Below are positions 1-64,000 of a stretch of 64,000 nt of DNA, in pieces. The DNA is from Saprospiraceae bacterium (GTDB lineage Bacteria; Bacteroidota; Bacteroidia; Chitinophagales; Saprospiraceae): assembly GCA_021604865.1 (NCBI GenBank), contig BQJU01000015.1, forward strand, positions 1 to 64,000, given 5' to 3'. Made by a program: the position numbers and the translations under genes. The stretch's first letter is position 1. Every line of letters starts with the position of its first letter. Under the pieces are notes generated by a model that made no database searches, was not told the origin of the DNA, and saw only the letters and a program-made list of their open reading frames with translations.

Positions 1-29
1 GACGGGGGTGATTTTGAGTCTGGGAGTGC

Positions 30-229
30 TAAGGGGTCAGCGAAGAATAACTTACCCACTTGATGCGGCTCTTTTGTCACCAGCCGTTGTTGCTCAAATC
101 CTTGCTTAGTAGTGGCCAAGCGCGGTTTTCGCGCTTGCGTGCCATAGCACTTCAGCGCGCAGCGCACGTCTAGGCTGGTAACAAAATAGCTCGCCTGAAA
201 CAGACAACTTATTTTTCGCTGGCCCCTAA
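30..229. mobile_element. MITE-like small inverted-repeat element, copy 1
   Basis: A non-coding element of about 200 bp whose left end (AGGGGTCAGCGAAGAATAA, from 32) is matched in inverted orientation at its right end (ending near 227, with three mismatches). A second copy lies at 9397-9561 with the same ends and interior. This copy has about 36 bp of extra GC-rich sequence near 135-170 that copy 2 lacks. No transposase is inside, so it would need one in trans. The right terminal repeat contains the stop codon of the neighbouring minus-strand regulator gene. No clear target-site duplication is visible: the flanks are TA on the left and AA on the right. Confidence 0.7.
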
Positions 230-1680
230 GTCAAAATATTTGCCATTGCTTTAACCCCGAATTCCATTTCGGCTTCATTCAAGGAGGCGAATCCGAGCCG
301 CATAGACCGGGATTCGGACCACCATTGTCTGGCATCTTCCAGCCATATACCCTGCTTTTGTGCGACAGTAAAAAAAGTATCAACCGGCAAATCCGATTGA
401 AAAGTACACCATACAGCCATACCACCGGAAGGTTTGGTAAAAGCGATTTTATCTTTAAAATATTTTTTCAGCAGTTGGCAAAAGATATCTCTTCGCTGCC
501 GGTATATTTTTACGGATTTTCGAATGTGTGCCTGGACTTCTCCTTCGGAAAGCATAATGGATAATGCCCGTTCCATAACCGGGTCTCCCTGACGGTCAAC
601 AATCTTTCTAATATTGCTGAGGGCTACTATCATTTTTCGGGGAGCAATGAGGTATCCGATACGCACTGATGGAGCAATACATTTAGTAAAAGAGCCTAAA
701 TAAATAACCGTTCCTGCATTGTCGAGACTGGCTAGTGGCAACAGGGGACTGCTGCTGTAGTGATAGTCGTAATCATAATCGTCTTCGACAATAGCAAATC
801 GGTATCTTTTTGACAGTTCAAGCAGTCGAAGGCGTCGTTCAGCGCAGAGCGTTACAGTAGTAGGATAATGGTGGTGGGGCGTTAAATAAATGGCCGTAAT
901 CGGGTGTTTGGCACAAAGCGCCTCGACTTCCTCTGTAACCATACCCTCTTGATCCACTTTAACCCGTAGTACTTTTCCTCCTAAATATTGAACCAATTCC
1001 TCTACTACCGGATAAGTCGTTTCTCCCACGATGACGTTTCCACCTGAGCGAAGCAGGAGCGTAAAAATCAAAAACAAACCCATTTGGCTCCCTCGTGTAA
1101 TCAATAATTCTTCCTCGGTGCAATTTAAACCTCGTGTTGCGATCAGGTAAGTTGTCAATACATTGCGAAGTTGCCCCTCCCCTTCTACTTCCCGATAAGC
1201 CAGGTATTTTTTTCCACTACCCATCTCCACGATACGGCGGCAATGGCGATAAAGGCTCTGCATTGGTGCCAACCGAATATCTGGTGAGCCGTCTGTTATT
1301 TTCAAAAGCCCCGGGGGCGGATGGTGGTGCCCAAGCAAAGCCGGAATTTCAGGAATAGAAAAACCGGGCGATCTCCTACTCTCTTGCAAATATGGATTTT
1401 GAAAAAAGGCCGTTGTCAATACCGGCAATTTATCCGCTACAAAAGCCCCTTTGGAAGGTAATATCTGAATCCAGTCCTGTGCCATTAACTCTTCGTAGGC
1501 TAGCACTACGGTTTTTCGGTTTAGTTCCAATTGATCCGCCAGATACCTGGTCCCTGGCAATTTTTGCCCTGGAGTCAGGTGCCCGTTCCGGACTTCCCGA
1601 ATAATCGTATGAACAATTTGCAGATATAGCGGAGTGCCTTCCTGCCTTTGAAGCTGAATGATAGACTTCCATGGTAGCAT
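226..1680 (-). CDS. MocR-type GntR regulator with aminotransferase-like domain
   Basis: A 484-residue transcription factor. The N-terminal GntR winged helix-turn-helix covers about residues 10-85. It is joined to a fold-type I aminotransferase-like domain (about 125-480) that binds pyridoxal phosphate in this family. The PLP lysine is probably K333 in the motif GSFTKCIAPSVRIGY, and the VEDDYDYDYHY segment near 298-308 carries the cofactor-contacting aspartate. Length and layout match PdxR/MocR proteins. It is divergent from a pyridoxamine-phosphate-oxidase-like gene across a 127-bp gap, so that gene is its likely target, with autoregulation probable. The stop codon (TAG, 226-228) lies inside the right terminal repeat of the adjacent MITE-like element, so the last residues may have been altered by the insertion. 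The family call is secure; the effector is unknown. Confidence 0.93.
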   Translation of the reverse strand: MLPWKSIIQLQRQEGTPLYLQIVHTIIREVRNGHLTPGQKLPGTRYLADQLELNRKTVVLAYEELMAQDWIQILPSKGAFVADKLPVLTTAFFQNPYLQESRRSPGFSIPEIPALLGHHHPPPGLLKITDGSPDIRLAPMQSLYRHCRRIVEMGSGKKYLAYREVEGEGQLRNVLTTYLIATRGLNCTEEELLITRGSQMGLFLIFTLLLRSGGNVIVGETTYPVVEELVQYLGGKVLRVKVDQEGMVTEEVEALCAKHPITAIYLTPHHHYPTTVTLCAERRLRLLELSKRYRFAIVEDDYDYDYHYSSSPLLPLASLDNAGTVIYLGSFTKCIAPSVRIGYLIAPRKMIVALSNIRKIVDRQGDPVMERALSIMLSEGEVQAHIRKSVKIYRQRRDIFCQLLKKYFKDKIAFTKPSGGMAVWCTFQSDLPVDTFFTVAQKQGIWLEDARQWWSESRSMRLGFASLNEAEMEFGVKAMANILT

Positions 1681-1681
1681 A

Positions 1682-1743
1682 ACCGGACCATTTTATTTAT
1701 ACAAACTGGCACCTGCAACGGGTCCGGTAAATGTATAAATTTG
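1682..1743. promoter_or_regulatory. Divergent operator/promoter region of the MocR and PPOX genes
   Basis: An inverted pair ACCGGACC (1682-1689) / GGTCCGGT (1721-1728) lies between the divergent genes. A second inverted pair of the ATTTATACA / TGTATAAAT type (near 1694-1702 and 1732-1740) lies beside it. TAAATTTG at 1736-1743 fits the Bacteroidota -7 consensus for the plus-strand gene, although no good -33 box is seen. Paired motifs at a divergent promoter suit a dimeric MocR regulator. Operator function is inferred. Confidence 0.4.
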
Positions 1744-1807
1744 AATTGTGAAATGGAAATTAATTAGAAAGGTAGAGAGCAGACCATATCGACTGTGCCT
1801 CGAATGA

Positions 1808-2482
1808 ATGAACGATAAACCAAGATATATGTCAAATTTTGAAAAATCGAAAAGAAATACCGTAAAACGGGTTCCCAAGCGGGGTCATTATGATAGAACG
1901 ACCATTTACGAAGTGTTGGACGCAGCTCTAATTGCCCATGTTGGATTTGTAGTGGATGCACAACCCTTTGTTATTCCTACGCTTTTTGGACGGGATGGCG
2001 ATAATATCTATTTACATGGAGCGACCAAGAGCAGGATGATCCAGTCGCTAGAACAGGGCGTTCCGGTTTGTATTACGGTTACCCATGTTGATGGCCTGGT
2101 ACTGGCACGGTCCTTATTTCACCATAGTGCCAATTATCGTTCTGCCGTTATTTTTGGTACGGCCAAACTAGTCCCAGAAAAAGAAAAGGAGGCGGCCTTG
2201 AAAGTCATTAGTGACCATCTTATTCCAGGTCGATGGGATGAAGCCCGACTGCCCAATGCCTTGGAATTGAAAGCAACGTCTATTCTCAAACTGACGATTG
2301 AGAGCGCCTCCGCCAAAATACGTACCGGCGGCCCCAAAGATGAACCCGAGGACTATGACCTGCCGGTATGGGCTGGTGTAGTCCCATTCATCCGGCAATT
2401 GGGTGATGCAATTGTTGATGAGGATGCGAAGGCGGACTTACCGGTACCGGAGAGTGTGCTGAAAATGATGCAATCGGTTTAA
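1808..2482 (+). CDS. Pyridoxamine 5'-phosphate oxidase-family flavin-binding protein
   Basis: A 224-residue protein of the FMN-binding split-barrel superfamily (COG3467-like, often called nitroimidazole-resistance-like). It begins with a basic segment followed by the typical KRGHYD motif. Next comes a barrel with a PFVIPTLFGRDGDNIYLHGATKSRM-like core near residues 50-80, with short runs of the family signature on either side. Members bind FMN or heme and reduce small molecules, but the substrate is unknown here. It is divergent from a MocR regulator, a pairing that often links PLP/B6 sensing to a B6-related or flavin enzyme. It should be cytoplasmic, as no signal peptide is seen. It is not the biosynthetic PdxH, which has a different signature. 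Confidence 0.88.
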   Translation: MNDKPRYMSNFEKSKRNTVKRVPKRGHYDRTTIYEVLDAALIAHVGFVVDAQPFVIPTLFGRDGDNIYLHGATKSRMIQSLEQGVPVCITVTHVDGLVLARSLFHHSANYRSAVIFGTAKLVPEKEKEAALKVISDHLIPGRWDEARLPNALELKATSILKLTIESASAKIRTGGPKDEPEDYDLPVWAGVVPFIRQLGDAIVDEDAKADLPVPESVLKMMQSV

Positions 2483-2636
2483 GAACGGTTTGAAATGCTT
2501 TGTTAAAATGGGTAATGAACCAAAAGCATTGACATTAGGTTGTCATTTCAAGTTACTTCCTAATTTTGGTGATTATCTATCAATGCTTTTAAGACACCAC
2601 CTTAAAATGAATAACAATGATTTCAAAAAAGGGCAA

Positions 2637-3161
2637 ATGAATAAACAGGAATACACAATTAGAGAAGCTGGGCCTGGGGAGTTCCCGGAAATTGGTGAAT
2701 TAATGGTTCATGTATATTCTCAATTGCAAGGGTTTCCCACCCAGGATGAACAACCTGATTATTATAAAATGCTGTCTAATATTGGGCAGTTAACTGAAAG
2801 ACCAAAAACCAAGCTATTCATTGCCATTTCCGAGAGTGGAAAAATAAGTGGCGCAGTTGTTTATTTTGGAGATATGCAACAGTACGGCTCTGGTGGAACG
2901 GCTACACTGGAAAAAAATGCGGCTGGATTTAGGTTCCTGGCAGTAGCCCCGGCCGCCAGAGGCCAAAGCCTGGGCAAGCTTTTGACAAAAGCATGTATTC
3001 AAATGGCGAAAAATGAAAAACGTAACCAGATGATCATCCACACCACAAAAGCGATGCAAATAGCTTGGGGCATGTATGAGAACATTGGATTTAAAAGGTC
3101 CAAAGATCTGGACTTTCTTCAGGGAGAACTCCCCGTTTTTGGTTTTAGGTTATTGCTGTAA
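2637..3161 (+). CDS. GNAT-family N-acetyltransferase
   Basis: About 174 residues from the ATG at 2637 (MNKQEYTIREAG). The frame is open upstream to 2490, but those 49 codons are low-complexity and do not resemble a GNAT N-terminus, so the later start is preferred. The acetyl-CoA binding segment is visible as FLAVAPAARGQSLGKLLTKA (V/I-x-P-x-x-R/Q-G-x-G/S form), followed by strand beta5 and the YENIGFKRSKD motif near the C-terminus. GNAT enzymes transfer acetyl from acetyl-CoA to an amine; the substrate cannot be read from sequence. It is 155 bp downstream of the flavoprotein gene and may be co-transcribed. Confidence 0.85.
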   Translation: MNKQEYTIREAGPGEFPEIGELMVHVYSQLQGFPTQDEQPDYYKMLSNIGQLTERPKTKLFIAISESGKISGAVVYFGDMQQYGSGGTATLEKNAAGFRFLAVAPAARGQSLGKLLTKACIQMAKNEKRNQMIIHTTKAMQIAWGMYENIGFKRSKDLDFLQGELPVFGFRLLL

Positions 3162-3295
3162 ACAATTGAACTTTTGAACAGGCCATGATGCGTTTACGCT
3201 CTAGTATAATTAACAAATTCTCCCACCGGCCAAAATCCTGAAATTTATTGTCAATCAGGGGCCAAGACATTATTAAATCCTCCTAAATTCCCGCC

Positions 3296-3427
3296 TTACA
3301 AATAGAATTCAATGGTGTAGACACTTCCAAAAACCATAGGTCTTGACATTCCTAAACTAATAATATCTCTCACTTTAAAGTCGGCATCGATTCCTATCTC
3401 GGCATAATAGAAAAAGGTAAGAGCGTA
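3296..3427 (-). pseudogene. Possible C-terminal remnant of an outer-membrane beta-barrel protein
   Basis: In the 343-bp gap before the glycosidase gene, the minus strand has a 43-codon open stretch with no start codon, bounded upstream by a TAA at 3428-3430. Its translation alternates polar and hydrophobic residues (for example FYYAEIGIDADF and GSVYTIEFYL at the end). That is the look of the last strands of an outer-membrane barrel. It could be a decayed gene left by a rearrangement. It is short, so chance is not excluded. Nothing else is recognised in 3162-3504. Confidence 0.3.
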
Positions 3428-3479
3428 TTATGATTTGCTATGAATGAGTTTGTAAATGAAATATGAAATGAAATTTTCT

Positions 3480-3487
3480 TATATTTG
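3480..3487 (+). promoter_or_regulatory. Candidate -7 box upstream of the secreted glycosidase
   Basis: TATATTTG fits the Bacteroidota sigma-factor -7 consensus TAnnTTTG, 17 bp before the ATG at 3505. No matching TTTG lies at the normal 19-21 bp spacing, so support is weak. Confidence 0.28.
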
Positions 3488-3504
3488 AAATTACAATATC
3501 TGCC

Positions 3505-6500
3505 ATGAAAACAACAAAACCATTCCTGGTCTTTGCAATTCTTAACCTATTACTGGCCTTTACTATACCTTCAAAACCATTTAATGGCCTTGAAATATTG
3601 CAGGAATCCGAGCATGATTTCACCTATGTAGGATCAAGTGCGCCAATTGTTAGAGCTCGGAGCATGGCAAGCAATCATCAAACCGTTTGGGTCAATGAAG
3701 TGGGAGGTGAGTTGTTTTGGGAATTAACGATCCCTGCTGCTGGCGATTATGCTCTCGTAGTTAGATATAGTAATAGCGACGCTGGCGACTTGGATAATAT
3801 AAGTGTACTAATTGATGATAACACAATCGGCAGTTTCGAAAGTGAAAATACGGGCAGCGGTGGACCAGGATGGGATATTTTTGTTGATTCTCCAGTTATA
3901 CCAATCGGGCAACTACCTGCAGGAACGGTTATATTGTCTTTACGCTTGGTGTCGGATGACGGTTTCGGTATTGAATTTGATAAGCTTACACTCACCGGGA
4001 CGAATATCCAGCCACCACCTGCTCCCCTACTCGTATCACCATTAAATACTGCAACAAATGTATCCACCAATGTTCTGCTTGATTGGGATGCATCCATTGG
4101 GGTGAATACATATACTATCCAATTAGCTGACAACCCCAATTTTTTGAATGCAATAGAAATTCCCGACCTCACAGAAACACAATATCTGGCAAGCAATCTT
4201 GAAGAGGGGTCAACTTATTATTGGCAGGTGAAGGCATCCAATGCGTGTATGTCAGGGATATGGTCTGATTCCAGGAGTTTTACAACCGAGTGTCTGGTCA
4301 CCGCTACTATCTTACCTGAAGGCCCTATAGCCGTCTGCGAAGGACAAAGTGTAATATTGACTGGTTCAGGCGGAAACTCCTATTTATGGAGTACTGGTGA
4401 AACGACGAGTTCTATAATTATATCCACCGAAGGTATCTATTCTGTCACCGTCAGTAACAGCCAAACTTGCACTCAATCGGATGAAGTAGAATTGAATGTC
4501 CTGGATCCAGTCTTGCCGAATATCTCAATTACCCTTGACGACAATTCTTTATGCAGTGGACAAGGTGCTACTTTTTCCGCAACCACCACCAATGGAGGTG
4601 CACAACCACAATTTTTATGGCTAGTAAATGGATTAATCTCTGGCAGTAACAGCCCTGTTTTTTCTTCCAATACATTAATAAATGGCGACACGATACAGTG
4701 CCAACTACAGTCTTCTGAAAATTGTACAACAACCAATCCTGTTTTTTCTAATGCCATTATTGTATCAAAAACGCAGGCTTATTACCACCCTTTCCAGAAT
4801 TTTGATGATGATGTTGATAGGGTCAAAACTTTCACAAATTTTTTTGGCGGTAACAATGGAATCATTTATGATACTGCTGTATCACAAACGTCTTTTTTAA
4901 ATCTTGAATTAAATACCTCAGTAACCCAGACTGCTTTTGGGAGATCTTTGAAAATTCATTATGAAGACATGAATGCTTTCAATATTTATGTTGAATCCTT
5001 TGAAGGAAAATGGTTTTCAAACAATACCTGGTTAAACCTAAAGGATCTTTTTCCTGACTTTTCTAATCCGGCCTTCCAAAATCGCCAAATTGATTCCATT
5101 GTTTTTTTCGGTATGCTTGACGCTACTCAGCCACTTACATTACAAGTAAAATTAGAGGATAGGAACGGACAATCAGCTCTAATTGATGAAATTGTACAAC
5201 CAAGTCAACAATGGCAACGTTTTGCTTTTGCACTTCAGGATTTTGATTATTCGGATGGTTTCAACCCAGAATTTGCAAAATTTATCGGACTCAATTTTGA
5301 CAAGAGCCTGGCCCAGAATGAGCATACCAGTGGTGATTTTTATTTAGACGATTTGTATCTGGTAGAAAATTGTTTTGATAAACCTGTATTTTCGGATGAA
5401 TTAGAAATGTTGGATTACCTGAATGAAGTAAACTTCCGCCATTTTTGGATGGCCGTAGAACCAAATTCAAAATTTGCACTCGACCGTCACATCTGGGATG
5501 ATTTAATTTCAGTAGACGCTATTGGTTTCCAATTGAGTGCTTATGTCATCGCTCATAAAAATGGATGGATCGCCCCTGAATTAATAGAAAATCGGGTAGA
5601 ACATATACTGACCTATTTGCTTGATTCTTGCTTGCATACATCAGACACTATGCAGGCAATTGATAATCCCAAAACATATGCTTCAGTGAAAGGAGTTTGG
5701 GCACACTTCCTCGATAACCAAACTTTGGCCCGTAAAGATGATCGAACTGAATATTCACTATTTACATCCGCCCTACTAATGGGTGGCATTATTACAGCAA
5801 AAGAATATTTCTCAGCAAATCCAATCATCCACGAAAAAGCAGATGCTCTATATAGAATGACCGATTGGAGGTTTTTGGAACGGCAGGACGGATTGATGAA
5901 CTACGACTGGAAACCAGAATCAGGGTTTTCTCCTTATTATTCCGATTGGTTTTCGGAAGAGCTTGATCTGGCTTTCCTGCTGGGCATCTCTTCACCAGAA
6001 CCCAATCACAGACTCCCTTCAAATCCTTATTTTCTAAATGAATATAGAAAACCCTTATGTGACGATTCAACATTTGTGTATTCGGCACCAGGAGCCAATT
6101 TCACCTATTATTTCCTTCAAATGTACGCCCATTTCAATGAAACATCGAATCGTTTTAATAATTCCAAAAACGCACTTCTTGCTGACCTTGCCTTTTGCCA
6201 ATCCGAATACGATGCGCTCTCTTATAACGCTTTAATCTTTGGCACTACTGCCTGTGAAGGCCCTGACTCTGCAGGCATTACTTCAATCATAGGGACAGAC
6301 ACTACCTTCATTTCAAACTACCATGCCTATGGCTACTGTTGCAAATTTGACAAACACAATACAGGTACTGGAACTGTTGCTGTATATGGTAGTGGTTCAG
6401 CTGCACTGTTTATACCTGAAGAAGTTAAAGCTCTCTGGAAATATTATTACAATGACCTCGATGAATTATTTTGGAATGAATATGCCTACCGATTTTGGTC

Positions 6501-7539
6501 ACCGATATTTGGCATGCCCGATGCCTTCCACCTCAATCCCGATGTCACCTCAGATTCCCTAATCAACAATTTAGGATTTCGGGGCCCTTGGCTCTCTATA
6601 CCGCGTTTTGGAATAGATGTAGGCCCTATGTTGATGAACATAGATAGCTATTTGTCAGAAAGAATTGGCGTGTCTTCGGTGAGAAATTATTTTTCAAGTG
6701 ACACGCTCATTGCAGCAAACCTGGCACAGTTTGATGAAATAACGCCTACCGATATCCTTGCGGCCTCAATTTCAATTAATGCCGACACCTTAAGCGTGTG
6801 TGAAGGAGGCGAATTTGTGTTGAATGCAATAATAGAACACGGTGGGGAAAGTCCAATTTTCCAATGGTTCATTGATAGTGTTCTAGTTCATAGTAGTAGT
6901 GACTCAACTTTTGTTTTTGAAAATAATGTTACTGGAAGTTATATTGCTTACTGCGTAATTGTTTCTTCTGAACATTGCATTGAAGAAACAATTGCTACTT
7001 CCAATCACATCACATTAACGGTATTCCCATTACCTCAAGTCAGTATTAACCCTGAAAATATTCCTGACACTGTAATGTTAGATATGATGCCTTTCCAATT
7101 AACGGGAGGAACACCTCTGGATGGATTTTATTCAATTAACGGTGTAACAATAGACTCCTTTGCAGCTGAATTGGTAGGATTGGGTGAACATGAAATCGTT
7201 TATACTTTTACAGATAATCATGGTTGTTCTGGCTCGGACACAACCCTAGTCACTGTAATTCGCCCACCTAATGCTATTGAAAAAAGTTTTAACCACAATT
7301 TCTTCTCGATATTTCCAAATCCAACAAAAGGGTTGGTTACTATCCTTTCGGAAAAATGGGCTGGCCTCTATCAACTGACGGTTTCAGATATTCATGGGAG
7401 GGCATTGATCAATCAGAAGTTTGAAGCATTTGGCCACAAAGAACATTTGCTTGATTTAAGCGGTTTGCCCCCATCTGTTTATTTGATTTTCCTCGAAGGT
7501 GATGGAAAGCGAGGGTCAACAAGGATTACCATCTTTTAA
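3505..7539 (+). CDS. Secreted GH144-like glycoside hydrolase, multidomain, T9SS cargo
   Basis: A 1,344-residue exported protein. A signal peptide (about residues 1-21) is followed by a CBM6/35-like beta-sandwich (about 40-165), a fibronectin-III-like domain (about 170-255) and Ig-like repeats (about 260-430). A second sandwich (about 430-620) resembles a carbohydrate-binding jelly roll. The core at about 635-1060 resembles the glucoamylase-like (alpha/alpha)6 family of COG5368/GH144, which includes beta-1,2-glucanases. Its signatures include NFRHFW, SVDAIGFQLSAY, GWIAPE, TSALLMGGI and an SEELDLAFLLG segment. More Ig-like repeats follow, then a C-terminal type IX sorting domain (FSIFPNPTKG...). 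It probably acts at the cell surface on a beta-glucan; the substrate is inferred. It is followed by an imperfect hairpin at 7542-7586. Confidence 0.82.
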   Translation: MKTTKPFLVFAILNLLLAFTIPSKPFNGLEILQESEHDFTYVGSSAPIVRARSMASNHQTVWVNEVGGELFWELTIPAAGDYALVVRYSNSDAGDLDNISVLIDDNTIGSFESENTGSGGPGWDIFVDSPVIPIGQLPAGTVILSLRLVSDDGFGIEFDKLTLTGTNIQPPPAPLLVSPLNTATNVSTNVLLDWDASIGVNTYTIQLADNPNFLNAIEIPDLTETQYLASNLEEGSTYYWQVKASNACMSGIWSDSRSFTTECLVTATILPEGPIAVCEGQSVILTGSGGNSYLWSTGETTSSIIISTEGIYSVTVSNSQTCTQSDEVELNVLDPVLPNISITLDDNSLCSGQGATFSATTTNGGAQPQFLWLVNGLISGSNSPVFSSNTLINGDTIQCQLQSSENCTTTNPVFSNAIIVSKTQAYYHPFQNFDDDVDRVKTFTNFFGGNNGIIYDTAVSQTSFLNLELNTSVTQTAFGRSLKIHYEDMNAFNIYVESFEGKWFSNNTWLNLKDLFPDFSNPAFQNRQIDSIVFFGMLDATQPLTLQVKLEDRNGQSALIDEIVQPSQQWQRFAFALQDFDYSDGFNPEFAKFIGLNFDKSLAQNEHTSGDFYLDDLYLVENCFDKPVFSDELEMLDYLNEVNFRHFWMAVEPNSKFALDRHIWDDLISVDAIGFQLSAYVIAHKNGWIAPELIENRVEHILTYLLDSCLHTSDTMQAIDNPKTYASVKGVWAHFLDNQTLARKDDRTEYSLFTSALLMGGIITAKEYFSANPIIHEKADALYRMTDWRFLERQDGLMNYDWKPESGFSPYYSDWFSEELDLAFLLGISSPEPNHRLPSNPYFLNEYRKPLCDDSTFVYSAPGANFTYYFLQMYAHFNETSNRFNNSKNALLADLAFCQSEYDALSYNALIFGTTACEGPDSAGITSIIGTDTTFISNYHAYGYCCKFDKHNTGTGTVAVYGSGSAALFIPEEVKALWKYYYNDLDELFWNEYAYRFWSPIFGMPDAFHLNPDVTSDSLINNLGFRGPWLSIPRFGIDVGPMLMNIDSYLSERIGVSSVRNYFSSDTLIAANLAQFDEITPTDILAASISINADTLSVCEGGEFVLNAIIEHGGESPIFQWFIDSVLVHSSSDSTFVFENNVTGSYIAYCVIVSSEHCIEETIATSNHITLTVFPLPQVSINPENIPDTVMLDMMPFQLTGGTPLDGFYSINGVTIDSFAAELVGLGEHEIVYTFTDNHGCSGSDTTLVTVIRPPNAIEKSFNHNFFSIFPNPTKGLVTILSEKWAGLYQLTVSDIHGRALINQKFEAFGHKEHLLDLSGLPPSVYLIFLEGDGKRGSTRITIF

Positions 7540-7541
7540 TG

Positions 7542-7586
7542 GAGTGCATGTTTGGAAGTCAAACATTGAGCTACAAACATGTGCTC
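7542..7586. repeat. CATGTTTGG-family inverted repeat, short copy
   Basis: Arms GAGTGCATGTTTGGA and TACAAACATGTGCTC form an imperfect hairpin just after the stop of the glycosidase. The same core arm recurs at 27281-27323, 32397-32416, 35121-35469 and, decayed, at 57381-57550. It may act as a transcription end structure, but no U-tract follows. Confidence 0.6.
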
Positions 7587-7675
7587 AACAACTTCATAAA
7601 TAAAAGAAAGGTTACTATTTTTGCGCCAATTAATTTGGGTCACCTATTTAAAGCTACATTTGGGAAAGTTACCGC

Positions 7676-9364
7676 ATGAGTCAGAATATGCCATTGCTTG
7701 AGAATCGTTTTATACCTTTCCAGGAATCCATTGAATCTTATTCATTACCAGATCGATTTACCTTCCCTTTTTATTACGACCCACACCCACTTTGTCTTTT
7801 GGCTGCAAAGGAACTTGAGTACTATCTAGAAAATCAGACAGAATGGGAGCATAATTTTGGGATAGAACGAGATAAAAAAGGCCCCGTCATTGGTAAAATG
7901 TTTGGCGTTTTGGTGGTTCAGGATCAACAAAATGAGATTGGCTATTTAGCTGCCTTTTCGGGCAAACTTGCAGACAAAAATCACCACCCAAAGTTTGTAC
8001 CACCGGTGTTTGATATGCTGACTAAAGATGGGTTTTTTAAAAAGGAAGAAGAAATACTTAATGAGCTAAACCACCAAATAGAAACGCTCGAAAAAGCGCC
8101 GGAATTGCTGGCATGCCAACAATTTATCAATGCGGAAACTACACTCGCTTCATCCCGATTGCAGCAACAAAAACAACAAATGAAGGTGGCCAAACAGGCC
8201 AGAAAAGTTCGCCGCCAACAAGCAAAGGATACCCTGACGGCCGAACATTTCCAGGCTTTGCAGGAGGCATTAGTCAAAGAAAGTCAGCAGGATAAAATAT
8301 ACTACAAAAACCTGGCAACGTATTGGAAGAATCGGCTCTCTGATGCTCAACAGAATCTTGATCAATACCTCGACGAAATTGCTGTTTTAAAAAAAGAAAG
8401 AAAAAGCAAATCTGCGGCTTTACAACAAAAGCTGTTTGACCAATATCAATTTTTGAATCAGCAGGGAGTCATAAAAAGTTTGTGCGAAATTTTTCAGGAT
8501 AAAATTCCGCCTGCCGGTTCCGGTGAGTGTGCTGCACCAAAATTGCTCCAATATGCTTTTCAACACCAATTGAAGCCCATTGCTATGGCAGAATTTTGGT
8601 GGGGGCAATCGCCAAAATCGGAAATCAGAAAACACGGACATTTCTACCCTGCCTGCTGGGGAAAATGTGAACCCATTCTAACCCACATGCTTCAGGGTAT
8701 CGAAATGGATGAAAATCCCATGTTGTGCAATCCCGGCAAAGAAAAAGTGATAGAAATAATCTTCGAAGACGATCAACTTTTGGTGATTAATAAACCCGCT
8801 GAACTATTATCCGTTCCCGGGAAAAATGTTCAGGACTCCGTTTTTATTCGGATGCAACAAAAATTGCCTGAAGCTACCGGTCCACTCATAGTGCATCGCC
8901 TTGACATGGCTACTTCAGGATTGATGCTGATCGCCAAAACCAAAGAGGTCCATAAAAACCTGCAAAGGCAATTTATCAAACGGACCATCAAAAAACGGTA
9001 TGTAGCTTTACTTGATGGTATTGTAACCAAAGAGGAAGGCACCATAGATTTGCCACTGCGTGTTGATTTAAATGATAGACCACGCCAACTCGTTTGTTAT
9101 GATTTCGGGAAACCTGCCAAAACCAAATGGAAGGTGGTAGAGCAATCCAATCATCAGACGAAAATCCATTTTTTTCCGATTACCGGGCGAACCCATCAGT
9201 TGAGGATGCATGCAGCTCATGCGCTCGGATTAAACACGCCGATCCTGGGGGATGATCTTTATGGCACTAAAGCCGATCGACTTCACTTGCATGCGGAATC
9301 CATTGAGTTTGTACATCCAGTTAGCAAAGAAATAATGGCCATTCAAGTCGATCCGGGGTTTTAA
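7676..9364 (+). CDS. RluA-family RNA pseudouridine synthase with long N-terminal extension
   Basis: A 562-residue enzyme that isomerises uridine to pseudouridine in rRNA or tRNA. The RluA catalytic domain occupies about residues 355-560 and contains the signature HRLDMATSG with catalytic aspartate D410, plus ITGRTHQLRMH near 500-511. The N-terminal 350 residues are not the usual S4 domain. They include a Gln/Lys-rich coiled coil (about 120-265) and a folded segment with a WGQSPKSEIRKHGHFYPAC-like region near 300-325. This long form is known among gamma-proteobacterial and Bacteroidota RluA relatives. The exact RNA target is not deducible. It probably has its own promoter: TATTTTTG at 7616-7623 fits a -7 box but without a clear -33. 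Confidence 0.9.
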   Translation: MSQNMPLLENRFIPFQESIESYSLPDRFTFPFYYDPHPLCLLAAKELEYYLENQTEWEHNFGIERDKKGPVIGKMFGVLVVQDQQNEIGYLAAFSGKLADKNHHPKFVPPVFDMLTKDGFFKKEEEILNELNHQIETLEKAPELLACQQFINAETTLASSRLQQQKQQMKVAKQARKVRRQQAKDTLTAEHFQALQEALVKESQQDKIYYKNLATYWKNRLSDAQQNLDQYLDEIAVLKKERKSKSAALQQKLFDQYQFLNQQGVIKSLCEIFQDKIPPAGSGECAAPKLLQYAFQHQLKPIAMAEFWWGQSPKSEIRKHGHFYPACWGKCEPILTHMLQGIEMDENPMLCNPGKEKVIEIIFEDDQLLVINKPAELLSVPGKNVQDSVFIRMQQKLPEATGPLIVHRLDMATSGLMLIAKTKEVHKNLQRQFIKRTIKKRYVALLDGIVTKEEGTIDLPLRVDLNDRPRQLVCYDFGKPAKTKWKVVEQSNHQTKIHFFPITGRTHQLRMHAAHALGLNTPILGDDLYGTKADRLHLHAESIEFVHPVSKEIMAIQVDPGF

Positions 9365-9396
9365 AACCTCCAAACTTATTGCATTGATATCTGGCC

Positions 9397-9561
9397 TTAG
9401 GGGTCAGCGAAGAATAGCTTACCCATTTGATACGGCACTTTTGCCACCAGCCGTTGTTGCTCAAATCCTTGCTTAGTGGTGGCCAAGCGCGGTTTTCGCG
9501 CCTAGGCTAGTGACAAAATAGCTCGCCTGAAACAGACAACTTATTCTTCGCTGACCCCTTA
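9397..9561. mobile_element. MITE-like small inverted-repeat element, copy 2
   Basis: A 165-bp second copy of the element at 30-229. It starts TTAGGGGTCAGCGAAGAATAG and ends ATTCTTCGCTGACCCCTTA, the two ends being near-perfect inverted repeats. The interior matches copy 1 over its whole length apart from a deletion of about 36 bp. It lies between convergent genes. Its right end gives the TAA stop codon of the permease gene (9559-9561), the same geometry as copy 1 with the MocR gene. Its fold could also end transcription from both sides. Confidence 0.72.
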
Positions 9562-11772
9562 CATCTTCTGCACCAATTTCCGTCCCATGGGCAATACTCG
9601 CACAATGGCCACATTGCACAATGCTCGCGCAGTGAGCTGCGTGGCAAAATTACCCACTGTCATACGTTGCAGAAAGCCAACCTTTGTGGTTCCAACTACC
9701 AGTAAATCAAACTCTTTGGATTTTTCTACCAAAGTATCAATGGGGTCATCGGAAGCCAATACCTGAACATTGTACAATGCCCGCGCAGAATGTTTTTGTA
9801 TCGCTTCTATAAAGGTGCGACCAGAAGCGGCTTGTTGATCAAAAGTATAATCTTGTGGCAATATATTGAGGAAGGTGATCCGCCCACCGAATTCTTCCGC
9901 CAGTGCTCCTGCAAGCCGGACCATCAGTTCCAGATTGAGGCGGCCGCCTAATGACACAGCGATTTTCTTCAATTTCAATGGCTCTACGGGGTCTTTTAAT
10001 TTAAAAAATACAAGATTGGTCTGCACCTGATTGATGACATATTCCATTAAGTCATCGGCGGCGGCATTGGAATTTTGACCAGGATACCCCATCACCGTCA
10101 AATCACAACGTTCTTCCTCAGCGGCGTGTACGATGCCCAAGCCCAATTTATGCGATGCCCGAATGACCGGACGGATGTCGACATTTTTGTGAGGTTTCCA
10201 GGTTGCTACCCGATCCAACAATTCAAGTGATTGATCGGAATTGGAAAGGGCCATACGAAAATCCATTTGTTCAGGCGTATTGGCAATATGTAAGGTGATG
10301 ATCTCTCCTCCTTTACTTGCCAACAAGGCATTACAAATCTCGAAAATGCTTTTTTGAGTATCCGGATTGGCCATTGGCATGAGCACTCGTTCTCCTTTGT
10401 GCAATTTAAATCGGGGCCGCTCTTCTACCAAATTAATGTGCATGCCAGTTTCACTGCGTGCTACCCGTTTGCGGGAATAAAAAAAATAGATCAAGCCACC
10501 AATCAAAGCCAATTGTAATCCAAACAGAAGCGAAAGCCAATCCAATGTACACAGTAGCCCCAGGTTAGTGATCAGCGTTAGTTCCGGTAGTATTTTCTTC
10601 CAGAACGCATCGGGCTTTTTGGTCGGATCTGTACGGTAAATTTTGCGCAAAGCCAAGGAAACCGGCAAAAGGGAAACCAATAGGCAAAAGTTGGCAGCTT
10701 TTGCAATGAATTGCAATTGAAAACTCAACAGAAACACTAGTATCAAGATACCACCGGCAGCAATGGCGGCTCGTGGCGTTTTTGCTCCTTCGTGAATTTT
10801 CCCTAACAAGTCAGGCACAAAGCGGTCCTTTCCCATAGCATAAATCTGTCGCCCCTGTGAAAGCAAAGTACTATTCAAAGCCCCGGCAGCAGCCAGCACA
10901 CCACCCAATGAAATGAGCAGCCACCCATAACGCCCAAAACTTTTAGTGGCAACCTCCACCAGTGGCGCATTCGATCCAGCGAGTTCTTCCCAAGGCACCA
11001 CCAAAATACAAACCACAGCTACCAGCAAATAAAAAAGTAGGGCCACCCCCATCGAATATTTCATTGCCAAGGGAATAGTAACCGTCGGATTCTTAATTTC
11101 ATCCGCATTATTGGCAATGAGCTGATAGCCAAAAAAGGAAATGTAAATGATACCTATTGCACCAAATGTTCCCTCATAACCTTTGGGAAAAAGCGGTGTA
11201 GCCAGTTCCGGTTCAATGAAAAAGGCAGAAGCTACAATGAATAATACCAAGACGCCAAGATTGCCCCAGGTAAGAATATTCTGGATACGATCAGCGCCTT
11301 TGGTGCCCTTGGCATTCAGAAAGGTAGATAGCACCACCAGTAAACCGGCAATGATTTTCACCCCGAAAGGAGGAAGTCGATACCCCAAGATGGAAGTGAA
11401 GTATTCCGCAAAACCTATAGCATACAACCCACATGCAAAAATACTGCCCAGTGCCAGAAACCAGCCGGTAACAAACCCACCGATACGCCCCAACGACTGA
11501 TAGGCATAAGCATAACCACCGCCAGAAATAGGGACTAGCCGTGCCATTTCCGCAAATAACAAAGTGCTCAAAAATGCCAGTACCCCACAAATGATGTAGG
11601 AAATCCAGACAGAAGGCCCCGCTACGCCTGCCGCCAATCCAATGAGTACATATACGCCTGCCCCCATCAATGCACCAACACCAATAGTTGTCGCTCCAAA
11701 TAAGCCAATGGTTCGCTCAAAAGTGACGGGGATGAGTTTTTTTCGGAAGATTTCTTTGAGTTGATTGGGCAT
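9559..11772 (-). CDS. APC-superfamily amino acid permease fused to universal stress domains
   Basis: A 737-residue membrane protein. Residues about 1-440 are an APC-type transporter with roughly 12 membrane helices; the first helix carries the conserved GATTIGVGALMGAGVYVLIG glycine pattern and the C-terminal helices end near an FFYSRKR cytoplasmic junction. Residues about 455-735 hold two consecutive UspA-like cytoplasmic domains (second with VVGTTKVGFLQR near 700). Such fusions are usually annotated as cationic or general amino acid permeases, with the stress domains thought to bind nucleotides and regulate transport. The substrate is unknown. The stop codon lies in the terminal repeat of the adjacent MITE-like element. 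Confidence 0.9.
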   Translation of the reverse strand: MPNQLKEIFRKKLIPVTFERTIGLFGATTIGVGALMGAGVYVLIGLAAGVAGPSVWISYIICGVLAFLSTLLFAEMARLVPISGGGYAYAYQSLGRIGGFVTGWFLALGSIFACGLYAIGFAEYFTSILGYRLPPFGVKIIAGLLVVLSTFLNAKGTKGADRIQNILTWGNLGVLVLFIVASAFFIEPELATPLFPKGYEGTFGAIGIIYISFFGYQLIANNADEIKNPTVTIPLAMKYSMGVALLFYLLVAVVCILVVPWEELAGSNAPLVEVATKSFGRYGWLLISLGGVLAAAGALNSTLLSQGRQIYAMGKDRFVPDLLGKIHEGAKTPRAAIAAGGILILVFLLSFQLQFIAKAANFCLLVSLLPVSLALRKIYRTDPTKKPDAFWKKILPELTLITNLGLLCTLDWLSLLFGLQLALIGGLIYFFYSRKRVARSETGMHINLVEERPRFKLHKGERVLMPMANPDTQKSIFEICNALLASKGGEIITLHIANTPEQMDFRMALSNSDQSLELLDRVATWKPHKNVDIRPVIRASHKLGLGIVHAAEEERCDLTVMGYPGQNSNAAADDLMEYVINQVQTNLVFFKLKDPVEPLKLKKIAVSLGGRLNLELMVRLAGALAEEFGGRITFLNILPQDYTFDQQAASGRTFIEAIQKHSARALYNVQVLASDDPIDTLVEKSKEFDLLVVGTTKVGFLQRMTVGNFATQLTARALCNVAIVRVLPMGRKLVQKM

Positions 11773-11824
11773 GGCAATGTATTTTCAAATCTGACACAAA
11801 TCTTCAACCTCGAATTAGAACAAC

Positions 11825-11856
11825 AAAAAAGGGCGAAGCACAAAAATGCTTCGCCC
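11825..11856 (-). terminator. Intrinsic terminator of the tRNA-Glu pair
   Basis: On the minus strand a perfect 10-bp stem GGGCGAAGCA/TGCTTCGCCC (11831-11840 with 11847-11856) with a 6-nt loop is followed by six T residues. It lies just past the 3' end of the downstream tRNA-Glu gene and precedes the permease gene in the same direction. Confidence 0.85.
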
Positions 11857-11866
11857 AAATAATTAG

Positions 11867-11938
11867 TAGCCCGTACGGGATTCGAACCCGTGTTACCAGG
11901 ATGAAAACCTGGCGTCCTAACCCCTAGACGAACGGGCC
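11867..11938 (-). tRNA. tRNA-Glu (anticodon TTC)
   Basis: 72 nt without an encoded CCA. The minus strand folds as a cloverleaf with acceptor GGCCCGT/ACGGGCT, anticodon stem CCAGG/CCTGG with loop TTTTCAT (anticodon TTC), and T-loop GGTTCGAATCC. It is identical to the copy at 11998-12069 and is followed by a strong terminator. Confidence 0.96.
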
Positions 11939-11997
11939 ATTTAGGACTTTTGTGTGTATATACTTAAATAGATTGTTCTAGTAAAAATCAAAAAATG

Positions 11998-12069
11998 TAG
12001 CCCGTACGGGATTCGAACCCGTGTTACCAGGATGAAAACCTGGCGTCCTAACCCCTAGACGAACGGGCC
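11998..12069 (-). tRNA. tRNA-Glu (anticodon TTC), second copy
   Basis: Identical over all 72 nt to the tRNA-Glu 131 bp further on. The two are separated by an AT-rich 59-bp spacer and are probably co-transcribed, this copy first. The duplication raises the dose of the Glu GAA/GAG decoder. Confidence 0.96.
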
Positions 12070-12130
12070 ATTTTTGATTGTTCAGACCGTACTTTCACAA
12101 ATCTGAGCGCCTATATTTTCTAAGCGGTTG

Positions 12131-12138
12131 CAAATATA
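12131..12138 (-). promoter_or_regulatory. Candidate -7 box of the tRNA-Glu operon
   Basis: On the minus strand TATATTTG matches TAnnTTTG about 60 bp upstream of the first tRNA-Glu. No TTTG occurs at 19-21 bp spacing, so it is tentative. Confidence 0.3.
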
Positions 12139-12439
12139 TAACCTTTTCAAAAAAAAGGAAAGATTCAGAAATGTTTTTTAGAAGTTTTCTCTAAATTAAA
12201 ACATCTTCCCAATAGTTATTGTTATTTTTACACCAAGTAATATCAACCCTTTGCAAACCCCTGCACCTAAATGTGTATATATTCCCCAAAAAAAAGCAAA
12301 AATGGTTGAATTTCAGGATGATTTTAGTGAATTTCGCGGCATATTTAAGAAGAGTGCCTATTGGGTGCTCTCCTTAACGTAGAAGCATCTTATTACAAAG
12401 ATAACCCTTTTTTTTAACGTATAATTTGAATGTACAATC
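12139..12439. other. Gene-free AT-rich region before gap
   Basis: About 300 bp between the tRNA promoter region and gap. It is AT-rich with several A-runs and holds no ORF or hairpin that I can support. The gap promoter is expected here. A TATAATTTG near 12420-12428 is close to, but not exactly, the -7 consensus. Confidence 0.4.
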
Positions 12440-13438
12440 ATGGCAAAGAAAATTGCAATCAACGGTTTCGGTCGTATTGGTCGTTTAACATTCCGCAACC
12501 TGCTCAAAAAAAGTGACGTGGAAGTCGTTGCAATCAATGACCTGACAGATAATCATACTTTGGCTCACCTGTTAAAATACGATTCTGCACAGGGTCCTTT
12601 CGACGGAACAGTAACCGCAACTGAGGGTGCACTGATCGTCAATGGCAAAAAAATACACTCCTCTGCAATCCGCAATCCGGAAGAACTACCCTGGAAAGAA
12701 CTGGGCGTTGACCTAGTATTGGAATGTACTGGTATATTCCGCACTAAAGATAAAGCCGGTTTGCACATAAAAGCTGGTGCTAAAGATGTTGTAATTTCTG
12801 CTCCTGCCAAAGGCGGTGAGGTTCAAACCATCGTTTTGGGTGTTAATGACGAGGAATTGGATCGGCGTGCCAACATCTTTTCCAACGCGTCCTGTACGAC
12901 CAACTGTATGGCTCCAGTGGTTAAAATTGTCAATGATAACTGGGGAATCGTAAATGGAGCAATGACCACTGTTCACGCTTATACGGCTGATCAAAATATT
13001 CAGGATGCACCTCATAGCGACCTGCGTCGGGCCAGAGCTGCTGCCTTTAATATCGTCCCTACAGAAACGGGAGCTGCCGCTGCAATAGGTGAAGTCCTTC
13101 CTGAAATTGCCGGAAAGATTTTTGCCATCGCCGTTCGGGTACCAGTCGTGACGGGTTCCATGATTGAAATGAATATCGTTGTTGAAAAAACAGCGACTGT
13201 AGAAGAGATCAATGCCAAATTCAAAGAAATGTCAGAAGGCAGGATGAAAGGGGTACTTGAATATACCGAAGATCCCATTGTTTCCAGTGACATCGTACGC
13301 AACCCGCATTCTTCAATTTTTGATTCTCTGATGACCGCGGTTAACGGCAATATGATCAAAGTGGTCAGCTGGTATGACAACGAAGCTGGTTATTCCGCCC
13401 GTTTAGCTGATTTATCGCACATGATTGTGACTAAATAA
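12440..13438 (+). CDS. gap: Glyceraldehyde-3-phosphate dehydrogenase (type I)
   Basis: A 332-residue cytoplasmic glycolytic enzyme that oxidises and phosphorylates glyceraldehyde 3-phosphate with NAD. The Rossmann fold starts at once with INGFGRIGR (residues 7-15). The active-site motif SNASCTTNC places the catalytic cysteine at C152, and the C-terminal WYDNEAGYS motif is intact. Length is standard. A hairpin terminator follows and then pgk, the next enzyme in glycolysis, so the two form a glycolytic pair that may be partly uncoupled by the terminator. Confidence 0.98.
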   Translation: MAKKIAINGFGRIGRLTFRNLLKKSDVEVVAINDLTDNHTLAHLLKYDSAQGPFDGTVTATEGALIVNGKKIHSSAIRNPEELPWKELGVDLVLECTGIFRTKDKAGLHIKAGAKDVVISAPAKGGEVQTIVLGVNDEELDRRANIFSNASCTTNCMAPVVKIVNDNWGIVNGAMTTVHAYTADQNIQDAPHSDLRRARAAAFNIVPTETGAAAAIGEVLPEIAGKIFAIAVRVPVVTGSMIEMNIVVEKTATVEEINAKFKEMSEGRMKGVLEYTEDPIVSSDIVRNPHSSIFDSLMTAVNGNMIKVVSWYDNEAGYSARLADLSHMIVTK

Positions 13439-13454
13439 GATCATGAATAGAATG

Positions 13455-13488
13455 ATGAAGGCGGAGCTCGTTTTCGCCTTCATTTTAT
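13455..13488 (+). terminator. Intrinsic terminator between gap and pgk
   Basis: A perfect 9-bp stem ATGAAGGCG/CGCCTTCAT (13455-13463 with 13475-13483) with an 11-nt loop and then TTTTATT. It should end or attenuate gap transcripts and let gap be expressed above pgk. Confidence 0.75.
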
Positions 13489-13541
13489 TCCGAATTCTCA
13501 TATTTAACCTCACTCTTCATCTTCTTCAATCCTGATCAACC

Positions 13542-14744
13542 ATGCAGCTTGACTTTAAAAACAAAAAAGCATTGGTAAGAGTAGACTTCAATGTTCCACT
13601 CAACAACAATTTCGAAATAACCGATGATACCCGTATTCAGGCGGCTATTCCCACCATCAAACACATCCTCGATCAGGGTGGATCAGTAATTTTGATGTCG
13701 CACCTGGGCCGGCCCCAAAAACAGAAAATGGAAGATGGCAGCTTGAATATCAAAAAGTTCACCCTTCGCCATCTGGTGAATCACCTGAGTGAGTTACTGG
13801 GAATCTCTGTCAAATTCTGCCCGGATTCCGTAGGGCCGGAAGCTCAAAAAATGGCTACCTCCATAAAATCGGGGGAAGTCTTGCTATTGGAAAATACACG
13901 TTTTTATCCCGGTGAAGAAAAAGGCGATGAGGCTTACGCCAAACAACTGGCCCAACTCGCTGATGTGTATGTCAATGATGCTTTCGGGACAGCTCACCGC
14001 GCCCATGCGTCAACAACCCTTGTTGCTCAATTTTTCTCAAAAGACAAAAAGACCTTTGGATTTCTGATGGATGCAGAAATCACCAATGCGAACAAAGTAC
14101 TCAACAACCCGAACCGTCCACTAACGGCAATCGTTGGTGGTGCCAAGGTTTCCGATAAAATATTGCTGTTGGAAAGACTACTCGATTTTGTTGATAACCT
14201 CATCGTTGGAGGTGGTATGGCCTATACTTTCATCAAAGCTCAGGGAGGCGATATTGGCAAATCGCTGGTGGAAGAAGACAAACTGGACCTGGCCATCAAG
14301 CTATTGGCCAAAGCCAGAGATAAAAAGGTCAGTCTCTTACTTCCTGTAGATTCCTACATTGCAGATGACTTCAAAAATGATGCACAACGGAAACTGGTAG
14401 ATAGCAATAATATTCCCGATGGCTGGATGGGCCTCGATATCGGAGAGCAGGCGATAGATACCTTTAAAGGAGTCATTTACAATTCTAAAACATTGCTCTG
14501 GAATGGCCCAATGGGCGTATTTGAATTTTCCAATTTTGCGAATGGCACCAAAGCCATTGCCGAAGCAGTGGCCGAAGCCACAGCCAAAGGAGCCTTCTCA
14601 TTGGTTGGAGGTGGAGATTCTGTTGCCGCCGTCAATCAGATGAACCTGGCTGATAAAGTCAGCTATGTATCTACTGGAGGGGGCGCCATGTTGGAATTCC
14701 TGGAAGGCAAGGAGCTGCCCGGCATCAAAGCGATGAAGGCATAG
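13542..14744 (+). CDS. pgk: Phosphoglycerate kinase
   Basis: A 400-residue cytoplasmic enzyme that moves the phosphate of 1,3-bisphosphoglycerate to ADP. The N-terminal signature RVDFNVPL (residues 12-19) is present, as are the GGAKVSDK segment and the C-terminal nucleotide-site motif GGGDSVAAV near 357-365. Length and layout are canonical. It lies 104 bp after gap with a terminator between them. The next gene, a CHAT-domain protein, begins 88 bp further on; that gap has no obvious terminator, so read-through into it is possible. Confidence 0.98.
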   Translation: MQLDFKNKKALVRVDFNVPLNNNFEITDDTRIQAAIPTIKHILDQGGSVILMSHLGRPQKQKMEDGSLNIKKFTLRHLVNHLSELLGISVKFCPDSVGPEAQKMATSIKSGEVLLLENTRFYPGEEKGDEAYAKQLAQLADVYVNDAFGTAHRAHASTTLVAQFFSKDKKTFGFLMDAEITNANKVLNNPNRPLTAIVGGAKVSDKILLLERLLDFVDNLIVGGGMAYTFIKAQGGDIGKSLVEEDKLDLAIKLLAKARDKKVSLLLPVDSYIADDFKNDAQRKLVDSNNIPDGWMGLDIGEQAIDTFKGVIYNSKTLLWNGPMGVFEFSNFANGTKAIAEAVAEATAKGAFSLVGGGDSVAAVNQMNLADKVSYVSTGGGAMLEFLEGKELPGIKAMKA

Positions 14745-14832
14745 GAACAGTAAATTCCTCCATTCCCTAACAATTTGCACTAATTTTCATTATCTTCCCG
14801 GACTGAAACACTATAAGATAAACCCATACTAA

Positions 14833-16584
14833 ATGGACCTGATCTTTTTAAGTTTCGCCAACAGCCGGGAAGATCCATTACCCACACTTAAGGAAGAAGA
14901 AGACACGCTATATGGAATGCTGGCCCGTCGAATGGCGATGCAACATTTTACAATCCATCGGGATGGAGTAGCAACTACTTCAAGTATTGCCGAATACCTC
15001 CTTTTGTATAAAGACTTTATCAGCGTTTTTGTCTTCAGTGGTCATGCTGGAAGAGACAAGTTATTTGCCAGTGATGGTGATGCCAATGCTCTGGGAATCG
15101 CCAGTTTGCTGGGCCAATGCCCAAGGTTGAAGCTGGTGATACTCAATGGATGCTCCACACAGGGACAGGTTGCCAAATTGATTGCTTTACCTTCAAAACC
15201 TGTTGTAATTGCCACTAGCGCACCCGTAAAGGATCGGTCAGCAACCCAATTTTCTACCTCCTTTTTCCAAAGCCTAAGCGAACAAAGCAGCAATATTAAA
15301 GAGGCATTTGCTGCAGGCCTGGCTGCCGCACAAACTGTTTCCGACCAACCATTGAATGAAAAAAGAGGCAGTCTCGATCTTGAAGATGAAACCGATGATC
15401 AAAATATTTGGGGTATTTTTCCCGCAGAAGGGACCTCATTGGACTGGACTTTGCCTACCGGTACCTTCGACCGGAAATGGTTGGATTTTAAGCCCAACCA
15501 AATGTTGTACGACCAGTTGCTCAAAGCCTATGCTGCTTTTAACAAGGATGCTCAAAAAATACTTGACGATGAGGATATGGGTTTTGAAGGCAGCCTTCGG
15601 GATAAACGCAAAGCCATTCTTTCCTGTCTCCCCCACCCGATCAGCCTGCATCTAAGCAAATTATTTGCTCCGGCCAAGGCCAATACTAATATGACCTTTT
15701 ATGACAAATTGGGCATTGATAGATTGGCACAAATGGCCATTACCTACAATACAACCATCGAATTCATCACCTTTGTCATGTTAGCCCAATTGTGGGATGC
15801 TCTTTCAAAAAAGGAACCGATTCATATCAAGGAAACGTATAAGAAGACCTTGAAAGGTTTTTTCTTACTCGACAATGAGCAACGAAAACAATATGCCTTT
15901 TTCGAATTGATCCACGATATCCGGCAAATCTTTGAAGAAAATAATATTCCCTTCTTCATCCGGGAGATCCAAAAAATCAGTCAGGTCTTTAATGAGCAAT
16001 CACAATTTTATTTTGCCTGCCTCTTTATGGAAACGGTAAAAAAAAGGCTGGCAGCCAAAACCATTGGAGAGTCTGAAGCCATGCAATTGTGTATGTTGGC
16101 TGAAGACAAACTTGCCCTTATCCTTGAACAGATAGGTTTTACCTACAATTACACCTTGACATCGGTAAAAAGCATTGATGTCATCAAATACCGGCACCTT
16201 CCGAATCATTTATACAAACACAAATTTGTTAAATTGACCCAGGATATTATAGAGCCCAGTGAAGACGTAGACCGTATGCCTTATGTCACGGATATTAGTT
16301 CCGTCATTCTCGTTAATGAAAAGGAAGACGACATTGCCAAAAAATTTCTCAACCTCACTCCTTTTATCATTGATGAAAATGCCTTTGACCCCAAGGCTGT
16401 TGTGGCAAAACTCCAGTTTTTCGATCATTATAATGCGGATGAGGACACGTATTTTTTCAGGCATGTATATAATCCGGCAGACCCACTGCTGGCAATAGCT
16501 GACCAGCGGAATTACAAGATTGTAAAAGTTCAGTTTAATGAATTTGCAAAACTGCTTTTCCAACAACCAATGGCCTCTGTATGA
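14833..16584 (+). CDS. CHAT-domain caspase-like peptidase (cassette 1)
   Basis: A 583-residue, probably cytoplasmic protein with no signal peptide. Residues about 1-200 form a CHAT domain with the catalytic dyad visible as FSGHAG (H71) and LNGCSTQG (C107). The domain closes with a tryptophan-rich WGIFP...LDWTLP segment near 190-215. The middle (about 215-440) is helical and unknown. The last 110 residues include a motif LNLTPFIIDENAF that recurs in the paralog at 21071-22927, so the whole architecture is shared. CHAT proteases cut partner proteins when switched on by a sensor. Its stop codon overlaps the start of the nSTAND NTPase by 4 bp (ATGA), indicating coupled translation and a functional pair. 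The target is unknown. Confidence 0.86.
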   Translation: MDLIFLSFANSREDPLPTLKEEEDTLYGMLARRMAMQHFTIHRDGVATTSSIAEYLLLYKDFISVFVFSGHAGRDKLFASDGDANALGIASLLGQCPRLKLVILNGCSTQGQVAKLIALPSKPVVIATSAPVKDRSATQFSTSFFQSLSEQSSNIKEAFAAGLAAAQTVSDQPLNEKRGSLDLEDETDDQNIWGIFPAEGTSLDWTLPTGTFDRKWLDFKPNQMLYDQLLKAYAAFNKDAQKILDDEDMGFEGSLRDKRKAILSCLPHPISLHLSKLFAPAKANTNMTFYDKLGIDRLAQMAITYNTTIEFITFVMLAQLWDALSKKEPIHIKETYKKTLKGFFLLDNEQRKQYAFFELIHDIRQIFEENNIPFFIREIQKISQVFNEQSQFYFACLFMETVKKRLAAKTIGESEAMQLCMLAEDKLALILEQIGFTYNYTLTSVKSIDVIKYRHLPNHLYKHKFVKLTQDIIEPSEDVDRMPYVTDISSVILVNEKEDDIAKKFLNLTPFIIDENAFDPKAVVAKLQFFDHYNADEDTYFFRHVYNPADPLLAIADQRNYKIVKVQFNEFAKLLFQQPMASV

Positions 16585-18596
16585 AAGCAAAATTGACAAG
16601 TCCGTTTAAATTTCTTGATGCCTATGACCTGGCAGATCGAGATGTCTTTTTTGGAAGAGAAAAAGAGGTTGATGAGCTGTATAACCTGGTTTTCAAAACA
16701 CCTCTATTATTGTTGTATGGCCTATCTGGAACCGGCAAGACTAGCTTAGTTCAATGCGGGCTGGCCAATCGTTTTGATGGCCCCGATTGGTATCCGTTTT
16801 TCATCCGCCGGGAGAATGATATCAACCAATCACTTCGCACAGCTTTGGCGGCGCCATTGGATGAAAAACCACCGGAAAGTATCGTTGACAATGTCCGTTT
16901 TATTTACGAAGATTACCTCAGTACCGTCTACCTGATTTTTGACCAATTTGAAGAGTTGATTTTGTTGGGTAGGAAACAAGAAAAAGAACAGTTTTTACAG
17001 AGCATAAAAATGCTCATTTCCGCTCAAGCTCCCTGCCGGATTATCCTGGTTATGCGGGAGGAATTTATCGGCCGGCTGTACGATTTTGAACAAGCTATTC
17101 CTACTTTATTTGATTTTCGACTGCGGGTGGAACCCATGAATATTACCCGGGTAAAACAGGTGATTGAGTCATCCACCAAAAAATTCAATATTCAGCTCGA
17201 ATCCCCTAAAGAGGAACGGCTGGAGGAAATTATTGCCAACCTAAGTGGTAATAAGGCTGCGGTACAATTGCCCTATCTGCAAATTTATCTCGATACACTC
17301 TATAAGGATGATTTTGCAAGGACTTATGGCGCAAATAAAGAACGTGGAGATGACCTTCCGCCATTGACTTTTAGTAAGAATGAAATTGCCACTTTGGGTA
17401 CTATCGAAGAGGTCCTCGACACCTTTCTCAAGGAACAGGAAGAATCCTTGCAGGAGCAATTGGAAATCGACTTTCCTGGGCAAATTCCAACCAATAGTGT
17501 CCGAGATTTATTAGACCTTTTTGTCAGTGAGGAAGGGACCAAAGTCCCTATCAGTTATCGCCAGGAAGAACGGGCCGGTCAAAAAATAATGTATCTGGAA
17601 ACCGATGACCTATTACGTCCGGTTCCAGCGCTAAATCAGGAGATTCTAACTAAATGCCTGCTGGAATTACAATCCCGTCGGCTGCTGCGAATTTCTGACA
17701 ACACCCTTGAGCTGGCCCATGATAGCCTGGCAGCATTGATTGATGAGAATCGAAGCGACGACCAGCGACAAATCAACGAAGCACGCCGGAGGTTACAAAA
17801 TAGTTATTTTGAGTTTGAGAAAACAGGGGAATACCTGAGCCGTAAGCAACTTTTTTCGCTCGAATCCATTTTGCCGAGGCTGGTGTTAACGCCTGCAATT
17901 GAGCAATTTATTAAAGATAGCCATCGGGTATTGGAAGAAAAAGAACAAGCCGAACGGCAACGTTCTGAACGCGAACTAAGACTGACCCGTCAAAAGCTGG
18001 AAACTGAGCGAAAAGCCGCAAAAAAACAACGTTTTTTGTCTCTTTTGTTGGCCATCATCGCTTTATTGGCAGTACTCGCTGGTGGTTTTGCCCGTCAACA
18101 GTGGAAAAAAGCGGTTAGTACTAGTGAACAGCTGGCACAAGAAGCTTTTAACCGACAGGTCAATCAAGCTGTTGGTTTAAAAAACGAGGGCCAATATCAG
18201 GAAGCACTAGCTCAACTGGAGGCCGCTTACCAGCTCGCGCCCAATCTAGATCCGGAAGGCATAAGCCGCAACCGTATAACCTGGACAGAATTGGCCGAAT
18301 TGATGGCACGGGCAGAAAAAAGCTCAAAAGAGGAATCGCAATTGCTGGAATCCCTTAACCTTTACAAAGAAGCTTACGAACTTAGCCCCGATCAACTCAT
18401 CGAAACTCGCATTACCCAAACCCAAAAAGAATTGGATAACCGCTTTGAATTTTACAAAAGCAAAGCTCAAGGTATACTTGAATACGATGGCTGTAAATAT
18501 GCCAGGGCAGTTTTGGAAAAAGCCCTACTGCTCAAGCCTGATGATAGCTATGTAAAAACTGCCCTGGAAAAATGTATGAAAAGATCCCAAAATTAA
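16581..18596 (+). CDS. nSTAND-type P-loop NTPase with membrane helix and TPR tail (cassette 1)
   Basis: A 671-residue protein. It opens with an SPFKFLDAY motif and a Walker A loop GLSGTGKTS (residues 47-55). Walker B is VYLIFDQFEE with D121. The helical/winged-helix part ends at ELAHDSLAALIDEN (377-390), the motif that closes this region in nSTAND-WD40 proteins. A charged coiled coil (about 445-483) leads into one membrane helix (485-504) and then TPR-like helices (about 515-665). STAND NTPases are signal switches that oligomerise on sensing a ligand. By topology the NTPase is cytoplasmic and the TPR tail lies across the membrane. Its start overlaps the CHAT gene by 4 bp. Confidence 0.85.
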   Translation: MKAKLTSPFKFLDAYDLADRDVFFGREKEVDELYNLVFKTPLLLLYGLSGTGKTSLVQCGLANRFDGPDWYPFFIRRENDINQSLRTALAAPLDEKPPESIVDNVRFIYEDYLSTVYLIFDQFEELILLGRKQEKEQFLQSIKMLISAQAPCRIILVMREEFIGRLYDFEQAIPTLFDFRLRVEPMNITRVKQVIESSTKKFNIQLESPKEERLEEIIANLSGNKAAVQLPYLQIYLDTLYKDDFARTYGANKERGDDLPPLTFSKNEIATLGTIEEVLDTFLKEQEESLQEQLEIDFPGQIPTNSVRDLLDLFVSEEGTKVPISYRQEERAGQKIMYLETDDLLRPVPALNQEILTKCLLELQSRRLLRISDNTLELAHDSLAALIDENRSDDQRQINEARRRLQNSYFEFEKTGEYLSRKQLFSLESILPRLVLTPAIEQFIKDSHRVLEEKEQAERQRSERELRLTRQKLETERKAAKKQRFLSLLLAIIALLAVLAGGFARQQWKKAVSTSEQLAQEAFNRQVNQAVGLKNEGQYQEALAQLEAAYQLAPNLDPEGISRNRITWTELAELMARAEKSSKEESQLLESLNLYKEAYELSPDQLIETRITQTQKELDNRFEFYKSKAQGILEYDGCKYARAVLEKALLLKPDDSYVKTALEKCMKRSQN

Positions 18597-18603
18597 AAGA
18601 CGT

Positions 18604-20925
18604 ATGAAGGGTAAGTCCTACCGTTTATTATGCATTTTTTTGCTGTTCGCCCTGGCGGCAACAGGACAGGATAATTGTTATGACAACCTTCGGAAAGAAG
18701 GACTGCGATTGGCTCAAAAAGAACAATTTGAACCTGCAATCAACAAATACCTTGCGGCACTCAATTGCCCGGACAAACCGGTTGATGATGATTTGCCAAA
18801 ACTTATCAGAAAGGCATTGCAAGCAAGAGTGCGCCAATTAGAGGCAGCCAGAGATACAGCAGCAGCAATGCAGACCCGTGCCGAAAACTTTTCCAGTGCT
18901 TCCCTGGCCAATAAATACATTGCCCGCTCCATTGTAGAAAACACGGTCAACCATAACCCTTCCAAAGCGTTGCGTTTTGCTGAATTGGCCTTGGAGTTTG
19001 ACTCTACAAGTGGCAAGGCTATTGAACAATATTACAATGCCTGTTACCAACCGCTTTATAAATATGATGAGGCCTATTACCGTTTGGCATTTCCAAAGCG
19101 GGTGATACAAAGTGAATACGGATTCCCCTTCGCTACCTTTGATCCCGGTGATACCAGTCGCCTCTTTTCTGTGGGCCTTGACGGCCATGCTTCCTGGTGG
19201 AACCGAAATTCCAAAAGCGAAACGTTATTATCGGAAGGAAATGGACCTCTACAAATAGGAGACATGAGTAGTGACGGTCAATTGGTGGCATTAGGAGGGA
19301 AAAACGGGCACCTGAAAATCATGAAAAGCAATGGAGAAGTCCTGGCATCAAAACAAGCTCATAACAATGTGATTCATGGGCTTAAATTTTTCCCGGATAA
19401 TCAACATATAATCACATCCAGTTGGGATGGCACCATTAAAATTTGGAGCCAGACCGGTCTATTACTCGACTCCTTACACACCGGCCAGCCCAATTATTAT
19501 GCCGCCCTTTCACCCGATCAACAATATTTATGGATTGGCACGGATGATCACCTGTTGCGCTATAACCTACAAAATGATCCTACGGTACAGATAATGGGCC
19601 AGGCAGATACCATTGCCTATGGCCAATATTTTAATTTTGATTTTTCCCCGGATGGTCAATATATGGCATGTACCAAGGGTAAATGGATTGAAATTCGAGA
19701 TAAAAATGGATTGCTTAGAGAAAGTTTGATTGAAACCCAGGCCGGTACTCCTTATTGGGTGACTTTTTCGCCAGATGGCAGATATCTCGCTTCAGCTGGA
19801 GTAGATGGATTGACCAGATTGTGGGAATTGTCAATTGAGGAGGGCTTAAGCCAAACCATCCTTACCTTAAGCCATGATGGGGTAATCAACTGTGTGCAAT
19901 TTTCGCCAGATGGCCGGTATTTATTAACCGCATCCTCTGATAAAACACTGCGGCTTTGGGACCTGAAAATGGAAAATGTCACGGTGATTCAACATGACCA
20001 CCCGGTCAACTGGATAGACCTTTATGAGCAAAAATACATTTTCACCATTACCACAGATTCCATGATGCATATATGGGATCGGCAAGGAAACGAACTGCTG
20101 CTTTTCCGCCCCAGATCGCTCAATTCAGCTTTTGTACCCCACCCTTCTTTTTCTCAGACCATAAGTTTTGGGGATAAATTGGGGATTTGGTTGATAGAAC
20201 ACAATGAAGTTATTGATTTTTCCGGCCAGCATTATCCCGTAATACAGGATGCAACAACCGGCCAACTTTTACTGGATGCTCAACAGGATACTTTTCCATT
20301 GGTACAAAGTTATTTCTTTCCCCATCAACAAGACACCCTCATTTTTTTCGATTACCTCAACCAGGAAACTTATGCTCGTGCCGCCGGATGGGATGAAAAA
20401 CTAGCCTGGGTAGAAGACAATATTATTTATGTTTTTGATATGGCCAATGCCGAGTATACATTGAACATCAACTCCTGGCATACTGATGAAATCATGTACA
20501 TCCTGATGGCTGAAAATATCTTATTGGTTTGCTCCAGAGATAACACGGCCTCTCTTTATATTCTAGAGGATAATTCTGAAAGGATATACACCGTCATCGC
20601 TGACCATGCCGATGCTGTTTCACATATTGCCCTCCATGGATCGGGCGATTTTTATGTGACAAGTTCTTTTGACAATACCGTAAAAGTTTGGAATACCAAT
20701 TTCACAAAAGAATGGAGTAAAGAATACAACCTGGTCACCACCCTAAAGGGGCATGATGGAAGTGTTTTACAATCTGTTTTGGGGCTAGATGACGAGATGA
20801 TTTTCTCAGCAGGCACCGATGGTAAGGTAATCCTTTGGGATTTTTATTACCCACGCAGCAAATTGAAAGCGCATATTGATTCATTAGATGTTGATATTCG
20901 GCCGCTGAACGAAGAAGATTATTGA
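18604..20925 (+). CDS. Exported WD40 beta-propeller protein (cassette 1)
   Basis: A 773-residue protein beginning 7 bp after the NTPase. A signal peptide (about residues 1-21, ending ALAATGQ) sends it to the periplasm or envelope. A helical segment follows; residues about 100-137 match the helix pair with an ALRFAELA core that in nSTAND-WD40 fusions sits just before the propeller. WD40 repeats run from about 190 to 760, with clear blades such as FSPDGRYLASAG...LWEL, FSPDGRYLLTAS...LWDL and SSFDNTVKVWN. Its C-terminus IRPLNEEDY resembles the C-terminus of the cassette 2 propeller. It probably forms the sensor or scaffold for the membrane-bound NTPase; the ligand is unknown. Confidence 0.85.
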   Translation: MKGKSYRLLCIFLLFALAATGQDNCYDNLRKEGLRLAQKEQFEPAINKYLAALNCPDKPVDDDLPKLIRKALQARVRQLEAARDTAAAMQTRAENFSSASLANKYIARSIVENTVNHNPSKALRFAELALEFDSTSGKAIEQYYNACYQPLYKYDEAYYRLAFPKRVIQSEYGFPFATFDPGDTSRLFSVGLDGHASWWNRNSKSETLLSEGNGPLQIGDMSSDGQLVALGGKNGHLKIMKSNGEVLASKQAHNNVIHGLKFFPDNQHIITSSWDGTIKIWSQTGLLLDSLHTGQPNYYAALSPDQQYLWIGTDDHLLRYNLQNDPTVQIMGQADTIAYGQYFNFDFSPDGQYMACTKGKWIEIRDKNGLLRESLIETQAGTPYWVTFSPDGRYLASAGVDGLTRLWELSIEEGLSQTILTLSHDGVINCVQFSPDGRYLLTASSDKTLRLWDLKMENVTVIQHDHPVNWIDLYEQKYIFTITTDSMMHIWDRQGNELLLFRPRSLNSAFVPHPSFSQTISFGDKLGIWLIEHNEVIDFSGQHYPVIQDATTGQLLLDAQQDTFPLVQSYFFPHQQDTLIFFDYLNQETYARAAGWDEKLAWVEDNIIYVFDMANAEYTLNINSWHTDEIMYILMAENILLVCSRDNTASLYILEDNSERIYTVIADHADAVSHIALHGSGDFYVTSSFDNTVKVWNTNFTKEWSKEYNLVTTLKGHDGSVLQSVLGLDDEMIFSAGTDGKVILWDFYYPRSKLKAHIDSLDVDIRPLNEEDY

Positions 20926-21070
20926 TGGTGGGGATTGGTTTTAGGCGGCAGGCTTTAGGTCTTAGGGACAGTGTTGGCTCGCCCAATTCAGCCTGACTTC
21001 TGACAGCCGCCGACGATCTGACACCAAAGCGTTCTAAAAACATTTTATATCTTACACCACTAAAACACCC

Positions 21071-22927
21071 ATGGCCAAATCCACCTTATATTTCACCTTC
21101 GCCAATCAGGAAGACCGGCACCTCGACCTGCTCAAAACGGAGATGGATCAACTCAAGGATATCCTCCGGCCGCTGGAGCAGCGCGAATTCATCAAAATTG
21201 AAAGAGAAGAAAGCACGACCACTGAAGATCTGGTCAAAACCTTTTCCGCTTTTCCCGACCAGATTATGATTTTCCATTATGCAGGCCATGCAGGAAGTCG
21301 TCAACTGGAACTAGAGGGAGGCAGCGCCAATGCCAAAGGTCTGGCGGGCCTTCTGGGAGAACAAAAGAACCTTCAATTGGTCTTTCTTAATGGTTGTAGC
21401 ACAAAAGGTCAGGTTGCTGCGCTTCTTCAATTGGGTGTCAAAGCCGTTATTGCCACTTCTGTGCCGATCGCTGACCAGAAAGCAGTTGATTTTTCTTCGG
21501 CTTTTTATCGGGCATTGGCCAATAAACGGAGTATTAAAAGAGCCTTTGAATTTGCCCGTGAAAGTTTACTGGTCAAATACAAGGAAGTTCCCGAAATTAG
21601 TATCAAGCGCGGCCTGGACTTGGATGATGAGTCAGATGAAGAAGAACTCATGCCCTGGGTATTGTATTTCCAGGATGAAGCAGCCATCAGCTGGCGGTTA
21701 CCTTACTACCGCGAAGTAGGTCTACCAAATGATATGATCAATTATATCGGCAAAAGCTTCAAAGTCAACCGTTATATCGTAATGGTTTTAGATGAAATGT
21801 GCCGTTACAATAAAGACATTTACCACCAGATGATCGAGGTAGTAGATGGAGAAGAGGTCAAACGTGATTCCAGTAATTATCCGGATCTGGTGATCAAGAA
21901 TTTCCCCTGGATCATTGGTTGTCAGATTCAATTGCTGCGGCAAAAAAACCAGGCCAATAACGAGCGGCTCGACCAGTTACTAAGCACCTATATCATCACT
22001 AGCATGGTGCTTTATTACATCCTTTTGTCCGACTTCTGGGATGAAAAACGGAGACTAAAATTTTCATTACCCAAAGGATTTAGTGCGCATAAAGCGTTGT
22101 CAGAAGACGAATTATTAACTACTGACTTCCTGGTCCGGGTCAGGGATATTGCGCAGCAAATGCAAGCGCAAAAAGCATCCTTTTTTGTACCCGAGATAGA
22201 GTCTATTTCCCAGAACCTGGCTAGCGAGACCCATTTGGCGAAAGCCCATTCCTATTTGGAACAGTTGCGAAAACAGAGGAGCTCCATAACCCAGGATGCC
22301 CTGGAAAAGACCTGCCTGACTGCCGAACAGGCTGTGGCAGTGGTCTTAAAATCCGTTGCCTTTCTGGCCGACTACAGAATGCTTACTGTGCGAAATATTA
22401 GTATTGACAATCCACGGTACGGCCAACAAACCTATGAGCTCAACCTCGGCGCCTTGCATGCTATTGTCAATACCAGCCTTAGTATGTATGAGGATGATGC
22501 CCAACGTCGAAAGGAGACCTATTCCAATTGCAAATCTATAGTGCTGACACCTAGCGAAAAAGACCTGAGCCAAACGCTGAATTTATCTCCATTTTTTATT
22601 GATAAAAATACCTTTTTGAATAAGGAACATATCGATTTGTATTTCTTTGGATTTAAGAATCAGGACCAATACCATTATCTGGCGGTAAAACACAATATTT
22701 TCATCGCGCTGCAAAATGAAAAAGGTACAGATATTATTGACACCACTATGTCGCAGGAGGATTTTGAAGAAGGTAGAAACATTAACCGGCACAAGGAAAG
22801 CGAAGATGACTTTGGTTTTGGTGAAGCCTTTGGTTTTAAAGAGGAGGAGGTAACCACCCAGGAACGAGCCAAAGTATTTGCCTTAATTGAGGATCAATTT
22901 GAACAATTCCAAACTGATTTTAGCTAA
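21071..22927 (+). CDS. CHAT-domain caspase-like peptidase (cassette 2)
   Basis: A 618-residue paralog of the protein at 14833-16584, with the same order of regions. The catalytic dyad is H73 (YAGHAG) and C109 (LNGCSTKG). The CHAT domain closes with PWVLYF...ISWRLPY near 200-220. A helical middle and a C-terminal domain with LNLSPFFIDKNTF near 513-525 follow, and the tail is acidic. It is not obviously more similar to its paralog than expected for an old duplication. A 145-bp gap separates it from cassette 1, and its NTPase starts 5 bp after its stop. It is probably the effector of the second module. Confidence 0.86.
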   Translation: MAKSTLYFTFANQEDRHLDLLKTEMDQLKDILRPLEQREFIKIEREESTTTEDLVKTFSAFPDQIMIFHYAGHAGSRQLELEGGSANAKGLAGLLGEQKNLQLVFLNGCSTKGQVAALLQLGVKAVIATSVPIADQKAVDFSSAFYRALANKRSIKRAFEFARESLLVKYKEVPEISIKRGLDLDDESDEEELMPWVLYFQDEAAISWRLPYYREVGLPNDMINYIGKSFKVNRYIVMVLDEMCRYNKDIYHQMIEVVDGEEVKRDSSNYPDLVIKNFPWIIGCQIQLLRQKNQANNERLDQLLSTYIITSMVLYYILLSDFWDEKRRLKFSLPKGFSAHKALSEDELLTTDFLVRVRDIAQQMQAQKASFFVPEIESISQNLASETHLAKAHSYLEQLRKQRSSITQDALEKTCLTAEQAVAVVLKSVAFLADYRMLTVRNISIDNPRYGQQTYELNLGALHAIVNTSLSMYEDDAQRRKETYSNCKSIVLTPSEKDLSQTLNLSPFFIDKNTFLNKEHIDLYFFGFKNQDQYHYLAVKHNIFIALQNEKGTDIIDTTMSQEDFEEGRNINRHKESEDDFGFGEAFGFKEEEVTTQERAKVFALIEDQFEQFQTDFS

Positions 22928-22932
22928 AAACT

Positions 22933-24000
22933 ATGGATAGCCCATTTAAATTTTTGGATGCATATCAAAAGGATGACCGGGAGCGGTTTTTCGGGCGGGA
23001 ACGGGAAACCGCACAGCTGTACAATGCGGTTTTTGCCTCCAATCTGACCTTATTATACGGTGCTTCGGGTACCGGAAAGACCAGCCTGATCAATTGTGGC
23101 CTGGGTAATAAATTTTACGATACCGATTGGTTGCCATTATTTATTCGACGGAATGACAATGTCAATGATTCCCTTGAGCAGGCTGTCAACCAGCGAATGA
23201 TCAGTGACAACAATCCCGATTTTTCAAAAAAATCAATTGCCGACAAATTACAATTGTTATACCTCGATTATTACAAGCCCATTTATCTGATCTTTGATCA
23301 ATTTGAAGAGTTGTACATCTTGGGTAAACCTGCGGAACAACACCTATTCCATCAAAACATTGCCCGCCTCTTGCGCTCTGATTTGCAAGCCAAAGTCCTG
23401 CTTGTCATTAGGGAAGAATGGATCGCCTATCTCAATGAATTCGAAAAAATAGTCCCCAGCCTTTTTGACAACCGCCTGCGCATAGAACGCATGAATGACC
23501 CCAACGTATATCGGGTGATTAGCGGCTCTTGTCGGTATGCCAATATAGAAGTACAAGAACCAGGCAAAACGATCATGCAGATTATTGAAAACCTCCGGGA
23601 TAAACACGAGCGAGTAGACCTAACCAATCTACAGGTATATCTCGATCGGCTTTACCGCGGCTACCAGGAAAACAGTCCCAATGACAAGCCTGAAAAAATA
23701 ATCTTCAACCCCGATCTTGTCAATCAGGTAGGCAAAATTGATAACGTCCTGTCTCAGTTTCTAGATGAACAAATTTTCCGAATTGAAGCTGAGTTACAAT
23801 CCAGAGGCGTGAAAAATGCGAAGGGATTACCACTTGAAATCCTCTTTTCTCTCGTTACAGAAGATGGTACCAAACAGGCCCTACCAGCAACCAATATCCT
23901 CGATAACCTGCCAAAGAACCGTAACATCGATCAGGCGGACCTGGAATATTGTTTGCAGGAATTTCAACGGATCAAATTGCTCAGACAGGTAGAAGGATAG
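22933..24000 (+). CDS. nSTAND-type P-loop NTPase, free-standing (cassette 2)
   Basis: A 355-residue protein that matches only the first half of the cassette 1 NTPase. SPFKFLDAY is at the N-terminus, Walker A GASGTGKTS at 43-51, and Walker B IYLIFDQFEE with D122. It ends at IKLLRQVEG, just where its paralog continues with the ELAHDSLA motif. The stop (TAG, 23998-24000) is followed by a second in-frame stop (TAA, 24004-24006). The frame is then open into the next gene, which starts with the missing motif. It therefore looks like a gene fission rather than a simple truncation. It has no membrane helix of its own and would need to bind its neighbour. Confidence 0.82.
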   Translation: MDSPFKFLDAYQKDDRERFFGRERETAQLYNAVFASNLTLLYGASGTGKTSLINCGLGNKFYDTDWLPLFIRRNDNVNDSLEQAVNQRMISDNNPDFSKKSIADKLQLLYLDYYKPIYLIFDQFEELYILGKPAEQHLFHQNIARLLRSDLQAKVLLVIREEWIAYLNEFEKIVPSLFDNRLRIERMNDPNVYRVISGSCRYANIEVQEPGKTIMQIIENLRDKHERVDLTNLQVYLDRLYRGYQENSPNDKPEKIIFNPDLVNQVGKIDNVLSQFLDEQIFRIEAELQSRGVKNAKGLPLEILFSLVTEDGTKQALPATNILDNLPKNRNIDQADLEYCLQEFQRIKLLRQVEG

Positions 24001-24054
24001 GATTAACCTGGATTTGTCATTAACTTCCTCATTAGGAAAAACACGATCAAACCT

Positions 24055-25716
24055 ATGATAAAATACGAACTTTCCCACGATACTATCGCCCGGCAGATCT
24101 ATGAAAAGACATCTGCTGATGCAAAGGCTCGTCGGAAAGTTCAATTGATGATCACAAGGGCTTACCAACGATTCGGGGAGCGAGGTGTGCTTTTGACTCA
24201 GGAGGACCTCGATGAACTCAAACCTCACGAAAAAAATATACCTCTCCAGCCTGAAGAACTTGATTTTATCCAGCAAAGTAAAAGGGTGTTACAACAAAAA
24301 GCCATCCGCCGACGTCAGCTGGCTATCGGCATTATCCTGGCCCTGACTACAATGCTACTATTTGCCCTATGGCAATGGCGTAAAGCACGGGCAAGCGCCA
24401 TCGCTCAAAAACGAGTAACACTAGCCATCCAGGCCAGAGAAGCCCTGGACAATGGGGACGCTAGTCTCGCATATCGGTTGGCTGAGGCTGCCTATCACGG
24501 TGACATTCAGCCGGAAACCCAAAATGCCATTCAGGAAGTCTTAGAAGACCTGGACGAAGCCGGTTTGACGGTCGACTTCCTACATGATGGGCCCGTCCAG
24601 GCGCTAGCTATTGCTGAAGATGAACAACGTTTTCTCACCGGTTCAGAAGATGGTAAGGCTCGATTGTGGGATGCTCTTAGGAAATTATTGTTTGAATATA
24701 GCCATTCCGGAGCCATCAGTCAGGTTGCTTTTTCACCCTGGGACCAGCACCCGGTCACGGCATCTCTGGATTCCAGCCTCTGTTTTTGGGATGGCAAGAA
24801 TCGGTGTGTTTTTAGTATTCAGCATGGTGGTCCAATAACCGGTTTTCAAATGGTGGAAAATCGAAACCTTATCCTGATCACTAGCCCGAAACTGGTCAGC
24901 TTGTACGACCGTTCAGGTATCTTATTGAAGCGGTTTATGCCGGGTACAACCATTCTGTCGGCTGCATTGTCGCCCAATGGTAGTGACCTGTTATTGGCTA
25001 CAGTCGATAAAGTTGAGGTTTGGAATACCTTTTTCCTTTCCGATCAATTTAAAGGTCAGGATATAGAGGGGCAGTTTTGCACTCTGGAGGATAACATACA
25101 GGCTGCCCGTTTTATTCAGTCGGATGCCCGAAATGTTCGGCTGCTGGTCATCAGTAAATCCGGCATTCACATCTACGACCGCAATTGTGAAGAAAACACA
25201 CCAGAATATACCGCACTTACGGAACACCTGGGCCGTTATGAGCAACCGAATTACCTGACTTTTTCCTATCCTGGCTTTCAAGACCCTAAAACATTATGGG
25301 TTACCGAGCAAACAAAGGTGCGCATGTGGTCAGCCTATCGGGATGATGGAGCAGGAAAACCCAAAACTGATTTGAATTTATTTAGTGATACGGATCAAAC
25401 ATTCTATTGCGCCAGCTTTTCCCCTTCCGACCGTTATCTGTTGATCAGTAGTGCTACCAATTGGGTAAATATATGGAATCTGGGATTTGGACAAGATATT
25501 ACCCGTGCTTTTCGTTTTAAGTCCAAGGTTACCAATGCTGTTTTTTCCAGCAAGGACCACTGGTTATTAACCACTTCAGGAGGCAATACTGCCCAACTAT
25601 GGGATTTATCACAAAAAGCGACTTACAACGCCAACCGGTGGCTCCAAAATTTTGACCTTTATTCGAAACGATTGCGCCCTTTGACGGATAAAGAAAAAGA
25701 ACACTACCTGAATTAA
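24055..25716 (+). CDS. Membrane-anchored beta-propeller, C-terminal half of an nSTAND-WD40 protein (cassette 2)
   Basis: A 553-residue protein that starts exactly at the motif MIKYELSHDTIARQI, which in fused relatives joins the NTPase to its C-terminal part. Helices follow, then one membrane segment (about residues 88-106), then the helix pair with LAYRLAEAA (about 123-160). A WD40-like propeller (about 165-530) has blades such as GSEDGKARLWDA and FSPSDRYLLISSATN...IWNL. It ends RLRPLTDKEKEHYLN. It is in the same reading frame as the NTPase upstream, 54 bp away. The propeller probably faces the periplasm while the N-terminus docks on the NTPase; this is inferred from topology. Confidence 0.8.
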   Translation: MIKYELSHDTIARQIYEKTSADAKARRKVQLMITRAYQRFGERGVLLTQEDLDELKPHEKNIPLQPEELDFIQQSKRVLQQKAIRRRQLAIGIILALTTMLLFALWQWRKARASAIAQKRVTLAIQAREALDNGDASLAYRLAEAAYHGDIQPETQNAIQEVLEDLDEAGLTVDFLHDGPVQALAIAEDEQRFLTGSEDGKARLWDALRKLLFEYSHSGAISQVAFSPWDQHPVTASLDSSLCFWDGKNRCVFSIQHGGPITGFQMVENRNLILITSPKLVSLYDRSGILLKRFMPGTTILSAALSPNGSDLLLATVDKVEVWNTFFLSDQFKGQDIEGQFCTLEDNIQAARFIQSDARNVRLLVISKSGIHIYDRNCEENTPEYTALTEHLGRYEQPNYLTFSYPGFQDPKTLWVTEQTKVRMWSAYRDDGAGKPKTDLNLFSDTDQTFYCASFSPSDRYLLISSATNWVNIWNLGFGQDITRAFRFKSKVTNAVFSSKDHWLLTTSGGNTAQLWDLSQKATYNANRWLQNFDLYSKRLRPLTDKEKEHYLN

Positions 25717-25731
25717 TAAAATACCACCACC

Positions 25732-27249
25732 ATGATAAAATCCATTATGTCCTTTCTGCTGATTAGCCTGTCTTTTTTCAGCCTTCAGGCAGCAGGTGAA
25801 TTGCAACTATTAATGTCTTCTCGAATCAATGTAGAAGATGAAAATGATTATCAGAACCAGAGTTGTGATTCCTACCGGTTTGATGGAAAGATCCTATTTG
25901 ACAACCCAAATCAGTTAGCGCTTTTCCAGAATCAGGCCTATCGTTTAGGATTCGATTTTACGGCCTTTTTGGAAAACAAACAATTTGATCCCACCAATTA
26001 TTCGGCGGTTGGCCTAAGGATGGATGTTTACCCACGCGAGAAAAAAACGTATAAAGTCAGGGCACTCAGTAACGCAAACAATAAAGTAATTATTGATTTA
26101 AATATTTTCGGCAAAGTTGGAGAGGTAGATACCATAAGGGTGCAATTATGGGGGAAAGGCGATGTTCCTTTGGTAGAAGCCATCTTTCCATTTCAGGTGT
26201 ATGATGCCTCAGGCGATTTTAGTGGCATGGCTGTTTTACCCTATATGATCCAGATAGAACCAGCTTACATGATCCTTACTGACGTCAATAATACCAACAA
26301 TTTTATCCAACAGGAAGCCAGCTTGGGAAATGATCCCTTGATAGTCAAAAGAGGGAAAACCTATAATTTTGAATTCGAAATAGAAAAACACGTCAATGTA
26401 GAAGGAGAAGAGTATGTCGTTATTGCCGACAAGGACAACAATTACGGTTATACTATACGCTATTCCTGGGATCAGCCGCTGCAATTTAGAAAGAGCTCAA
26501 ATGGTTTTTCCGGTAGGATAACAATGAATCCAGACAAAAACACCCGGCCCAAAAAACCGCTTTGGGTAAATGGTGATATGACCAGTTTGTTACCTGAAAA
26601 AGGAAAAAGAACGGTACAATACCTCAAGTTTTATCAAAATGACCCGAAACAGAACAAAAAATATACAGATCAGGCTACCAGAAATAACCGCATCATCAGT
26701 CAACGCAAAAGTATGGCTTCCCTTGCCAACAAAAGTTTCATCGCCAACTTCCAACAGTCGGACTTGAAATCCATTGAAAAAATCTCTCCGAAATCCGCCA
26801 ACCTGAAAACGGAGCTATTAAAAGGTGCTGAATTTGTAGTGGTCGCTCCCAAAAAGAACATCCTGCAAATGGAGAAAGTCAATACGCGGTATTATTTTGA
26901 AAAAAACGGTAAAATGAAACCACAGCTTATGGTACCAATGCAGAAATATCAATTCATTACCCAACCGGAAGTAGCTCCTCAAACTCAACCTTCAAATCCC
27001 CCTAAACGAAAACATTCCAATTTAAAGATTCAGAAAACCGAACAGGTACAAAAGAACAATACAAAAATCAATTCCAAAGCCTCCGTTCGGAGTCAGAGTA
27101 GGCCTACGATGGAAAATGCCACAATCTCTAGCGGAAGGTCAGACACAGGAAAATCAAATGGTCTGCACACCCTTTATATTGAAGCCTGCCGGGAAACCGA
27201 CTATCTGGATTGTCGACCATTCCAGATTACCATCAAATTGGTAGATTGA
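25732..27249 (+). CDS. Secreted protein of unknown function inside the CHAT/nSTAND cluster
   Basis: A 505-residue protein that I do not recognise, 15 bp after the cassette 2 propeller gene. A signal peptide covers about residues 1-21 (ISLSFFSLQAAG). Residues about 25-300 are rich in beta strands with regular aromatic and hydrophobic spacing, suggesting two sandwich domains. Residues about 300-470 are basic and rich in Lys, Asn, Gln and Ser with low complexity. The last 30 residues return to ordered sequence with two cysteines (EACRETDYLDC). It could be a periplasmic partner or ligand of the propellers, but only its position supports that. Confidence 0.7.
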   Translation: MIKSIMSFLLISLSFFSLQAAGELQLLMSSRINVEDENDYQNQSCDSYRFDGKILFDNPNQLALFQNQAYRLGFDFTAFLENKQFDPTNYSAVGLRMDVYPREKKTYKVRALSNANNKVIIDLNIFGKVGEVDTIRVQLWGKGDVPLVEAIFPFQVYDASGDFSGMAVLPYMIQIEPAYMILTDVNNTNNFIQQEASLGNDPLIVKRGKTYNFEFEIEKHVNVEGEEYVVIADKDNNYGYTIRYSWDQPLQFRKSSNGFSGRITMNPDKNTRPKKPLWVNGDMTSLLPEKGKRTVQYLKFYQNDPKQNKKYTDQATRNNRIISQRKSMASLANKSFIANFQQSDLKSIEKISPKSANLKTELLKGAEFVVVAPKKNILQMEKVNTRYYFEKNGKMKPQLMVPMQKYQFITQPEVAPQTQPSNPPKRKHSNLKIQKTEQVQKNNTKINSKASVRSQSRPTMENATISSGRSDTGKSNGLHTLYIEACRETDYLDCRPFQITIKLVD

Positions 27250-27280
27250 CAGGGACTTCTTTTGAGAATAGTCGAGTAAT

Positions 27281-27323
27281 AGCGCATGTTTGTGGCTCAA
27301 AATTTGGCCCGCAAACATGCGCT
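27281..27323. repeat. CATGTTTGG-family inverted repeat, perfect 12-bp arms
   Basis: AGCGCATGTTTG (27281-27292) and CAAACATGCGCT (27312-27323) pair perfectly around a 19-nt loop in the 120-bp gap before the orphan propeller gene. It may stop or stabilise the transcript, setting the third sensor apart from the upstream genes. Confidence 0.75.
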
Positions 27324-27369
27324 TATGGTTTAAGAAAAACCTATCTTGCCATTCGACATCCAACCAACT

Positions 27370-29844
27370 ATGAAGTACGAATTATCTCATGATACGATCG
27401 CCAGGCAAATTTTCGAAAAATCTTCGGCAGAGACAAAGGCAAGACGAAAGATAAAGGTGTTGGTGGAGCGGGCTTATGCAAGACACCAAAACAATGCACG
27501 CATTATATTGTCAAAAGAGGACCTGGAAGAGATCAAACCTTTCGAAACCATTATCCTATTCAATAAGGAAGAACTTCATTTTATTCAAAAATCCAAGCGC
27601 GCCATTTACAGACGTCGCAACCTGTTAATAGGCCTCACCGCCCTGGTTCTGGTCATGTTGGCAGCAACATCTATCTGGGCACTTAATGAAAAGAGTAAAT
27701 CCGAAAAAGCGCGGCAAAAAGTGTTTGCAGAAAAAACCCGTGCCACGTCTATTTTATTGGCTAGCAAAGCCAGAGAGGCACAAAATGCCATGGACGGCAC
27801 TCAGGCCCTTAAATATGCCGCATACAGTACCCGATTGGATATCAATGATGAATCCAGGGATATCCTTTACGAACAGTTTTATAAACCCCACCGCTATTAT
27901 TACAATCAAAAGGTTCCTCATCTTTATCAGGAAAAAAGTCTTAAAAAAGCAATCATCACAAGTGAAGCTCCATATCAATACTTTTTATTATATGGGGATG
28001 GGCATTTAATGACTTCCAATGACAGCTTGGTAAATTTCACCCCTCTGTACGCTAATTATCAAGACATTAGGAACATTGCTACCGTTCCTGGCCAGAAAAC
28101 ATTGATAATCAGTCATAAAGATAGTATTAGCTTGATCGATTACACCTCTATGATGCCTGTTGAGGCACTGAAAGCTAATGCAAAGGTAGACAACTTTACC
28201 CTTTCCTTTGATGGACAAACCTTACTCTCCACCAGTGATAAAAGTGACCGCATAGCCTCGAAGCAAGTATTGGTATGGGAGCCTTTCAAAACAGATCAGC
28301 CAGTGGATACCTTGGTGCATTCCGCTCAGGTGATGAATGTAACGATCTCCGCTGACGGTCAACTTTTTGCAACAGAAACTAGTAGGTATTTTTATATCTG
28401 GTCCCGCGAGGGCGTGCAACTGGGAAGAATTTACAAAAGCATTAACCTGGAAACTGATATCTTCTTCTATCCCAAAAAGAACCAAAAGGGCTGTTATTAC
28501 CTGATCAAATCGCCCTCCTCCTTTAAGGCCAATTCCCTGCAGGTATACGAATGGTGTGGTGACAATTTTGTAGACCGAACTCGTGAATTCAACTGGACAT
28601 TACCCACTGATGACCTCGGCACAATGGCACTAAAAGACAACGGAGCCATAGCCATAAGTGGTTCTCATTCACCTATTTATTACTATGAGCCCTATTTTAA
28701 TTCCGAGGGTCATTTACAAATTGGTCAACCTGTCATACAATTGGATCGTCGGCAAAACACCTTCAACGAACGCATGCTTTTTCACCCCAATCGGCATCAG
28801 CTGCTTAGTTTCAGCAACAATATTACGACCTGGGAGTTATCACCGGAATTCCGTCCTTTTATGAGCTTCCTCCCAGAATCTCAGCAAACTAAAATTCAGC
28901 ATGGGCTTTGTAATCTTTATCCCTTCTGGTGGTCTTTTACCATCCAAAATGAAAATCCCTCGGGTGCTTTGCTCAAAATATTTCAAGGTGCCAGAGCAAA
29001 TCCTGTAATTGAGCTCCCCTTTACACAAAATATAGCTCCTCTGATGAGTGTATGCCGAACCGGGACTATCGCTTTTTTTGCCGAGCAAAACGATGAAGTG
29101 TTAGTCTACGATTCCAGCCAACAATTGATCTATAGAAAAAGTTTTGAAGCACTAGAGCCTGATTTTATTGACCTGGATTTTGAAGGCAATCAACTATTGA
29201 TAGGTTCACAAAAAAATAACCACCTCTCTATTCTCAACCAGCAAGGCGAAATCATTTTTGAGCGGATTTTCCCTTTCAACCTTTTTAAGGCTGTATTTTC
29301 TCCTGTTAATCCAAAATTGTGTTATCTGACAGGATCAAACCAACAATCTTCCTACTTATACCTACTCAATACCACATCTGGAGTGATGGATTCTGTATCT
29401 ACAGAAAGTTACCTGGATCGAAATTTGGCACTTTCAAGTGATGGAAAACGCATTCTACTGGTAGGTTCCAACCGAATTGAAGTATTGGATAGCCTGTTGA
29501 CCAAACGTTTTTCTCTACGCAGTGAAGACGCGACCTTTAGCATGGCACGGCTTTCTCAAAATGAGCACCTTTTGACCGTTATAGATGGACAAAACGCCCA
29601 AATTATCGATATGAGACATTTGGAAGAGCCCCTGGTCTCTTTGACACAGGTACAAGATGCTGTTCTTTCAGTTGAAGACAATCAGTTATTTACACTGACT
29701 GTTCTGCCTAATCAGATTGAAAATGAATCACAATACCGTTTTCGAATTTGGCCTTTTGGTGCCAAAAATGTGTACGAACGAATTGAGCAAATGCATATAG
29801 CTGACCTTCCGGAGAACATCAAATCATTATACGGACTAAAGTAG
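27370..29844 (+). CDS. Orphan membrane-anchored beta-propeller of the nSTAND type
   Basis: 824 residues from the ATG at 27370; the frame can also start from TTG at 27346. The ATG gives MKYELSHDTIARQI, matching the start of the cassette 2 propeller almost residue for residue, so it is preferred. Helices with an LSKEDLEEIKP motif follow, then a membrane helix (about 84-104), then the pre-propeller helix pair with ALKYAAYS (about 128-165). A long, degenerate beta-propeller fills the rest (about 190-800). No NTPase or CHAT gene accompanies it, so it may share the cassette 2 NTPase. The propeller repeats are far less regular than in the other two. Confidence 0.75.
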   Translation: MKYELSHDTIARQIFEKSSAETKARRKIKVLVERAYARHQNNARIILSKEDLEEIKPFETIILFNKEELHFIQKSKRAIYRRRNLLIGLTALVLVMLAATSIWALNEKSKSEKARQKVFAEKTRATSILLASKAREAQNAMDGTQALKYAAYSTRLDINDESRDILYEQFYKPHRYYYNQKVPHLYQEKSLKKAIITSEAPYQYFLLYGDGHLMTSNDSLVNFTPLYANYQDIRNIATVPGQKTLIISHKDSISLIDYTSMMPVEALKANAKVDNFTLSFDGQTLLSTSDKSDRIASKQVLVWEPFKTDQPVDTLVHSAQVMNVTISADGQLFATETSRYFYIWSREGVQLGRIYKSINLETDIFFYPKKNQKGCYYLIKSPSSFKANSLQVYEWCGDNFVDRTREFNWTLPTDDLGTMALKDNGAIAISGSHSPIYYYEPYFNSEGHLQIGQPVIQLDRRQNTFNERMLFHPNRHQLLSFSNNITTWELSPEFRPFMSFLPESQQTKIQHGLCNLYPFWWSFTIQNENPSGALLKIFQGARANPVIELPFTQNIAPLMSVCRTGTIAFFAEQNDEVLVYDSSQQLIYRKSFEALEPDFIDLDFEGNQLLIGSQKNNHLSILNQQGEIIFERIFPFNLFKAVFSPVNPKLCYLTGSNQQSSYLYLLNTTSGVMDSVSTESYLDRNLALSSDGKRILLVGSNRIEVLDSLLTKRFSLRSEDATFSMARLSQNEHLLTVIDGQNAQIIDMRHLEEPLVSLTQVQDAVLSVEDNQLFTLTVLPNQIENESQYRFRIWPFGAKNVYERIEQMHIADLPENIKSLYGLK

Positions 29845-29867
29845 GCCTTTTTTTGTAGTACTTGTCG

Positions 29868-29875
29868 TACCTTTG
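29868..29875 (+). promoter_or_regulatory. Candidate -7 box of the nuclease gene
   Basis: TACCTTTG is a full match to TAnnTTTG. It overlaps the first possible GTG start codon of the frame, which argues that the true start is the ATG at 29923. A -33 element at normal spacing is not clear. Confidence 0.38.
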
Positions 29876-29922
29876 TGCTCGTTTTTAGGGATTTGGGATT
29901 AACTATTAAAATATTGCTGCAG

Positions 29923-30810
29923 ATGATTCGATTCAAAAACATTTTTTTCTTATTGGCTCTATTGTTGTTCGCGACTTCTTGTTACAAGGATACTGATGAT
30001 GATGTTTATGTTAATCCGGAACCTGAATCTCCAGAAGGCCTCGGGATTTATAATCTGGCTCTAGGTAATCCAAGTGACGCGCAGCACAATTCCAGTATGG
30101 AAGAAAACTATTTGATCGAAATTCCGCAATATGCAATTTCTTACAGCCGTTCCCGGGGCATTCCCAACTGGGTAAGCTGGTATTTGAATAAAGACTGGAC
30201 AGGTGATGTGGAACGACAAAATGATTTCCGGGCCAACCAATCCCTGCCGGCCAACTGGTATTGGGTAGAGGCCGGAGATTATGGGTATAGTAGCAACGGA
30301 TTTAGCCGTGGACACAACTGCCCTTCCGCCGATCGCACGGTCACCACTACCGACAACTCTTCCACTTTCCTGATGACCAATGTCATCCCTCAGGCACCAG
30401 ACCATAATGAGAGTTTATGGGTGGCATTGGAAAATTACTGCCGAAGTCTGGTCTGGAATCAAGGCAAAGAATTGTACATCATCATGGGTAATTATGGCAC
30501 TGGTGGTATTGGTGATGCTGGCTACCGCGAAAAATTGGCCTCCGGAAAAATCACCGTCCCTCGATATATATGGAAAATTGTGGTCGTGCTTCCCAATGGA
30601 GAAGATGATATTGACCGAATTTCTGATGACACCCGGGTCATTGCTATCATGACAGAAAATAAGAATAGTGCAGCCGAAAAAAATTGGGGTGCCTATCGGG
30701 TAAGTGTAGATGAAATAGAAGCGGCCACCAACTACGACTTCCTATCCAATATCCCCGAAAATATTCAAACTATCATCGAAGCATCGGTCGATAACGGCCC
30801 AATTCAATAG
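29923..30810 (+). CDS. DNA/RNA non-specific endonuclease, lipoprotein
   Basis: 295 residues from the ATG at 29923. The N-terminus is a lipoprotein signal with lipobox LFATSC, so the enzyme should be anchored in the envelope. The NUC1/NucA-type beta-beta-alpha metal nuclease domain has the motif FSRGHNCPSADR in place of the usual DRGH form; its histidine is the general base and the downstream asparagine-containing segment MTNVIPQ binds the metal. It cuts DNA and RNA without sequence preference. It follows the CHAT/nSTAND cluster closely but seems to have its own promoter, so a joint function is only a possibility. The lysophospholipid-type acyltransferase gene follows after 11 bp. Confidence 0.9.
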   Translation: MIRFKNIFFLLALLLFATSCYKDTDDDVYVNPEPESPEGLGIYNLALGNPSDAQHNSSMEENYLIEIPQYAISYSRSRGIPNWVSWYLNKDWTGDVERQNDFRANQSLPANWYWVEAGDYGYSSNGFSRGHNCPSADRTVTTTDNSSTFLMTNVIPQAPDHNESLWVALENYCRSLVWNQGKELYIIMGNYGTGGIGDAGYREKLASGKITVPRYIWKIVVVLPNGEDDIDRISDDTRVIAIMTENKNSAAEKNWGAYRVSVDEIEAATNYDFLSNIPENIQTIIEASVDNGPIQ

Positions 30811-30821
30811 ATTTTAGATCC

Positions 30822-31697
30822 ATGAACGCCATTATTTATTACATGGCTCTGCCATTTTTGTATTTAATCTCCCTCCTTCCATTCAGGGTGATGTATCTAC
30901 TTTCTGATTTTATTTATTTTTGGCTATACCGCGTGTTTAGCTACCGCAAAGAAGTGGTATTGACAAATCTTAGAAATTCCTTTCCGGAAAAATCTGAGGC
31001 TGAAATCCAAAAAATTTGTCGCGCGTTTTATAGCTACTTCTGTGATTTGATTTTGGAGGTACTCAAAACCCTTACGATTAGCAAGGCCTCTGTTCGACGG
31101 CATGTTACCCTCGGGGATACGGCTGTATTTGAAAAACATAAGGACAAAAGCCTGGTTTTGGTTATGGGCCATTTTGGCAATTGGGAATTGGCAGGTGCCC
31201 GATACAGTATGGAGCCCATTCATCAATTGTATGTCGTTTATCATCCGTTGCGCAATCCCTATTTTGATAAATTGTTATACTTTATGCGGACCAGGTCAGG
31301 AACCAAATTGTATACGATGAAGGAAACTAAAAAGGCGATGGTTAGAGACCGAGGGCTTAGAACTGCTGTAGCCTTTATTGCAGACCAAACACCTTCTCAT
31401 ACAAAAACGTACTGGACCACCTTTCTAAATCAGGATACTCCTGTCTTTTCCGGCCCGGAAAAAATTGCTAAAAATCTGGACTATCCAGTGGTTTATATCT
31501 CCATGAAGCGCATCAAAAGAGGGCAATATCAACTGGACTTTGAAGAGATATTCTCAGATCCTCAATCTGCTGGCGAAAATGAGATTTTAGAATTGTATAC
31601 CCGCCGCTTGGAACAGGATATTCTGGAGCGTCCTGAAACCTGGGTGTGGACACACCGCCGGTGGAAACATAAACGGGAACCAAATACCACTAATTAA
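30822..31697 (+). CDS. LpxL/HtrB-like lipid A acyltransferase family protein
   Basis: A 291-residue inner-membrane enzyme of the lysophospholipid acyltransferase superfamily. It has an N-terminal membrane helix (about residues 5-35) and the family motif GHFGNWE (about 116-122) that carries the catalytic histidine and glutamate. A second conserved stretch is VAFIADQTPSH. Relatives add the late acyl chains to lipid A in the Gram-negative outer membrane; the acyl donor and position are not deducible. The stop codon overlaps the end of the convergent CBM9-like gene by 4 bp. Confidence 0.9.
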   Translation: MNAIIYYMALPFLYLISLLPFRVMYLLSDFIYFWLYRVFSYRKEVVLTNLRNSFPEKSEAEIQKICRAFYSYFCDLILEVLKTLTISKASVRRHVTLGDTAVFEKHKDKSLVLVMGHFGNWELAGARYSMEPIHQLYVVYHPLRNPYFDKLLYFMRTRSGTKLYTMKETKKAMVRDRGLRTAVAFIADQTPSHTKTYWTTFLNQDTPVFSGPEKIAKNLDYPVVYISMKRIKRGQYQLDFEEIFSDPQSAGENEILELYTRRLEQDILERPETWVWTHRRWKHKREPNTTN

Positions 31698-32326
31698 TCG
31701 TATCTAAACAGTCCAAAAGAAGAAGGTATATGAAAATCCGGATGTGGAGAGTCCGGTTGGCACCAACTAATCCATTTCACCTCCCTTTGTTGTCCGTTGG
31801 CATCAAAAAGATATTGTGCCCGGTAAAGCCCTACCTCTATTTTTTGGGAGTGCCATATTCCCAACTGCCGCAATGAAGCCAGGCTAATCGATCCCGTCAC
31901 CTGGTATGCATTTTGCGTAAGCTCAGCTTCTATCCATAATTGCTCCACTGGCCATTCCCAATCATAATCAAATTTCCGGTGATAATGAGCGACATAATCC
32001 AACACCCTGCCCCGTGCATCCATCTCCAGGCAATAATAGGGCTGCATCTTGGCATCAACGCGAAAAAAAATCTCCACCCGATCAGAATCAACCACCGGCC
32101 TAAACATGTCGGTTTCAATTTTCTGTTCAATGAGCATATCCTCCGCTGTAAACCTGAAAAACAAATGGTCATCGGTATAAAAAGCTCGAAAAGTAGTGGG
32201 TGGTGCGACTTCTTGACGCCAAGGGTAAGTAAAATCTGTTATTACTGGAAGATCGTGCCAGATTTCTTTAGCAGGCAATTGTGGCCCATTGTTATGGTGT
32301 AGCTTTTTTAGCAGATAATCCTTCAT
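31694..32326 (-). CDS. CBM9-like carbohydrate-binding family protein
   Basis: A 210-residue protein without a signal peptide. It resembles the carbohydrate-binding family 9-like sandwich. Strand signatures include FRAFYTDDHLFFRF, DSDRVEIFFRVD and a WPVEQLWIEAEL region. The family is often a module of secreted enzymes, but here it stands alone and appears cytoplasmic, so sugar binding is inferred from fold only. It is convergent with, and overlaps by 4 bp, the acyltransferase gene. Confidence 0.72.
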   Translation of the reverse strand: MKDYLLKKLHHNNGPQLPAKEIWHDLPVITDFTYPWRQEVAPPTTFRAFYTDDHLFFRFTAEDMLIEQKIETDMFRPVVDSDRVEIFFRVDAKMQPYYCLEMDARGRVLDYVAHYHRKFDYDWEWPVEQLWIEAELTQNAYQVTGSISLASLRQLGIWHSQKIEVGLYRAQYLFDANGQQREVKWISWCQPDSPHPDFHIPSSFGLFRYD

Positions 32327-32396
32327 GCAATTTTATTTTAGCATAAAAATAGACTCGCCCAGGTATTTGAAAGAATGATTAGTTTTTTTTTTGGTT

Positions 32397-32416
32397 GAGC
32401 GCATGTTTGGAGGTCG
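32397..32416. repeat. CATGTTTGG-family half repeat
   Basis: GAGCGCATGTTTGGAGGTCG is a left arm closely matching the one at 35121, with no right arm nearby. It sits directly before the 30-bp tandem repeat array, which may have grown within or replaced the rest of the element. Confidence 0.5.
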
Positions 32417-32420
32417 TTAT

Positions 32421-32600
32421 AAAAGTAATGATTACAAATATAATCGTTACAAAAATAATGATAACAAATATAATCGTTATAAAAGTAATGATGATAAATG
32501 TAATCGTTATAAAAGTAATGATGACAAATGTAATCGTTACAAAAATAATGATGACAAATATAATCGTTATAAAAGTAATAATGCCAAATGTAACGAATAC
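32421..32600. repeat. Six 30-bp tandem repeats upstream of topB
   Basis: Six consecutive units of exactly 30 bp, the first being AAAAGTAATG followed by ATTACAAATATAATCGTTAC. Units differ by a few transitions and the last is the most diverged. The array is about 75% AT. Because 30 is a multiple of three and no stops occur, several frames are open across it, but the predicted peptides are only repeats, so it is treated as non-coding. A copy-number-variable minisatellite affecting topB expression is possible. Confidence 0.9.
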
Positions 32601-32630
32601 TCATTCCCTCTATAAATCAAATTTTTTGTT

Positions 32631-32638
32631 TAAATTTG
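32631..32638 (+). promoter_or_regulatory. Candidate -7 box of topB
   Basis: TAAATTTG matches TAnnTTTG 24 bp upstream of the preferred topB start at 32663 and just after the tandem array. No -33 box is seen at standard spacing; the repeats would occupy that position and beyond. Confidence 0.33.
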
Positions 32639-32662
32639 TCAAACATCAACACAAAATCATTC

Positions 32663-35062
32663 ATGAAACTCTGCATAGCCGAAAAGCCGAGTGTTGCACG
32701 AGAGATCGCTTTCATCATAGGAGCAAGGTCCAGACAGGACGGCTATTATGAAGGCAATGGTTATTGTGTCAGCTGGACATTTGGACATCTGTGCGGATTA
32801 AAAGAACCGGATGATTATCAATCCGACTGGAAAAAGTGGAACCTGGCCACACTTCCCATTCTACCCGCAAAGTTTGACATCAAGTTGATTGCTGCCAAGG
32901 GCGTAAAAAAACAATTTGGCATTCTTAAAAAACTGTTCAAACAGGCAGAGGTGGTAATCAATTGTGGTGATGCCGGACAGGAAGGTGAACTGATTCAACG
33001 ATGGGTCATGCAACATGCCAATTACCGGGGAAAAGTGCAGAGGCTCTGGATATCCTCCCTAACGCCGGAGGCAATTAAGGATGGCTTTCGCAATTTGATG
33101 GATGCAGCACAGTTTGACAACCTTTACCATGCCGGTCGTTCCAGAGCAATCGGCGACTGGCTACTGGGTATGAATGCTACTCGTCTGTATACGCTAAAAT
33201 ATGGCGGGTACAAACAGGTACTGTCTATTGGAAGGGTACAAACCCCTACCCTGGCCATATTGGTCGAAAGACATAAAGAGATTGAAAATTTTGTACCTCA
33301 AACCTATTGGGAATTACAAACCCTCTACCGGGAAGTTATTTTCAATTGTGAGGCTGGCAAGTTTTTTAAAAAAGAAGAAGGGGATACTTTGCTGCAACAG
33401 GTTGATGGAAAACCCTTTGTCATTGTTTCCTTCACCAAAAAACAGGGCCGCGAATATCCGCCCAGCCTTTTCGACTTGACCGGCCTTCAGGTTCATTGCA
33501 ATAAACGTTTCGCCTTTTCTGCCGATCAGACCTTAAAAATTGTGCAAAAACTCTACGAACAAAAAGTGGTGACCTATCCAAGAGTAGATACCACCTATCT
33601 ACCTAATGATGTTTACCCTAAAGTATCCGGCATTTTGGGTAAACTAAACCAGTATAGTCAGTTTGTACAACCCTTATTAGGCAAGCCAATCCGAAAGTCC
33701 AAAAAGGTTTTCAACGACACCAAAGTGACCGATCATCATGCCATTATTCCGACTGGAATCGAAAAAACGCTACCGGCAAATGAGCAAAAAGTCTATGATG
33801 CCATTGCCAGGCGTTTTATTGCCGCTTGTTATCCAGATTGTATCGTATCTAATACCACCGTTATTGGAGAAGTAGAGGGGGTCAAATTTAAAGCCACGGG
33901 AAAGGAAATCCTGGAGGAAGGTTGGCGGGTGTTGTTTCCCAAATCGAAAACCTCATCAACTCCCAACATCAAAGAACCAACAGATAAAAAGAAGGCGGAA
34001 GAGGAGCGCATTTTACCCACCTTCACCAAGGGAGAATCCGGCCCGCACTCCCCTACCCTGGTCGAGAAACAAACCAAACCGCCAAAAACCTATACCGAAG
34101 CTACCTTGCTACGCGCTATGGAAACTGCCGGTAAAAAGGTGGATGATGAGGCTTTAAGAGCATTGATGAAAGCCAATGGCATCGGCCGCCCTTCGACGAG
34201 GGCCAATATTATTGAAACCCTATTCCGCCGCCAGTATATTGAACGCCAAAAGAAACAGTTGATCCCCACTCCGATGGGTATCCAATTGATTGATACCATC
34301 AAAAATGAACTACTAAAATCGGCTGAACTAACAGGAATATGGGAAAAACAACTGCGGGATATTGAGGAGGGCAATTACCAGGCCGAAAATTTTATTGCCG
34401 AAATGAAAACGATGGTTGGTGGTCTCGTATCTGAAGTCAGGGAAGATACCTCTCAGGGGCGACTTGCTGCTCCGATTCCAAAAACACGCAAGTTTAACAA
34501 AAAAGAAAAGGCACCCCAAAAAACGATCAAGGAAAAGCAGACCACACCCGATTTTGACTTCACGAAACTATCTTGCCCCAAATGTTATAAAGGTAAATTG
34601 TTAAAGGGCAAAAGTGCTTATGGCTGCAGCCAGTGGAAAGCAGGTTGTTCTTTTCGATTGCCCTTTGTATATATGGAAAAGAGCCTACCTGAACGCCAGC
34701 TACAACGCCTAATGAAGTTTGGATCTACCATACAATTAAAAGGCTTCAAACAGAACCAGAAAAGCCTGACTGGGAAATTGCGTTTCAATCGTAACTTTGA
34801 TTTGGAATTAGAAGAAAAAAAGAGCACAAAATCTACTCAATCATCTGCTCAAAAGAGATCTAATCAGCCAGAGAACAACACCCTGGCCTGCCCCAAATGT
34901 GGTAAAGGCCAGATCATTAAAGGAAAAACAGCTTATGGCTGTAGCCAATGGCAAAGTGGTTGTGATTTCCGGTTTCCCTTTGAAACTATACGTCAAAAAG
35001 CTGCAGGCCGCCCCTTGACCAAAGATTTGGTGCTGGCTATTTTAAATAACCAGGAATCATAA
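32663..35062 (+). CDS. topB: DNA topoisomerase III (type IA)
   Basis: 799 residues from the ATG at 32663 (MKLCIAEKPSVAREIA, the usual type IA start); nine further codons are open upstream but not conserved. The TOPRIM domain spans about residues 1-140, with NCGDAGQEGELIQRW carrying the acidic metal-binding residues. The type IA core spans about 150-600, and the active-site tyrosine is in VVTYPRVDTTYLP near 307-319. Two C-terminal zinc-ribbon-like repeats (about 635-665 and 745-775) share the pattern CPKC-x5-6-KGKxAYGCSQW-x2-GC-x-FR. The enzyme relaxes negative supercoils and unlinks DNA during replication and recombination. Confidence 0.95.
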   Translation: MKLCIAEKPSVAREIAFIIGARSRQDGYYEGNGYCVSWTFGHLCGLKEPDDYQSDWKKWNLATLPILPAKFDIKLIAAKGVKKQFGILKKLFKQAEVVINCGDAGQEGELIQRWVMQHANYRGKVQRLWISSLTPEAIKDGFRNLMDAAQFDNLYHAGRSRAIGDWLLGMNATRLYTLKYGGYKQVLSIGRVQTPTLAILVERHKEIENFVPQTYWELQTLYREVIFNCEAGKFFKKEEGDTLLQQVDGKPFVIVSFTKKQGREYPPSLFDLTGLQVHCNKRFAFSADQTLKIVQKLYEQKVVTYPRVDTTYLPNDVYPKVSGILGKLNQYSQFVQPLLGKPIRKSKKVFNDTKVTDHHAIIPTGIEKTLPANEQKVYDAIARRFIAACYPDCIVSNTTVIGEVEGVKFKATGKEILEEGWRVLFPKSKTSSTPNIKEPTDKKKAEEERILPTFTKGESGPHSPTLVEKQTKPPKTYTEATLLRAMETAGKKVDDEALRALMKANGIGRPSTRANIIETLFRRQYIERQKKQLIPTPMGIQLIDTIKNELLKSAELTGIWEKQLRDIEEGNYQAENFIAEMKTMVGGLVSEVREDTSQGRLAAPIPKTRKFNKKEKAPQKTIKEKQTTPDFDFTKLSCPKCYKGKLLKGKSAYGCSQWKAGCSFRLPFVYMEKSLPERQLQRLMKFGSTIQLKGFKQNQKSLTGKLRFNRNFDLELEEKKSTKSTQSSAQKRSNQPENNTLACPKCGKGQIIKGKTAYGCSQWQSGCDFRFPFETIRQKAAGRPLTKDLVLAILNNQES

Positions 35063-35120
35063 CATTGGGATTTGGTGAGCAACTTTTTTCCCAGCCAGGA
35101 TATCAGATACCTTAGAGCTG

Positions 35121-35469
35121 CATGTTTGGAGGTCGACCTTCGAAGCGAAAATTGTCATTTTTTTGAGGAAACTAGGCTCTTTTTGAAGTGCATACCCTGA
35201 TGTGCGGACGAAAAAAGTAACAGCCTGTCCCGCCGAAGGGAAACTGCTAGGTCGGGAAAGTATCATCATAAAAGAGATCCTTTGCAGCCCATGTTCCTAC
35301 GCTGCCTTCGCGAAGCTACGGCGAAGCAAGGCGCTGAGTCCTTCGCAAAAGGCTACGGCCGCGCGCCATCGTCGAAGCCTTTCGCTTGCGCCGAAGCTTC
35401 AGCGAAGGAGCATGGCGCAGACGCCCGGAGAAAGCTTCAGCGCAAGCGTAAGATTGGCCTCCAAACATG
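35121..35469. repeat. GC-rich element bounded by perfect 12-bp CATGTTTGGAGG inverted repeats
   Basis: Ends are CATGTTTGGAGG (35121-35132) and CCTCCAAACATG (35458-35469). The interior is much richer in GC than the flanks and has many copies of short motifs such as CTTCGCGAAGC, GGCGAAGC and GCTTCAGCG in both orientations. It therefore can fold into a long imperfect structure. It is non-coding as far as I can see. A 13-bp piece, GACGCCCGGAGAA (35420-35432), recurs in the decayed element at 57510-57522. The remaining 215 bp to the next gene (35470-35685) hold nothing recognisable. Confidence 0.7.
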
Positions 35470-35685
35470 TTCTTAAACAAGTTTTTTTTATAGGATTTCT
35501 TCTAAATTATATTTAAAGAGGGCAAAATAAAATTGGTTCTTTGAGTGATAATTTTCAGTATCCTCCGCTAAACAATTGCTTTGCCCATCCAATATCCATA
35601 CTTCTTAGTCGAGAATATTTCCTATTTTACGAAGATCAAAGCATCTTGAATAAGATAAGTACATGCCCTAAACCCGGCTGTTAAA

Positions 35686-36675
35686 ATGAAATATATTGCT
35701 CAACATCATCTGCTATTGGTGTGCATGATAATTAGTTGTATGATTGCCCCACAGCATGTATCAGCTACTGATCCTTTGAAACCGGACCTTATCTTTTCCT
35801 GTCCGCTACAATTTCCGCTAGCAGTGGCCACCAATCCCAATACCGTCCATATTCCCTTCAATATGATTGGTCGCCTGATCGCAGTAGATGCCCGGGTAGA
35901 TACAGTGGCAGGTACTTTTATTTTAGACACCGGTGCCGAACGGTTATTGCTCAATAAAAATTATTTTGATGGTTTTAGAGGTGCAGGTGATTGGGTGGCT
36001 ATGGGCAATACAGGAGAAGTAGAGAACGTGCGGCATAAAAAAGTAGATAGTTTATTTTGGGATAATTTGTTATTTGCAGATGTAAAAGCCAATGTACTTG
36101 ACCTATCACATATTGAGCAAAAAAAGAAAATTCGCCTGGTTGGCATTATCGGGTATGATGTCTTCAAGGATTTTGAAGTTTTTCTAGATTTTCAATTAAT
36201 GCAAATTGTTCTGAGCAAATTAGATAAAGCTGGCAATCGTATTGATAAAGAGGTTTTTTTGGAACAACCTTATGATAGTTTGGACTTTAGGTTGTACCGG
36301 CATTTGATTATCATCAAGGCAGAAATTGAGGGTGTTTCCTTAAAGTTTAGTCTGGATAGTGGTGCAGAGCTCAATTTGTTGGACCGACGGGTAAAAAGAA
36401 AAGTGCTGAATCATTTTGAAATCGTCAAGCGAGTAAATATGTTAGGTATGGGCCAAAAAACTATAGAAGTATTGGCAGGGGTGCTAAATGATGTGAAATG
36501 TGGTAACCAGGAGTCCGAAGGCATGCGTACCTTGCTGACCAATCTGTCTGAAATGAATACTTCTTTTCAGGTTAATATAGATGGTGTTTTAGGTTATGAA
36601 TTCCTGGTAACCAGAAGAACGTTGATCAATTACAAACAAAAAAAAATGTTTTTCTTCAAAGAAATCAGGCCTTAA
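35686..36675 (+). CDS. Exported retropepsin-like aspartic protease
   Basis: A 329-residue protein with a signal peptide (about residues 1-27, ending APQHVSA). It contains two aspartic-protease half-domains. The first has FILDTGAERLLLN (about 82-94) and the second FSLDSGAELNLLD (about 222-234), each giving one catalytic aspartate, so a single chain could form the full active site. This layout matches the Bacteroidota aspartyl protease family with two PepA-like lobes. It probably acts in the periplasm; the substrate is unknown. The next gene starts 3 bp after its stop, so they form an operon. Confidence 0.87.
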   Translation: MKYIAQHHLLLVCMIISCMIAPQHVSATDPLKPDLIFSCPLQFPLAVATNPNTVHIPFNMIGRLIAVDARVDTVAGTFILDTGAERLLLNKNYFDGFRGAGDWVAMGNTGEVENVRHKKVDSLFWDNLLFADVKANVLDLSHIEQKKKIRLVGIIGYDVFKDFEVFLDFQLMQIVLSKLDKAGNRIDKEVFLEQPYDSLDFRLYRHLIIIKAEIEGVSLKFSLDSGAELNLLDRRVKRKVLNHFEIVKRVNMLGMGQKTIEVLAGVLNDVKCGNQESEGMRTLLTNLSEMNTSFQVNIDGVLGYEFLVTRRTLINYKQKKMFFFKEIRP

Positions 36676-36678
36676 GCT

Positions 36679-37650
36679 ATGCATAAGTGGATTAAAATTT
36701 ATTGGCAAGGGCTGTTAGCTATCAGCTTACTTTTCCCTGGAATTAGTAGCATGGGACAGCAATTCTCACGGCACTATTTCTTTGATGGTGATGAGGTAGT
36801 CTTTGAATTTGATAGCCGGGAATATTTGCAAGCCAAAAACCAGGATATCCTGGAACGATTGGATTTTTCCGATCTAAAAATTGATGAGGTAGTGGTTTCT
36901 GGCAATTTTAACAATTGGTCGAAAGACAGTTGGAAGATGCGCAAAACCGGACGATATACCTACCAGTTACGAAAAAAAATAGTAGAATTTAATGATCCCT
37001 TCAAATGGGAATTCAAATTCCTAGTCAATGGAGAATACTGGATCGTCCCTGATGCCAAGCATCCCGGGAAAAAGTTTCTTTCCAATGACTTTATTGAAAG
37101 CACCTACAATTTAAAGCTCAATGACATTGAATCCGATTCAACGGGCAACACCCTTTTTTACTTAAAGGGTTATCCAGAGGCTAAAAAGGTGATACTTGCC
37201 GGCAGTTTTGACAATTGGGATGAAAACCAATTGAAAATGCAACAGGTAGCAGATGGCTGGCAGCTGCGTATTAATCTATCTCCCGGCAGGCATGAATACA
37301 AGTTCATCGTAGATGGAAACTGGATGCATGATTCCGAAAATCCCAATGCTGTCAAGAATGAACACCATACGCTCAATTCGGTCCTATTTGTCAATAAACT
37401 GGTACAATTCAAACTTGAAAAATATCCCAGAGCTCAAAAGGTCATTCTGGCCGGCTCCTTTAACAATTGGAATGAAAATGATCACAAAATGCAGCGACAA
37501 GATGGTGCCTGGACTACCGCATTGGAGCTGGCTGCAGGCAAACACTATTACAAATTTATAGTGGATGGAAAGTGGATCGTTGACCCCGTCAATACACTTC
37601 AGGAACGCGACAGGGAGGGCAATCTTAATTCGGTACTCATTGTACGATAA
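36679..37650 (+). CDS. Exported protein with three CBM48/AMPK-type glycogen-binding-like domains
   Basis: A 323-residue protein with a signal peptide (about residues 1-28). It consists of three tandem Ig-like carbohydrate-binding folds of the CBM48/AMPK-beta type, at about 65-135, 150-230 and 238-320. Each has the key pattern V-x-G/AGSFNNW followed by KM and a KFIVDG strand (GNFNNW, GSFDNW, GSFNNW). No enzyme domain is present. It may bind alpha-glucans or serve as a scaffold, and it pairs with the upstream protease gene. Binding has to be tested; the fold call is good. Confidence 0.85.
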   Translation: MHKWIKIYWQGLLAISLLFPGISSMGQQFSRHYFFDGDEVVFEFDSREYLQAKNQDILERLDFSDLKIDEVVVSGNFNNWSKDSWKMRKTGRYTYQLRKKIVEFNDPFKWEFKFLVNGEYWIVPDAKHPGKKFLSNDFIESTYNLKLNDIESDSTGNTLFYLKGYPEAKKVILAGSFDNWDENQLKMQQVADGWQLRINLSPGRHEYKFIVDGNWMHDSENPNAVKNEHHTLNSVLFVNKLVQFKLEKYPRAQKVILAGSFNNWNENDHKMQRQDGAWTTALELAAGKHYYKFIVDGKWIVDPVNTLQERDREGNLNSVLIVR

Positions 37651-37686
37651 AAAAAGGGGCACTTCGATTGAAGCGCCCCTTTTTTA
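37651..37686. terminator. Bidirectional intrinsic terminator
   Basis: GGGGCACTTC/GAAGCGCCCC (one mismatch) with loop GATT, preceded by a run of A and followed by TTTTTT. It lies between the convergent CBM48-like gene and rplQ and so should end both, including the whole ribosomal super-operon. Confidence 0.88.
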
Positions 37687-37702
37687 TTATTTAAGGTTCG
37701 TT

Positions 37703-38212
37703 CTATTCTTCCTCATCAGAAGCCTCTGTTACTACTGTTGTAGCAGCAGCTGCTGCTGTTGTTGTAGCTGTAGTAGCTTTTCCACCACCACGACGACGAC
37801 GTCTCTTCTTACCACTTCCACTTGATGGTGTTTCGTCCTTGGCAGAATATACTTCATTGAAGTCTACAAGTTCTATCATAGCCATTTCTGCAGCATCACC
37901 CTGACGGAAGCCAGTTTTGATAACGCGTACATAACCACCTGGGCGATCGCCCACTTTTTCGGCAATGACACCAAATAATTCTTTAACAGCCTCTTTATTT
38001 TGCAGGTAGCTAAAAACTACGCGGCGGCTGTGGGTTGTATTGTCCTTGGCTTTTGTAATGATAGGCTCAATATGCTTACGCAAAGCTTTGGCCTTAGCAA
38101 GGGTAGTCCGGATACGCTTGTGCGTGATCAGGGCAATGGACAGGTTGGCCAACAACGCTCTGCGGTGTCCGACTTTCCGTCCCAGATGATTGAACTTTTT
38201 ACCGTGTCTCAT
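37703..38212 (-). CDS. rplQ: Large-subunit ribosomal protein L17
   Basis: 169 residues, the last gene of the alpha operon. The conserved [12 protein letters not shown] start and the L17 core fill about residues 1-125. It has a long tail of about 35 residues: an Arg-rich patch ([10 protein letters not shown]), then an Ala/Thr-rich stretch, then acidic ASDEEE. Extended L17 tails occur in Bacteroidota. It lies upstream of a strong terminator and 135 bp from rpoA. Confidence 0.97.
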
Positions 38213-38347
38213 GACAACAATATTAGCTTCGCAACACTCCTTGTTAACCGTCTCAATAAGACAAAGCGGCAGGCACGCTTCGGGTTGTAAAAGGAGTTAT
38301 TGCCGGTTATAAAAATCAGTCCGGTTAAGACTGCCTACTTATCAATT

Positions 38348-39346
38348 CTAATCTTCGTCGAGCTTGTATTTCGACAGATCCATACCAAAGGTAAGTCCTT
38401 TATCCTGGAGCAATTCTTCAATTTCTACCAAGGATTTCTTACCGAAGTTACGGAACTTCAATAGCTCGTGTGTATCGTATTTCACCAATTCAGCGAGGGT
38501 ATTGATCTTGGCTGCTTTCAGACAGTTGTATGCCCGTACAGACAAGTCTAGATCTTCCAGTGAAGTTTTGAGGAGCTTCCGCATGTGCAGGATGTGCTCA
38601 TCAACAATATTGTCTTCACGGCTGGCTGCGTCGTCAAAGGTGATATTTTCGTCGGTAATCAGCATCAAGTGCTGAATCATAATCCGGGAAGCATCTTTGA
38701 TCGCTTCTTCCGGATGAATGGTACCGTCGGTTTTTACTTCAATAGTCAGTTTCTCGTAGTCAGTACGCTGTCCTACACGAGTATTTTCTACTCGGTAAGC
38801 CACATTTTTGATCGGCGTGTAGATGGCGTCTACGGGAATCACTCCAATGGGAGCATCCTTTGGCAGATTTTCATCAGCAGGTACGTAACCCCGACCTTTG
38901 GTAATGGTCAATTCCATTTCCAGGTTTACAAAGGGTTCCATATTGCAGATCAGCAGATCAGGGTTCATGATTTTGAAAACATTGGTATGTTCTTCAATAT
39001 CTCCTGCTCTGAACTCTTCTTTACCACTGATAGTGAGGTATACTTTTTCATTAGCAATATCCTCGTCAGCGATAAGCTGCTTAAGACGAACCTGTTTGAG
39101 GTTCAGAATAATTTCAATAACGTCTTCTACAACCCCACGGATGGTAGCAAATTCGTGTTCAACTCCCGCAATCCGTACTGCAGAAATTGCGAATCCCTCC
39201 AATGAAGAAAGTAATACCCTTCTCAAGGAATTACCGACTGTCTGGCCAAAACCAGGCTCAAGAGGTTTGAATTCAAAAAGCCCTTCGAAGTCATCGGATT
39301 TTTGCATCACGATCTTGTCGGGCTTCTGGAAATTTAAAATGCTCAT
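38348..39346 (-). CDS. rpoA: RNA polymerase alpha subunit
   Basis: 332 residues from the ATG at 39346 ([11 protein letters not shown], the usual Bacteroidota start); the frame is open further upstream but unconserved. The N-terminal dimerisation domain spans about 1-230, with [16 protein letters not shown] for alpha dimer contact. The C-terminal helix-hairpin-helix domain is about 255-325, with [14 protein letters not shown] and [11 protein letters not shown] for DNA and activator contact. It assembles core RNA polymerase. Confidence 0.98.
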
Positions 39347-39459
39347 ATATTGAATTAAACTTAGTGGGACGAAATTAGTATCAGATTGGTCTAGTCTTCT
39401 TAAATACAAAAACAATTTTGACAGCCTGTTTCCAGACTGCCAAAATTTAAGATTCTTTA

Positions 39460-40071
39460 TTACTTAGAGTATAGTTCTACGATCAACTGATCGTTAATCT
39501 TTTCAGGTATTTGGTCCCGTTCCGGGTAACCAGTGAAAACACCAGTCATTTTGTCCGGGTTAAATTCCAACCAAGGGAATTTGCGAACATCTTTTTTGCT
39601 ACCTACACTTTCAACAACCACATTCAATCCCTGAGATTTACCACGCACACCGACGATGTCACCAGGGCGCAGCAAAGTAGAAGGAATATTATTGATGACG
39701 CCATTGATCACAACATGTTTGTGGTTAACCAATTGGCGGGCTGCCCGACGAGTAGGAGCAAGACCAAGACGGAAAATGGTATTGTCTAAACGAGACTCCA
39801 GTATCTGCATTAAAACAGAACCTGTAGCTCCTTTTCTTCCGCTTGCCAGTTCAAACATCTTTCTAAACTGACGCTCCAATAGACCGTAAGTATATTTAGC
39901 CTTCTGTTTTTCCATCAACTGGAAAGCATAGTCTGACTTTTGCTTTCTACGTCTGGAATTCCCGTGTTGGCCAGGAGGATATTTCTTTTTCTCAAATGCC
40001 TTATCATATCCGAAGATCGACTCTCCGAAGGCTCTGGATTTTTTCGTTTTTGGACCTGTATATCTTGCCAT
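39460..40071 (-). CDS. rpsD: Small-subunit ribosomal protein S4
   Basis: 203 residues, standard length. The S4 RNA-binding domain is at about 93-155, with [20 protein letters not shown]. It begins small-subunit assembly on 16S rRNA and in many bacteria represses its own operon by binding the leader of the alpha operon. It starts [17 protein letters not shown]. Confidence 0.98.
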
Positions 40072-40106
40072 TGCAGATTAAACTTTTTCCTGATTCAAAA
40101 CCAATA

Positions 40107-40493
40107 TTAAACTCTTCTACGCTTAGGAGGACGACATCCGTTATGAGGTACTGGTGTAACGTCTTTAATTCTCGTTACTTTGATACCCGCTCCGTCGATT
40201 GCGCGAATCGCTGCTTCACGTCCAGAACCAGGTCCTTTAACGTATACCTGCGCTGTACGCAATCCTGCTTCATAAGCTACTCTGGCAGCATCCGAAGCGG
40301 CAACCTGTGCAGCATAAGGCGTATTTTTCTTTGAACCTCTAAATCCGGCTTTACCGGCTGAAGCCCATGAAATCACCTGGCCTTTCTTGTTAGTCAACGA
40401 GATGATAATGTTGTTAAAACTCGCCCGAATGTACACATGACCTTCCGGTTCTACTTTAACTTTCCTCTTCTTAACCTTTTTTCCCTTTGCCAT
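40107..40493 (-). CDS. rpsK: Small-subunit ribosomal protein S11
   Basis: 128 residues. The typical basic start is [14 protein letters not shown], and the conserved core includes [13 protein letters not shown] and the C-terminal [10 protein letters not shown]. It lies in the platform of the 30S subunit next to the mRNA exit and is encoded 34 bp after rpsM. Confidence 0.98.
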
Positions 40494-40527
40494 TGCTTGA
40501 TTAAGGATTTAATTAATGAACAAGCTG

Positions 40528-40905
40528 TTATTTGGTTGCCTTCTTCTTGTTGGCTACCGTCTTCCGTTTCCCTTTACGTGTCCGTGCGTTTGTTTGTGTA
40601 CGCTGGCCACGTAGTGGTAAACCTTTACGATGACGCACCCCACGATAACATCCAATATCCATTAATCGCTTAATGTTTAACTGGATCTCTGAGCGCAATT
40701 CTCCTTCTACTGTGAAATCATTGGTAATAATGCCGGATATCTCCCGAATATTATCATCAGTCCAATCATCAACTTTAACGTTTTCGTCAATTCCGGCTTT
40801 CTCCAAAATCCTCACGGCAGCTGAGTTGCCAATGCCGTAGATATAAGTTAAGCTGATAACACCCCGCTTGTTTCTTGGTAAATCAACACCTGCTATACGA
40901 GCCAT
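40528..40905 (-). CDS. rpsM: Small-subunit ribosomal protein S13
   Basis: 125 residues. It begins [15 protein letters not shown] with the helix-hairpin-helix TYIYGIG region and ends in the basic tail [14 protein letters not shown] that contacts tRNA in the P site. It follows rpmJ in the alpha operon. Confidence 0.98.
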
Positions 40906-40958
40906 CTTAAAAATTTATATTATGGAAGTGATGTATTACAACCCCCAAGCACGTTGGT

Positions 40959-41075
40959 TTAACCCTGACGCTGCTTGAATTTTGGATTTTTCTTATTAAT
41001 AACGTACAATTTGCCTTTTCTCCGTACGATCTTGCAATCGCTCGATCTCTTTTTAATAGACGCTCTTACTTTCAT
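40959..41075 (-). CDS. rpmJ: Large-subunit ribosomal protein L36 (zinc-ligand-poor type)
   Basis: A 38-codon gene in the standard rpmJ place between infA and rpsM. It starts [14 protein letters not shown] and ends NPKFKQRQG, clearly L36. Only one cysteine remains of the usual CxxC...C...H zinc ligands and the histidine is gone. It is thus a zinc-independent (C-minus) form, as commonly seen in Bacteroidota. Confidence 0.95.
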
Positions 41076-41108
41076 TACTAAGTATTTTAAATTTCTCTAC
41101 AACTCAAT

Positions 41109-41327
41109 TTACTTATATCGATATGTGATACGACCTCTTGTCAGGTCATATGGCGACATTTCTACCGCAACCTTATCCCCTGGAAGAATTCGAATGTAAT
41201 TCATCCTCATTTTACCAGAGATCGTAGCCACAATTTGATGGTCATTTTCTAAACGTACACGAAACATAGCATTGGAAAGTGCCTCCTCTATTATCCCGTC
41301 TTGTTTAATTAAGTTCTTTTTTGACAT
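41109..41327 (-). CDS. infA: Translation initiation factor IF-1
   Basis: 72 residues from the ATG at 41327 ([17 protein letters not shown]), the standard start; a few further codons are open upstream. It has the OB-fold core with [22 protein letters not shown] in two parts. It binds the A site of the 30S subunit during initiation. A Bacteroidota-type promoter lies just upstream. Confidence 0.97.
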
Positions 41328-41345
41328 ATTTTGAATTTCGGAGTG

Positions 41346-41377
41346 CAAAGATAGATATAATTTACCTTTTTCACCAA
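41346..41377 (-). promoter_or_regulatory. Candidate internal promoter before infA
   Basis: On the minus strand TTG (41375-41377), a 21-bp spacer, then TATCTTTG (41346-41353), matching the Bacteroidota consensus TTTG-N19-21-TAnnTTTG. It would give an extra transcript of infA-rpmJ-rpsM-rpsK-rpsD-rpoA-rplQ with a short leader. Confidence 0.45.
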
Positions 41378-41411
41378 CAATTTTCTAAAAATCTACTTTG
41401 CCCCGTTTTTC

Positions 41412-42236
41412 TTATTGTGTGACTAGTGATTTTAACGCTACTTTATTGACATTTGGATTCGACTCAATAGCTTCCGCAATCATGTTGTGATCAGAAAGGA
41501 TATCCGCGCCGTCTTTCCGAATGGCTATAGAATGTTCATAATGGGCAGATGGTTTGCGGTCTTTTGCAAAAACAGTCCAGCCGTCTTGTGCTGTGCGTAC
41601 CTCTCTGCGTCCCAGATTAACCATTGGTTCAATGGCAATCACCAGGCCTTCTTTCAATTTTATCCCTCTGCCTCTCTTCCCGTAGTTGGGCACTTCTGGT
41701 GCTTCGTGTAGTTCTCTACCAATTCCGTGTCCCACCAACTCCCGAACAATACTATAATTATGTGTTTTTTCAGTGTATTCCTGTACGGCGAAGCTAATAT
41801 CTCCCAGGCGTCTGCCTACTTCCGCAGCTTCAATAGCCTTATACAGTGATGTATTGGTCACACGTAGTAATTCCATAATTTCCTCTTCCACTTCACCTAA
41901 GGCGAAGGTATAGGCAGAATCTCCGTGAAAACCATTCAACAAAACACCGCAATCCACTGAAACAATATCACCGTCTTTAAAAACCTGATCTTTTGATGGG
42001 ATGCCGTGAACTACACTCTCATTCGGAGATACGCACAATGTGCCTGGAAACCCGCGATACCCCTTAAATGCCGGTACTGCGTTATGATCCCGAATGACCT
42101 GTTCTGCCAGAGTATCTATCTCCATCCCATTGATCCCGGGACGAATAACCTTGGCTACCTCAGTCAATGCCTTACAAACCAGAAGGCAACTTTCCCTGAT
42201 CAACTCAATTTCCTCGTCCGTTTTATAAAAGATCAT
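41412..42236 (-). CDS. map: Methionine aminopeptidase, type I
   Basis: 274 residues. This metallo-enzyme removes the first methionine from new proteins. Metal ligands are visible: the two aspartates in VDCGVLLNGFHGDSAY, the histidine of GHGIGRELHE, and glutamates in AIEPMVN and YEHSIAI. It is placed after secY as in many bacteria. A gap of 84 bp with a good promoter separates it from infA. Confidence 0.97.
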   Translation of the reverse strand: MIFYKTDEEIELIRESCLLVCKALTEVAKVIRPGINGMEIDTLAEQVIRDHNAVPAFKGYRGFPGTLCVSPNESVVHGIPSKDQVFKDGDIVSVDCGVLLNGFHGDSAYTFALGEVEEEIMELLRVTNTSLYKAIEAAEVGRRLGDISFAVQEYTEKTHNYSIVRELVGHGIGRELHEAPEVPNYGKRGRGIKLKEGLVIAIEPMVNLGRREVRTAQDGWTVFAKDRKPSAHYEHSIAIRKDGADILSDHNMIAEAIESNPNVNKVALKSLVTQ

Positions 42237-42294
42237 GCTTATAATTCAGTTTGATTCTCCTCTATCAACAAAAAGGGGGAGATTCAGTTTAATC

Positions 42295-43668
42295 TTACAT
42301 ATTGGCTCCAATACCCTGCATTCTACTTCTGCCCTGCATCTTGCCTGACTTAACAAGGCCATCGTAACGACGCATCAACAAGTGACTGTTGATTTGTTGT
42401 AAGGTATCGAGAACAACGCCAACCATGATCAGCAGTGAAGTACCTCCAAAGAAGGTAGCAAAACCTGTGTTGACACCAAAAGCTGCGGCAAAAGCCGGCA
42501 TGATAGAAATCAAGCCCAGGAATATAGATCCCGGCAATGTGATACGCGTGGTTACTGCATCGATGAAATCAGCCGTTGCCTTACCGGGTTTGATACCAGG
42601 AATAAAGGCATTCTGACGTTTCAGGTATTCTGCATAGTTCTGTGGGTTGACAATCAACGCGGTATATACATAAGTGAAAACGACAACTAATATGAAGTAG
42701 ATCACATTGTATGGACCAGAGGTAAAGTCATTGAAAGCCCGCAACAAAGAGTTGGAAGCAATATCACTTCCCTCACCCGCTACAAACTGGGCAATGGTTG
42801 CTGGCAAGAACATCAGGGCCTGAGCAAAGATGATTGGCATTACACCAGCAGCATTAACTTTCAAGGGAATATAATCTCTGTTGCCGGCAGCAGGCATAGC
42901 ATTAGCGCCACGGCCTACCATCCGTTTGGCAAACTGGATAGGAATTTTTCGCACACCTGTAACAATTAGCACGGTTGCCATCGTTACGATAAATAGAGCT
43001 GCCAATTCCAAGACAAATATGAGTGCGCCACCCTGAGTCAATTGTGACTGGAATTCGAAAACCAGCATTTGAGGAAGGGTAGCAATAATGCCAACGGTAA
43101 TCAACAAAGAAACACCATTACCAATTCCGCGGTCAGTGATGCGTTCACCTAACCACATGGCAAATACGGTACCTGTTGATAAAACAATAATGTTGGAAAT
43201 CCAGAAAATTCCATCAGGAATAGAAGGATCAACTGCACCCATTGATTTAACATAGGTAAGGTATCCACCACCTTGTACCAGTGTAATAAACACCGTCAGT
43301 AAACGGGTAATCTGGCTGAGTTTCTTTCTTCCTGACTCTCCTTCTTTAGACTGAAGGCGCTGGAAATAGGGCATTGCAAATCCAAGTAACTGCACAATAA
43401 TGGATGCCGTAATATAGGGCATGATACCCAATGCAAAAATAGCGGCATTATTAAAGGCACCACCTGTAAACATATTCAACAATCCAAGCAAGTCGTTTGG
43501 ATTTGAATTGCTTTCAATAGCAGTTTTTAGAGCGGCAGGATCAACACCTGGTAATACCACATATGATCCCAAGCGGAAAACCATCAACATTCCCAATGTG
43601 AAGAGAATGCGATTTCTCAATTCTTTGATTTTCCAAATATTCTTTAAGGTGTCAATTAGCCTTTTCAT
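42295..43668 (-). CDS. secY: Preprotein translocase channel subunit SecY
   Basis: 457 residues with ten predicted membrane helices. The plug/lateral gate region and conserved loops such as GIGNGVSLLI and the cytoplasmic FAKRMVGRG segment are visible. It forms the protein-conducting pore with SecE and SecG in the inner membrane. The start MKRLIDTLKNIWKIKELRNRI is split here only for length and is typical. Confidence 0.98.
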   Translation of the reverse strand: MKRLIDTLKNIWKIKELRNRILFTLGMLMVFRLGSYVVLPGVDPAALKTAIESNSNPNDLLGLLNMFTGGAFNNAAIFALGIMPYITASIIVQLLGFAMPYFQRLQSKEGESGRKKLSQITRLLTVFITLVQGGGYLTYVKSMGAVDPSIPDGIFWISNIIVLSTGTVFAMWLGERITDRGIGNGVSLLITVGIIATLPQMLVFEFQSQLTQGGALIFVLELAALFIVTMATVLIVTGVRKIPIQFAKRMVGRGANAMPAAGNRDYIPLKVNAAGVMPIIFAQALMFLPATIAQFVAGEGSDIASNSLLRAFNDFTSGPYNVIYFILVVVFTYVYTALIVNPQNYAEYLKRQNAFIPGIKPGKATADFIDAVTTRITLPGSIFLGLISIMPAFAAAFGVNTGFATFFGGTSLLIMVGVVLDTLQQINSHLLMRRYDGLVKSGKMQGRSRMQGIGANM

Positions 43669-43677
43669 CTGTCAATT

Positions 43678-44124
43678 TTATACAAGATTAACACTACCTC
43701 CTTTGGCTTCGATCGCTGCTTTGGCGCTTGCTGAACAAGCGTGTGCCGTTACATTCAGTTTGGCATTAATTTCGCCGACACCAAGTACTTTGATCAGGTC
43801 ATTTTTCCTAACTATTCCGATTTTAACCAGCGTTTCCATATTAATGGTATCCAGTTTGTATTTTTCGGAAATTGCCTGTAACCTTTCAACATTCAAGGGC
43901 ACATAAGCCACACGGTTCGGATTTTTAAATCCTCTTTTCGGCAAACGCATTTGCAGCGGCATCTGGCCACCTTCAAAATTACGTTTTCTGCTGAAACCAG
44001 AACGTGATTTTTGTCCTTTATGTCCACGAGTTGACGTTCCACCTCTTCCGGATCCTTGTCCTCTGGCTATTCTTTTCTTACTCTTGACAGAACCTTCAGC
44101 AGGCTTTAGATTATGTAGTTCCAT
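43678..44124 (-). CDS. rplO: Large-subunit ribosomal protein L15
   Basis: 148 residues. It has the characteristic glycine/arginine-rich N-terminal arm (GQGSGRGGTSTRGHKGQKSR) and the globular C-terminal part with KGGSVNLV near the end. It contacts 23S rRNA near the central protuberance and follows rpmD as usual. Confidence 0.98.
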   Translation of the reverse strand: MELHNLKPAEGSVKSKKRIARGQGSGRGGTSTRGHKGQKSRSGFSRKRNFEGGQMPLQMRLPKRGFKNPNRVAYVPLNVERLQAISEKYKLDTINMETLVKIGIVRKNDLIKVLGVGEINAKLNVTAHACSASAKAAIEAKGGSVNLV

Positions 44125-44166
44125 TGTCTTTCCTTTTAAAAATAAATTCCTCTATTGGGAATAAAT

Positions 44167-44346
44167 TTATGCTTTTTCCACTTCTACCAGGTGGTTTATT
44201 TTAGCTACCATTCCCAAAATCTGAGGAGTAGCCTCTTTAACCACACTTCGGTTAATCTTATTCAGGCCCAGTGCTTTAAGCGTATCCTTTTGCCGCTTAG
44301 AGCGATCAATAGAACTTTTGACCTGTGTGATTTTTACCTTATCCAT
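44167..44346 (-). CDS. rpmD: Large-subunit ribosomal protein L30
   Basis: A 59-codon gene between rpsE and rplO. Its translation starts MDKVKITQVKSSIDRSKRQK and contains the L30 core LGLNKINRSVV and ATPQILGMVAKINHLV. Size, motif and position all agree with rpmD. Confidence 0.96.
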   Translation of the reverse strand: MDKVKITQVKSSIDRSKRQKDTLKALGLNKINRSVVKEATPQILGMVAKINHLVEVEKA

Positions 44347-44363
44347 TGTTTCTCTATTTTGGC

Positions 44364-44885
44364 TTATTCGCCGTTGAACAATTTCTCTAAAGAAATATTG
44401 CGGTGTTTAGCTACATCTTGGGGGCTTCTCAACTTAGACAAAGCGTCGACAGTTGCTTTCACCACATTGTGAGGATTTGAAGATCCCTGAGATTTCGCCA
44501 ATACATTGTGCACCCCTGCAATTTCCAGTACAGCGCGCATGGCACCACCTGCAATTACACCAGTACCATCAGCAGCAGGTTTGATCAGTACTTTGCCAGC
44601 ACCGTATTTACCTTTCTGCTCGTGTGGAATTGTGCCTTTATGTAACGGAACTTTGATCAGGTTCTTTTTAGCATCATCTACTGCTTTAGCAATAGACTCG
44701 GATACGTCCCGGGCTTTGCCCAATCCGTGACCAACTGTGCCTTTACCATCACCCACTACCACGATGGCTGCAAAACTAAAGGTACGACCACCTTTTGTAA
44801 CTTTTGCTACCCGGTTGAGATTGACCAGCTTTTCTTTCAAATCCGTCTCAGCGGGTTTAACTCTATTTGAGCTTCTTTTAGCCAT
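44364..44885 (-). CDS. rpsE: Small-subunit ribosomal protein S5
   Basis: 173 residues. The double-stranded RNA-binding-like S5 domain has [20 protein letters not shown], and the C-terminal domain has GGAMRAVLE. It sits at the mRNA entry of the 30S subunit and helps keep decoding accurate. Confidence 0.98.
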
Positions 44886-44897
44886 TATTCGTATTTT

Positions 44898-45251
44898 TTA
44901 AAAATTAAGACCTGCTTCACGCGCACCGTCAGCCAAAGCTTTTACACGACCGTGGTATAAATAACCACCCCGATCAAACACTACACGATCAATATTCAAA
45001 GATTTCAACCGCTCACCGAGCAATTTACCAATTACTTTGGCTTGCTCCGTTTTATTACCAGTTTTTTCTGCCCCCTTATCTCGGGTAGAAACAGCGGCGA
45101 TGGTATGTCCGGCCACATCGTCAATTACTTGACAATAGATATCCCGGTTACTGCGGTAAATAGCCAAACGCGGTCTTTCGGCCGTACCTTTCAGACGCCT
45201 CCGAATCCGGTAGTGGATATTTTTCCTTCTTTTCTCCTTGTTAAATTGCAT
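44898..45251 (-). CDS. rplR: Large-subunit ribosomal protein L18
   Basis: 117 residues. It carries the 5S rRNA-binding signature with [20 protein letters not shown] and the C-terminal [23 protein letters not shown] region (shown in parts). It is separated from rplF by 115 bp, the widest gap inside the spc cluster. That gap has a weak AGCACC/GGTGCT pairing but no recognised gene. Confidence 0.97.
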
Positions 45252-45366
45252 GACAATTTTGTATTTTCTGCCTTAGTGAAAAACCATAGAGGTTTATCCC
45301 AAAGCACCATAATTTTTTATCAAAAAACAATTATTAATCAGCGACCCAAATAGGGTGCTGCTATAA

Positions 45367-45921
45367 TTATTTACCAGCAGTTTTACCTGCTTTGCGACGA
45401 ATTTCTTCACCCATAAAGCGAATACCTTTGCCTTTGTAAGGCTCTGGCTTCCGGAAGGCTCTGATTTTGGCAGCCACCTGTCCGATGAGTTGTTTATCAA
45501 CACTTTCCAAACGGATCATCGGGTTTTTACCCTTTTCCATTTTGGCCTCTATCTTTACTTCTTCAGGGATGTAAAAATAGATAGGGTGAGAAAACCCGAG
45601 CGTTAATTCAAGCAATTGTCCCATGTTATTGACACGGTAACCAACACCAATAACTTCCAATTCTATTACATATCCGTTTGATACACCTTCTACCATATTG
45701 GCAATTAAGGAGCGGTACAAACCGTGCAAAGAACGGTGACGCTTAGAGTCTGTTGGTCGCTTAACAACAAGTTCTCCATCTTCAACTTCAACTGCCAGAT
45801 CGGGATCTATCTGCTGCATCAGCTCGCCCTTAGGCCCCTTGATGGTGACCAGATTTGCTTTGTTAACATTGATGTCAACACCGCCGGGAATTGTTATGGG
45901 AGCTTTTCCTATCCTAGACAT
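45367..45921 (-). CDS. rplF: Large-subunit ribosomal protein L6
   Basis: 184 residues, with two similar alpha/beta domains. It begins MSRIGKAPITIPGGV and has the conserved C-terminal EPYKGKGIRFMGEEIRRKAGK segment (shown whole only in part). It binds near the sarcin-ricin loop and the factor site. Confidence 0.98.
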   Translation of the reverse strand: MSRIGKAPITIPGGVDINVNKANLVTIKGPKGELMQQIDPDLAVEVEDGELVVKRPTDSKRHRSLHGLYRSLIANMVEGVSNGYVIELEVIGVGYRVNNMGQLLELTLGFSHPIYFYIPEEVKIEAKMEKGKNPMIRLESVDKQLIGQVAAKIRAFRKPEPYKGKGIRFMGEEIRRKAGKTAGK

Positions 45922-45948
45922 TTCGTTCTGATTTTGGACTCAAGAAAA

Positions 45949-46359
45949 TTAGTAAATATAACAAAGTACTTCGCCTCCTACGTTGCGAGTTTGGGCCTGT
46001 TTGCCGGTGATCACTCCACTAGAAGTAGAAACGATTGCGATACCCAAACCATTAATTACACGAGGAATTTCATCTGCCTTGCAATAAAGACGCAAGCCGG
46101 GTTTACTGGCTCTTTGCAATTTGCGAATGATTGGCGCTTTGGTAACCGGATCGTATTTCAAGGCAATCTTGATGGCGCCTTGCTTTCCTTTGCCAACACC
46201 TTCTTCAAACTTATACTTCAGGATATATCCCTGGTCGTAAAGTATTTCGGTGACGCGTTTTTTTAATTTCGAAGCCGGAATCTCCACAATGCGGTGGCCC
46301 ACTTGTTGAGCATTTCTGATTCTGGTCAGATAATCAGCTATTGGATCTGTAACTGCCAT
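45949..46359 (-). CDS. rpsH: Small-subunit ribosomal protein S8
   Basis: 136 residues. It begins AVTDPIADYLTRIRNA and ends with the conserved STSSGVITGKQAQTRNVGGE region. It is a central-domain assembly protein and the classical autoregulator of the spc operon in enterobacteria; regulation here is not shown. Confidence 0.98.
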   Translation of the reverse strand: MAVTDPIADYLTRIRNAQQVGHRIVEIPASKLKKRVTEILYDQGYILKYKFEEGVGKGKQGAIKIALKYDPVTKAPIIRKLQRASKPGLRLYCKADEIPRVINGLGIAIVSTSSGVITGKQAQTRNVGGEVLCYIY

Positions 46360-46426
46360 TTTATCTTAGTTTCGCCGACTGGTTTTCCAAAATGATACTG
46401 GAACCTTGCCAACTATTAATTAATAA

Positions 46427-46696
46427 TTACCAACTTGCTTTTGTAATGCCGGGAATTTTTCCGAACAATGCCATTTCGCGGAATTTCACTCTGCAAATTC
46501 CAAACTGGCGCATATACCCCTTGGGGCGGCCAGTCAGTTGACAACGGTTGTGCAAACGAATAGGATTGGAGTTGCGAGGTAGTTTATCCAACTCGTCCCA
46601 ACGACCTTCCTTTTTCAGTTGTTTGCGTAGATCCGCATATTTATCCACCAACTTTGCTCTCTTTCTTTCCCGTGCGATGACCGATTTCTTTGCCAT
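46427..46696 (-). CDS. rpsN: Small-subunit ribosomal protein S14 (long, zinc-free type)
   Basis: 89 residues. This is the long C-minus form without the CxxC zinc motifs. It contains [20 protein letters not shown] and ends [13 protein letters not shown]. It lies in the 30S head and is placed after rplE as usual. Confidence 0.98.
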
Positions 46697-46718
46697 TATA
46701 TTCTATTATAATTGAATA

Positions 46719-47279
46719 TTAATTTCTTTGATTTTTGAACGGAAGGCCCAAAGCTTTCAGTAGTGCAAGTGCTTCGGCATCCGTTTTGGCAGTTGTCACA
46801 AAAGTGACATCCATACCCGTAATCTTGCTCACCTTATCCAGATCAATTTCCGGGAAAATGATTTGTTCAGTGATTCCCATGGAATAATTTCCACGGCCAT
46901 CAAAACTCTTATCATTAATGCCCCGAAAGTCACGAACCCGAGGAAGCGCTACCGTAACAAGGCGTTCCAAAAATTCGTACATACGCTCCTGGCGAAGGGT
47001 TACTCTGGCTCCGATAGTCATGTCTTCTCTCAACTTAAAGTTTGACACAGACTTCTTTGCTTTGGTAGGCACTGCTTTTTGCCCAGCAATCATCGTCATT
47101 TCCTGAAGCGCATTGTCTACTAGTTTTTTATCCTGAGTAGCACCACCTACACCCTGGTTGATACAAATCTTTTCCAGGCGAGGCACTTCCATGACTGATT
47201 TATACTGAAATTGTTCCATAAGAGCCGGAACAACTTCCTCCTTATATTTTATCTTTAGAACAGGTTGATAACTCATCAT
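46719..47279 (-). CDS. rplE: Large-subunit ribosomal protein L5
   Basis: 186 residues. It has the conserved [16 protein letters not shown] region and the [21 protein letters not shown] loop (shown in parts). It binds 5S rRNA and contacts P-site tRNA. Its first codons overlap the end of rplX by 4 bp, so translation is probably coupled. Confidence 0.98.
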
Positions 47280-47629
47280 TTTATGATTTCACCGGATTTT
47301 TTAGAATATCTTTCAATCTTCCCATCCACCAATTTTCTTCCGACACGGGTAGGCTCCCCTGTTTTTGGATCTACCAACATCAGGTTGGATAGATGAATTG
47401 GTGCAGGTACCTCATTGATACCACCAGGATTGTCTTGTGAAGGTTTAGTATGTTTTTTCACAATGTTGACTTCGTCGACAATGGCCCGATTTTTATCGGG
47501 AAACACCTCTAGCACCTCTCTTACTTTGGTTCTATCTGTGAAGGCACCGGCAGTGACCACCACTTTATCGCCCTTTTTAATTTTCAGCTTAGGCGAAAAC
47601 CTTTTCTGATTGTTAGCTTTCTTTGCCAT
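47276..47629 (-). CDS. rplX: Large-subunit ribosomal protein L24
   Basis: 117 residues. The KOW motif is [18 protein letters not shown] near residues 15-32, followed by the [17 protein letters not shown] loop. It starts 50S assembly at the 5' part of 23S rRNA. It overlaps rplE by 4 bp. Confidence 0.97.
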
Positions 47630-47676
47630 TTTCTTAATGATTATGAAGAGAACCTATTAGGGTCGTCCTATCCAAC

Positions 47677-48042
47677 TTACAATACCTCTGGTGCGAGGGA
47701 TACAATACGCATATAATCTCTTTCCCGCAACTCCCGCGCAACTGGTCCAAAAATACGGGTGCCTCGTGGTTCATCCTGAGCTGTTAACAATACAACTGCA
47801 TTGTCATCAAACCGGATGTAGGAACCATCTTTACGGCGAATTTCTTTTTTGGTACGCACCACCACTGCTTTGGAGACCGTACCTTTCTTAATACCACCTG
47901 GCGTGGCTTCCTTTACGGATACCACAATGGTGTCTCCGATGGAAGCATAGCGACGCTTGGATCCACCCAAAACGCGGATACAAAGTACCTGTTTGGCACC
48001 GCTATTGTCTGCTACCCGTAGTCTGGATTCTTGCTGTATCAT
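47677..48042 (-). CDS. rplN: Large-subunit ribosomal protein L14
   Basis: 121 residues, standard. It starts [19 protein letters not shown] and has the five-stranded barrel signature with [15 protein letters not shown]. It forms an inter-subunit bridge with 16S rRNA. Confidence 0.98.
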
Positions 48043-48125
48043 GACCTTTGTGTTTTGAAATCAAATTCCTTCGACAAACAATTGGCGTACTTCACGAGTA
48101 GAGGCCAATCCGCGACCGGAACTGT

Positions 48126-48383
48126 TTATTTAGCTCTTTCAATAATTTCAACTAATCTCCAACGCTTCTGTCTGCTCAAAGGCCGTGTTTCAACGATGCG
48201 AACAAGGTCTCCGATATTGCAGTCATTTTTTTCGTCGTGAGCAAAGAATTTATTGGTTTTTTTCACGAATTTACCATAAATCGGGTGGCGCAATCTACGC
48301 TGAACTGCTATTGAAATGGTCTTATCCATCTTATTGCTGACCACCAATCCGATTTTTTGCTTTCTGAGATTTCTTTCTGCCAT
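48126..48383 (-). CDS. rpsQ: Small-subunit ribosomal protein S17
   Basis: 85 residues. The OB fold includes [19 protein letters not shown] and the [20 protein letters not shown] strand (shown in part). It binds the 5' domain of 16S rRNA early in assembly. Confidence 0.97.
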
Positions 48384-48412
48384 TTTGTTTTAATTTGCAG
48401 TGATAAACACTT

Positions 48413-48673
48413 TTAATGCTTACGTCTTCTCGCCCGAATCTTTGAACGCCTTGCAAGCACTTCCGGACTGGCATCAGCCAATTCTCTGCGGCGAATTTCG
48501 GATTTCAAACGGGCAATATCTCGGCGAATTTCCCGCAGGTCAAGTGGATTATCCAACCCCTTGATAGCGTGATCGAATTTTAGCTTCTGGTATTGAACTA
48601 TGGTTGCTTCTAGCTCACTCTCTAAATCTGTTGCCGAATAATCCTGAAGCTCCAAAAACTTTTTCGTTGCCAT
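48413..48673 (-). CDS. rpmC: Large-subunit ribosomal protein L29
   Basis: 86 residues, slightly longer than the usual 63-70 because of a basic C-terminal extension ending RSKIRARRRKH. The long helical hairpin has the L29 motif NPLDLREIRRDIARLKSE. It lines the peptide exit and docks trigger factor and SRP. Confidence 0.96.
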   Translation of the reverse strand: MATKKFLELQDYSATDLESELEATIVQYQKLKFDHAIKGLDNPLDLREIRRDIARLKSEIRRRELADASPEVLARRSKIRARRRKH

Positions 48674-48705
48674 TTTATTATAATTAATTGACTTTCAAAT
48701 ACTTA

Positions 48706-49125
48706 TTATTCCTGATGGTCTGGTCGAGTTACGGTTTTCGTCAATACCGGCAATTTCTGTGCCGCCAGGCGAAGCGCTTCTACAGCAACATCATTTGGTA
48801 CGCCATCAATCTCAAACATGATGCGACCTGGTTTCACTACAGCTACGTAGTGGTCAAGGTTACCTTTACCCTTACCCATCCTTACTTCTTGTGGCTTAGC
48901 CGTAATCGGCTTATCTGGAAAAATGCGAATCCAGACCTTACCTTCCCTTTTCATATAGCGGGTCATGGCAATACGAGCTGCTTCAATCTGACGACTTGTG
49001 ATATATGCACCAGCAAGTGTCTTCAGTCCGAAAGTGCCAAAGGATACTTTGCTACCTTTGTAAGCCAGGCCCTTATTCCTGCCTTTCTGCTGCTTACGAT
49101 ATTTTGTTCTTTTAGGCTGTAGCAT
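48706..49125 (-). CDS. rplP: Large-subunit ribosomal protein L16
   Basis: 139 residues. It starts [19 protein letters not shown] and has the conserved [20 protein letters not shown] region. It helps position tRNA in the A site near the peptidyl-transferase centre. Confidence 0.98.
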
Positions 49126-49220
49126 TTCAGTAATTTTTTACTAATAATTTCGCAAAAAGCCGTTCGAACCAACAGCTTTTCAAAAAGCTTGGCAAAGGTA
49201 CGGCATTTTTTTTATTTATT

Positions 49221-49991
49221 CTAACCCCTTCTTTGATTTCTTCCTCCGCGTCCGCCACCAGAGTTTCCACGGCGATCTCCGGAGTTTCCACGGCGATCTC
49301 CACCACGGCGTCCGCCTCCACCTGACTCTTTCTTACCTACACCAACATTAGGTGATAGGTCGCGTTTGCCCAGTACTTCACCTTTACAGATCCACACCTT
49401 CACACCAATCTTACCGTAAACGGTTTGTGCTTCTTTCAAGGCATAGTCGATATCTGCACGGAAGGTATGTAGCGGGGTACGGCCTTCTTTGTACTCTTCC
49501 GTACGCGCCATTTCCGCTCCGTTCAAACGACCGGAAATCCGGACTTTGATCCCTTCGGCACCTGCACGAATGGTTGATTGAATGGCCATTTTAGTGGCCC
49601 GGCGGTAGTTAATACGAGCTTCGATCTGCTTGGCGATGGATTCACCAACAATGTTGGCATCCAACTCCGGCTTGCGGATTTCGATGATATTAATCTGAAT
49701 ATCCTTACCCGTCAACTTTTTCAATTCTTCGCGGATGTGGTCCACTTCCTGACCGGCCTTACCAATGATGATACCCGGACGAGAGGTGTGAATGGTTACC
49801 GTAATGCGCTTAAGTGTACGTTCAATCACAGTGCGAGCAATGCCGCCTTTGTGAATACGAGCATTTAGGTAAACGCGAATTCTTTCGTCTTCAACTACCT
49901 TGCTAGCATAATCTTTATCACCAAACCAGTTAGATTCCCAGCCCCTGATGATTCCTAAACGATTACCTATTGGATTTGTCTTCTGACCCAT
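49221..49991 (-). CDS. rpsC: Small-subunit ribosomal protein S3
   Basis: 256 residues. The KH domain has [17 protein letters not shown] near residues 70-86 and the C-terminal S3 domain is intact. A 35-residue Gly/Arg-rich tail follows, with repeated GNSGDRR units encoded by two 21-bp direct repeats (49261-49281 and 49282-49302). The tail may add RNA affinity. It forms the mRNA entry with S4 and S5. Confidence 0.97.
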
Positions 49992-50023
49992 ATCGATGGT
50001 ATAGTTGATGTATTATTTAATGC

Positions 50024-50425
50024 TTACTCTTCGGTTGCTTCTTCAACCACTTCATATTCTTCTTCCTCACCAGCTTCCATGGCAATGCGATTTTCCACGA
50101 TAATCGTTACGTGGTTGGTACGCTTGCGGATCCGGTGTGCTCTACCATGAGGTGCTGGACGAAAACGTTTTAATGTACTGCCTTCGTCAACAAAAGCGGT
50201 CTTGATAATTAGATCGTAATCATCGGCACTCTCCCCATTCAGTTTGTATTCCCAATTAGCGACAGCTGACAATACCAGTTTTTCTAACCAATTGGAGGCT
50301 TCTTGTTTGGTAAAGCGCAGGATATCCAGGGCATCGTTGACCTTCTTTCCTCTTATGACGTCGACAATCAACCGCATTTTGCGGGCAGACATCGGCACAT
50401 TCTTGAGTTTAGCTACTGCTTCCAT
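50024..50425 (-). CDS. rplV: Large-subunit ribosomal protein L22
   Basis: 133 residues from the ATG at 50425 (MEAVAKLKNVPMSARKMR), which fits the family start better than the longer open frame upstream. The loop region GRAHRIRKRTNHVTIIVE reaches into the exit tunnel, where macrolide-resistance changes occur. The tail is acidic (EEEEYEVVEEATEE). Confidence 0.96.
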   Translation of the reverse strand: MEAVAKLKNVPMSARKMRLIVDVIRGKKVNDALDILRFTKQEASNWLEKLVLSAVANWEYKLNGESADDYDLIIKTAFVDEGSTLKRFRPAPHGRAHRIRKRTNHVTIIVENRIAMEAGEEEEYEVVEEATEE

Positions 50426-50432
50426 GTTCAAA

Positions 50433-50702
50433 TTATTTTTTACGATTACCAGAGTGACCTCTAAAGCTACGGGTTGGAGAAAACTCACCCAACTTGTGGC
50501 CTACCATGTTTTCGGTAACGAATACCGGTACGAATGTTTTTCCATTATGCACCGCGATGGTTTCACCGACCATATCTGGTATGATCATGGAAGAACGAGA
50601 CCAGGTCTTGATAACTGACTTTTTATTGGACTCTTTAGCCTTGGCGACTTTATCCAGCAATTTGTGGAAAACGTAAGGTCCTTTTTTAATTGATCTTGCC
50701 AT
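50433..50702 (-). CDS. rpsS: Small-subunit ribosomal protein S19
   Basis: 89 residues. It begins [19 protein letters not shown] and has the conserved [19 protein letters not shown] end. It sits in the 30S head close to A-site tRNA. It is 7 bp upstream of rplV. Confidence 0.98.
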
Positions 50703-50745
50703 AACTTTTCCGTATTATAAAGCTAACGGGCAGGGCCCCTAGCGA

Positions 50746-51582
50746 TTATTTACTTTTTCTTTTTTTACGTTTTGAAATGATCAGGCGGCTAGAAGGCTTG
50801 TTCTTATCACGGGTTTTTTGACCTTTAGCCATAATACCTGTGCGTGAACGTGGGTGTCCTCCTGAAGCTCTACCTTCACCACCACCCATTGGGTGATCAA
50901 CTGGGTTCATGGCTACACCTCTTACACGTGGACGTCTACCTATCCAACGTTTTCTACCTGCTTTACCCAACACCTGCAACGCGTGATCCGAGTTGGAAGT
51001 ATTACCGATTGTCGCTCTACAAGTCATCAGTATCCGACGTAATTCACCGGAAGGGAGCCTTACGGAAGCGTATTTGCCTTCGCGTCCCATAACGGTAGCA
51101 TTTGTTCCGGCACTTCTAGCCAATGCTGCACCTTTTCCTGGTTGCAATTCAACGGCGTGTACTGGAGAACCCAGGGGAATATCGCTGAGGAACAGGGCAT
51201 TACCAACTGTTGGTGGTGCACCAGAACCTGAAACGATTTCGTCGCCTACAGTCAACTTATCCGGAGCAATGATATAGCGCTTCTCACCGTCAGTATATTC
51301 TACCAGGGCGATAAATGCGGTACGGTTTGGATCATATTCGATCGTTTTCACAATCGCTTTTACACCATCCTTGTCTCTCTTAAAGTCGATGATCCGGTAA
51401 CGGCGCTTGTGTCCACCACCGCGCTGACGTACAGTCATTTTACCATCGTGGTTACGTCCACCTGATTTTTTCAAAGAGGTTGTTAACCCTTTCTCAGGCT
51501 TATTCGTCGTAATTTCCGCGAAAGCATTACCAACTCTGGTACGAGTACCTGGAGTTATCGGATTATACTTTTTAACTGCCAT
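50746..51582 (-). CDS. rplB: Large-subunit ribosomal protein L2
   Basis: 278 residues. It has the conserved [19 protein letters not shown] loop with the histidine that lies near the peptidyl-transferase centre, and a basic C-terminal tail. It is needed for subunit joining and peptide bond formation. Confidence 0.98.
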
Positions 51583-51683
51583 TTTAAAACGAGTTTCATT
51601 TATACGAAAACCTTTACAGACTTTGCGGGATTATCCCATTACTGTCTTTACCCCTTTCGGTAGGTAAAGGATTCGTCGGATTT

Positions 51684-51980
51684 TTAAATTTCTCCAAAGA
51701 AATCGAGCTCTTCTCCTTCTTCTAGCGTTATTACCGCTTTTTTGTATGGTGAAACATGTCCACGCAAAACACCGGAGCGAGTATTTCGATTTTTTGCCTT
51801 GCCAGGCATGATCATGGTGTTAACTGATTCAACACTCACACCGTACATTTTCTCTACGGCTTTTTTGATCTCCACTTTATTGGCACCTTTGTTGACAACA
51901 AAGCTGTACTGATTCAATCCTTCAGAAAGCTTTTCTGCTTTCTCTGTGATAATCGGCTTGATTAAGATTGTCTTTGCCAT
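51684..51980 (-). CDS. rplW: Large-subunit ribosomal protein L23
   Basis: 98 residues. It has the L23 signature PIITEKAEKLSEGLNQYSF and a loop with RNTRSGVLRG. It sits at the tunnel exit and binds trigger factor and SRP. Confidence 0.97.
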   Translation of the reverse strand: MAKTILIKPIITEKAEKLSEGLNQYSFVVNKGANKVEIKKAVEKMYGVSVESVNTMIMPGKAKNRNTRSGVLRGHVSPYKKAVITLEEGEELDFFGEI

Positions 51981-52027
51981 TTCTAATAAATTCTGATGCT
52001 AAACTCACTGATTTCAGTAATCAGTAT

Positions 52028-52654
52028 TTAAGCAAATGTTTCTTTAATCTTTTCAATTGCACCTTCCGAAAGAATCAGTTTATTGGCCTTCAATACGTCA
52101 TAAACGTTGAGGTCACTGGCTCTTACAACTTCGGTTCCTTTCAGGTTGCGGCTAGACATGTACACTTCCTTTTCAAAATCGGAAGTAACCAAAAGCGTCT
52201 TTTTGCCGTATACCTGCAAGCTTTGCAGCAGGGTGAGATACTGGTTGGTTTTTGGAGCATCAAAGGAGAAGTCCTCTAAAACAACAATATCACCTGCACT
52301 GGCTTTGCTTGCCAAAACTGACTTGCGGGCCAATTGCTTCACTTTTTTGTTTAGGCGAATGCCATAATTCCGTGGTCTCGGTCCAAAAACGCGTCCACCA
52401 CCGCGAAATAAAGGGTTTTTGATATCACCGGCACGAGCAGTACCGGTACCTTTTTGACGCTTAATTTTGCGGGTAGATCCTGCGACCTCACCTCTTTCTT
52501 TGGACTTGTGAGTACCCTGACGCTGATTGGCCAAATATTGTTTGACCGCCAGGTAAATGGCATGATCATTGGCTTCGACACCAAAGATATCATCGGGAAG
52601 TTCTGTTTCCCTGCCGGTTGGTTGACCTTGTGTATTAAGCACCTGGATTTTCAT
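52028..52654 (-). CDS. rplD: Large-subunit ribosomal protein L4
   Basis: 208 residues. The extended tunnel loop contains KQKGTGTARAGDIKNPLFRGG, shown here in its core. In enterobacteria L4 represses the S10 operon and contacts the macrolide site; regulation here is not visible. Confidence 0.98.
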   Translation of the reverse strand: MKIQVLNTQGQPTGRETELPDDIFGVEANDHAIYLAVKQYLANQRQGTHKSKERGEVAGSTRKIKRQKGTGTARAGDIKNPLFRGGGRVFGPRPRNYGIRLNKKVKQLARKSVLASKASAGDIVVLEDFSFDAPKTNQYLTLLQSLQVYGKKTLLVTSDFEKEVYMSSRNLKGTEVVRASDLNVYDVLKANKLILSEGAIEKIKETFA

Positions 52655-52710
52655 CTCTTCTAATCTTTATCAGATTCGGGTGTGCACCATGAGGGCATAC
52701 ACCAAAATTA

Positions 52711-53334
52711 TTATTTCTCAATAATGACATACGCACCTTTGTGGCCAGGAACAGCCCCCTTGAGCAGCAGCAAGTTTTGCTCAGGAAATATCTTAACCAC
52801 TTGAAGGTTTTTAATTTTCACACGTTCGCCTCCGTCACGGCCGGCCATGCGCATTCCTTTAAATACTTTTGCTGGGTAAGAAGCCGCACCAATAGAACCT
52901 GGTGCCCGCAGCCGGTTGTGTTGACCGTGAGTAGCGTCATTCACACCGCGGAAGTTGTGGCGTTTTACAACACCCTGAAAGCCTTTACCTTTAGAAGTTC
53001 CGACTGCGCTAACCAGATCACCTTCAACGAATACTTCGTCAACGTTAATGGTTTCGCCAATTGTTTTGTCAACAATGTCGAAATCGCGGAATTCAATAAC
53101 TTTCCGCTTTGGACTTGTCTTTGCGTTTTGAAAATGCCCTAGGAGAGGATTCGTGGTATTCTTTTCTTTGGCTTCACCATAGCCCAATTGTAGGGCGGTG
53201 TAACCGTCAGTATCTTCAGTTTTAACCTGAGTAACCACACATGGTCCTGCTTCGATTACGGTGCAGGCAATGTTTCGCCCACGATCGTCGAAGATACTTG
53301 TCATACCAATTTTCTTACCGATTAATCCGTTCAT
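52711..53334 (-). CDS. rplC: Large-subunit ribosomal protein L3
   Basis: 207 residues. It starts [17 protein letters not shown] and has the loop [13 protein letters not shown] that reaches the peptidyl-transferase centre. It starts 50S assembly and lies after rpsJ in the S10 operon. Confidence 0.98.
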
Positions 53335-53539
53335 CAGTATAATATTTTAGAAATCAGATTCCAGATAACACGACCAATACACAAATAAATTCATGATTTT
53401 GATCGGGTTGAAGCCTTCAATCAGCCATTGCAAAAGGGCTTCAACGAAGAGGTTCTAATAGAGAATGATGGCCTACGGCCCTTTTTCCCACCTAGAATAG
53501 CTACCTATCCGGTTTCTTCTTACGTGTCGCTTAAAATAA

Positions 53540-53848
53540 TTACGTCAACTTTACTTGAATGTCTACTCCACTTGGCAATTCCAGTTTGGACAGGGCATCG
53601 ACTGTCTTCTGGGTAGGAGTATAAATTTCAATGAGGCGTTTGTGGGTACGCAACTGGAACTGCTCACGAGACTTCTTGTTGACGTGCGGAGAACGGAGCA
53701 CGGTAAAGATTTTTTTCTCGGTGGGCAGCGGAATCGGACCTGTCACAACAGCGCCACTATTTCGCACCGTCTTTACGATTTTTTCTGTAGACTTATCTAC
53801 CAGGTTATGATCGTAAGACCGGAGTTTGATTCTAATTTTCTGATTCAT
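53540..53848 (-). CDS. rpsJ: Small-subunit ribosomal protein S10
   Basis: 102 residues, [20 protein letters not shown] start, with the [20 protein letters not shown] core. It is in the 30S head and also binds NusB in antitermination. It is followed by a 205-bp gap before rplC, which contains no recognised gene. Confidence 0.98.
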
Positions 53849-53944
53849 GCCTTGTTTGAATTATTTCAAATTTCAAGCTTAAGATTCAGAGATAGCCAAT
53901 CGTTTATTGACAGCGCTCTAAATCTCGTTAATTATAATAAGGTC

Positions 53945-56080
53945 TTAAACTTTTACTTCGCCTTTAGCTTTCTCGATGATTTCTTTGGCGATACCAGATG
54001 GAGCCTCAGCATAGTGCGAGAATTCCATAGTTGAGCTGGCGCGACCAGAAGTAATCGTCCGTAGAGAGGTAACGTATCCGAACATTTCAGACAACGGTAC
54101 ATCAGCCTGGATTGCTACAGCGTTACCTGTCCGTCCTTCCTGCCCTTTCGGCAATCCACGACGGCGGTTCAAGTCACCAATTACACTACCAACATATTCT
54201 TCAGGAGTAACAACCTCCAGTTTCATAATTGGTTCTAGCAATACGGGCTTGGCACTGTTTGCGGCTGCTTTAAAACCTTCCTTCGCACAAAGTTCGAAGG
54301 CAATCGGTTTAGAGTCAACTGCGTGCATAGATCCATCATACACCCGGACTTTCATACTATCGATACTGTATCCGGCCAAAACGCCATTGTCCATCATCGA
54401 AAGAAATCCGTCTTTAATTGGCTTCATGTAGTTTTTGTCGATTGACCCACCTACAATTCCCCAAATAAATTGTAATTTATCTTTGCCATTTTTAAACTCT
54501 TCAGTATCAAGGAATTCCTGATCGGCTGGGCCTAATTCGAATTCCATATCAGCGAAGAGACCAGAACCACCGGTTTGTTTTTTCAAACGTTCGCGGTGAG
54601 TAACCGTTTTGGTCAAAGCTTCTTTATAGTTCACCTGTGGTTGTCCTTCGTTGACTTCCACTTTGAATTCTCTTCTCAAACGATCCACGATGATTTCCAG
54701 GTGAAGCTCACCCATACCGCTAATTACGGTTTGGCTGGTATCTTCATCATAATTTACGCGGAACGTAGGATCTTCTTCTGACAGTTTGGCCAGAGCCATT
54801 CCCAGTTTATCCAGATCCTTCTGTGATTTCGGTTCTACAGCAACACCAATTACCGGATCGGGGAAAGTCATACTTTCCAGCAAAATCGGATGATTCTGAT
54901 CACAAAGTGTATCACCGGTGCGCAGGTCTTTGATTCCTACTGCTGCAGCAATATCACCCGCCTCTACAAAATCGATAGCATTTTGCTTATTGGAGTGCAT
55001 TTGGTACAAACGTGAAATGCGTTCTTTTTTGCCGGAGCGTGTATTCAGCACGTAAGAACCAGCATCCAACCGACCAGAATAAGTACGGAAGAATGTCAAA
55101 CGACCAACATAAGGATCGGTAGCAATTTTAAATGCCAGAGCTGCAAAAGGCTCATCGACACTTGGCTTGCGTCTTACAGGTTCTTCAGTATCCGGATTAA
55201 TTCCTTCAACAGCTTCAATATCCATTGGTGAAGGCATGAAAGAACATACTGCGTCCAATACTGCCTGTACGCCTTTGTTTTTAAAGGCTGATCCACACAT
55301 CATTGGAATGATGCTCATGTCAATCACGGCCGCACGGATAGCTGCACGAATTTCGTCAGCTGAAATAGAGTTGGGATCTTCGAAGTATTTTTCCATCAAA
55401 GTTTCGTCGTACTCTGCAACAGCTTCCAGCAATTTCTCGCGGTGTTCTGCAACAATATCGACCAAATCTTCTGGCATAGGAATAACTTCGAAAGTCATAC
55501 CCATATCGTCCTCATTCCAAACGATTGCCTGATTAGTAATCAGGTCAACAACGCCTCTAAAACGCTCTTCAGATCCAATCGGTACCTGTAAAGGTACAGC
55601 ATTCGCTCCAAGTTTTTCTTTTACGTCATTAACAACGTTAAAGAAGTCAGCACCAGAACGGTCCATTTTATTAACGAAACCGATACGAGGTACTTTATAA
55701 CGATTGGCCTGACGCCAAACAGTTTCTGATTGTGGTTCCACACCAGAAACGGCACAGAACAAAGCAACTACTCCATCGAGTACTCGCAAAGAACGCTCAA
55801 CCTCTACAGTAAAGTCAACGTGACCAGGAGTGTCAATAATATTAAAGGTATATTCCTGATCCTGCCATTTCCAAGTAGACTTGGTAGCAGCGGAAGTAAT
55901 TGTAATACCTCTTTCCTGCTCCTGCTCCATCCAGTCCATGGTAGCGGCACCGTCGTGTACTTCACCAATCTTGTGACTGATACCAGTATAGTACAGCACC
56001 CGCTCGGTGGTTGTAGTTTTACCTGCATCAATGTGAGCGGCAATACCAATATTTCTTGTAAACTTTAAGTCTCTAGCCAT
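53945..56080 (-). CDS. fusA: Translation elongation factor G
   Basis: 711 residues, the usual length. The GTPase domain has the P-loop [13 protein letters not shown], switch [17 protein letters not shown] and NKMDRSGAD. Domains II-V follow and end with the C-terminal ribosome-contacting domain. It drives translocation of tRNA and mRNA. It follows rpsG and precedes rpsJ, with no tuf between them. Confidence 0.98.
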
Positions 56081-56137
56081 GACTAGTCCTCAAACGGGAA
56101 TTTTATAGTTAAGTGGATTAAAATAAGTAGTGTAAAA

Positions 56138-56605
56138 TTACACTCTGAAGTGTGCAAAAGCACGGTTTGATTCTGCCATTTTGTGCGTATCTTCTTTACG
56201 CTTCACGGCAGCACCTTCCCCTTTGCTTGCTGCTATCAGCTCAGCGGCTAATTTTTCAGCAAACCCTTTACCACTACGTTGACGAGCAAAGCGAATTACC
56301 CATTTCATACCAATGGATAATTTTCTTTTGGCCCGAATTTCAGCCGGGATTTGGAAAGTTGCTCCACCAATACGGCGGCTTCTCACTTCTACCTGGGGCA
56401 TAGCATTGTTTAATGCTTTTTTCCAAATAGCATGCTCATCCTGCTTGGTTCTTTCCTTAATCAGGTCCATCGCATCATAAAATACGCTGAAGGCTACCCC
56501 TTTTTTACCCTGCCACATTAAATTGTTCACGAATTGGGTAACCATCGGATCTTTGTAACGTGGATCCGGAGCAATAATTCTAACTTTTGGTTTTCTTTTT
56601 CTCAT
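56138..56605 (-). CDS. rpsG: Small-subunit ribosomal protein S7
   Basis: 155 residues. It has the conserved VEVRSRRIGGATFQIPAEIR region and the helical fold; a basic start RKRKPKVRI. It organises the head of the 30S subunit near the E site. Confidence 0.98.
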   Translation of the reverse strand: MRKRKPKVRIIAPDPRYKDPMVTQFVNNLMWQGKKGVAFSVFYDAMDLIKERTKQDEHAIWKKALNNAMPQVEVRSRRIGGATFQIPAEIRAKRKLSIGMKWVIRFARQRSGKGFAEKLAAELIAASKGEGAAVKRKEDTHKMAESNRAFAHFRV

Positions 56606-56648
56606 TATCCTTAATTAGAGGTTTCGAAAAAAAAGTGAAACATAATTA

Positions 56649-57020
56649 CTACTTAGGTCTCTTAGTGCCGTACTTAGAACGACTCTTTTTGCGATCATTA
56701 ACCCCAGCAGTATCTAAAGCACCGCGAACGATGCGATAACGCACACCTGGCAAATCTTTTACTCTACCACCTTGAATCAACACGATAGAGTGTTCTTGCA
56801 GGTTGTGACCTTCTCCTGGAATATAAGCAATCACTTCAACGCCATTTGTCAGACGGACCTTAGCAACCTTACGCAGTGCTGAGTTCGGCTTCTTAGGAGT
56901 GGTTGTATAAACCCTTGTGCATACACCTCGTTTCTGTGGGCATGACTCCAAAGCACGCGATTTACTCTTCACGATTACTTTCTCTCTGCCTTTGCGTACA
57001 AGTTGATTAATAGTAGGCAT
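56649..57020 (-). CDS. rpsL: Small-subunit ribosomal protein S12
   Basis: 123 residues, first gene of the super-operon. The decoding loops [13 protein letters not shown] and [17 protein letters not shown] are intact, with lysines at the positions where changes give streptomycin resistance, so a sensitive type is predicted. A good promoter is at 57096-57126. Confidence 0.98.
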
Positions 57021-57095
57021 AAATTTTACTTAATTTTAAATGGATGTTTTTGCTTCAAACTAGCCCAACGGGCATGCCTATTTCAAAAGCGATTG

Positions 57096-57126
57096 CAAAG
57101 GTAAGTACTTTTAGCTAAAAACCAAA
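57096..57126 (-). promoter_or_regulatory. Main promoter of the str-S10-spc-alpha operon
   Basis: On the minus strand TTTG (57123-57126), exactly 19 bp, then TACCTTTG (57096-57103), a full match to the Bacteroidota TTTG-N19-TAnnTTTG promoter. It leaves a leader of about 70 nt before rpsL. No other consensus of this quality is seen in the window. Confidence 0.7.
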
Positions 57127-57380
57127 AGCATAAATTAAAAATAATTGAGGTTTATTCCATTAAGGGTAATATAAGCTCAAATTGATACCATCCAGATGCG
57201 CTATACCTGAAATAAAGTATGGAATAATCTGGCCTATACAGAATATTTACATGCCAATTCTCTCGACTGAAGGAATAATTTATTTGCAACATTAAACAAT
57301 CCTCAATCTTTATCAGGCTGTTTTTTTTTGACAAACAGCTCGCCAAAACATCCATTTTCTCTTATTTTTAAGATTTAGAT

Positions 57381-57556
57381 CATGTTTGGAAGCAAATCCC
57401 GATGCAAGATCAGCGCAAATTCTTTCCTTTACCAAGGAACCACTTTTTGCTTCCCATGGGCTTGCTGAGGTTCTTTGACAGGAAGTCCGTTGCCGTAGTA
57501 TTGGACACTGACGCCCGGAGAATAACCATGCAAAGCAGGCCGCCAAACAAGCGCTT
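57381..57556. repeat. Decayed CATGTTTGG-family element upstream of the thioesterase
   Basis: A left arm CATGTTTGGAAGC (57381) and a degenerate right arm GCCGCCAAACAAGCGC (near 57539-57554) enclose about 150 bp. It shares the 13-bp GACGCCCGGAGAA (57510-57522) with the element at 35121-35469. It ends about 20 bp before the thioesterase start and so may carry or disturb that gene's promoter. The rest of the gap 57127-57380 holds nothing recognised. Confidence 0.5.
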
Positions 57557-57577
57557 ACACGCAAAAAAACAGATAGT

Positions 57578-58327
57578 ATGAGCAGCAAATCTCTTGGATA
57601 TGAAGAAGCTTTTATCATTCGAACTTACGAAATTGACAACCAAAAAAAGGCAACCATCCAAGCCTTGATCAGATTGATGCAGGAGGCGGCCATGCAAAAT
57701 GTCATGAAATTGAAACTGTCCGTTTGGGATATGCAACCTCACCACATTTCCTGGGTCCTGCTACGAAAAGACTTACGCATCAATCGGTTGCCTTCCCTGG
57801 GCGAAAAAATTCTGGTAAAAACCATTCCCACGGGCTTTGAAAAATATTTTAGCTTCAGGGATTTTCGGATATTTGATCAACAGCAGCAATTGCTGGCATA
57901 CTCTTCATCCAGCTGGTTATTGATGAATACCCTCACCAGAAAAATGGCCCGTATTCCTGAATTTATCCTTCAATTTGGTTCAAAAATGCCTCCTTCGGAT
58001 ACCTACTTGCCGCGACCAGAGTGTCGGTTTCCCTCCTTTGAACAGGTAGATATTGAAGAAAATTTTCGCGTCAATTGGCATCACCTGGACTTCAATCAGC
58101 ACCTGAATAATACACAATACATCGCCTGGATGCTGGATGCCATGCCGAAGGAATACTTGCAAAACGGAACCCTGAAAAGATTGGAAATTCAATACCGCCA
58201 TGAGTGTAAATATCAGGATATGTTATGGGCTCAAACGCAACAAATTGGAGATAAAACCTTTATTCACCGTTTGATCAATCAGGAAAATCAGCAAGAGGTT
58301 GCTTTTGCTAAAACGCTGTGGGAGTAA
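57578..58327 (+). CDS. Acyl-ACP thioesterase family protein
   Basis: A 249-residue cytoplasmic enzyme with two tandem hotdog folds. The second has DFNQHLNNTQYIAWMLD, the conserved Asn-His pattern of the FatA/FatB-like active site. The first has the EAAMQN motif and ISWVLLR strand. It releases fatty acids from acyl carrier protein. Chain-length preference is unknown. It starts with ATG at 57578 shortly after a decayed repeat element. Confidence 0.88.
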   Translation: MSSKSLGYEEAFIIRTYEIDNQKKATIQALIRLMQEAAMQNVMKLKLSVWDMQPHHISWVLLRKDLRINRLPSLGEKILVKTIPTGFEKYFSFRDFRIFDQQQQLLAYSSSSWLLMNTLTRKMARIPEFILQFGSKMPPSDTYLPRPECRFPSFEQVDIEENFRVNWHHLDFNQHLNNTQYIAWMLDAMPKEYLQNGTLKRLEIQYRHECKYQDMLWAQTQQIGDKTFIHRLINQENQQEVAFAKTLWE

Positions 58328-58394
58328 TTTTTTTGATGCGGTAATGGTTTGAAAAGTTAAAAATTTAGAAAAAACGGTCAGATTCAAATTATTA

Positions 58395-58426
58395 TTGGCA
58401 TTTAAGGGATTAGAATAATATTTTTG
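58395..58426 (+). promoter_or_regulatory. Candidate promoter of the small CxxC gene
   Basis: TTG (58395-58397), 21 bp, then TATTTTTG (58419-58426), a match to TAnnTTTG, 23 bp before the ATG at 58450. Confidence 0.42.
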
Positions 58427-58449
58427 TATCGCAACGGTAAATTAACGTC

Positions 58450-58755
58450 ATGGATATAGAGATCAAAATTGAGGATGTGCAACTGATAATGGGAGACCTG
58501 TTTTCTCCTGGGTTTCAGGCCTGTTTGGATTCTACCTATTGTGGCCAATGTGAAGACAATTGTACTTCCGTAAAGATTGAAAAACTATGGCTTAATCATC
58601 TTGGAGATGTGATCGTTGAGGGCTCTTGTAAAAAGTGTAATGGCAAAACAAACCGGTATATTGAAACCGGAGAGCATGCAGAAAGCTACGATCAGGCCAT
58701 GGCAATTCGTGAATTACAGATCGATCTTTTAAAATGCTACAATACCCGTTTTTAA
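58450..58755 (+). CDS. Small CxxC protein of unknown function
   Basis: A 101-residue cytoplasmic protein, not recognised. Two cysteine clusters, CGQCEDNC (about residues 31-38) and CKKCNGK (about 60-66), are spaced like a zinc ribbon, with beta-strand-like sequence between them (LWLNHLGDVIVEGS). The C-terminal third is helical. It probably binds zinc; the role is unknown. It has its own candidate promoter and is convergent with the metallopeptidase gene 16 bp away. Confidence 0.72.
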   Translation: MDIEIKIEDVQLIMGDLFSPGFQACLDSTYCGQCEDNCTSVKIEKLWLNHLGDVIVEGSCKKCNGKTNRYIETGEHAESYDQAMAIRELQIDLLKCYNTRF

Positions 58756-58771
58756 GCATAGCATGCTAATA

Positions 58772-59572
58772 TTACCACATTCCCTCCACCATTCTATAAG
58801 TTTCCACCATACGAATATACTGCTGATAGGAAAACCCACATTTACAATCTTCCGGATAATATGACATGATATTGGCGACATGCGGACGGTAGAATTCCCC
58901 ATTTGCATCCAATTCGGGTAAAATAAAACGGCAGCCTTCTAATAAAAGGTATTTCCCTACCAAGGTATCACCGGTAATGTATGGGTCTGCCGGCGTGTCA
59001 CATATTAGATCCCCTTCTGATTCACAATTTTCTCCATTGACCAATTCTGCGCCAAAACCTTCATTGGTATTAAACAGTCCAAAATAGTGTCCAAATTCAT
59101 GGGCCACTGATTTGGGAATATTTGCCGTACAAGGTTTTTTCATCATAATACCTCCCTTCTCGGTCATGGTGATACCGGCTTGAGTAGAATAGCCACAATC
59201 ATCTGGCGCCCAGGAAATATTTCCAACAAAAAAGACATTTATGCGGTTATTTTGGTGGTACTTCGCTTGCATTTCCGCCCATTCATTGGTATTGAGTGGT
59301 GAATTGTATTGAAAATTATCAATGTATCGAAATTCACAAATTTCAAAGCTGAGGCCAATTGGTTTAAAATAATAATTGAGGGTATCAAAACTTTCCAGAA
59401 TTTCGGTTTCCGTTATCCCAGCCGAACCTACTGTATCCAGCGTGATATGTGCCACTACGGAGAATTCCTTATTTAGTATTGGTAAAGGGTGTTGCTGAGC
59501 GTGATAATACTGTGCAGGAAGAGAGAGCCAGCAAAACAGCGGCAGCAGAACTGTAAGTAATTTACGATTCAT
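58772..59572 (-). CDS. Secreted M43-like zinc metallopeptidase with altered third ligand
   Basis: 266 residues from the ATG at 59572, which begins a signal peptide (MNRKLLTVLLPLFCWLSLPA); the longer frame upstream is unlikely. The catalytic region has HEFGHYFGLFN, where two zinc histidines and the catalytic glutamate are present but the third ligand of HExxHxxGxxH is Asn (AAT) rather than His. The downstream DLICDTPADP motif is typical of the pregnancy-associated plasma protein A-type (M43) family. It may be less active, use another ligand or be a sequence error. Confidence 0.8.
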   Translation of the reverse strand: MNRKLLTVLLPLFCWLSLPAQYYHAQQHPLPILNKEFSVVAHITLDTVGSAGITETEILESFDTLNYYFKPIGLSFEICEFRYIDNFQYNSPLNTNEWAEMQAKYHQNNRINVFFVGNISWAPDDCGYSTQAGITMTEKGGIMMKKPCTANIPKSVAHEFGHYFGLFNTNEGFGAELVNGENCESEGDLICDTPADPYITGDTLVGKYLLLEGCRFILPELDANGEFYRPHVANIMSYYPEDCKCGFSYQQYIRMVETYRMVEGMW

Positions 59573-59970
59573 GGGTTGACTTTTGCGCGTGTTATGAACA
59601 TCAGAGCTTATTTGGAGGCCAACCTTATGGCTGCAAGGGATCATTTTTCGCTACAAAAGTCGACGGCCAAACAAGGTCTCATTAGATTCTAGGTTCTTTG
59701 ACAATTTTGGTGGTCAAAGAACGAGAATTTGCAATTTAGGAATTTTAGGTTTATTTTGCAATGGTGACATCAAAGCAACTCAAGGTTTCCCACTCATTGA
59801 CAGTAGGAGACCTTAAACTGCTTTAAAAAACGCGTACTCCCCTTCCTGGATTTTTTCCAATACGTTATTAATTACGTGCATATTTGGAGCGAAAACAACT
59901 CTAAGTGCTCTAATTATTTATTAAACCTATAAAGTGCCTCCCCAGGGTAATTTATGGAGCATAATCCCGT
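59573..59970. other. Gene-free region before the PKD protein
   Basis: 398 bp between divergent genes. A TTTGGAGGCCAACCTT near 59609-59624 resembles the TTTGGAGGTCGACCTT end of the element at 35121, and TATTTGGAGCG near 59881 is a weaker likeness, so a decayed copy is possible. No promoter or gene is recognised. Confidence 0.4.
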
Positions 59971-62900
59971 ATGATGATTTTTAGATTTAACGCTCTACTC
60001 TCGGTTTCGGTAACGCTATGTCTATTTTTCTCACTAGCTGGCCTGCAAGCCCAGACGGTCTCTTTGACGGAAGGTTGTAGTCCTTTGGAAGTCAATTTTA
60101 CGCCTCCTGCAGGAGTAGCAAGTTATTATTGGGATTTCGATAATGGGGCTACCTCTACCCTATCCAATCCGGTTAATACTTATATCGAAGCTGGCGTCTA
60201 TACGGTAAGTTTCAGTCTTAGTGCTGGAAGCCCGGTATTGGGGACTGTCACCATTACCGTTTATGACAAACCTGATCTGGAAATCGCCAGTGATATTCAT
60301 TCCGGTTGTCGTCCTTTACTCGTCAATTTTAATGATCAGACCGAATTACCGGAAGGCATTACCATCAACAATTATGAGTGGGTATTTGGTGATGGCGGAA
60401 CTACTTCAGGGACAGATATGCCCACACATCTTTATACCAGTAGTGGTAATTTTGATGTTTCATTGGCTATTGAAACCAACTTGATAAGTTGTAATACCAC
60501 TGAGATCTTTCCGGCTTTGATTAAGGTGAGTAGTGTTGACAATGTTGGGTTTGTCACAATTCCTAACCCACCTCGTGCTTGCGAACCGCCCCTCCAGGTT
60601 TCTTTTATCAACTTTACACCAGCTAACAACTTGACCTTGGACTGGGATTTTGGCAATGGAAATACCTTTACCGGAAGTACCCCCCCACCACAACTTTATA
60701 CCGAAAATGGAGTATTCCAGGCTACCCTAACTGCCCGCGATACCAATAATTGCACAAATAGTTTCACCCTACCAGTAACCATTGGCAGGTCGAGTGCCAG
60801 CTTTAATATCCCGGATACTGTTTGCATTATGGACAGCATTTTTATTGAAAACACATCGGACTTAGGCGGCTATTTTTGGGATTTTTCGGAAGGCGCATCG
60901 ATTGATACAACCTCTATCAAAAATCCGGCATTGAACTTTACTCAATATGGGCTTGTCAATATCAATTTGACAGTAACTCCGCCTGATAGCATTTGTGCGG
61001 GAGATACCACGATCACCGTTTTTGTTGACGAAGCGGATGCCAGTTTTACTTCTGATCCCTCTTTTAGTTGCTCCAATCCCTTAATTGTGGATTATACTCC
61101 CCTATCTCCCCTAACCAGCGAATGGCTTTGGATCTTTCATGATGTAGAATTTTCAATTGAACAATTCCCTAGGGATACCCTTTCCTATATAGATACCACC
61201 TTGTATGGTGAAAAAGGCCCTAAATTTTTTTTCACCACCTTGATTGCGTACAATGCATCTGGTTGTCAGGATACCGTATCATTGGCAGACACTATATTTC
61301 AGCCAAATGCTTGGTTTATGCCCGATGTGATTGATGGGTGCGCTCCACTCACCGTTATGTTTGCTGATTCCAGCAGTTCAAGAGAACCTATTACCCGTTG
61401 GACCTATATTTTTGGTGATGGCAGCAGTCAGACCCTGGCCAGCTATGACGATCCTATTGCCCACACCTTCGCTGAACCTGGATCGTACGAAGTACAACTT
61501 TATATTGAGAATGAAGGAGGTTGTGTCGACACCTCCTATGTGATCACCATAGAAGTAGGTGAACCTATTCCAATTGATTTTACTGCCGACCAAACAGAAG
61601 TCTGTCCTGGAGAACAGGTTACCTTTACCAGCCTGACAAGTGACCCCAGAATAGATGCCTGGCATTTTGCAACTGAAGGAGACCGAAGCACCCACTGTTA
61701 TCTAACCCCAGAAATGCAATGGGTCTTCAATTCCGAAACCGGCCCCCAGGATGTCACCATGTCCGTCGTATACAATGGCTGTCTATCCACCCTGACAAAG
61801 GAAAACTTTATTAATATCAAAGGGCCTATAGCCAAAATTGATCATGAATTGGATTGTGCACAACCCAATGATTTCATTTTTAGAGACTCTAGTCTAAGTG
61901 CCACTTCCATACAATGGGACTTTGGGGATAACCAGACTAGTACCCAACTAAACCCCATTCATACCTATGCACAGACGGGCAATTATACCGTGATATTGAT
62001 TGCAGAAAACGATACCAGTGGGTGTGTTGCCTCCAGAGATACCGCTTTGATCTATGTAAGAAATCCCGAAGCTATTTTTGAGGCGCCGATTAATGGTTGT
62101 AAGGGTGATGTATTTGAATTAAATGGGGCGGCCTCTGTAGATGTCAATGCCGATTGTTGGAAAGGGTATGAATGGTTTTTCACTAAAAATAGTCGCCCGA
62201 TTACAACCCAGGATACGTCGGTAGTTGTACGTTTTGCAACTGCCGGACCGGATACCATCTCCTTAGTTGTTGAAGATATCAACGGGTGTAAAGATACGAC
62301 CAGCCATATTATCAATATACATGGCGTTGATGCAACCTTCAATGCCAGCACAAATTATATCTGCCTGGAGGCAGAAAACCCGGTCGTTTTTACCGATTCT
62401 ACACAGGCAGATACGACAATTGTCTCCTGGTTATGGCATTTTGGGGATGGAGGTACCTCAGCTTTACAAAATCCCTCCCACCTTTTTCAGGGCTCGGCTG
62501 CATCCTATATAATCACCTTGGAGGCAACAGATATACTTGGTTGTAAGGGTGTTGTGCTGGATAGCATTTCGGTTTATGAGCCTGTTAGTCAGCTTGTTTC
62601 TCTCCCCCAGATACCCAATGTGTGTCTGGGACAGGCCATTACTTTTTCAGCGACGGATTATACAGAGGCAGGATCTTTTCTGTTGTATGACTGGGATTTT
62701 GGCAACGGTGCTCAATCCGATGAACAAACCAATGAGGTAGTATATGCAGGAGCAGGCACTTATCTGGTCCAACTCAATTATGAAGAAGCCAGTTCAGGTT
62801 GCGGAGGTAGTTTGTCCCAATTGGTGAATATTCAGAATTACCCCATCGCTGACTTTAGCAGCAGTGTCGATAGTTTGCCCATTGTTTGTTATCCTGCCAA

Positions 62901-64000
62901 TATTTTCTTTACTGATCAAAGTGAAAGCAGCAATAATTTATCTTACTTCTGGAATTTTGGGAATGGGCAAACGGGTTTCACAACCAATCCAGCAGCTTCA
63001 TTTGATAAAGGTACTTTTGAGGTACAGCTCATTGTATCCACTTCTTATGGTTGTCGGGATACCATTAGTAGAGAATTGACGCTGGTCGGACCTGAAGGGG
63101 ATTTTTCCATTGCTCCCGATAGAATTTGTGTCGGAGAAAGTGTCCTTTTAAGCCTGCAAGACACCGTAGATGTAAGCACCTACACTTGGAATTTTGGAGA
63201 TGGCCAACAGGAAGATAATGTGAATCCGGTAATGCATGCCTACAATTTTGTGCCCCCAAGCGGGCAAACAGTGATTACTTTGATTTTGGAGGGGACAAAC
63301 GGAGCCTGTACCTTTGCTGTAGAAAAACCAGTTGATATCATAGATGTCTCTGCTGACTTTCTCATCAATAATGGCCTCGATTCAGCATTCTGCATTGGCA
63401 ATTTACAATTTACCAATACGTCTACCGGCGCTAATGTATGGCAATGGGATTTTGATAACGGCAATAATTCCCAGGATCCCGATCCAGTTATCAATTTTGA
63501 ATCAGGAACTTATGACATCCAACTGGCTGTAGAAAACAGCACACTAGGCTGTCGTGACACTTTAATCAGGCAAATCACTCTATACGATAATCCTCCAATT
63601 GACATCCTGCCTGATACGCTTTGTTTTGGGGACACCATTCAGCTTCAACTGCAAACACTTCTTGAGGATGCAATTTATTTTTGGGAACCTTCTTCGCTTG
63701 TTACAGACAATACGGTAGCCGCCCCATTGGCATTTCCGGTTACCTCTACCGAGTTTTCCGTTTCAGTTACAGACGCCAATGGATGTAGCGGTACGGATAG
63801 TCAGGTCATTGATGTGATTAGGCCTTTTCCGGAAATCCCGTCCGATACAACGATTTGTAAAGGGGATACGCTTTTCATAAATCTACCTAACGATGACAAC
63901 TTTTATCAATTTGCCTGGACACCGGCCCCTCCACCATTTTCGCCCGAAGATGATCAGTTGTATCAATTGTTGGTCACCGATGTATTAGGTTGCCGGGAGG
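59971..64000 (+). CDS. Giant secreted PKD-repeat protein, 5' part
   Basis: The frame from the ATG at 59971 stays open to the window end, 1,343 codons, so the gene is partial. A signal peptide (about residues 1-28, ending LAGLQAQ) is followed by at least a dozen tandem PKD/Ig-like domains. Their hallmark strand recurs as WDFGNG, FGDGGT, FGDGSS, WDFGDNQT, WHFGDGGT, WNFGNGQT and WNFGDGQQ. Each domain holds paired cysteines (for example GC near a domain start). Such proteins in Bacteroidota usually end in a T9SS sorting or gliding-motility (CHU_C) domain and act as surface adhesins or matrix; that end lies outside the window. Confidence 0.9.
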   Translation, partial: MMIFRFNALLSVSVTLCLFFSLAGLQAQTVSLTEGCSPLEVNFTPPAGVASYYWDFDNGATSTLSNPVNTYIEAGVYTVSFSLSAGSPVLGTVTITVYDKPDLEIASDIHSGCRPLLVNFNDQTELPEGITINNYEWVFGDGGTTSGTDMPTHLYTSSGNFDVSLAIETNLISCNTTEIFPALIKVSSVDNVGFVTIPNPPRACEPPLQVSFINFTPANNLTLDWDFGNGNTFTGSTPPPQLYTENGVFQATLTARDTNNCTNSFTLPVTIGRSSASFNIPDTVCIMDSIFIENTSDLGGYFWDFSEGASIDTTSIKNPALNFTQYGLVNINLTVTPPDSICAGDTTITVFVDEADASFTSDPSFSCSNPLIVDYTPLSPLTSEWLWIFHDVEFSIEQFPRDTLSYIDTTLYGEKGPKFFFTTLIAYNASGCQDTVSLADTIFQPNAWFMPDVIDGCAPLTVMFADSSSSREPITRWTYIFGDGSSQTLASYDDPIAHTFAEPGSYEVQLYIENEGGCVDTSYVITIEVGEPIPIDFTADQTEVCPGEQVTFTSLTSDPRIDAWHFATEGDRSTHCYLTPEMQWVFNSETGPQDVTMSVVYNGCLSTLTKENFINIKGPIAKIDHELDCAQPNDFIFRDSSLSATSIQWDFGDNQTSTQLNPIHTYAQTGNYTVILIAENDTSGCVASRDTALIYVRNPEAIFEAPINGCKGDVFELNGAASVDVNADCWKGYEWFFTKNSRPITTQDTSVVVRFATAGPDTISLVVEDINGCKDTTSHIINIHGVDATFNASTNYICLEAENPVVFTDSTQADTTIVSWLWHFGDGGTSALQNPSHLFQGSAASYIITLEATDILGCKGVVLDSISVYEPVSQLVSLPQIPNVCLGQAITFSATDYTEAGSFLLYDWDFGNGAQSDEQTNEVVYAGAGTYLVQLNYEEASSGCGGSLSQLVNIQNYPIADFSSSVDSLPIVCYPANIFFTDQSESSNNLSYFWNFGNGQTGFTTNPAASFDKGTFEVQLIVSTSYGCRDTISRELTLVGPEGDFSIAPDRICVGESVLLSLQDTVDVSTYTWNFGDGQQEDNVNPVMHAYNFVPPSGQTVITLILEGTNGACTFAVEKPVDIIDVSADFLINNGLDSAFCIGNLQFTNTSTGANVWQWDFDNGNNSQDPDPVINFESGTYDIQLAVENSTLGCRDTLIRQITLYDNPPIDILPDTLCFGDTIQLQLQTLLEDAIYFWEPSSLVTDNTVAAPLAFPVTSTEFSVSVTDANGCSGTDSQVIDVIRPFPEIPSDTTICKGDTLFINLPNDDNFYQFAWTPAPPPFSPEDDQLYQLLVTDVLGCRE

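Follow-up and report, generated by a model that had tools for sequence, protein, structure and literature searches.

The nSTAND1 NTPases (PF20703), named by Kaur et al. 2021 (PMC8195603), often occur with CHAT, WD40, TPR and FGE-sulfatase domains, and nSTAND1 and CHAT conflict systems are already known (PMC8195603, PMC7159879, PMC10907252). The locus described here lies in the window, by which is meant the whole stretch of 64,000 nucleotides of a Saprospiraceae genome that was analysed, and it shares with these NTPases the core with its Walker motifs, the end in a winged helix, a membrane helix and C-terminal domains that vary. It departs from the fused nSTAND1 relatives examined, which are single chains, in that the NTPase is cut ahead of an E-x-x-H-D motif, and separate partner proteins, present in several copies, bear the remainder.

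In NLRs and Apaf-1, the MHD motif is located in the ATPase chain and, because of this, its movement is hard to separate from that of the rest of the switch. The motif of the NLRs holds ADP and the closed state, and mutations within it are autoactivating (PMC8813719, PMC10586772). In common with these NB-ARC proteins, the locus presents an NBD-HD-WHD succession in the read-through model described below, a putative MHD-type motif that closes the WHD, candidate sensors of the propeller or LRR type and a caspase-like protease nearby. However, the MHD element and the sensor would here be borne by other, membrane-crossing polypeptides, the protease is a separate gene and there are several candidate sensors per NTPase. 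A further likeness is to the plant helper/sensor NLR networks (e.g. NRC), as one hub is predicted for several sensors, but in those networks both hub and sensors are complete NLRs, whilst here each sensor would contribute no more than the final part of the switch domain. The locus is likely to encode an immune-type switch in which a CHAT-protease/STAND hub receives its MHD element in trans from interchangeable transmembrane receptors. No account of a STAND NTPase divided at its MHD element and served by exchangeable partners was found in the part of the literature that was searched. PADLOC-DB 2023 gave only weak partial matches (the best of them, to a HEAT-ARM model, scoring 24 bits across the WD40 part) and a search of NCBIfam returned nothing useful.

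A split CHAT-nSTAND1 cassette

The genes concerned, together with those of cassette 1, the fused comparator in the same window, are as follows:

14833..16584 (+), CHAT1, the protease-domain protein that cassette 1 offers for comparison, with a weak PF12770 match (19.1 bits, below the cut-off)
16581..18596 (+), NTP1, the fused NTPase of cassette 1, used for comparison: in-chain ELAHDSLA, then a transmembrane helix and TPR
21071..22927 (+), CHAT2, CHAT (caspase-like) protease-domain protein of 618 aa, predicted effector (PF12770, 41 bits, cut-off 24)
22933..24000 (+), NTP2, nSTAND1 NTPase of 355 aa that ends after LLRQVE (PF20703, 109.8 bits, cut-off 27.1)
24055..25716 (+), ESHD2, partner chain of 553 aa, in which a putative MHD module at the N-terminus is followed by a single predicted transmembrane helix and a WD40 beta-propeller
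24316..24372 (+), membrane-spanning helix predicted for ESHD2 (aa 88-106), its N side rich in K/R and its place common to most of 55 standalone chains
25732..27249 (+), SEC505, 505 aa, encoded between ESHD2 and ESHD3, apparently with a signal peptide and matching no Pfam family
27367..29844 (+), ESHD3, a further partner chain, of 825 aa and starting MKYELSHDTIARQI, with a putative MHD module, a single predicted transmembrane helix and a C-terminal part that resembles a propeller

CHAT2, in whose translation the motifs HYAGHAG and NGCST can be read, is homologous to CHAT1 via relatives and lies directly upstream of NTP2; its orthologues occupy this same upstream position next to the split NTPase in most of the relative loci. 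The Walker A (G-x-SGTGKTS) and Walker B (DQFEE) motifs are invariant across 10 split NTPases. The best-scoring stretch of PF20703 covers profile positions 1-268 of 379 in NTP2 and 1-375 in the fused NTP1, and the E-x-x-H-D motif is absent from the NTP2 chain and present in the partner chain instead. The WD40-type repeats of ESHD2 also belong to a chain separate from the NTPase, so that the sensor repeats are not in the NTPase chain. ESHD3 has no NTPase gene of its own, and its module is 49% identical to that of ESHD2. Relatives of SEC505, in one or two copies, adjoin WD40-type partners in two other loci (L034 and L245) and, weakly, in a third (L033).

At the junction between NTP2 and ESHD2, the following elements are distinguished:

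23980..23997 (+), LLRQVE, the last strand of NTP2 (350-355 in the AF2 read-through model), modelled as strand 1 of the winged-helix hairpin
23998..24006 (+), NTP2 stop codons: TAG (23998-24000), one codon, then TAA (24004-24006)
24001..24054 (+), 54-bp intergenic stretch, taking the place of the hairpin turn of fused relatives
24064..24081 (+), YELSHD of ESHD2, predicted to form strand 2 of the hairpin and to hold the MHD-type motif, with the His codon at 24076-24078 and the Asp codon at 24079-24081

An initial annotation of this DNA had reported both stop codons and an in-phase start at 24055, and all three are borne out by the sequence: the ATG lies 1122 nt (24055-22933), or 374 codons, into the NTP2 frame, and opens a reading frame (24055-25716) that encodes MIKYELSHDTIARQI, a protein starting MIKYELSHDT. 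Its statement that cassette 1 has ELAHDSLA within a single chain is likewise correct, the motif occupying residues 377-384 of 16581-18596 with the codon for His380 at 17718-17720. The 54 bp over which it described the frame as open hold as the distance from TAG to ATG but not as the stretch that follows the second stop, which is 48 bp. No in-frame ATG, GTG or TTG occurs between the TAA and 24055.

Conservation of the cut and co-occurrence of the chains

When the first 150 residues of ESHD2 were searched against 149 related genomes, standalone proteins with the identical start residue were recovered, adjoining CHAT and short NTPase genes. In the corresponding NTPase search, the nine best matches (at least 47% identity) were short frames of 355-390 residues, the fused ones reaching at most 46%. 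Both fused and split forms thus exist among the orthologues: in a set of 120 non-redundant NTPases, E-x-x-H-D follows the strand ..RIxLLR.. at no more than 25 residues' distance in each of the 85 long chains, and each of the 35 short ones stops after that strand and lacks the motif. The partner proteins begin M-K-x-E-L-x-H-D; E5, H8, D9 and A12 are invariant in an alignment of 20 standalone chains, as are the same residues in fused relatives (E377, H380, D381 and A384). Named isolates with the split form are Saprospira grandis DSM 2844 (L168) and Aureispira sp. CCB-QB1 (L096). The split is ancient and conserved, and lies inside the winged-helix hairpin, just before E-x-x-H-D; the feature beyond chance is the exact cut position, identical in 35 of 35 short NTPases.

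The two halves also occur together. Across 398 genomes of the family, in which individual loci were checked, 30 carry both, none the split NTPase only, two the partner only and 366 neither (Fisher p about 4e-43). The 30 genomes with a split NTPase span 17 genera and every one of them also carries standalone partners; the two partner-only genomes are fragmented (about 88-89% complete, 660-770 contigs). In pairs with measurable dS, dN is well below dS for both halves. The functional two-protein form considered by the initial annotation is well supported by this co-occurrence and selection and by the presence of the split in 17 genera and a second family, and the split is almost certainly conserved and functional. 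The other option that had been considered, namely that in this genome a fused gene was recently inactivated or misread in sequencing, could draw on the two in-phase stops between halves that are fused in cassette 1. It was rejected, as orthologues throughout those genera and the second family carry the same split, both halves are under purifying selection and ESHD3, with the same start, is a second partner gene in the window; its probability is negligible.

The in-phase arrangement of the halves had also been taken as a sign of fission, but this carries no weight. The 22 non-redundant junctions between NTPase and partner divide into 10 in-phase and 12 out-of-phase cases, with gaps of -1 to 275 nt, and in five loci (L235, L238, L094, L095 and L035) the partner gene stands ahead of CHAT or the NTPase. 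Since most junctions are out of phase and partners lie upstream or far off, the shared frame is a coincidence and read-through is not the system's way of working. The production of some fused protein by programmed stop-codon read-through or reinitiation would be favoured by the phase of the present junction and of the 10, and by S. grandis DSM 2844, where the junction closest to a simple read-through (L168:8989-10827) has a single TAA and an in-phase gap of 12 nt; that locus has another partner gene further on. Against it stand the 12 out-of-phase junctions, the two stops that would have to be passed in this genome and those partners that precede CHAT or lie at a distance of tens of kb. Ruled out by gene order and unlinked partners, read-through is very improbable.

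The history of the split was approached with a tree of the NTPase core from which the trait columns had been left out. A quick-search tree shows two changes between fused and split forms; the tree in which the split chains are held together has a likelihood higher by 8.2 and is not rejected (p-AU 0.689), and one origin of the split is compatible with these results. A reversed direction, in which the two-chain form is ancestral and the fused forms arose by gene fusion, perhaps repeatedly, would be in keeping with the diversity of the fused forms and with a tree that is unrooted and merely drawn at its midpoint. It is nevertheless quite unlikely, as fused forms are far wider in the searched set, where they extend to KSB1, Aminicenantes, Alphaproteobacteria and many Bacteroidota, and split forms can be held as one clade. 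NTPase distances correlate with those of adjacent partners (Mantel r 0.887), a value confounded by shared descent, which alone could give it. Two genomes (G222 and G211) have two NTPase types each, every type next to a matching partner type.

A second type of split, also producing a two-chain switch, occurs in CHAT-nSTAND1 loci of the same bacteria. It is cut between the NBD and the helical domain, whereas the NTP2 type is cut inside the winged helix. The NBD (about residues 1-250) ends one protein and the HD, winged helix, motif, membrane helix and a WD40-like part follow in the next. This arrangement was seen in L085 (ORF6/ORF5), L044, L089, L090, L087, L045, L042/L086 and L163, and in genomes G087 and G022. 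In L085 (contig C6 of G000, 138500-158352; ORFs 6046-8418 and 8514-10388), the first protein also carries a complete NTPase, giving two switches in tandem.

Structural models and the putative MHD motif

NTP2 and the ESHD2 module were modelled with AF2 as one read-through chain, the TAG and TAA being replaced by Gly and only the split-homologue alignment being supplied. The model has a mean pLDDT of 83.2 and a pTM of 0.72, its docking being helped by the linker, as the translated intergenic stretch joins both chains. Strands at 350-355 (LLRQVE) and 375-380 (MIKYEL) are followed by SHD and a helix that begins at D383 (383-392). The model of the fused NTP1 (pLDDT 89.9) has the same order, with strands at 369-372 and 375-378 and a helix from 381.

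Structural comparison of the read-through model with VIA-align gave Apaf-1 (Z 16.8, rmsd 7.0, 339 residues aligned), NRC2 (Z 16.3) and the NRC1 NB-ARC (Z 15.7, rmsd 5.4, 312 aligned, model residues 15-396 on 153-494), with MalT, NLRC4, NLRP3 and NOD2 also among the best. Provided that the end of the NRC1 alignment is ungapped, His382-Asp383 of the model fall on His480-Asp481 of the NRC1 MHD motif, of which His480 contacts the beta-phosphate of ADP (PMC6713354). The fused control model best matched ORC/Cdc6 and other AAA+ chains, with no Apaf-1-type matches in its top 50. Because of this control, the domain orientation is uncertain, the closed STAND arrangement being inconsistently predicted, and the structural equivalence to MHD rests on the read-through model and the sequence. 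When solved structures were searched with an HMM built on the fused alignment, the sole match was weak and fell in the P-loop region of 2fna. From the read-through model and the conserved residues we infer, with good support, that ELSHD is an MHD-type motif; by analogy with NRC1, it would contact the nucleotide.

Candidate receptors and a proposed switch

A simple hydropathy scan of 55 non-redundant partners placed one predicted membrane helix after the module in most of them, at residues of about 81-118 (one at 139), with a K/R-rich N side; six fell below the helix threshold, and come from the family adjoining the NTPase in Saprospira and Aureispira. Under the positive-inside rule, this charge bias suggests that the module is cytoplasmic and the C-terminal domain outside. 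The C-terminal parts comprise WD40, LRR (L084 and L237) and FGE-sulfatase domains (L244:9334-11235 and L246:6128-7633) and a weak CarboxypepD_reg match, others being coiled-coil-like or having no family match. The FGE-sulfatase fold is diversified by diversity-generating retroelements in other STAND systems. In one partner (L095:5519-7108), encoded directly before CHAT and the split NTPase, the C-terminal part reads, as judged by eye, like a caspase-family peptidase (YLLAVGIDAYKG...).

Most NTPases and partners are neighbours, so it is the unlinked cases that are informative. The hub layout was examined in two genomes, G185 (two contigs) and G036, with all candidates scored. G185, which near-identical neighbours suggest to be Aureispira-like, has one split NTPase and five partners, four of them about 95 kb away, and a similar layout is found in G306 and G340. 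G036 has one split NTPase on a contig (C181) with no adjoining partner and three partners on other contigs. In a genome of another family of the class (G777), there are four split NTPases; of the six standalone partners there, two lie away from any NTPase. Elsewhere, up to three partners occur in tandem (L036 and L037). A single split NTPase gene can have several partner genes, some at a great distance, and one hub probably serves several receptors. In two remote four-partner clusters of Aureispira-like genomes (L229:5463-12904 and L232:7106-14216), the partner genes are interspersed with those of large proteins that do not match proteins of the window. The initial annotation was right about a two-protein form, but had missed the resemblance of ELSHDT to the MHD-type motif of the STAND winged helix, the multi-copy, partly unlinked transmembrane family and ESHD3.

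It can be proposed that the N-terminus of a partner adds the missing strand and the MHD-type motif to NTP2 in trans, which would at the same time tether the switch to the membrane. The C-terminal domain of the partner (WD40, LRR, FGE-sulfatase or others), predicted to lie outside the cytoplasm, would sense a signal, whereupon the MHD element would be moved or bound and so control ADP/ATP exchange and assembly of the NTPase. Assembly would in turn activate the CHAT protease encoded just upstream, giving one hub with several exchangeable receptors. The split, its conservation, the co-occurrence of the halves, the multi-copy partners and their variable ends are observed; binding, nucleotide control, topology and CHAT activation are inferred. 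Completion of the winged helix in trans is quite likely, and gene order tips the balance slightly towards CHAT as the output. The fuller scheme, in which an MHD-less STAND NTPase is completed by any of several receptors, the MHD strand serving as a plug whose engagement sets the nucleotide state and triggers CHAT, is given an even chance.

The two chains may instead be conserved and yet not complete each other, the NTPase working without an MHD element and the partner segment docking elsewhere or on another surface of NTP2. Such an arrangement would fit the greater size of the partner family, compared with that of the NTPases, and its partial lack of linkage to them. Nonetheless, a single predicted hairpin is severed precisely between its two strands in every genome, the motif residues are as invariant in the partner as in fused chains and co-occurrence across genomes is nearly perfect, so that this alternative appears unlikely.

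If completion in trans is correct, an MHD element on a separate, exchangeable protein could be added, removed and swapped in vitro, and how STAND switches read their nucleotide would become directly testable. It would also mean that bacteria can diversify their receptors without duplicating the switch and effector, and that a transmembrane route leads into a bacterial caspase-like protease.
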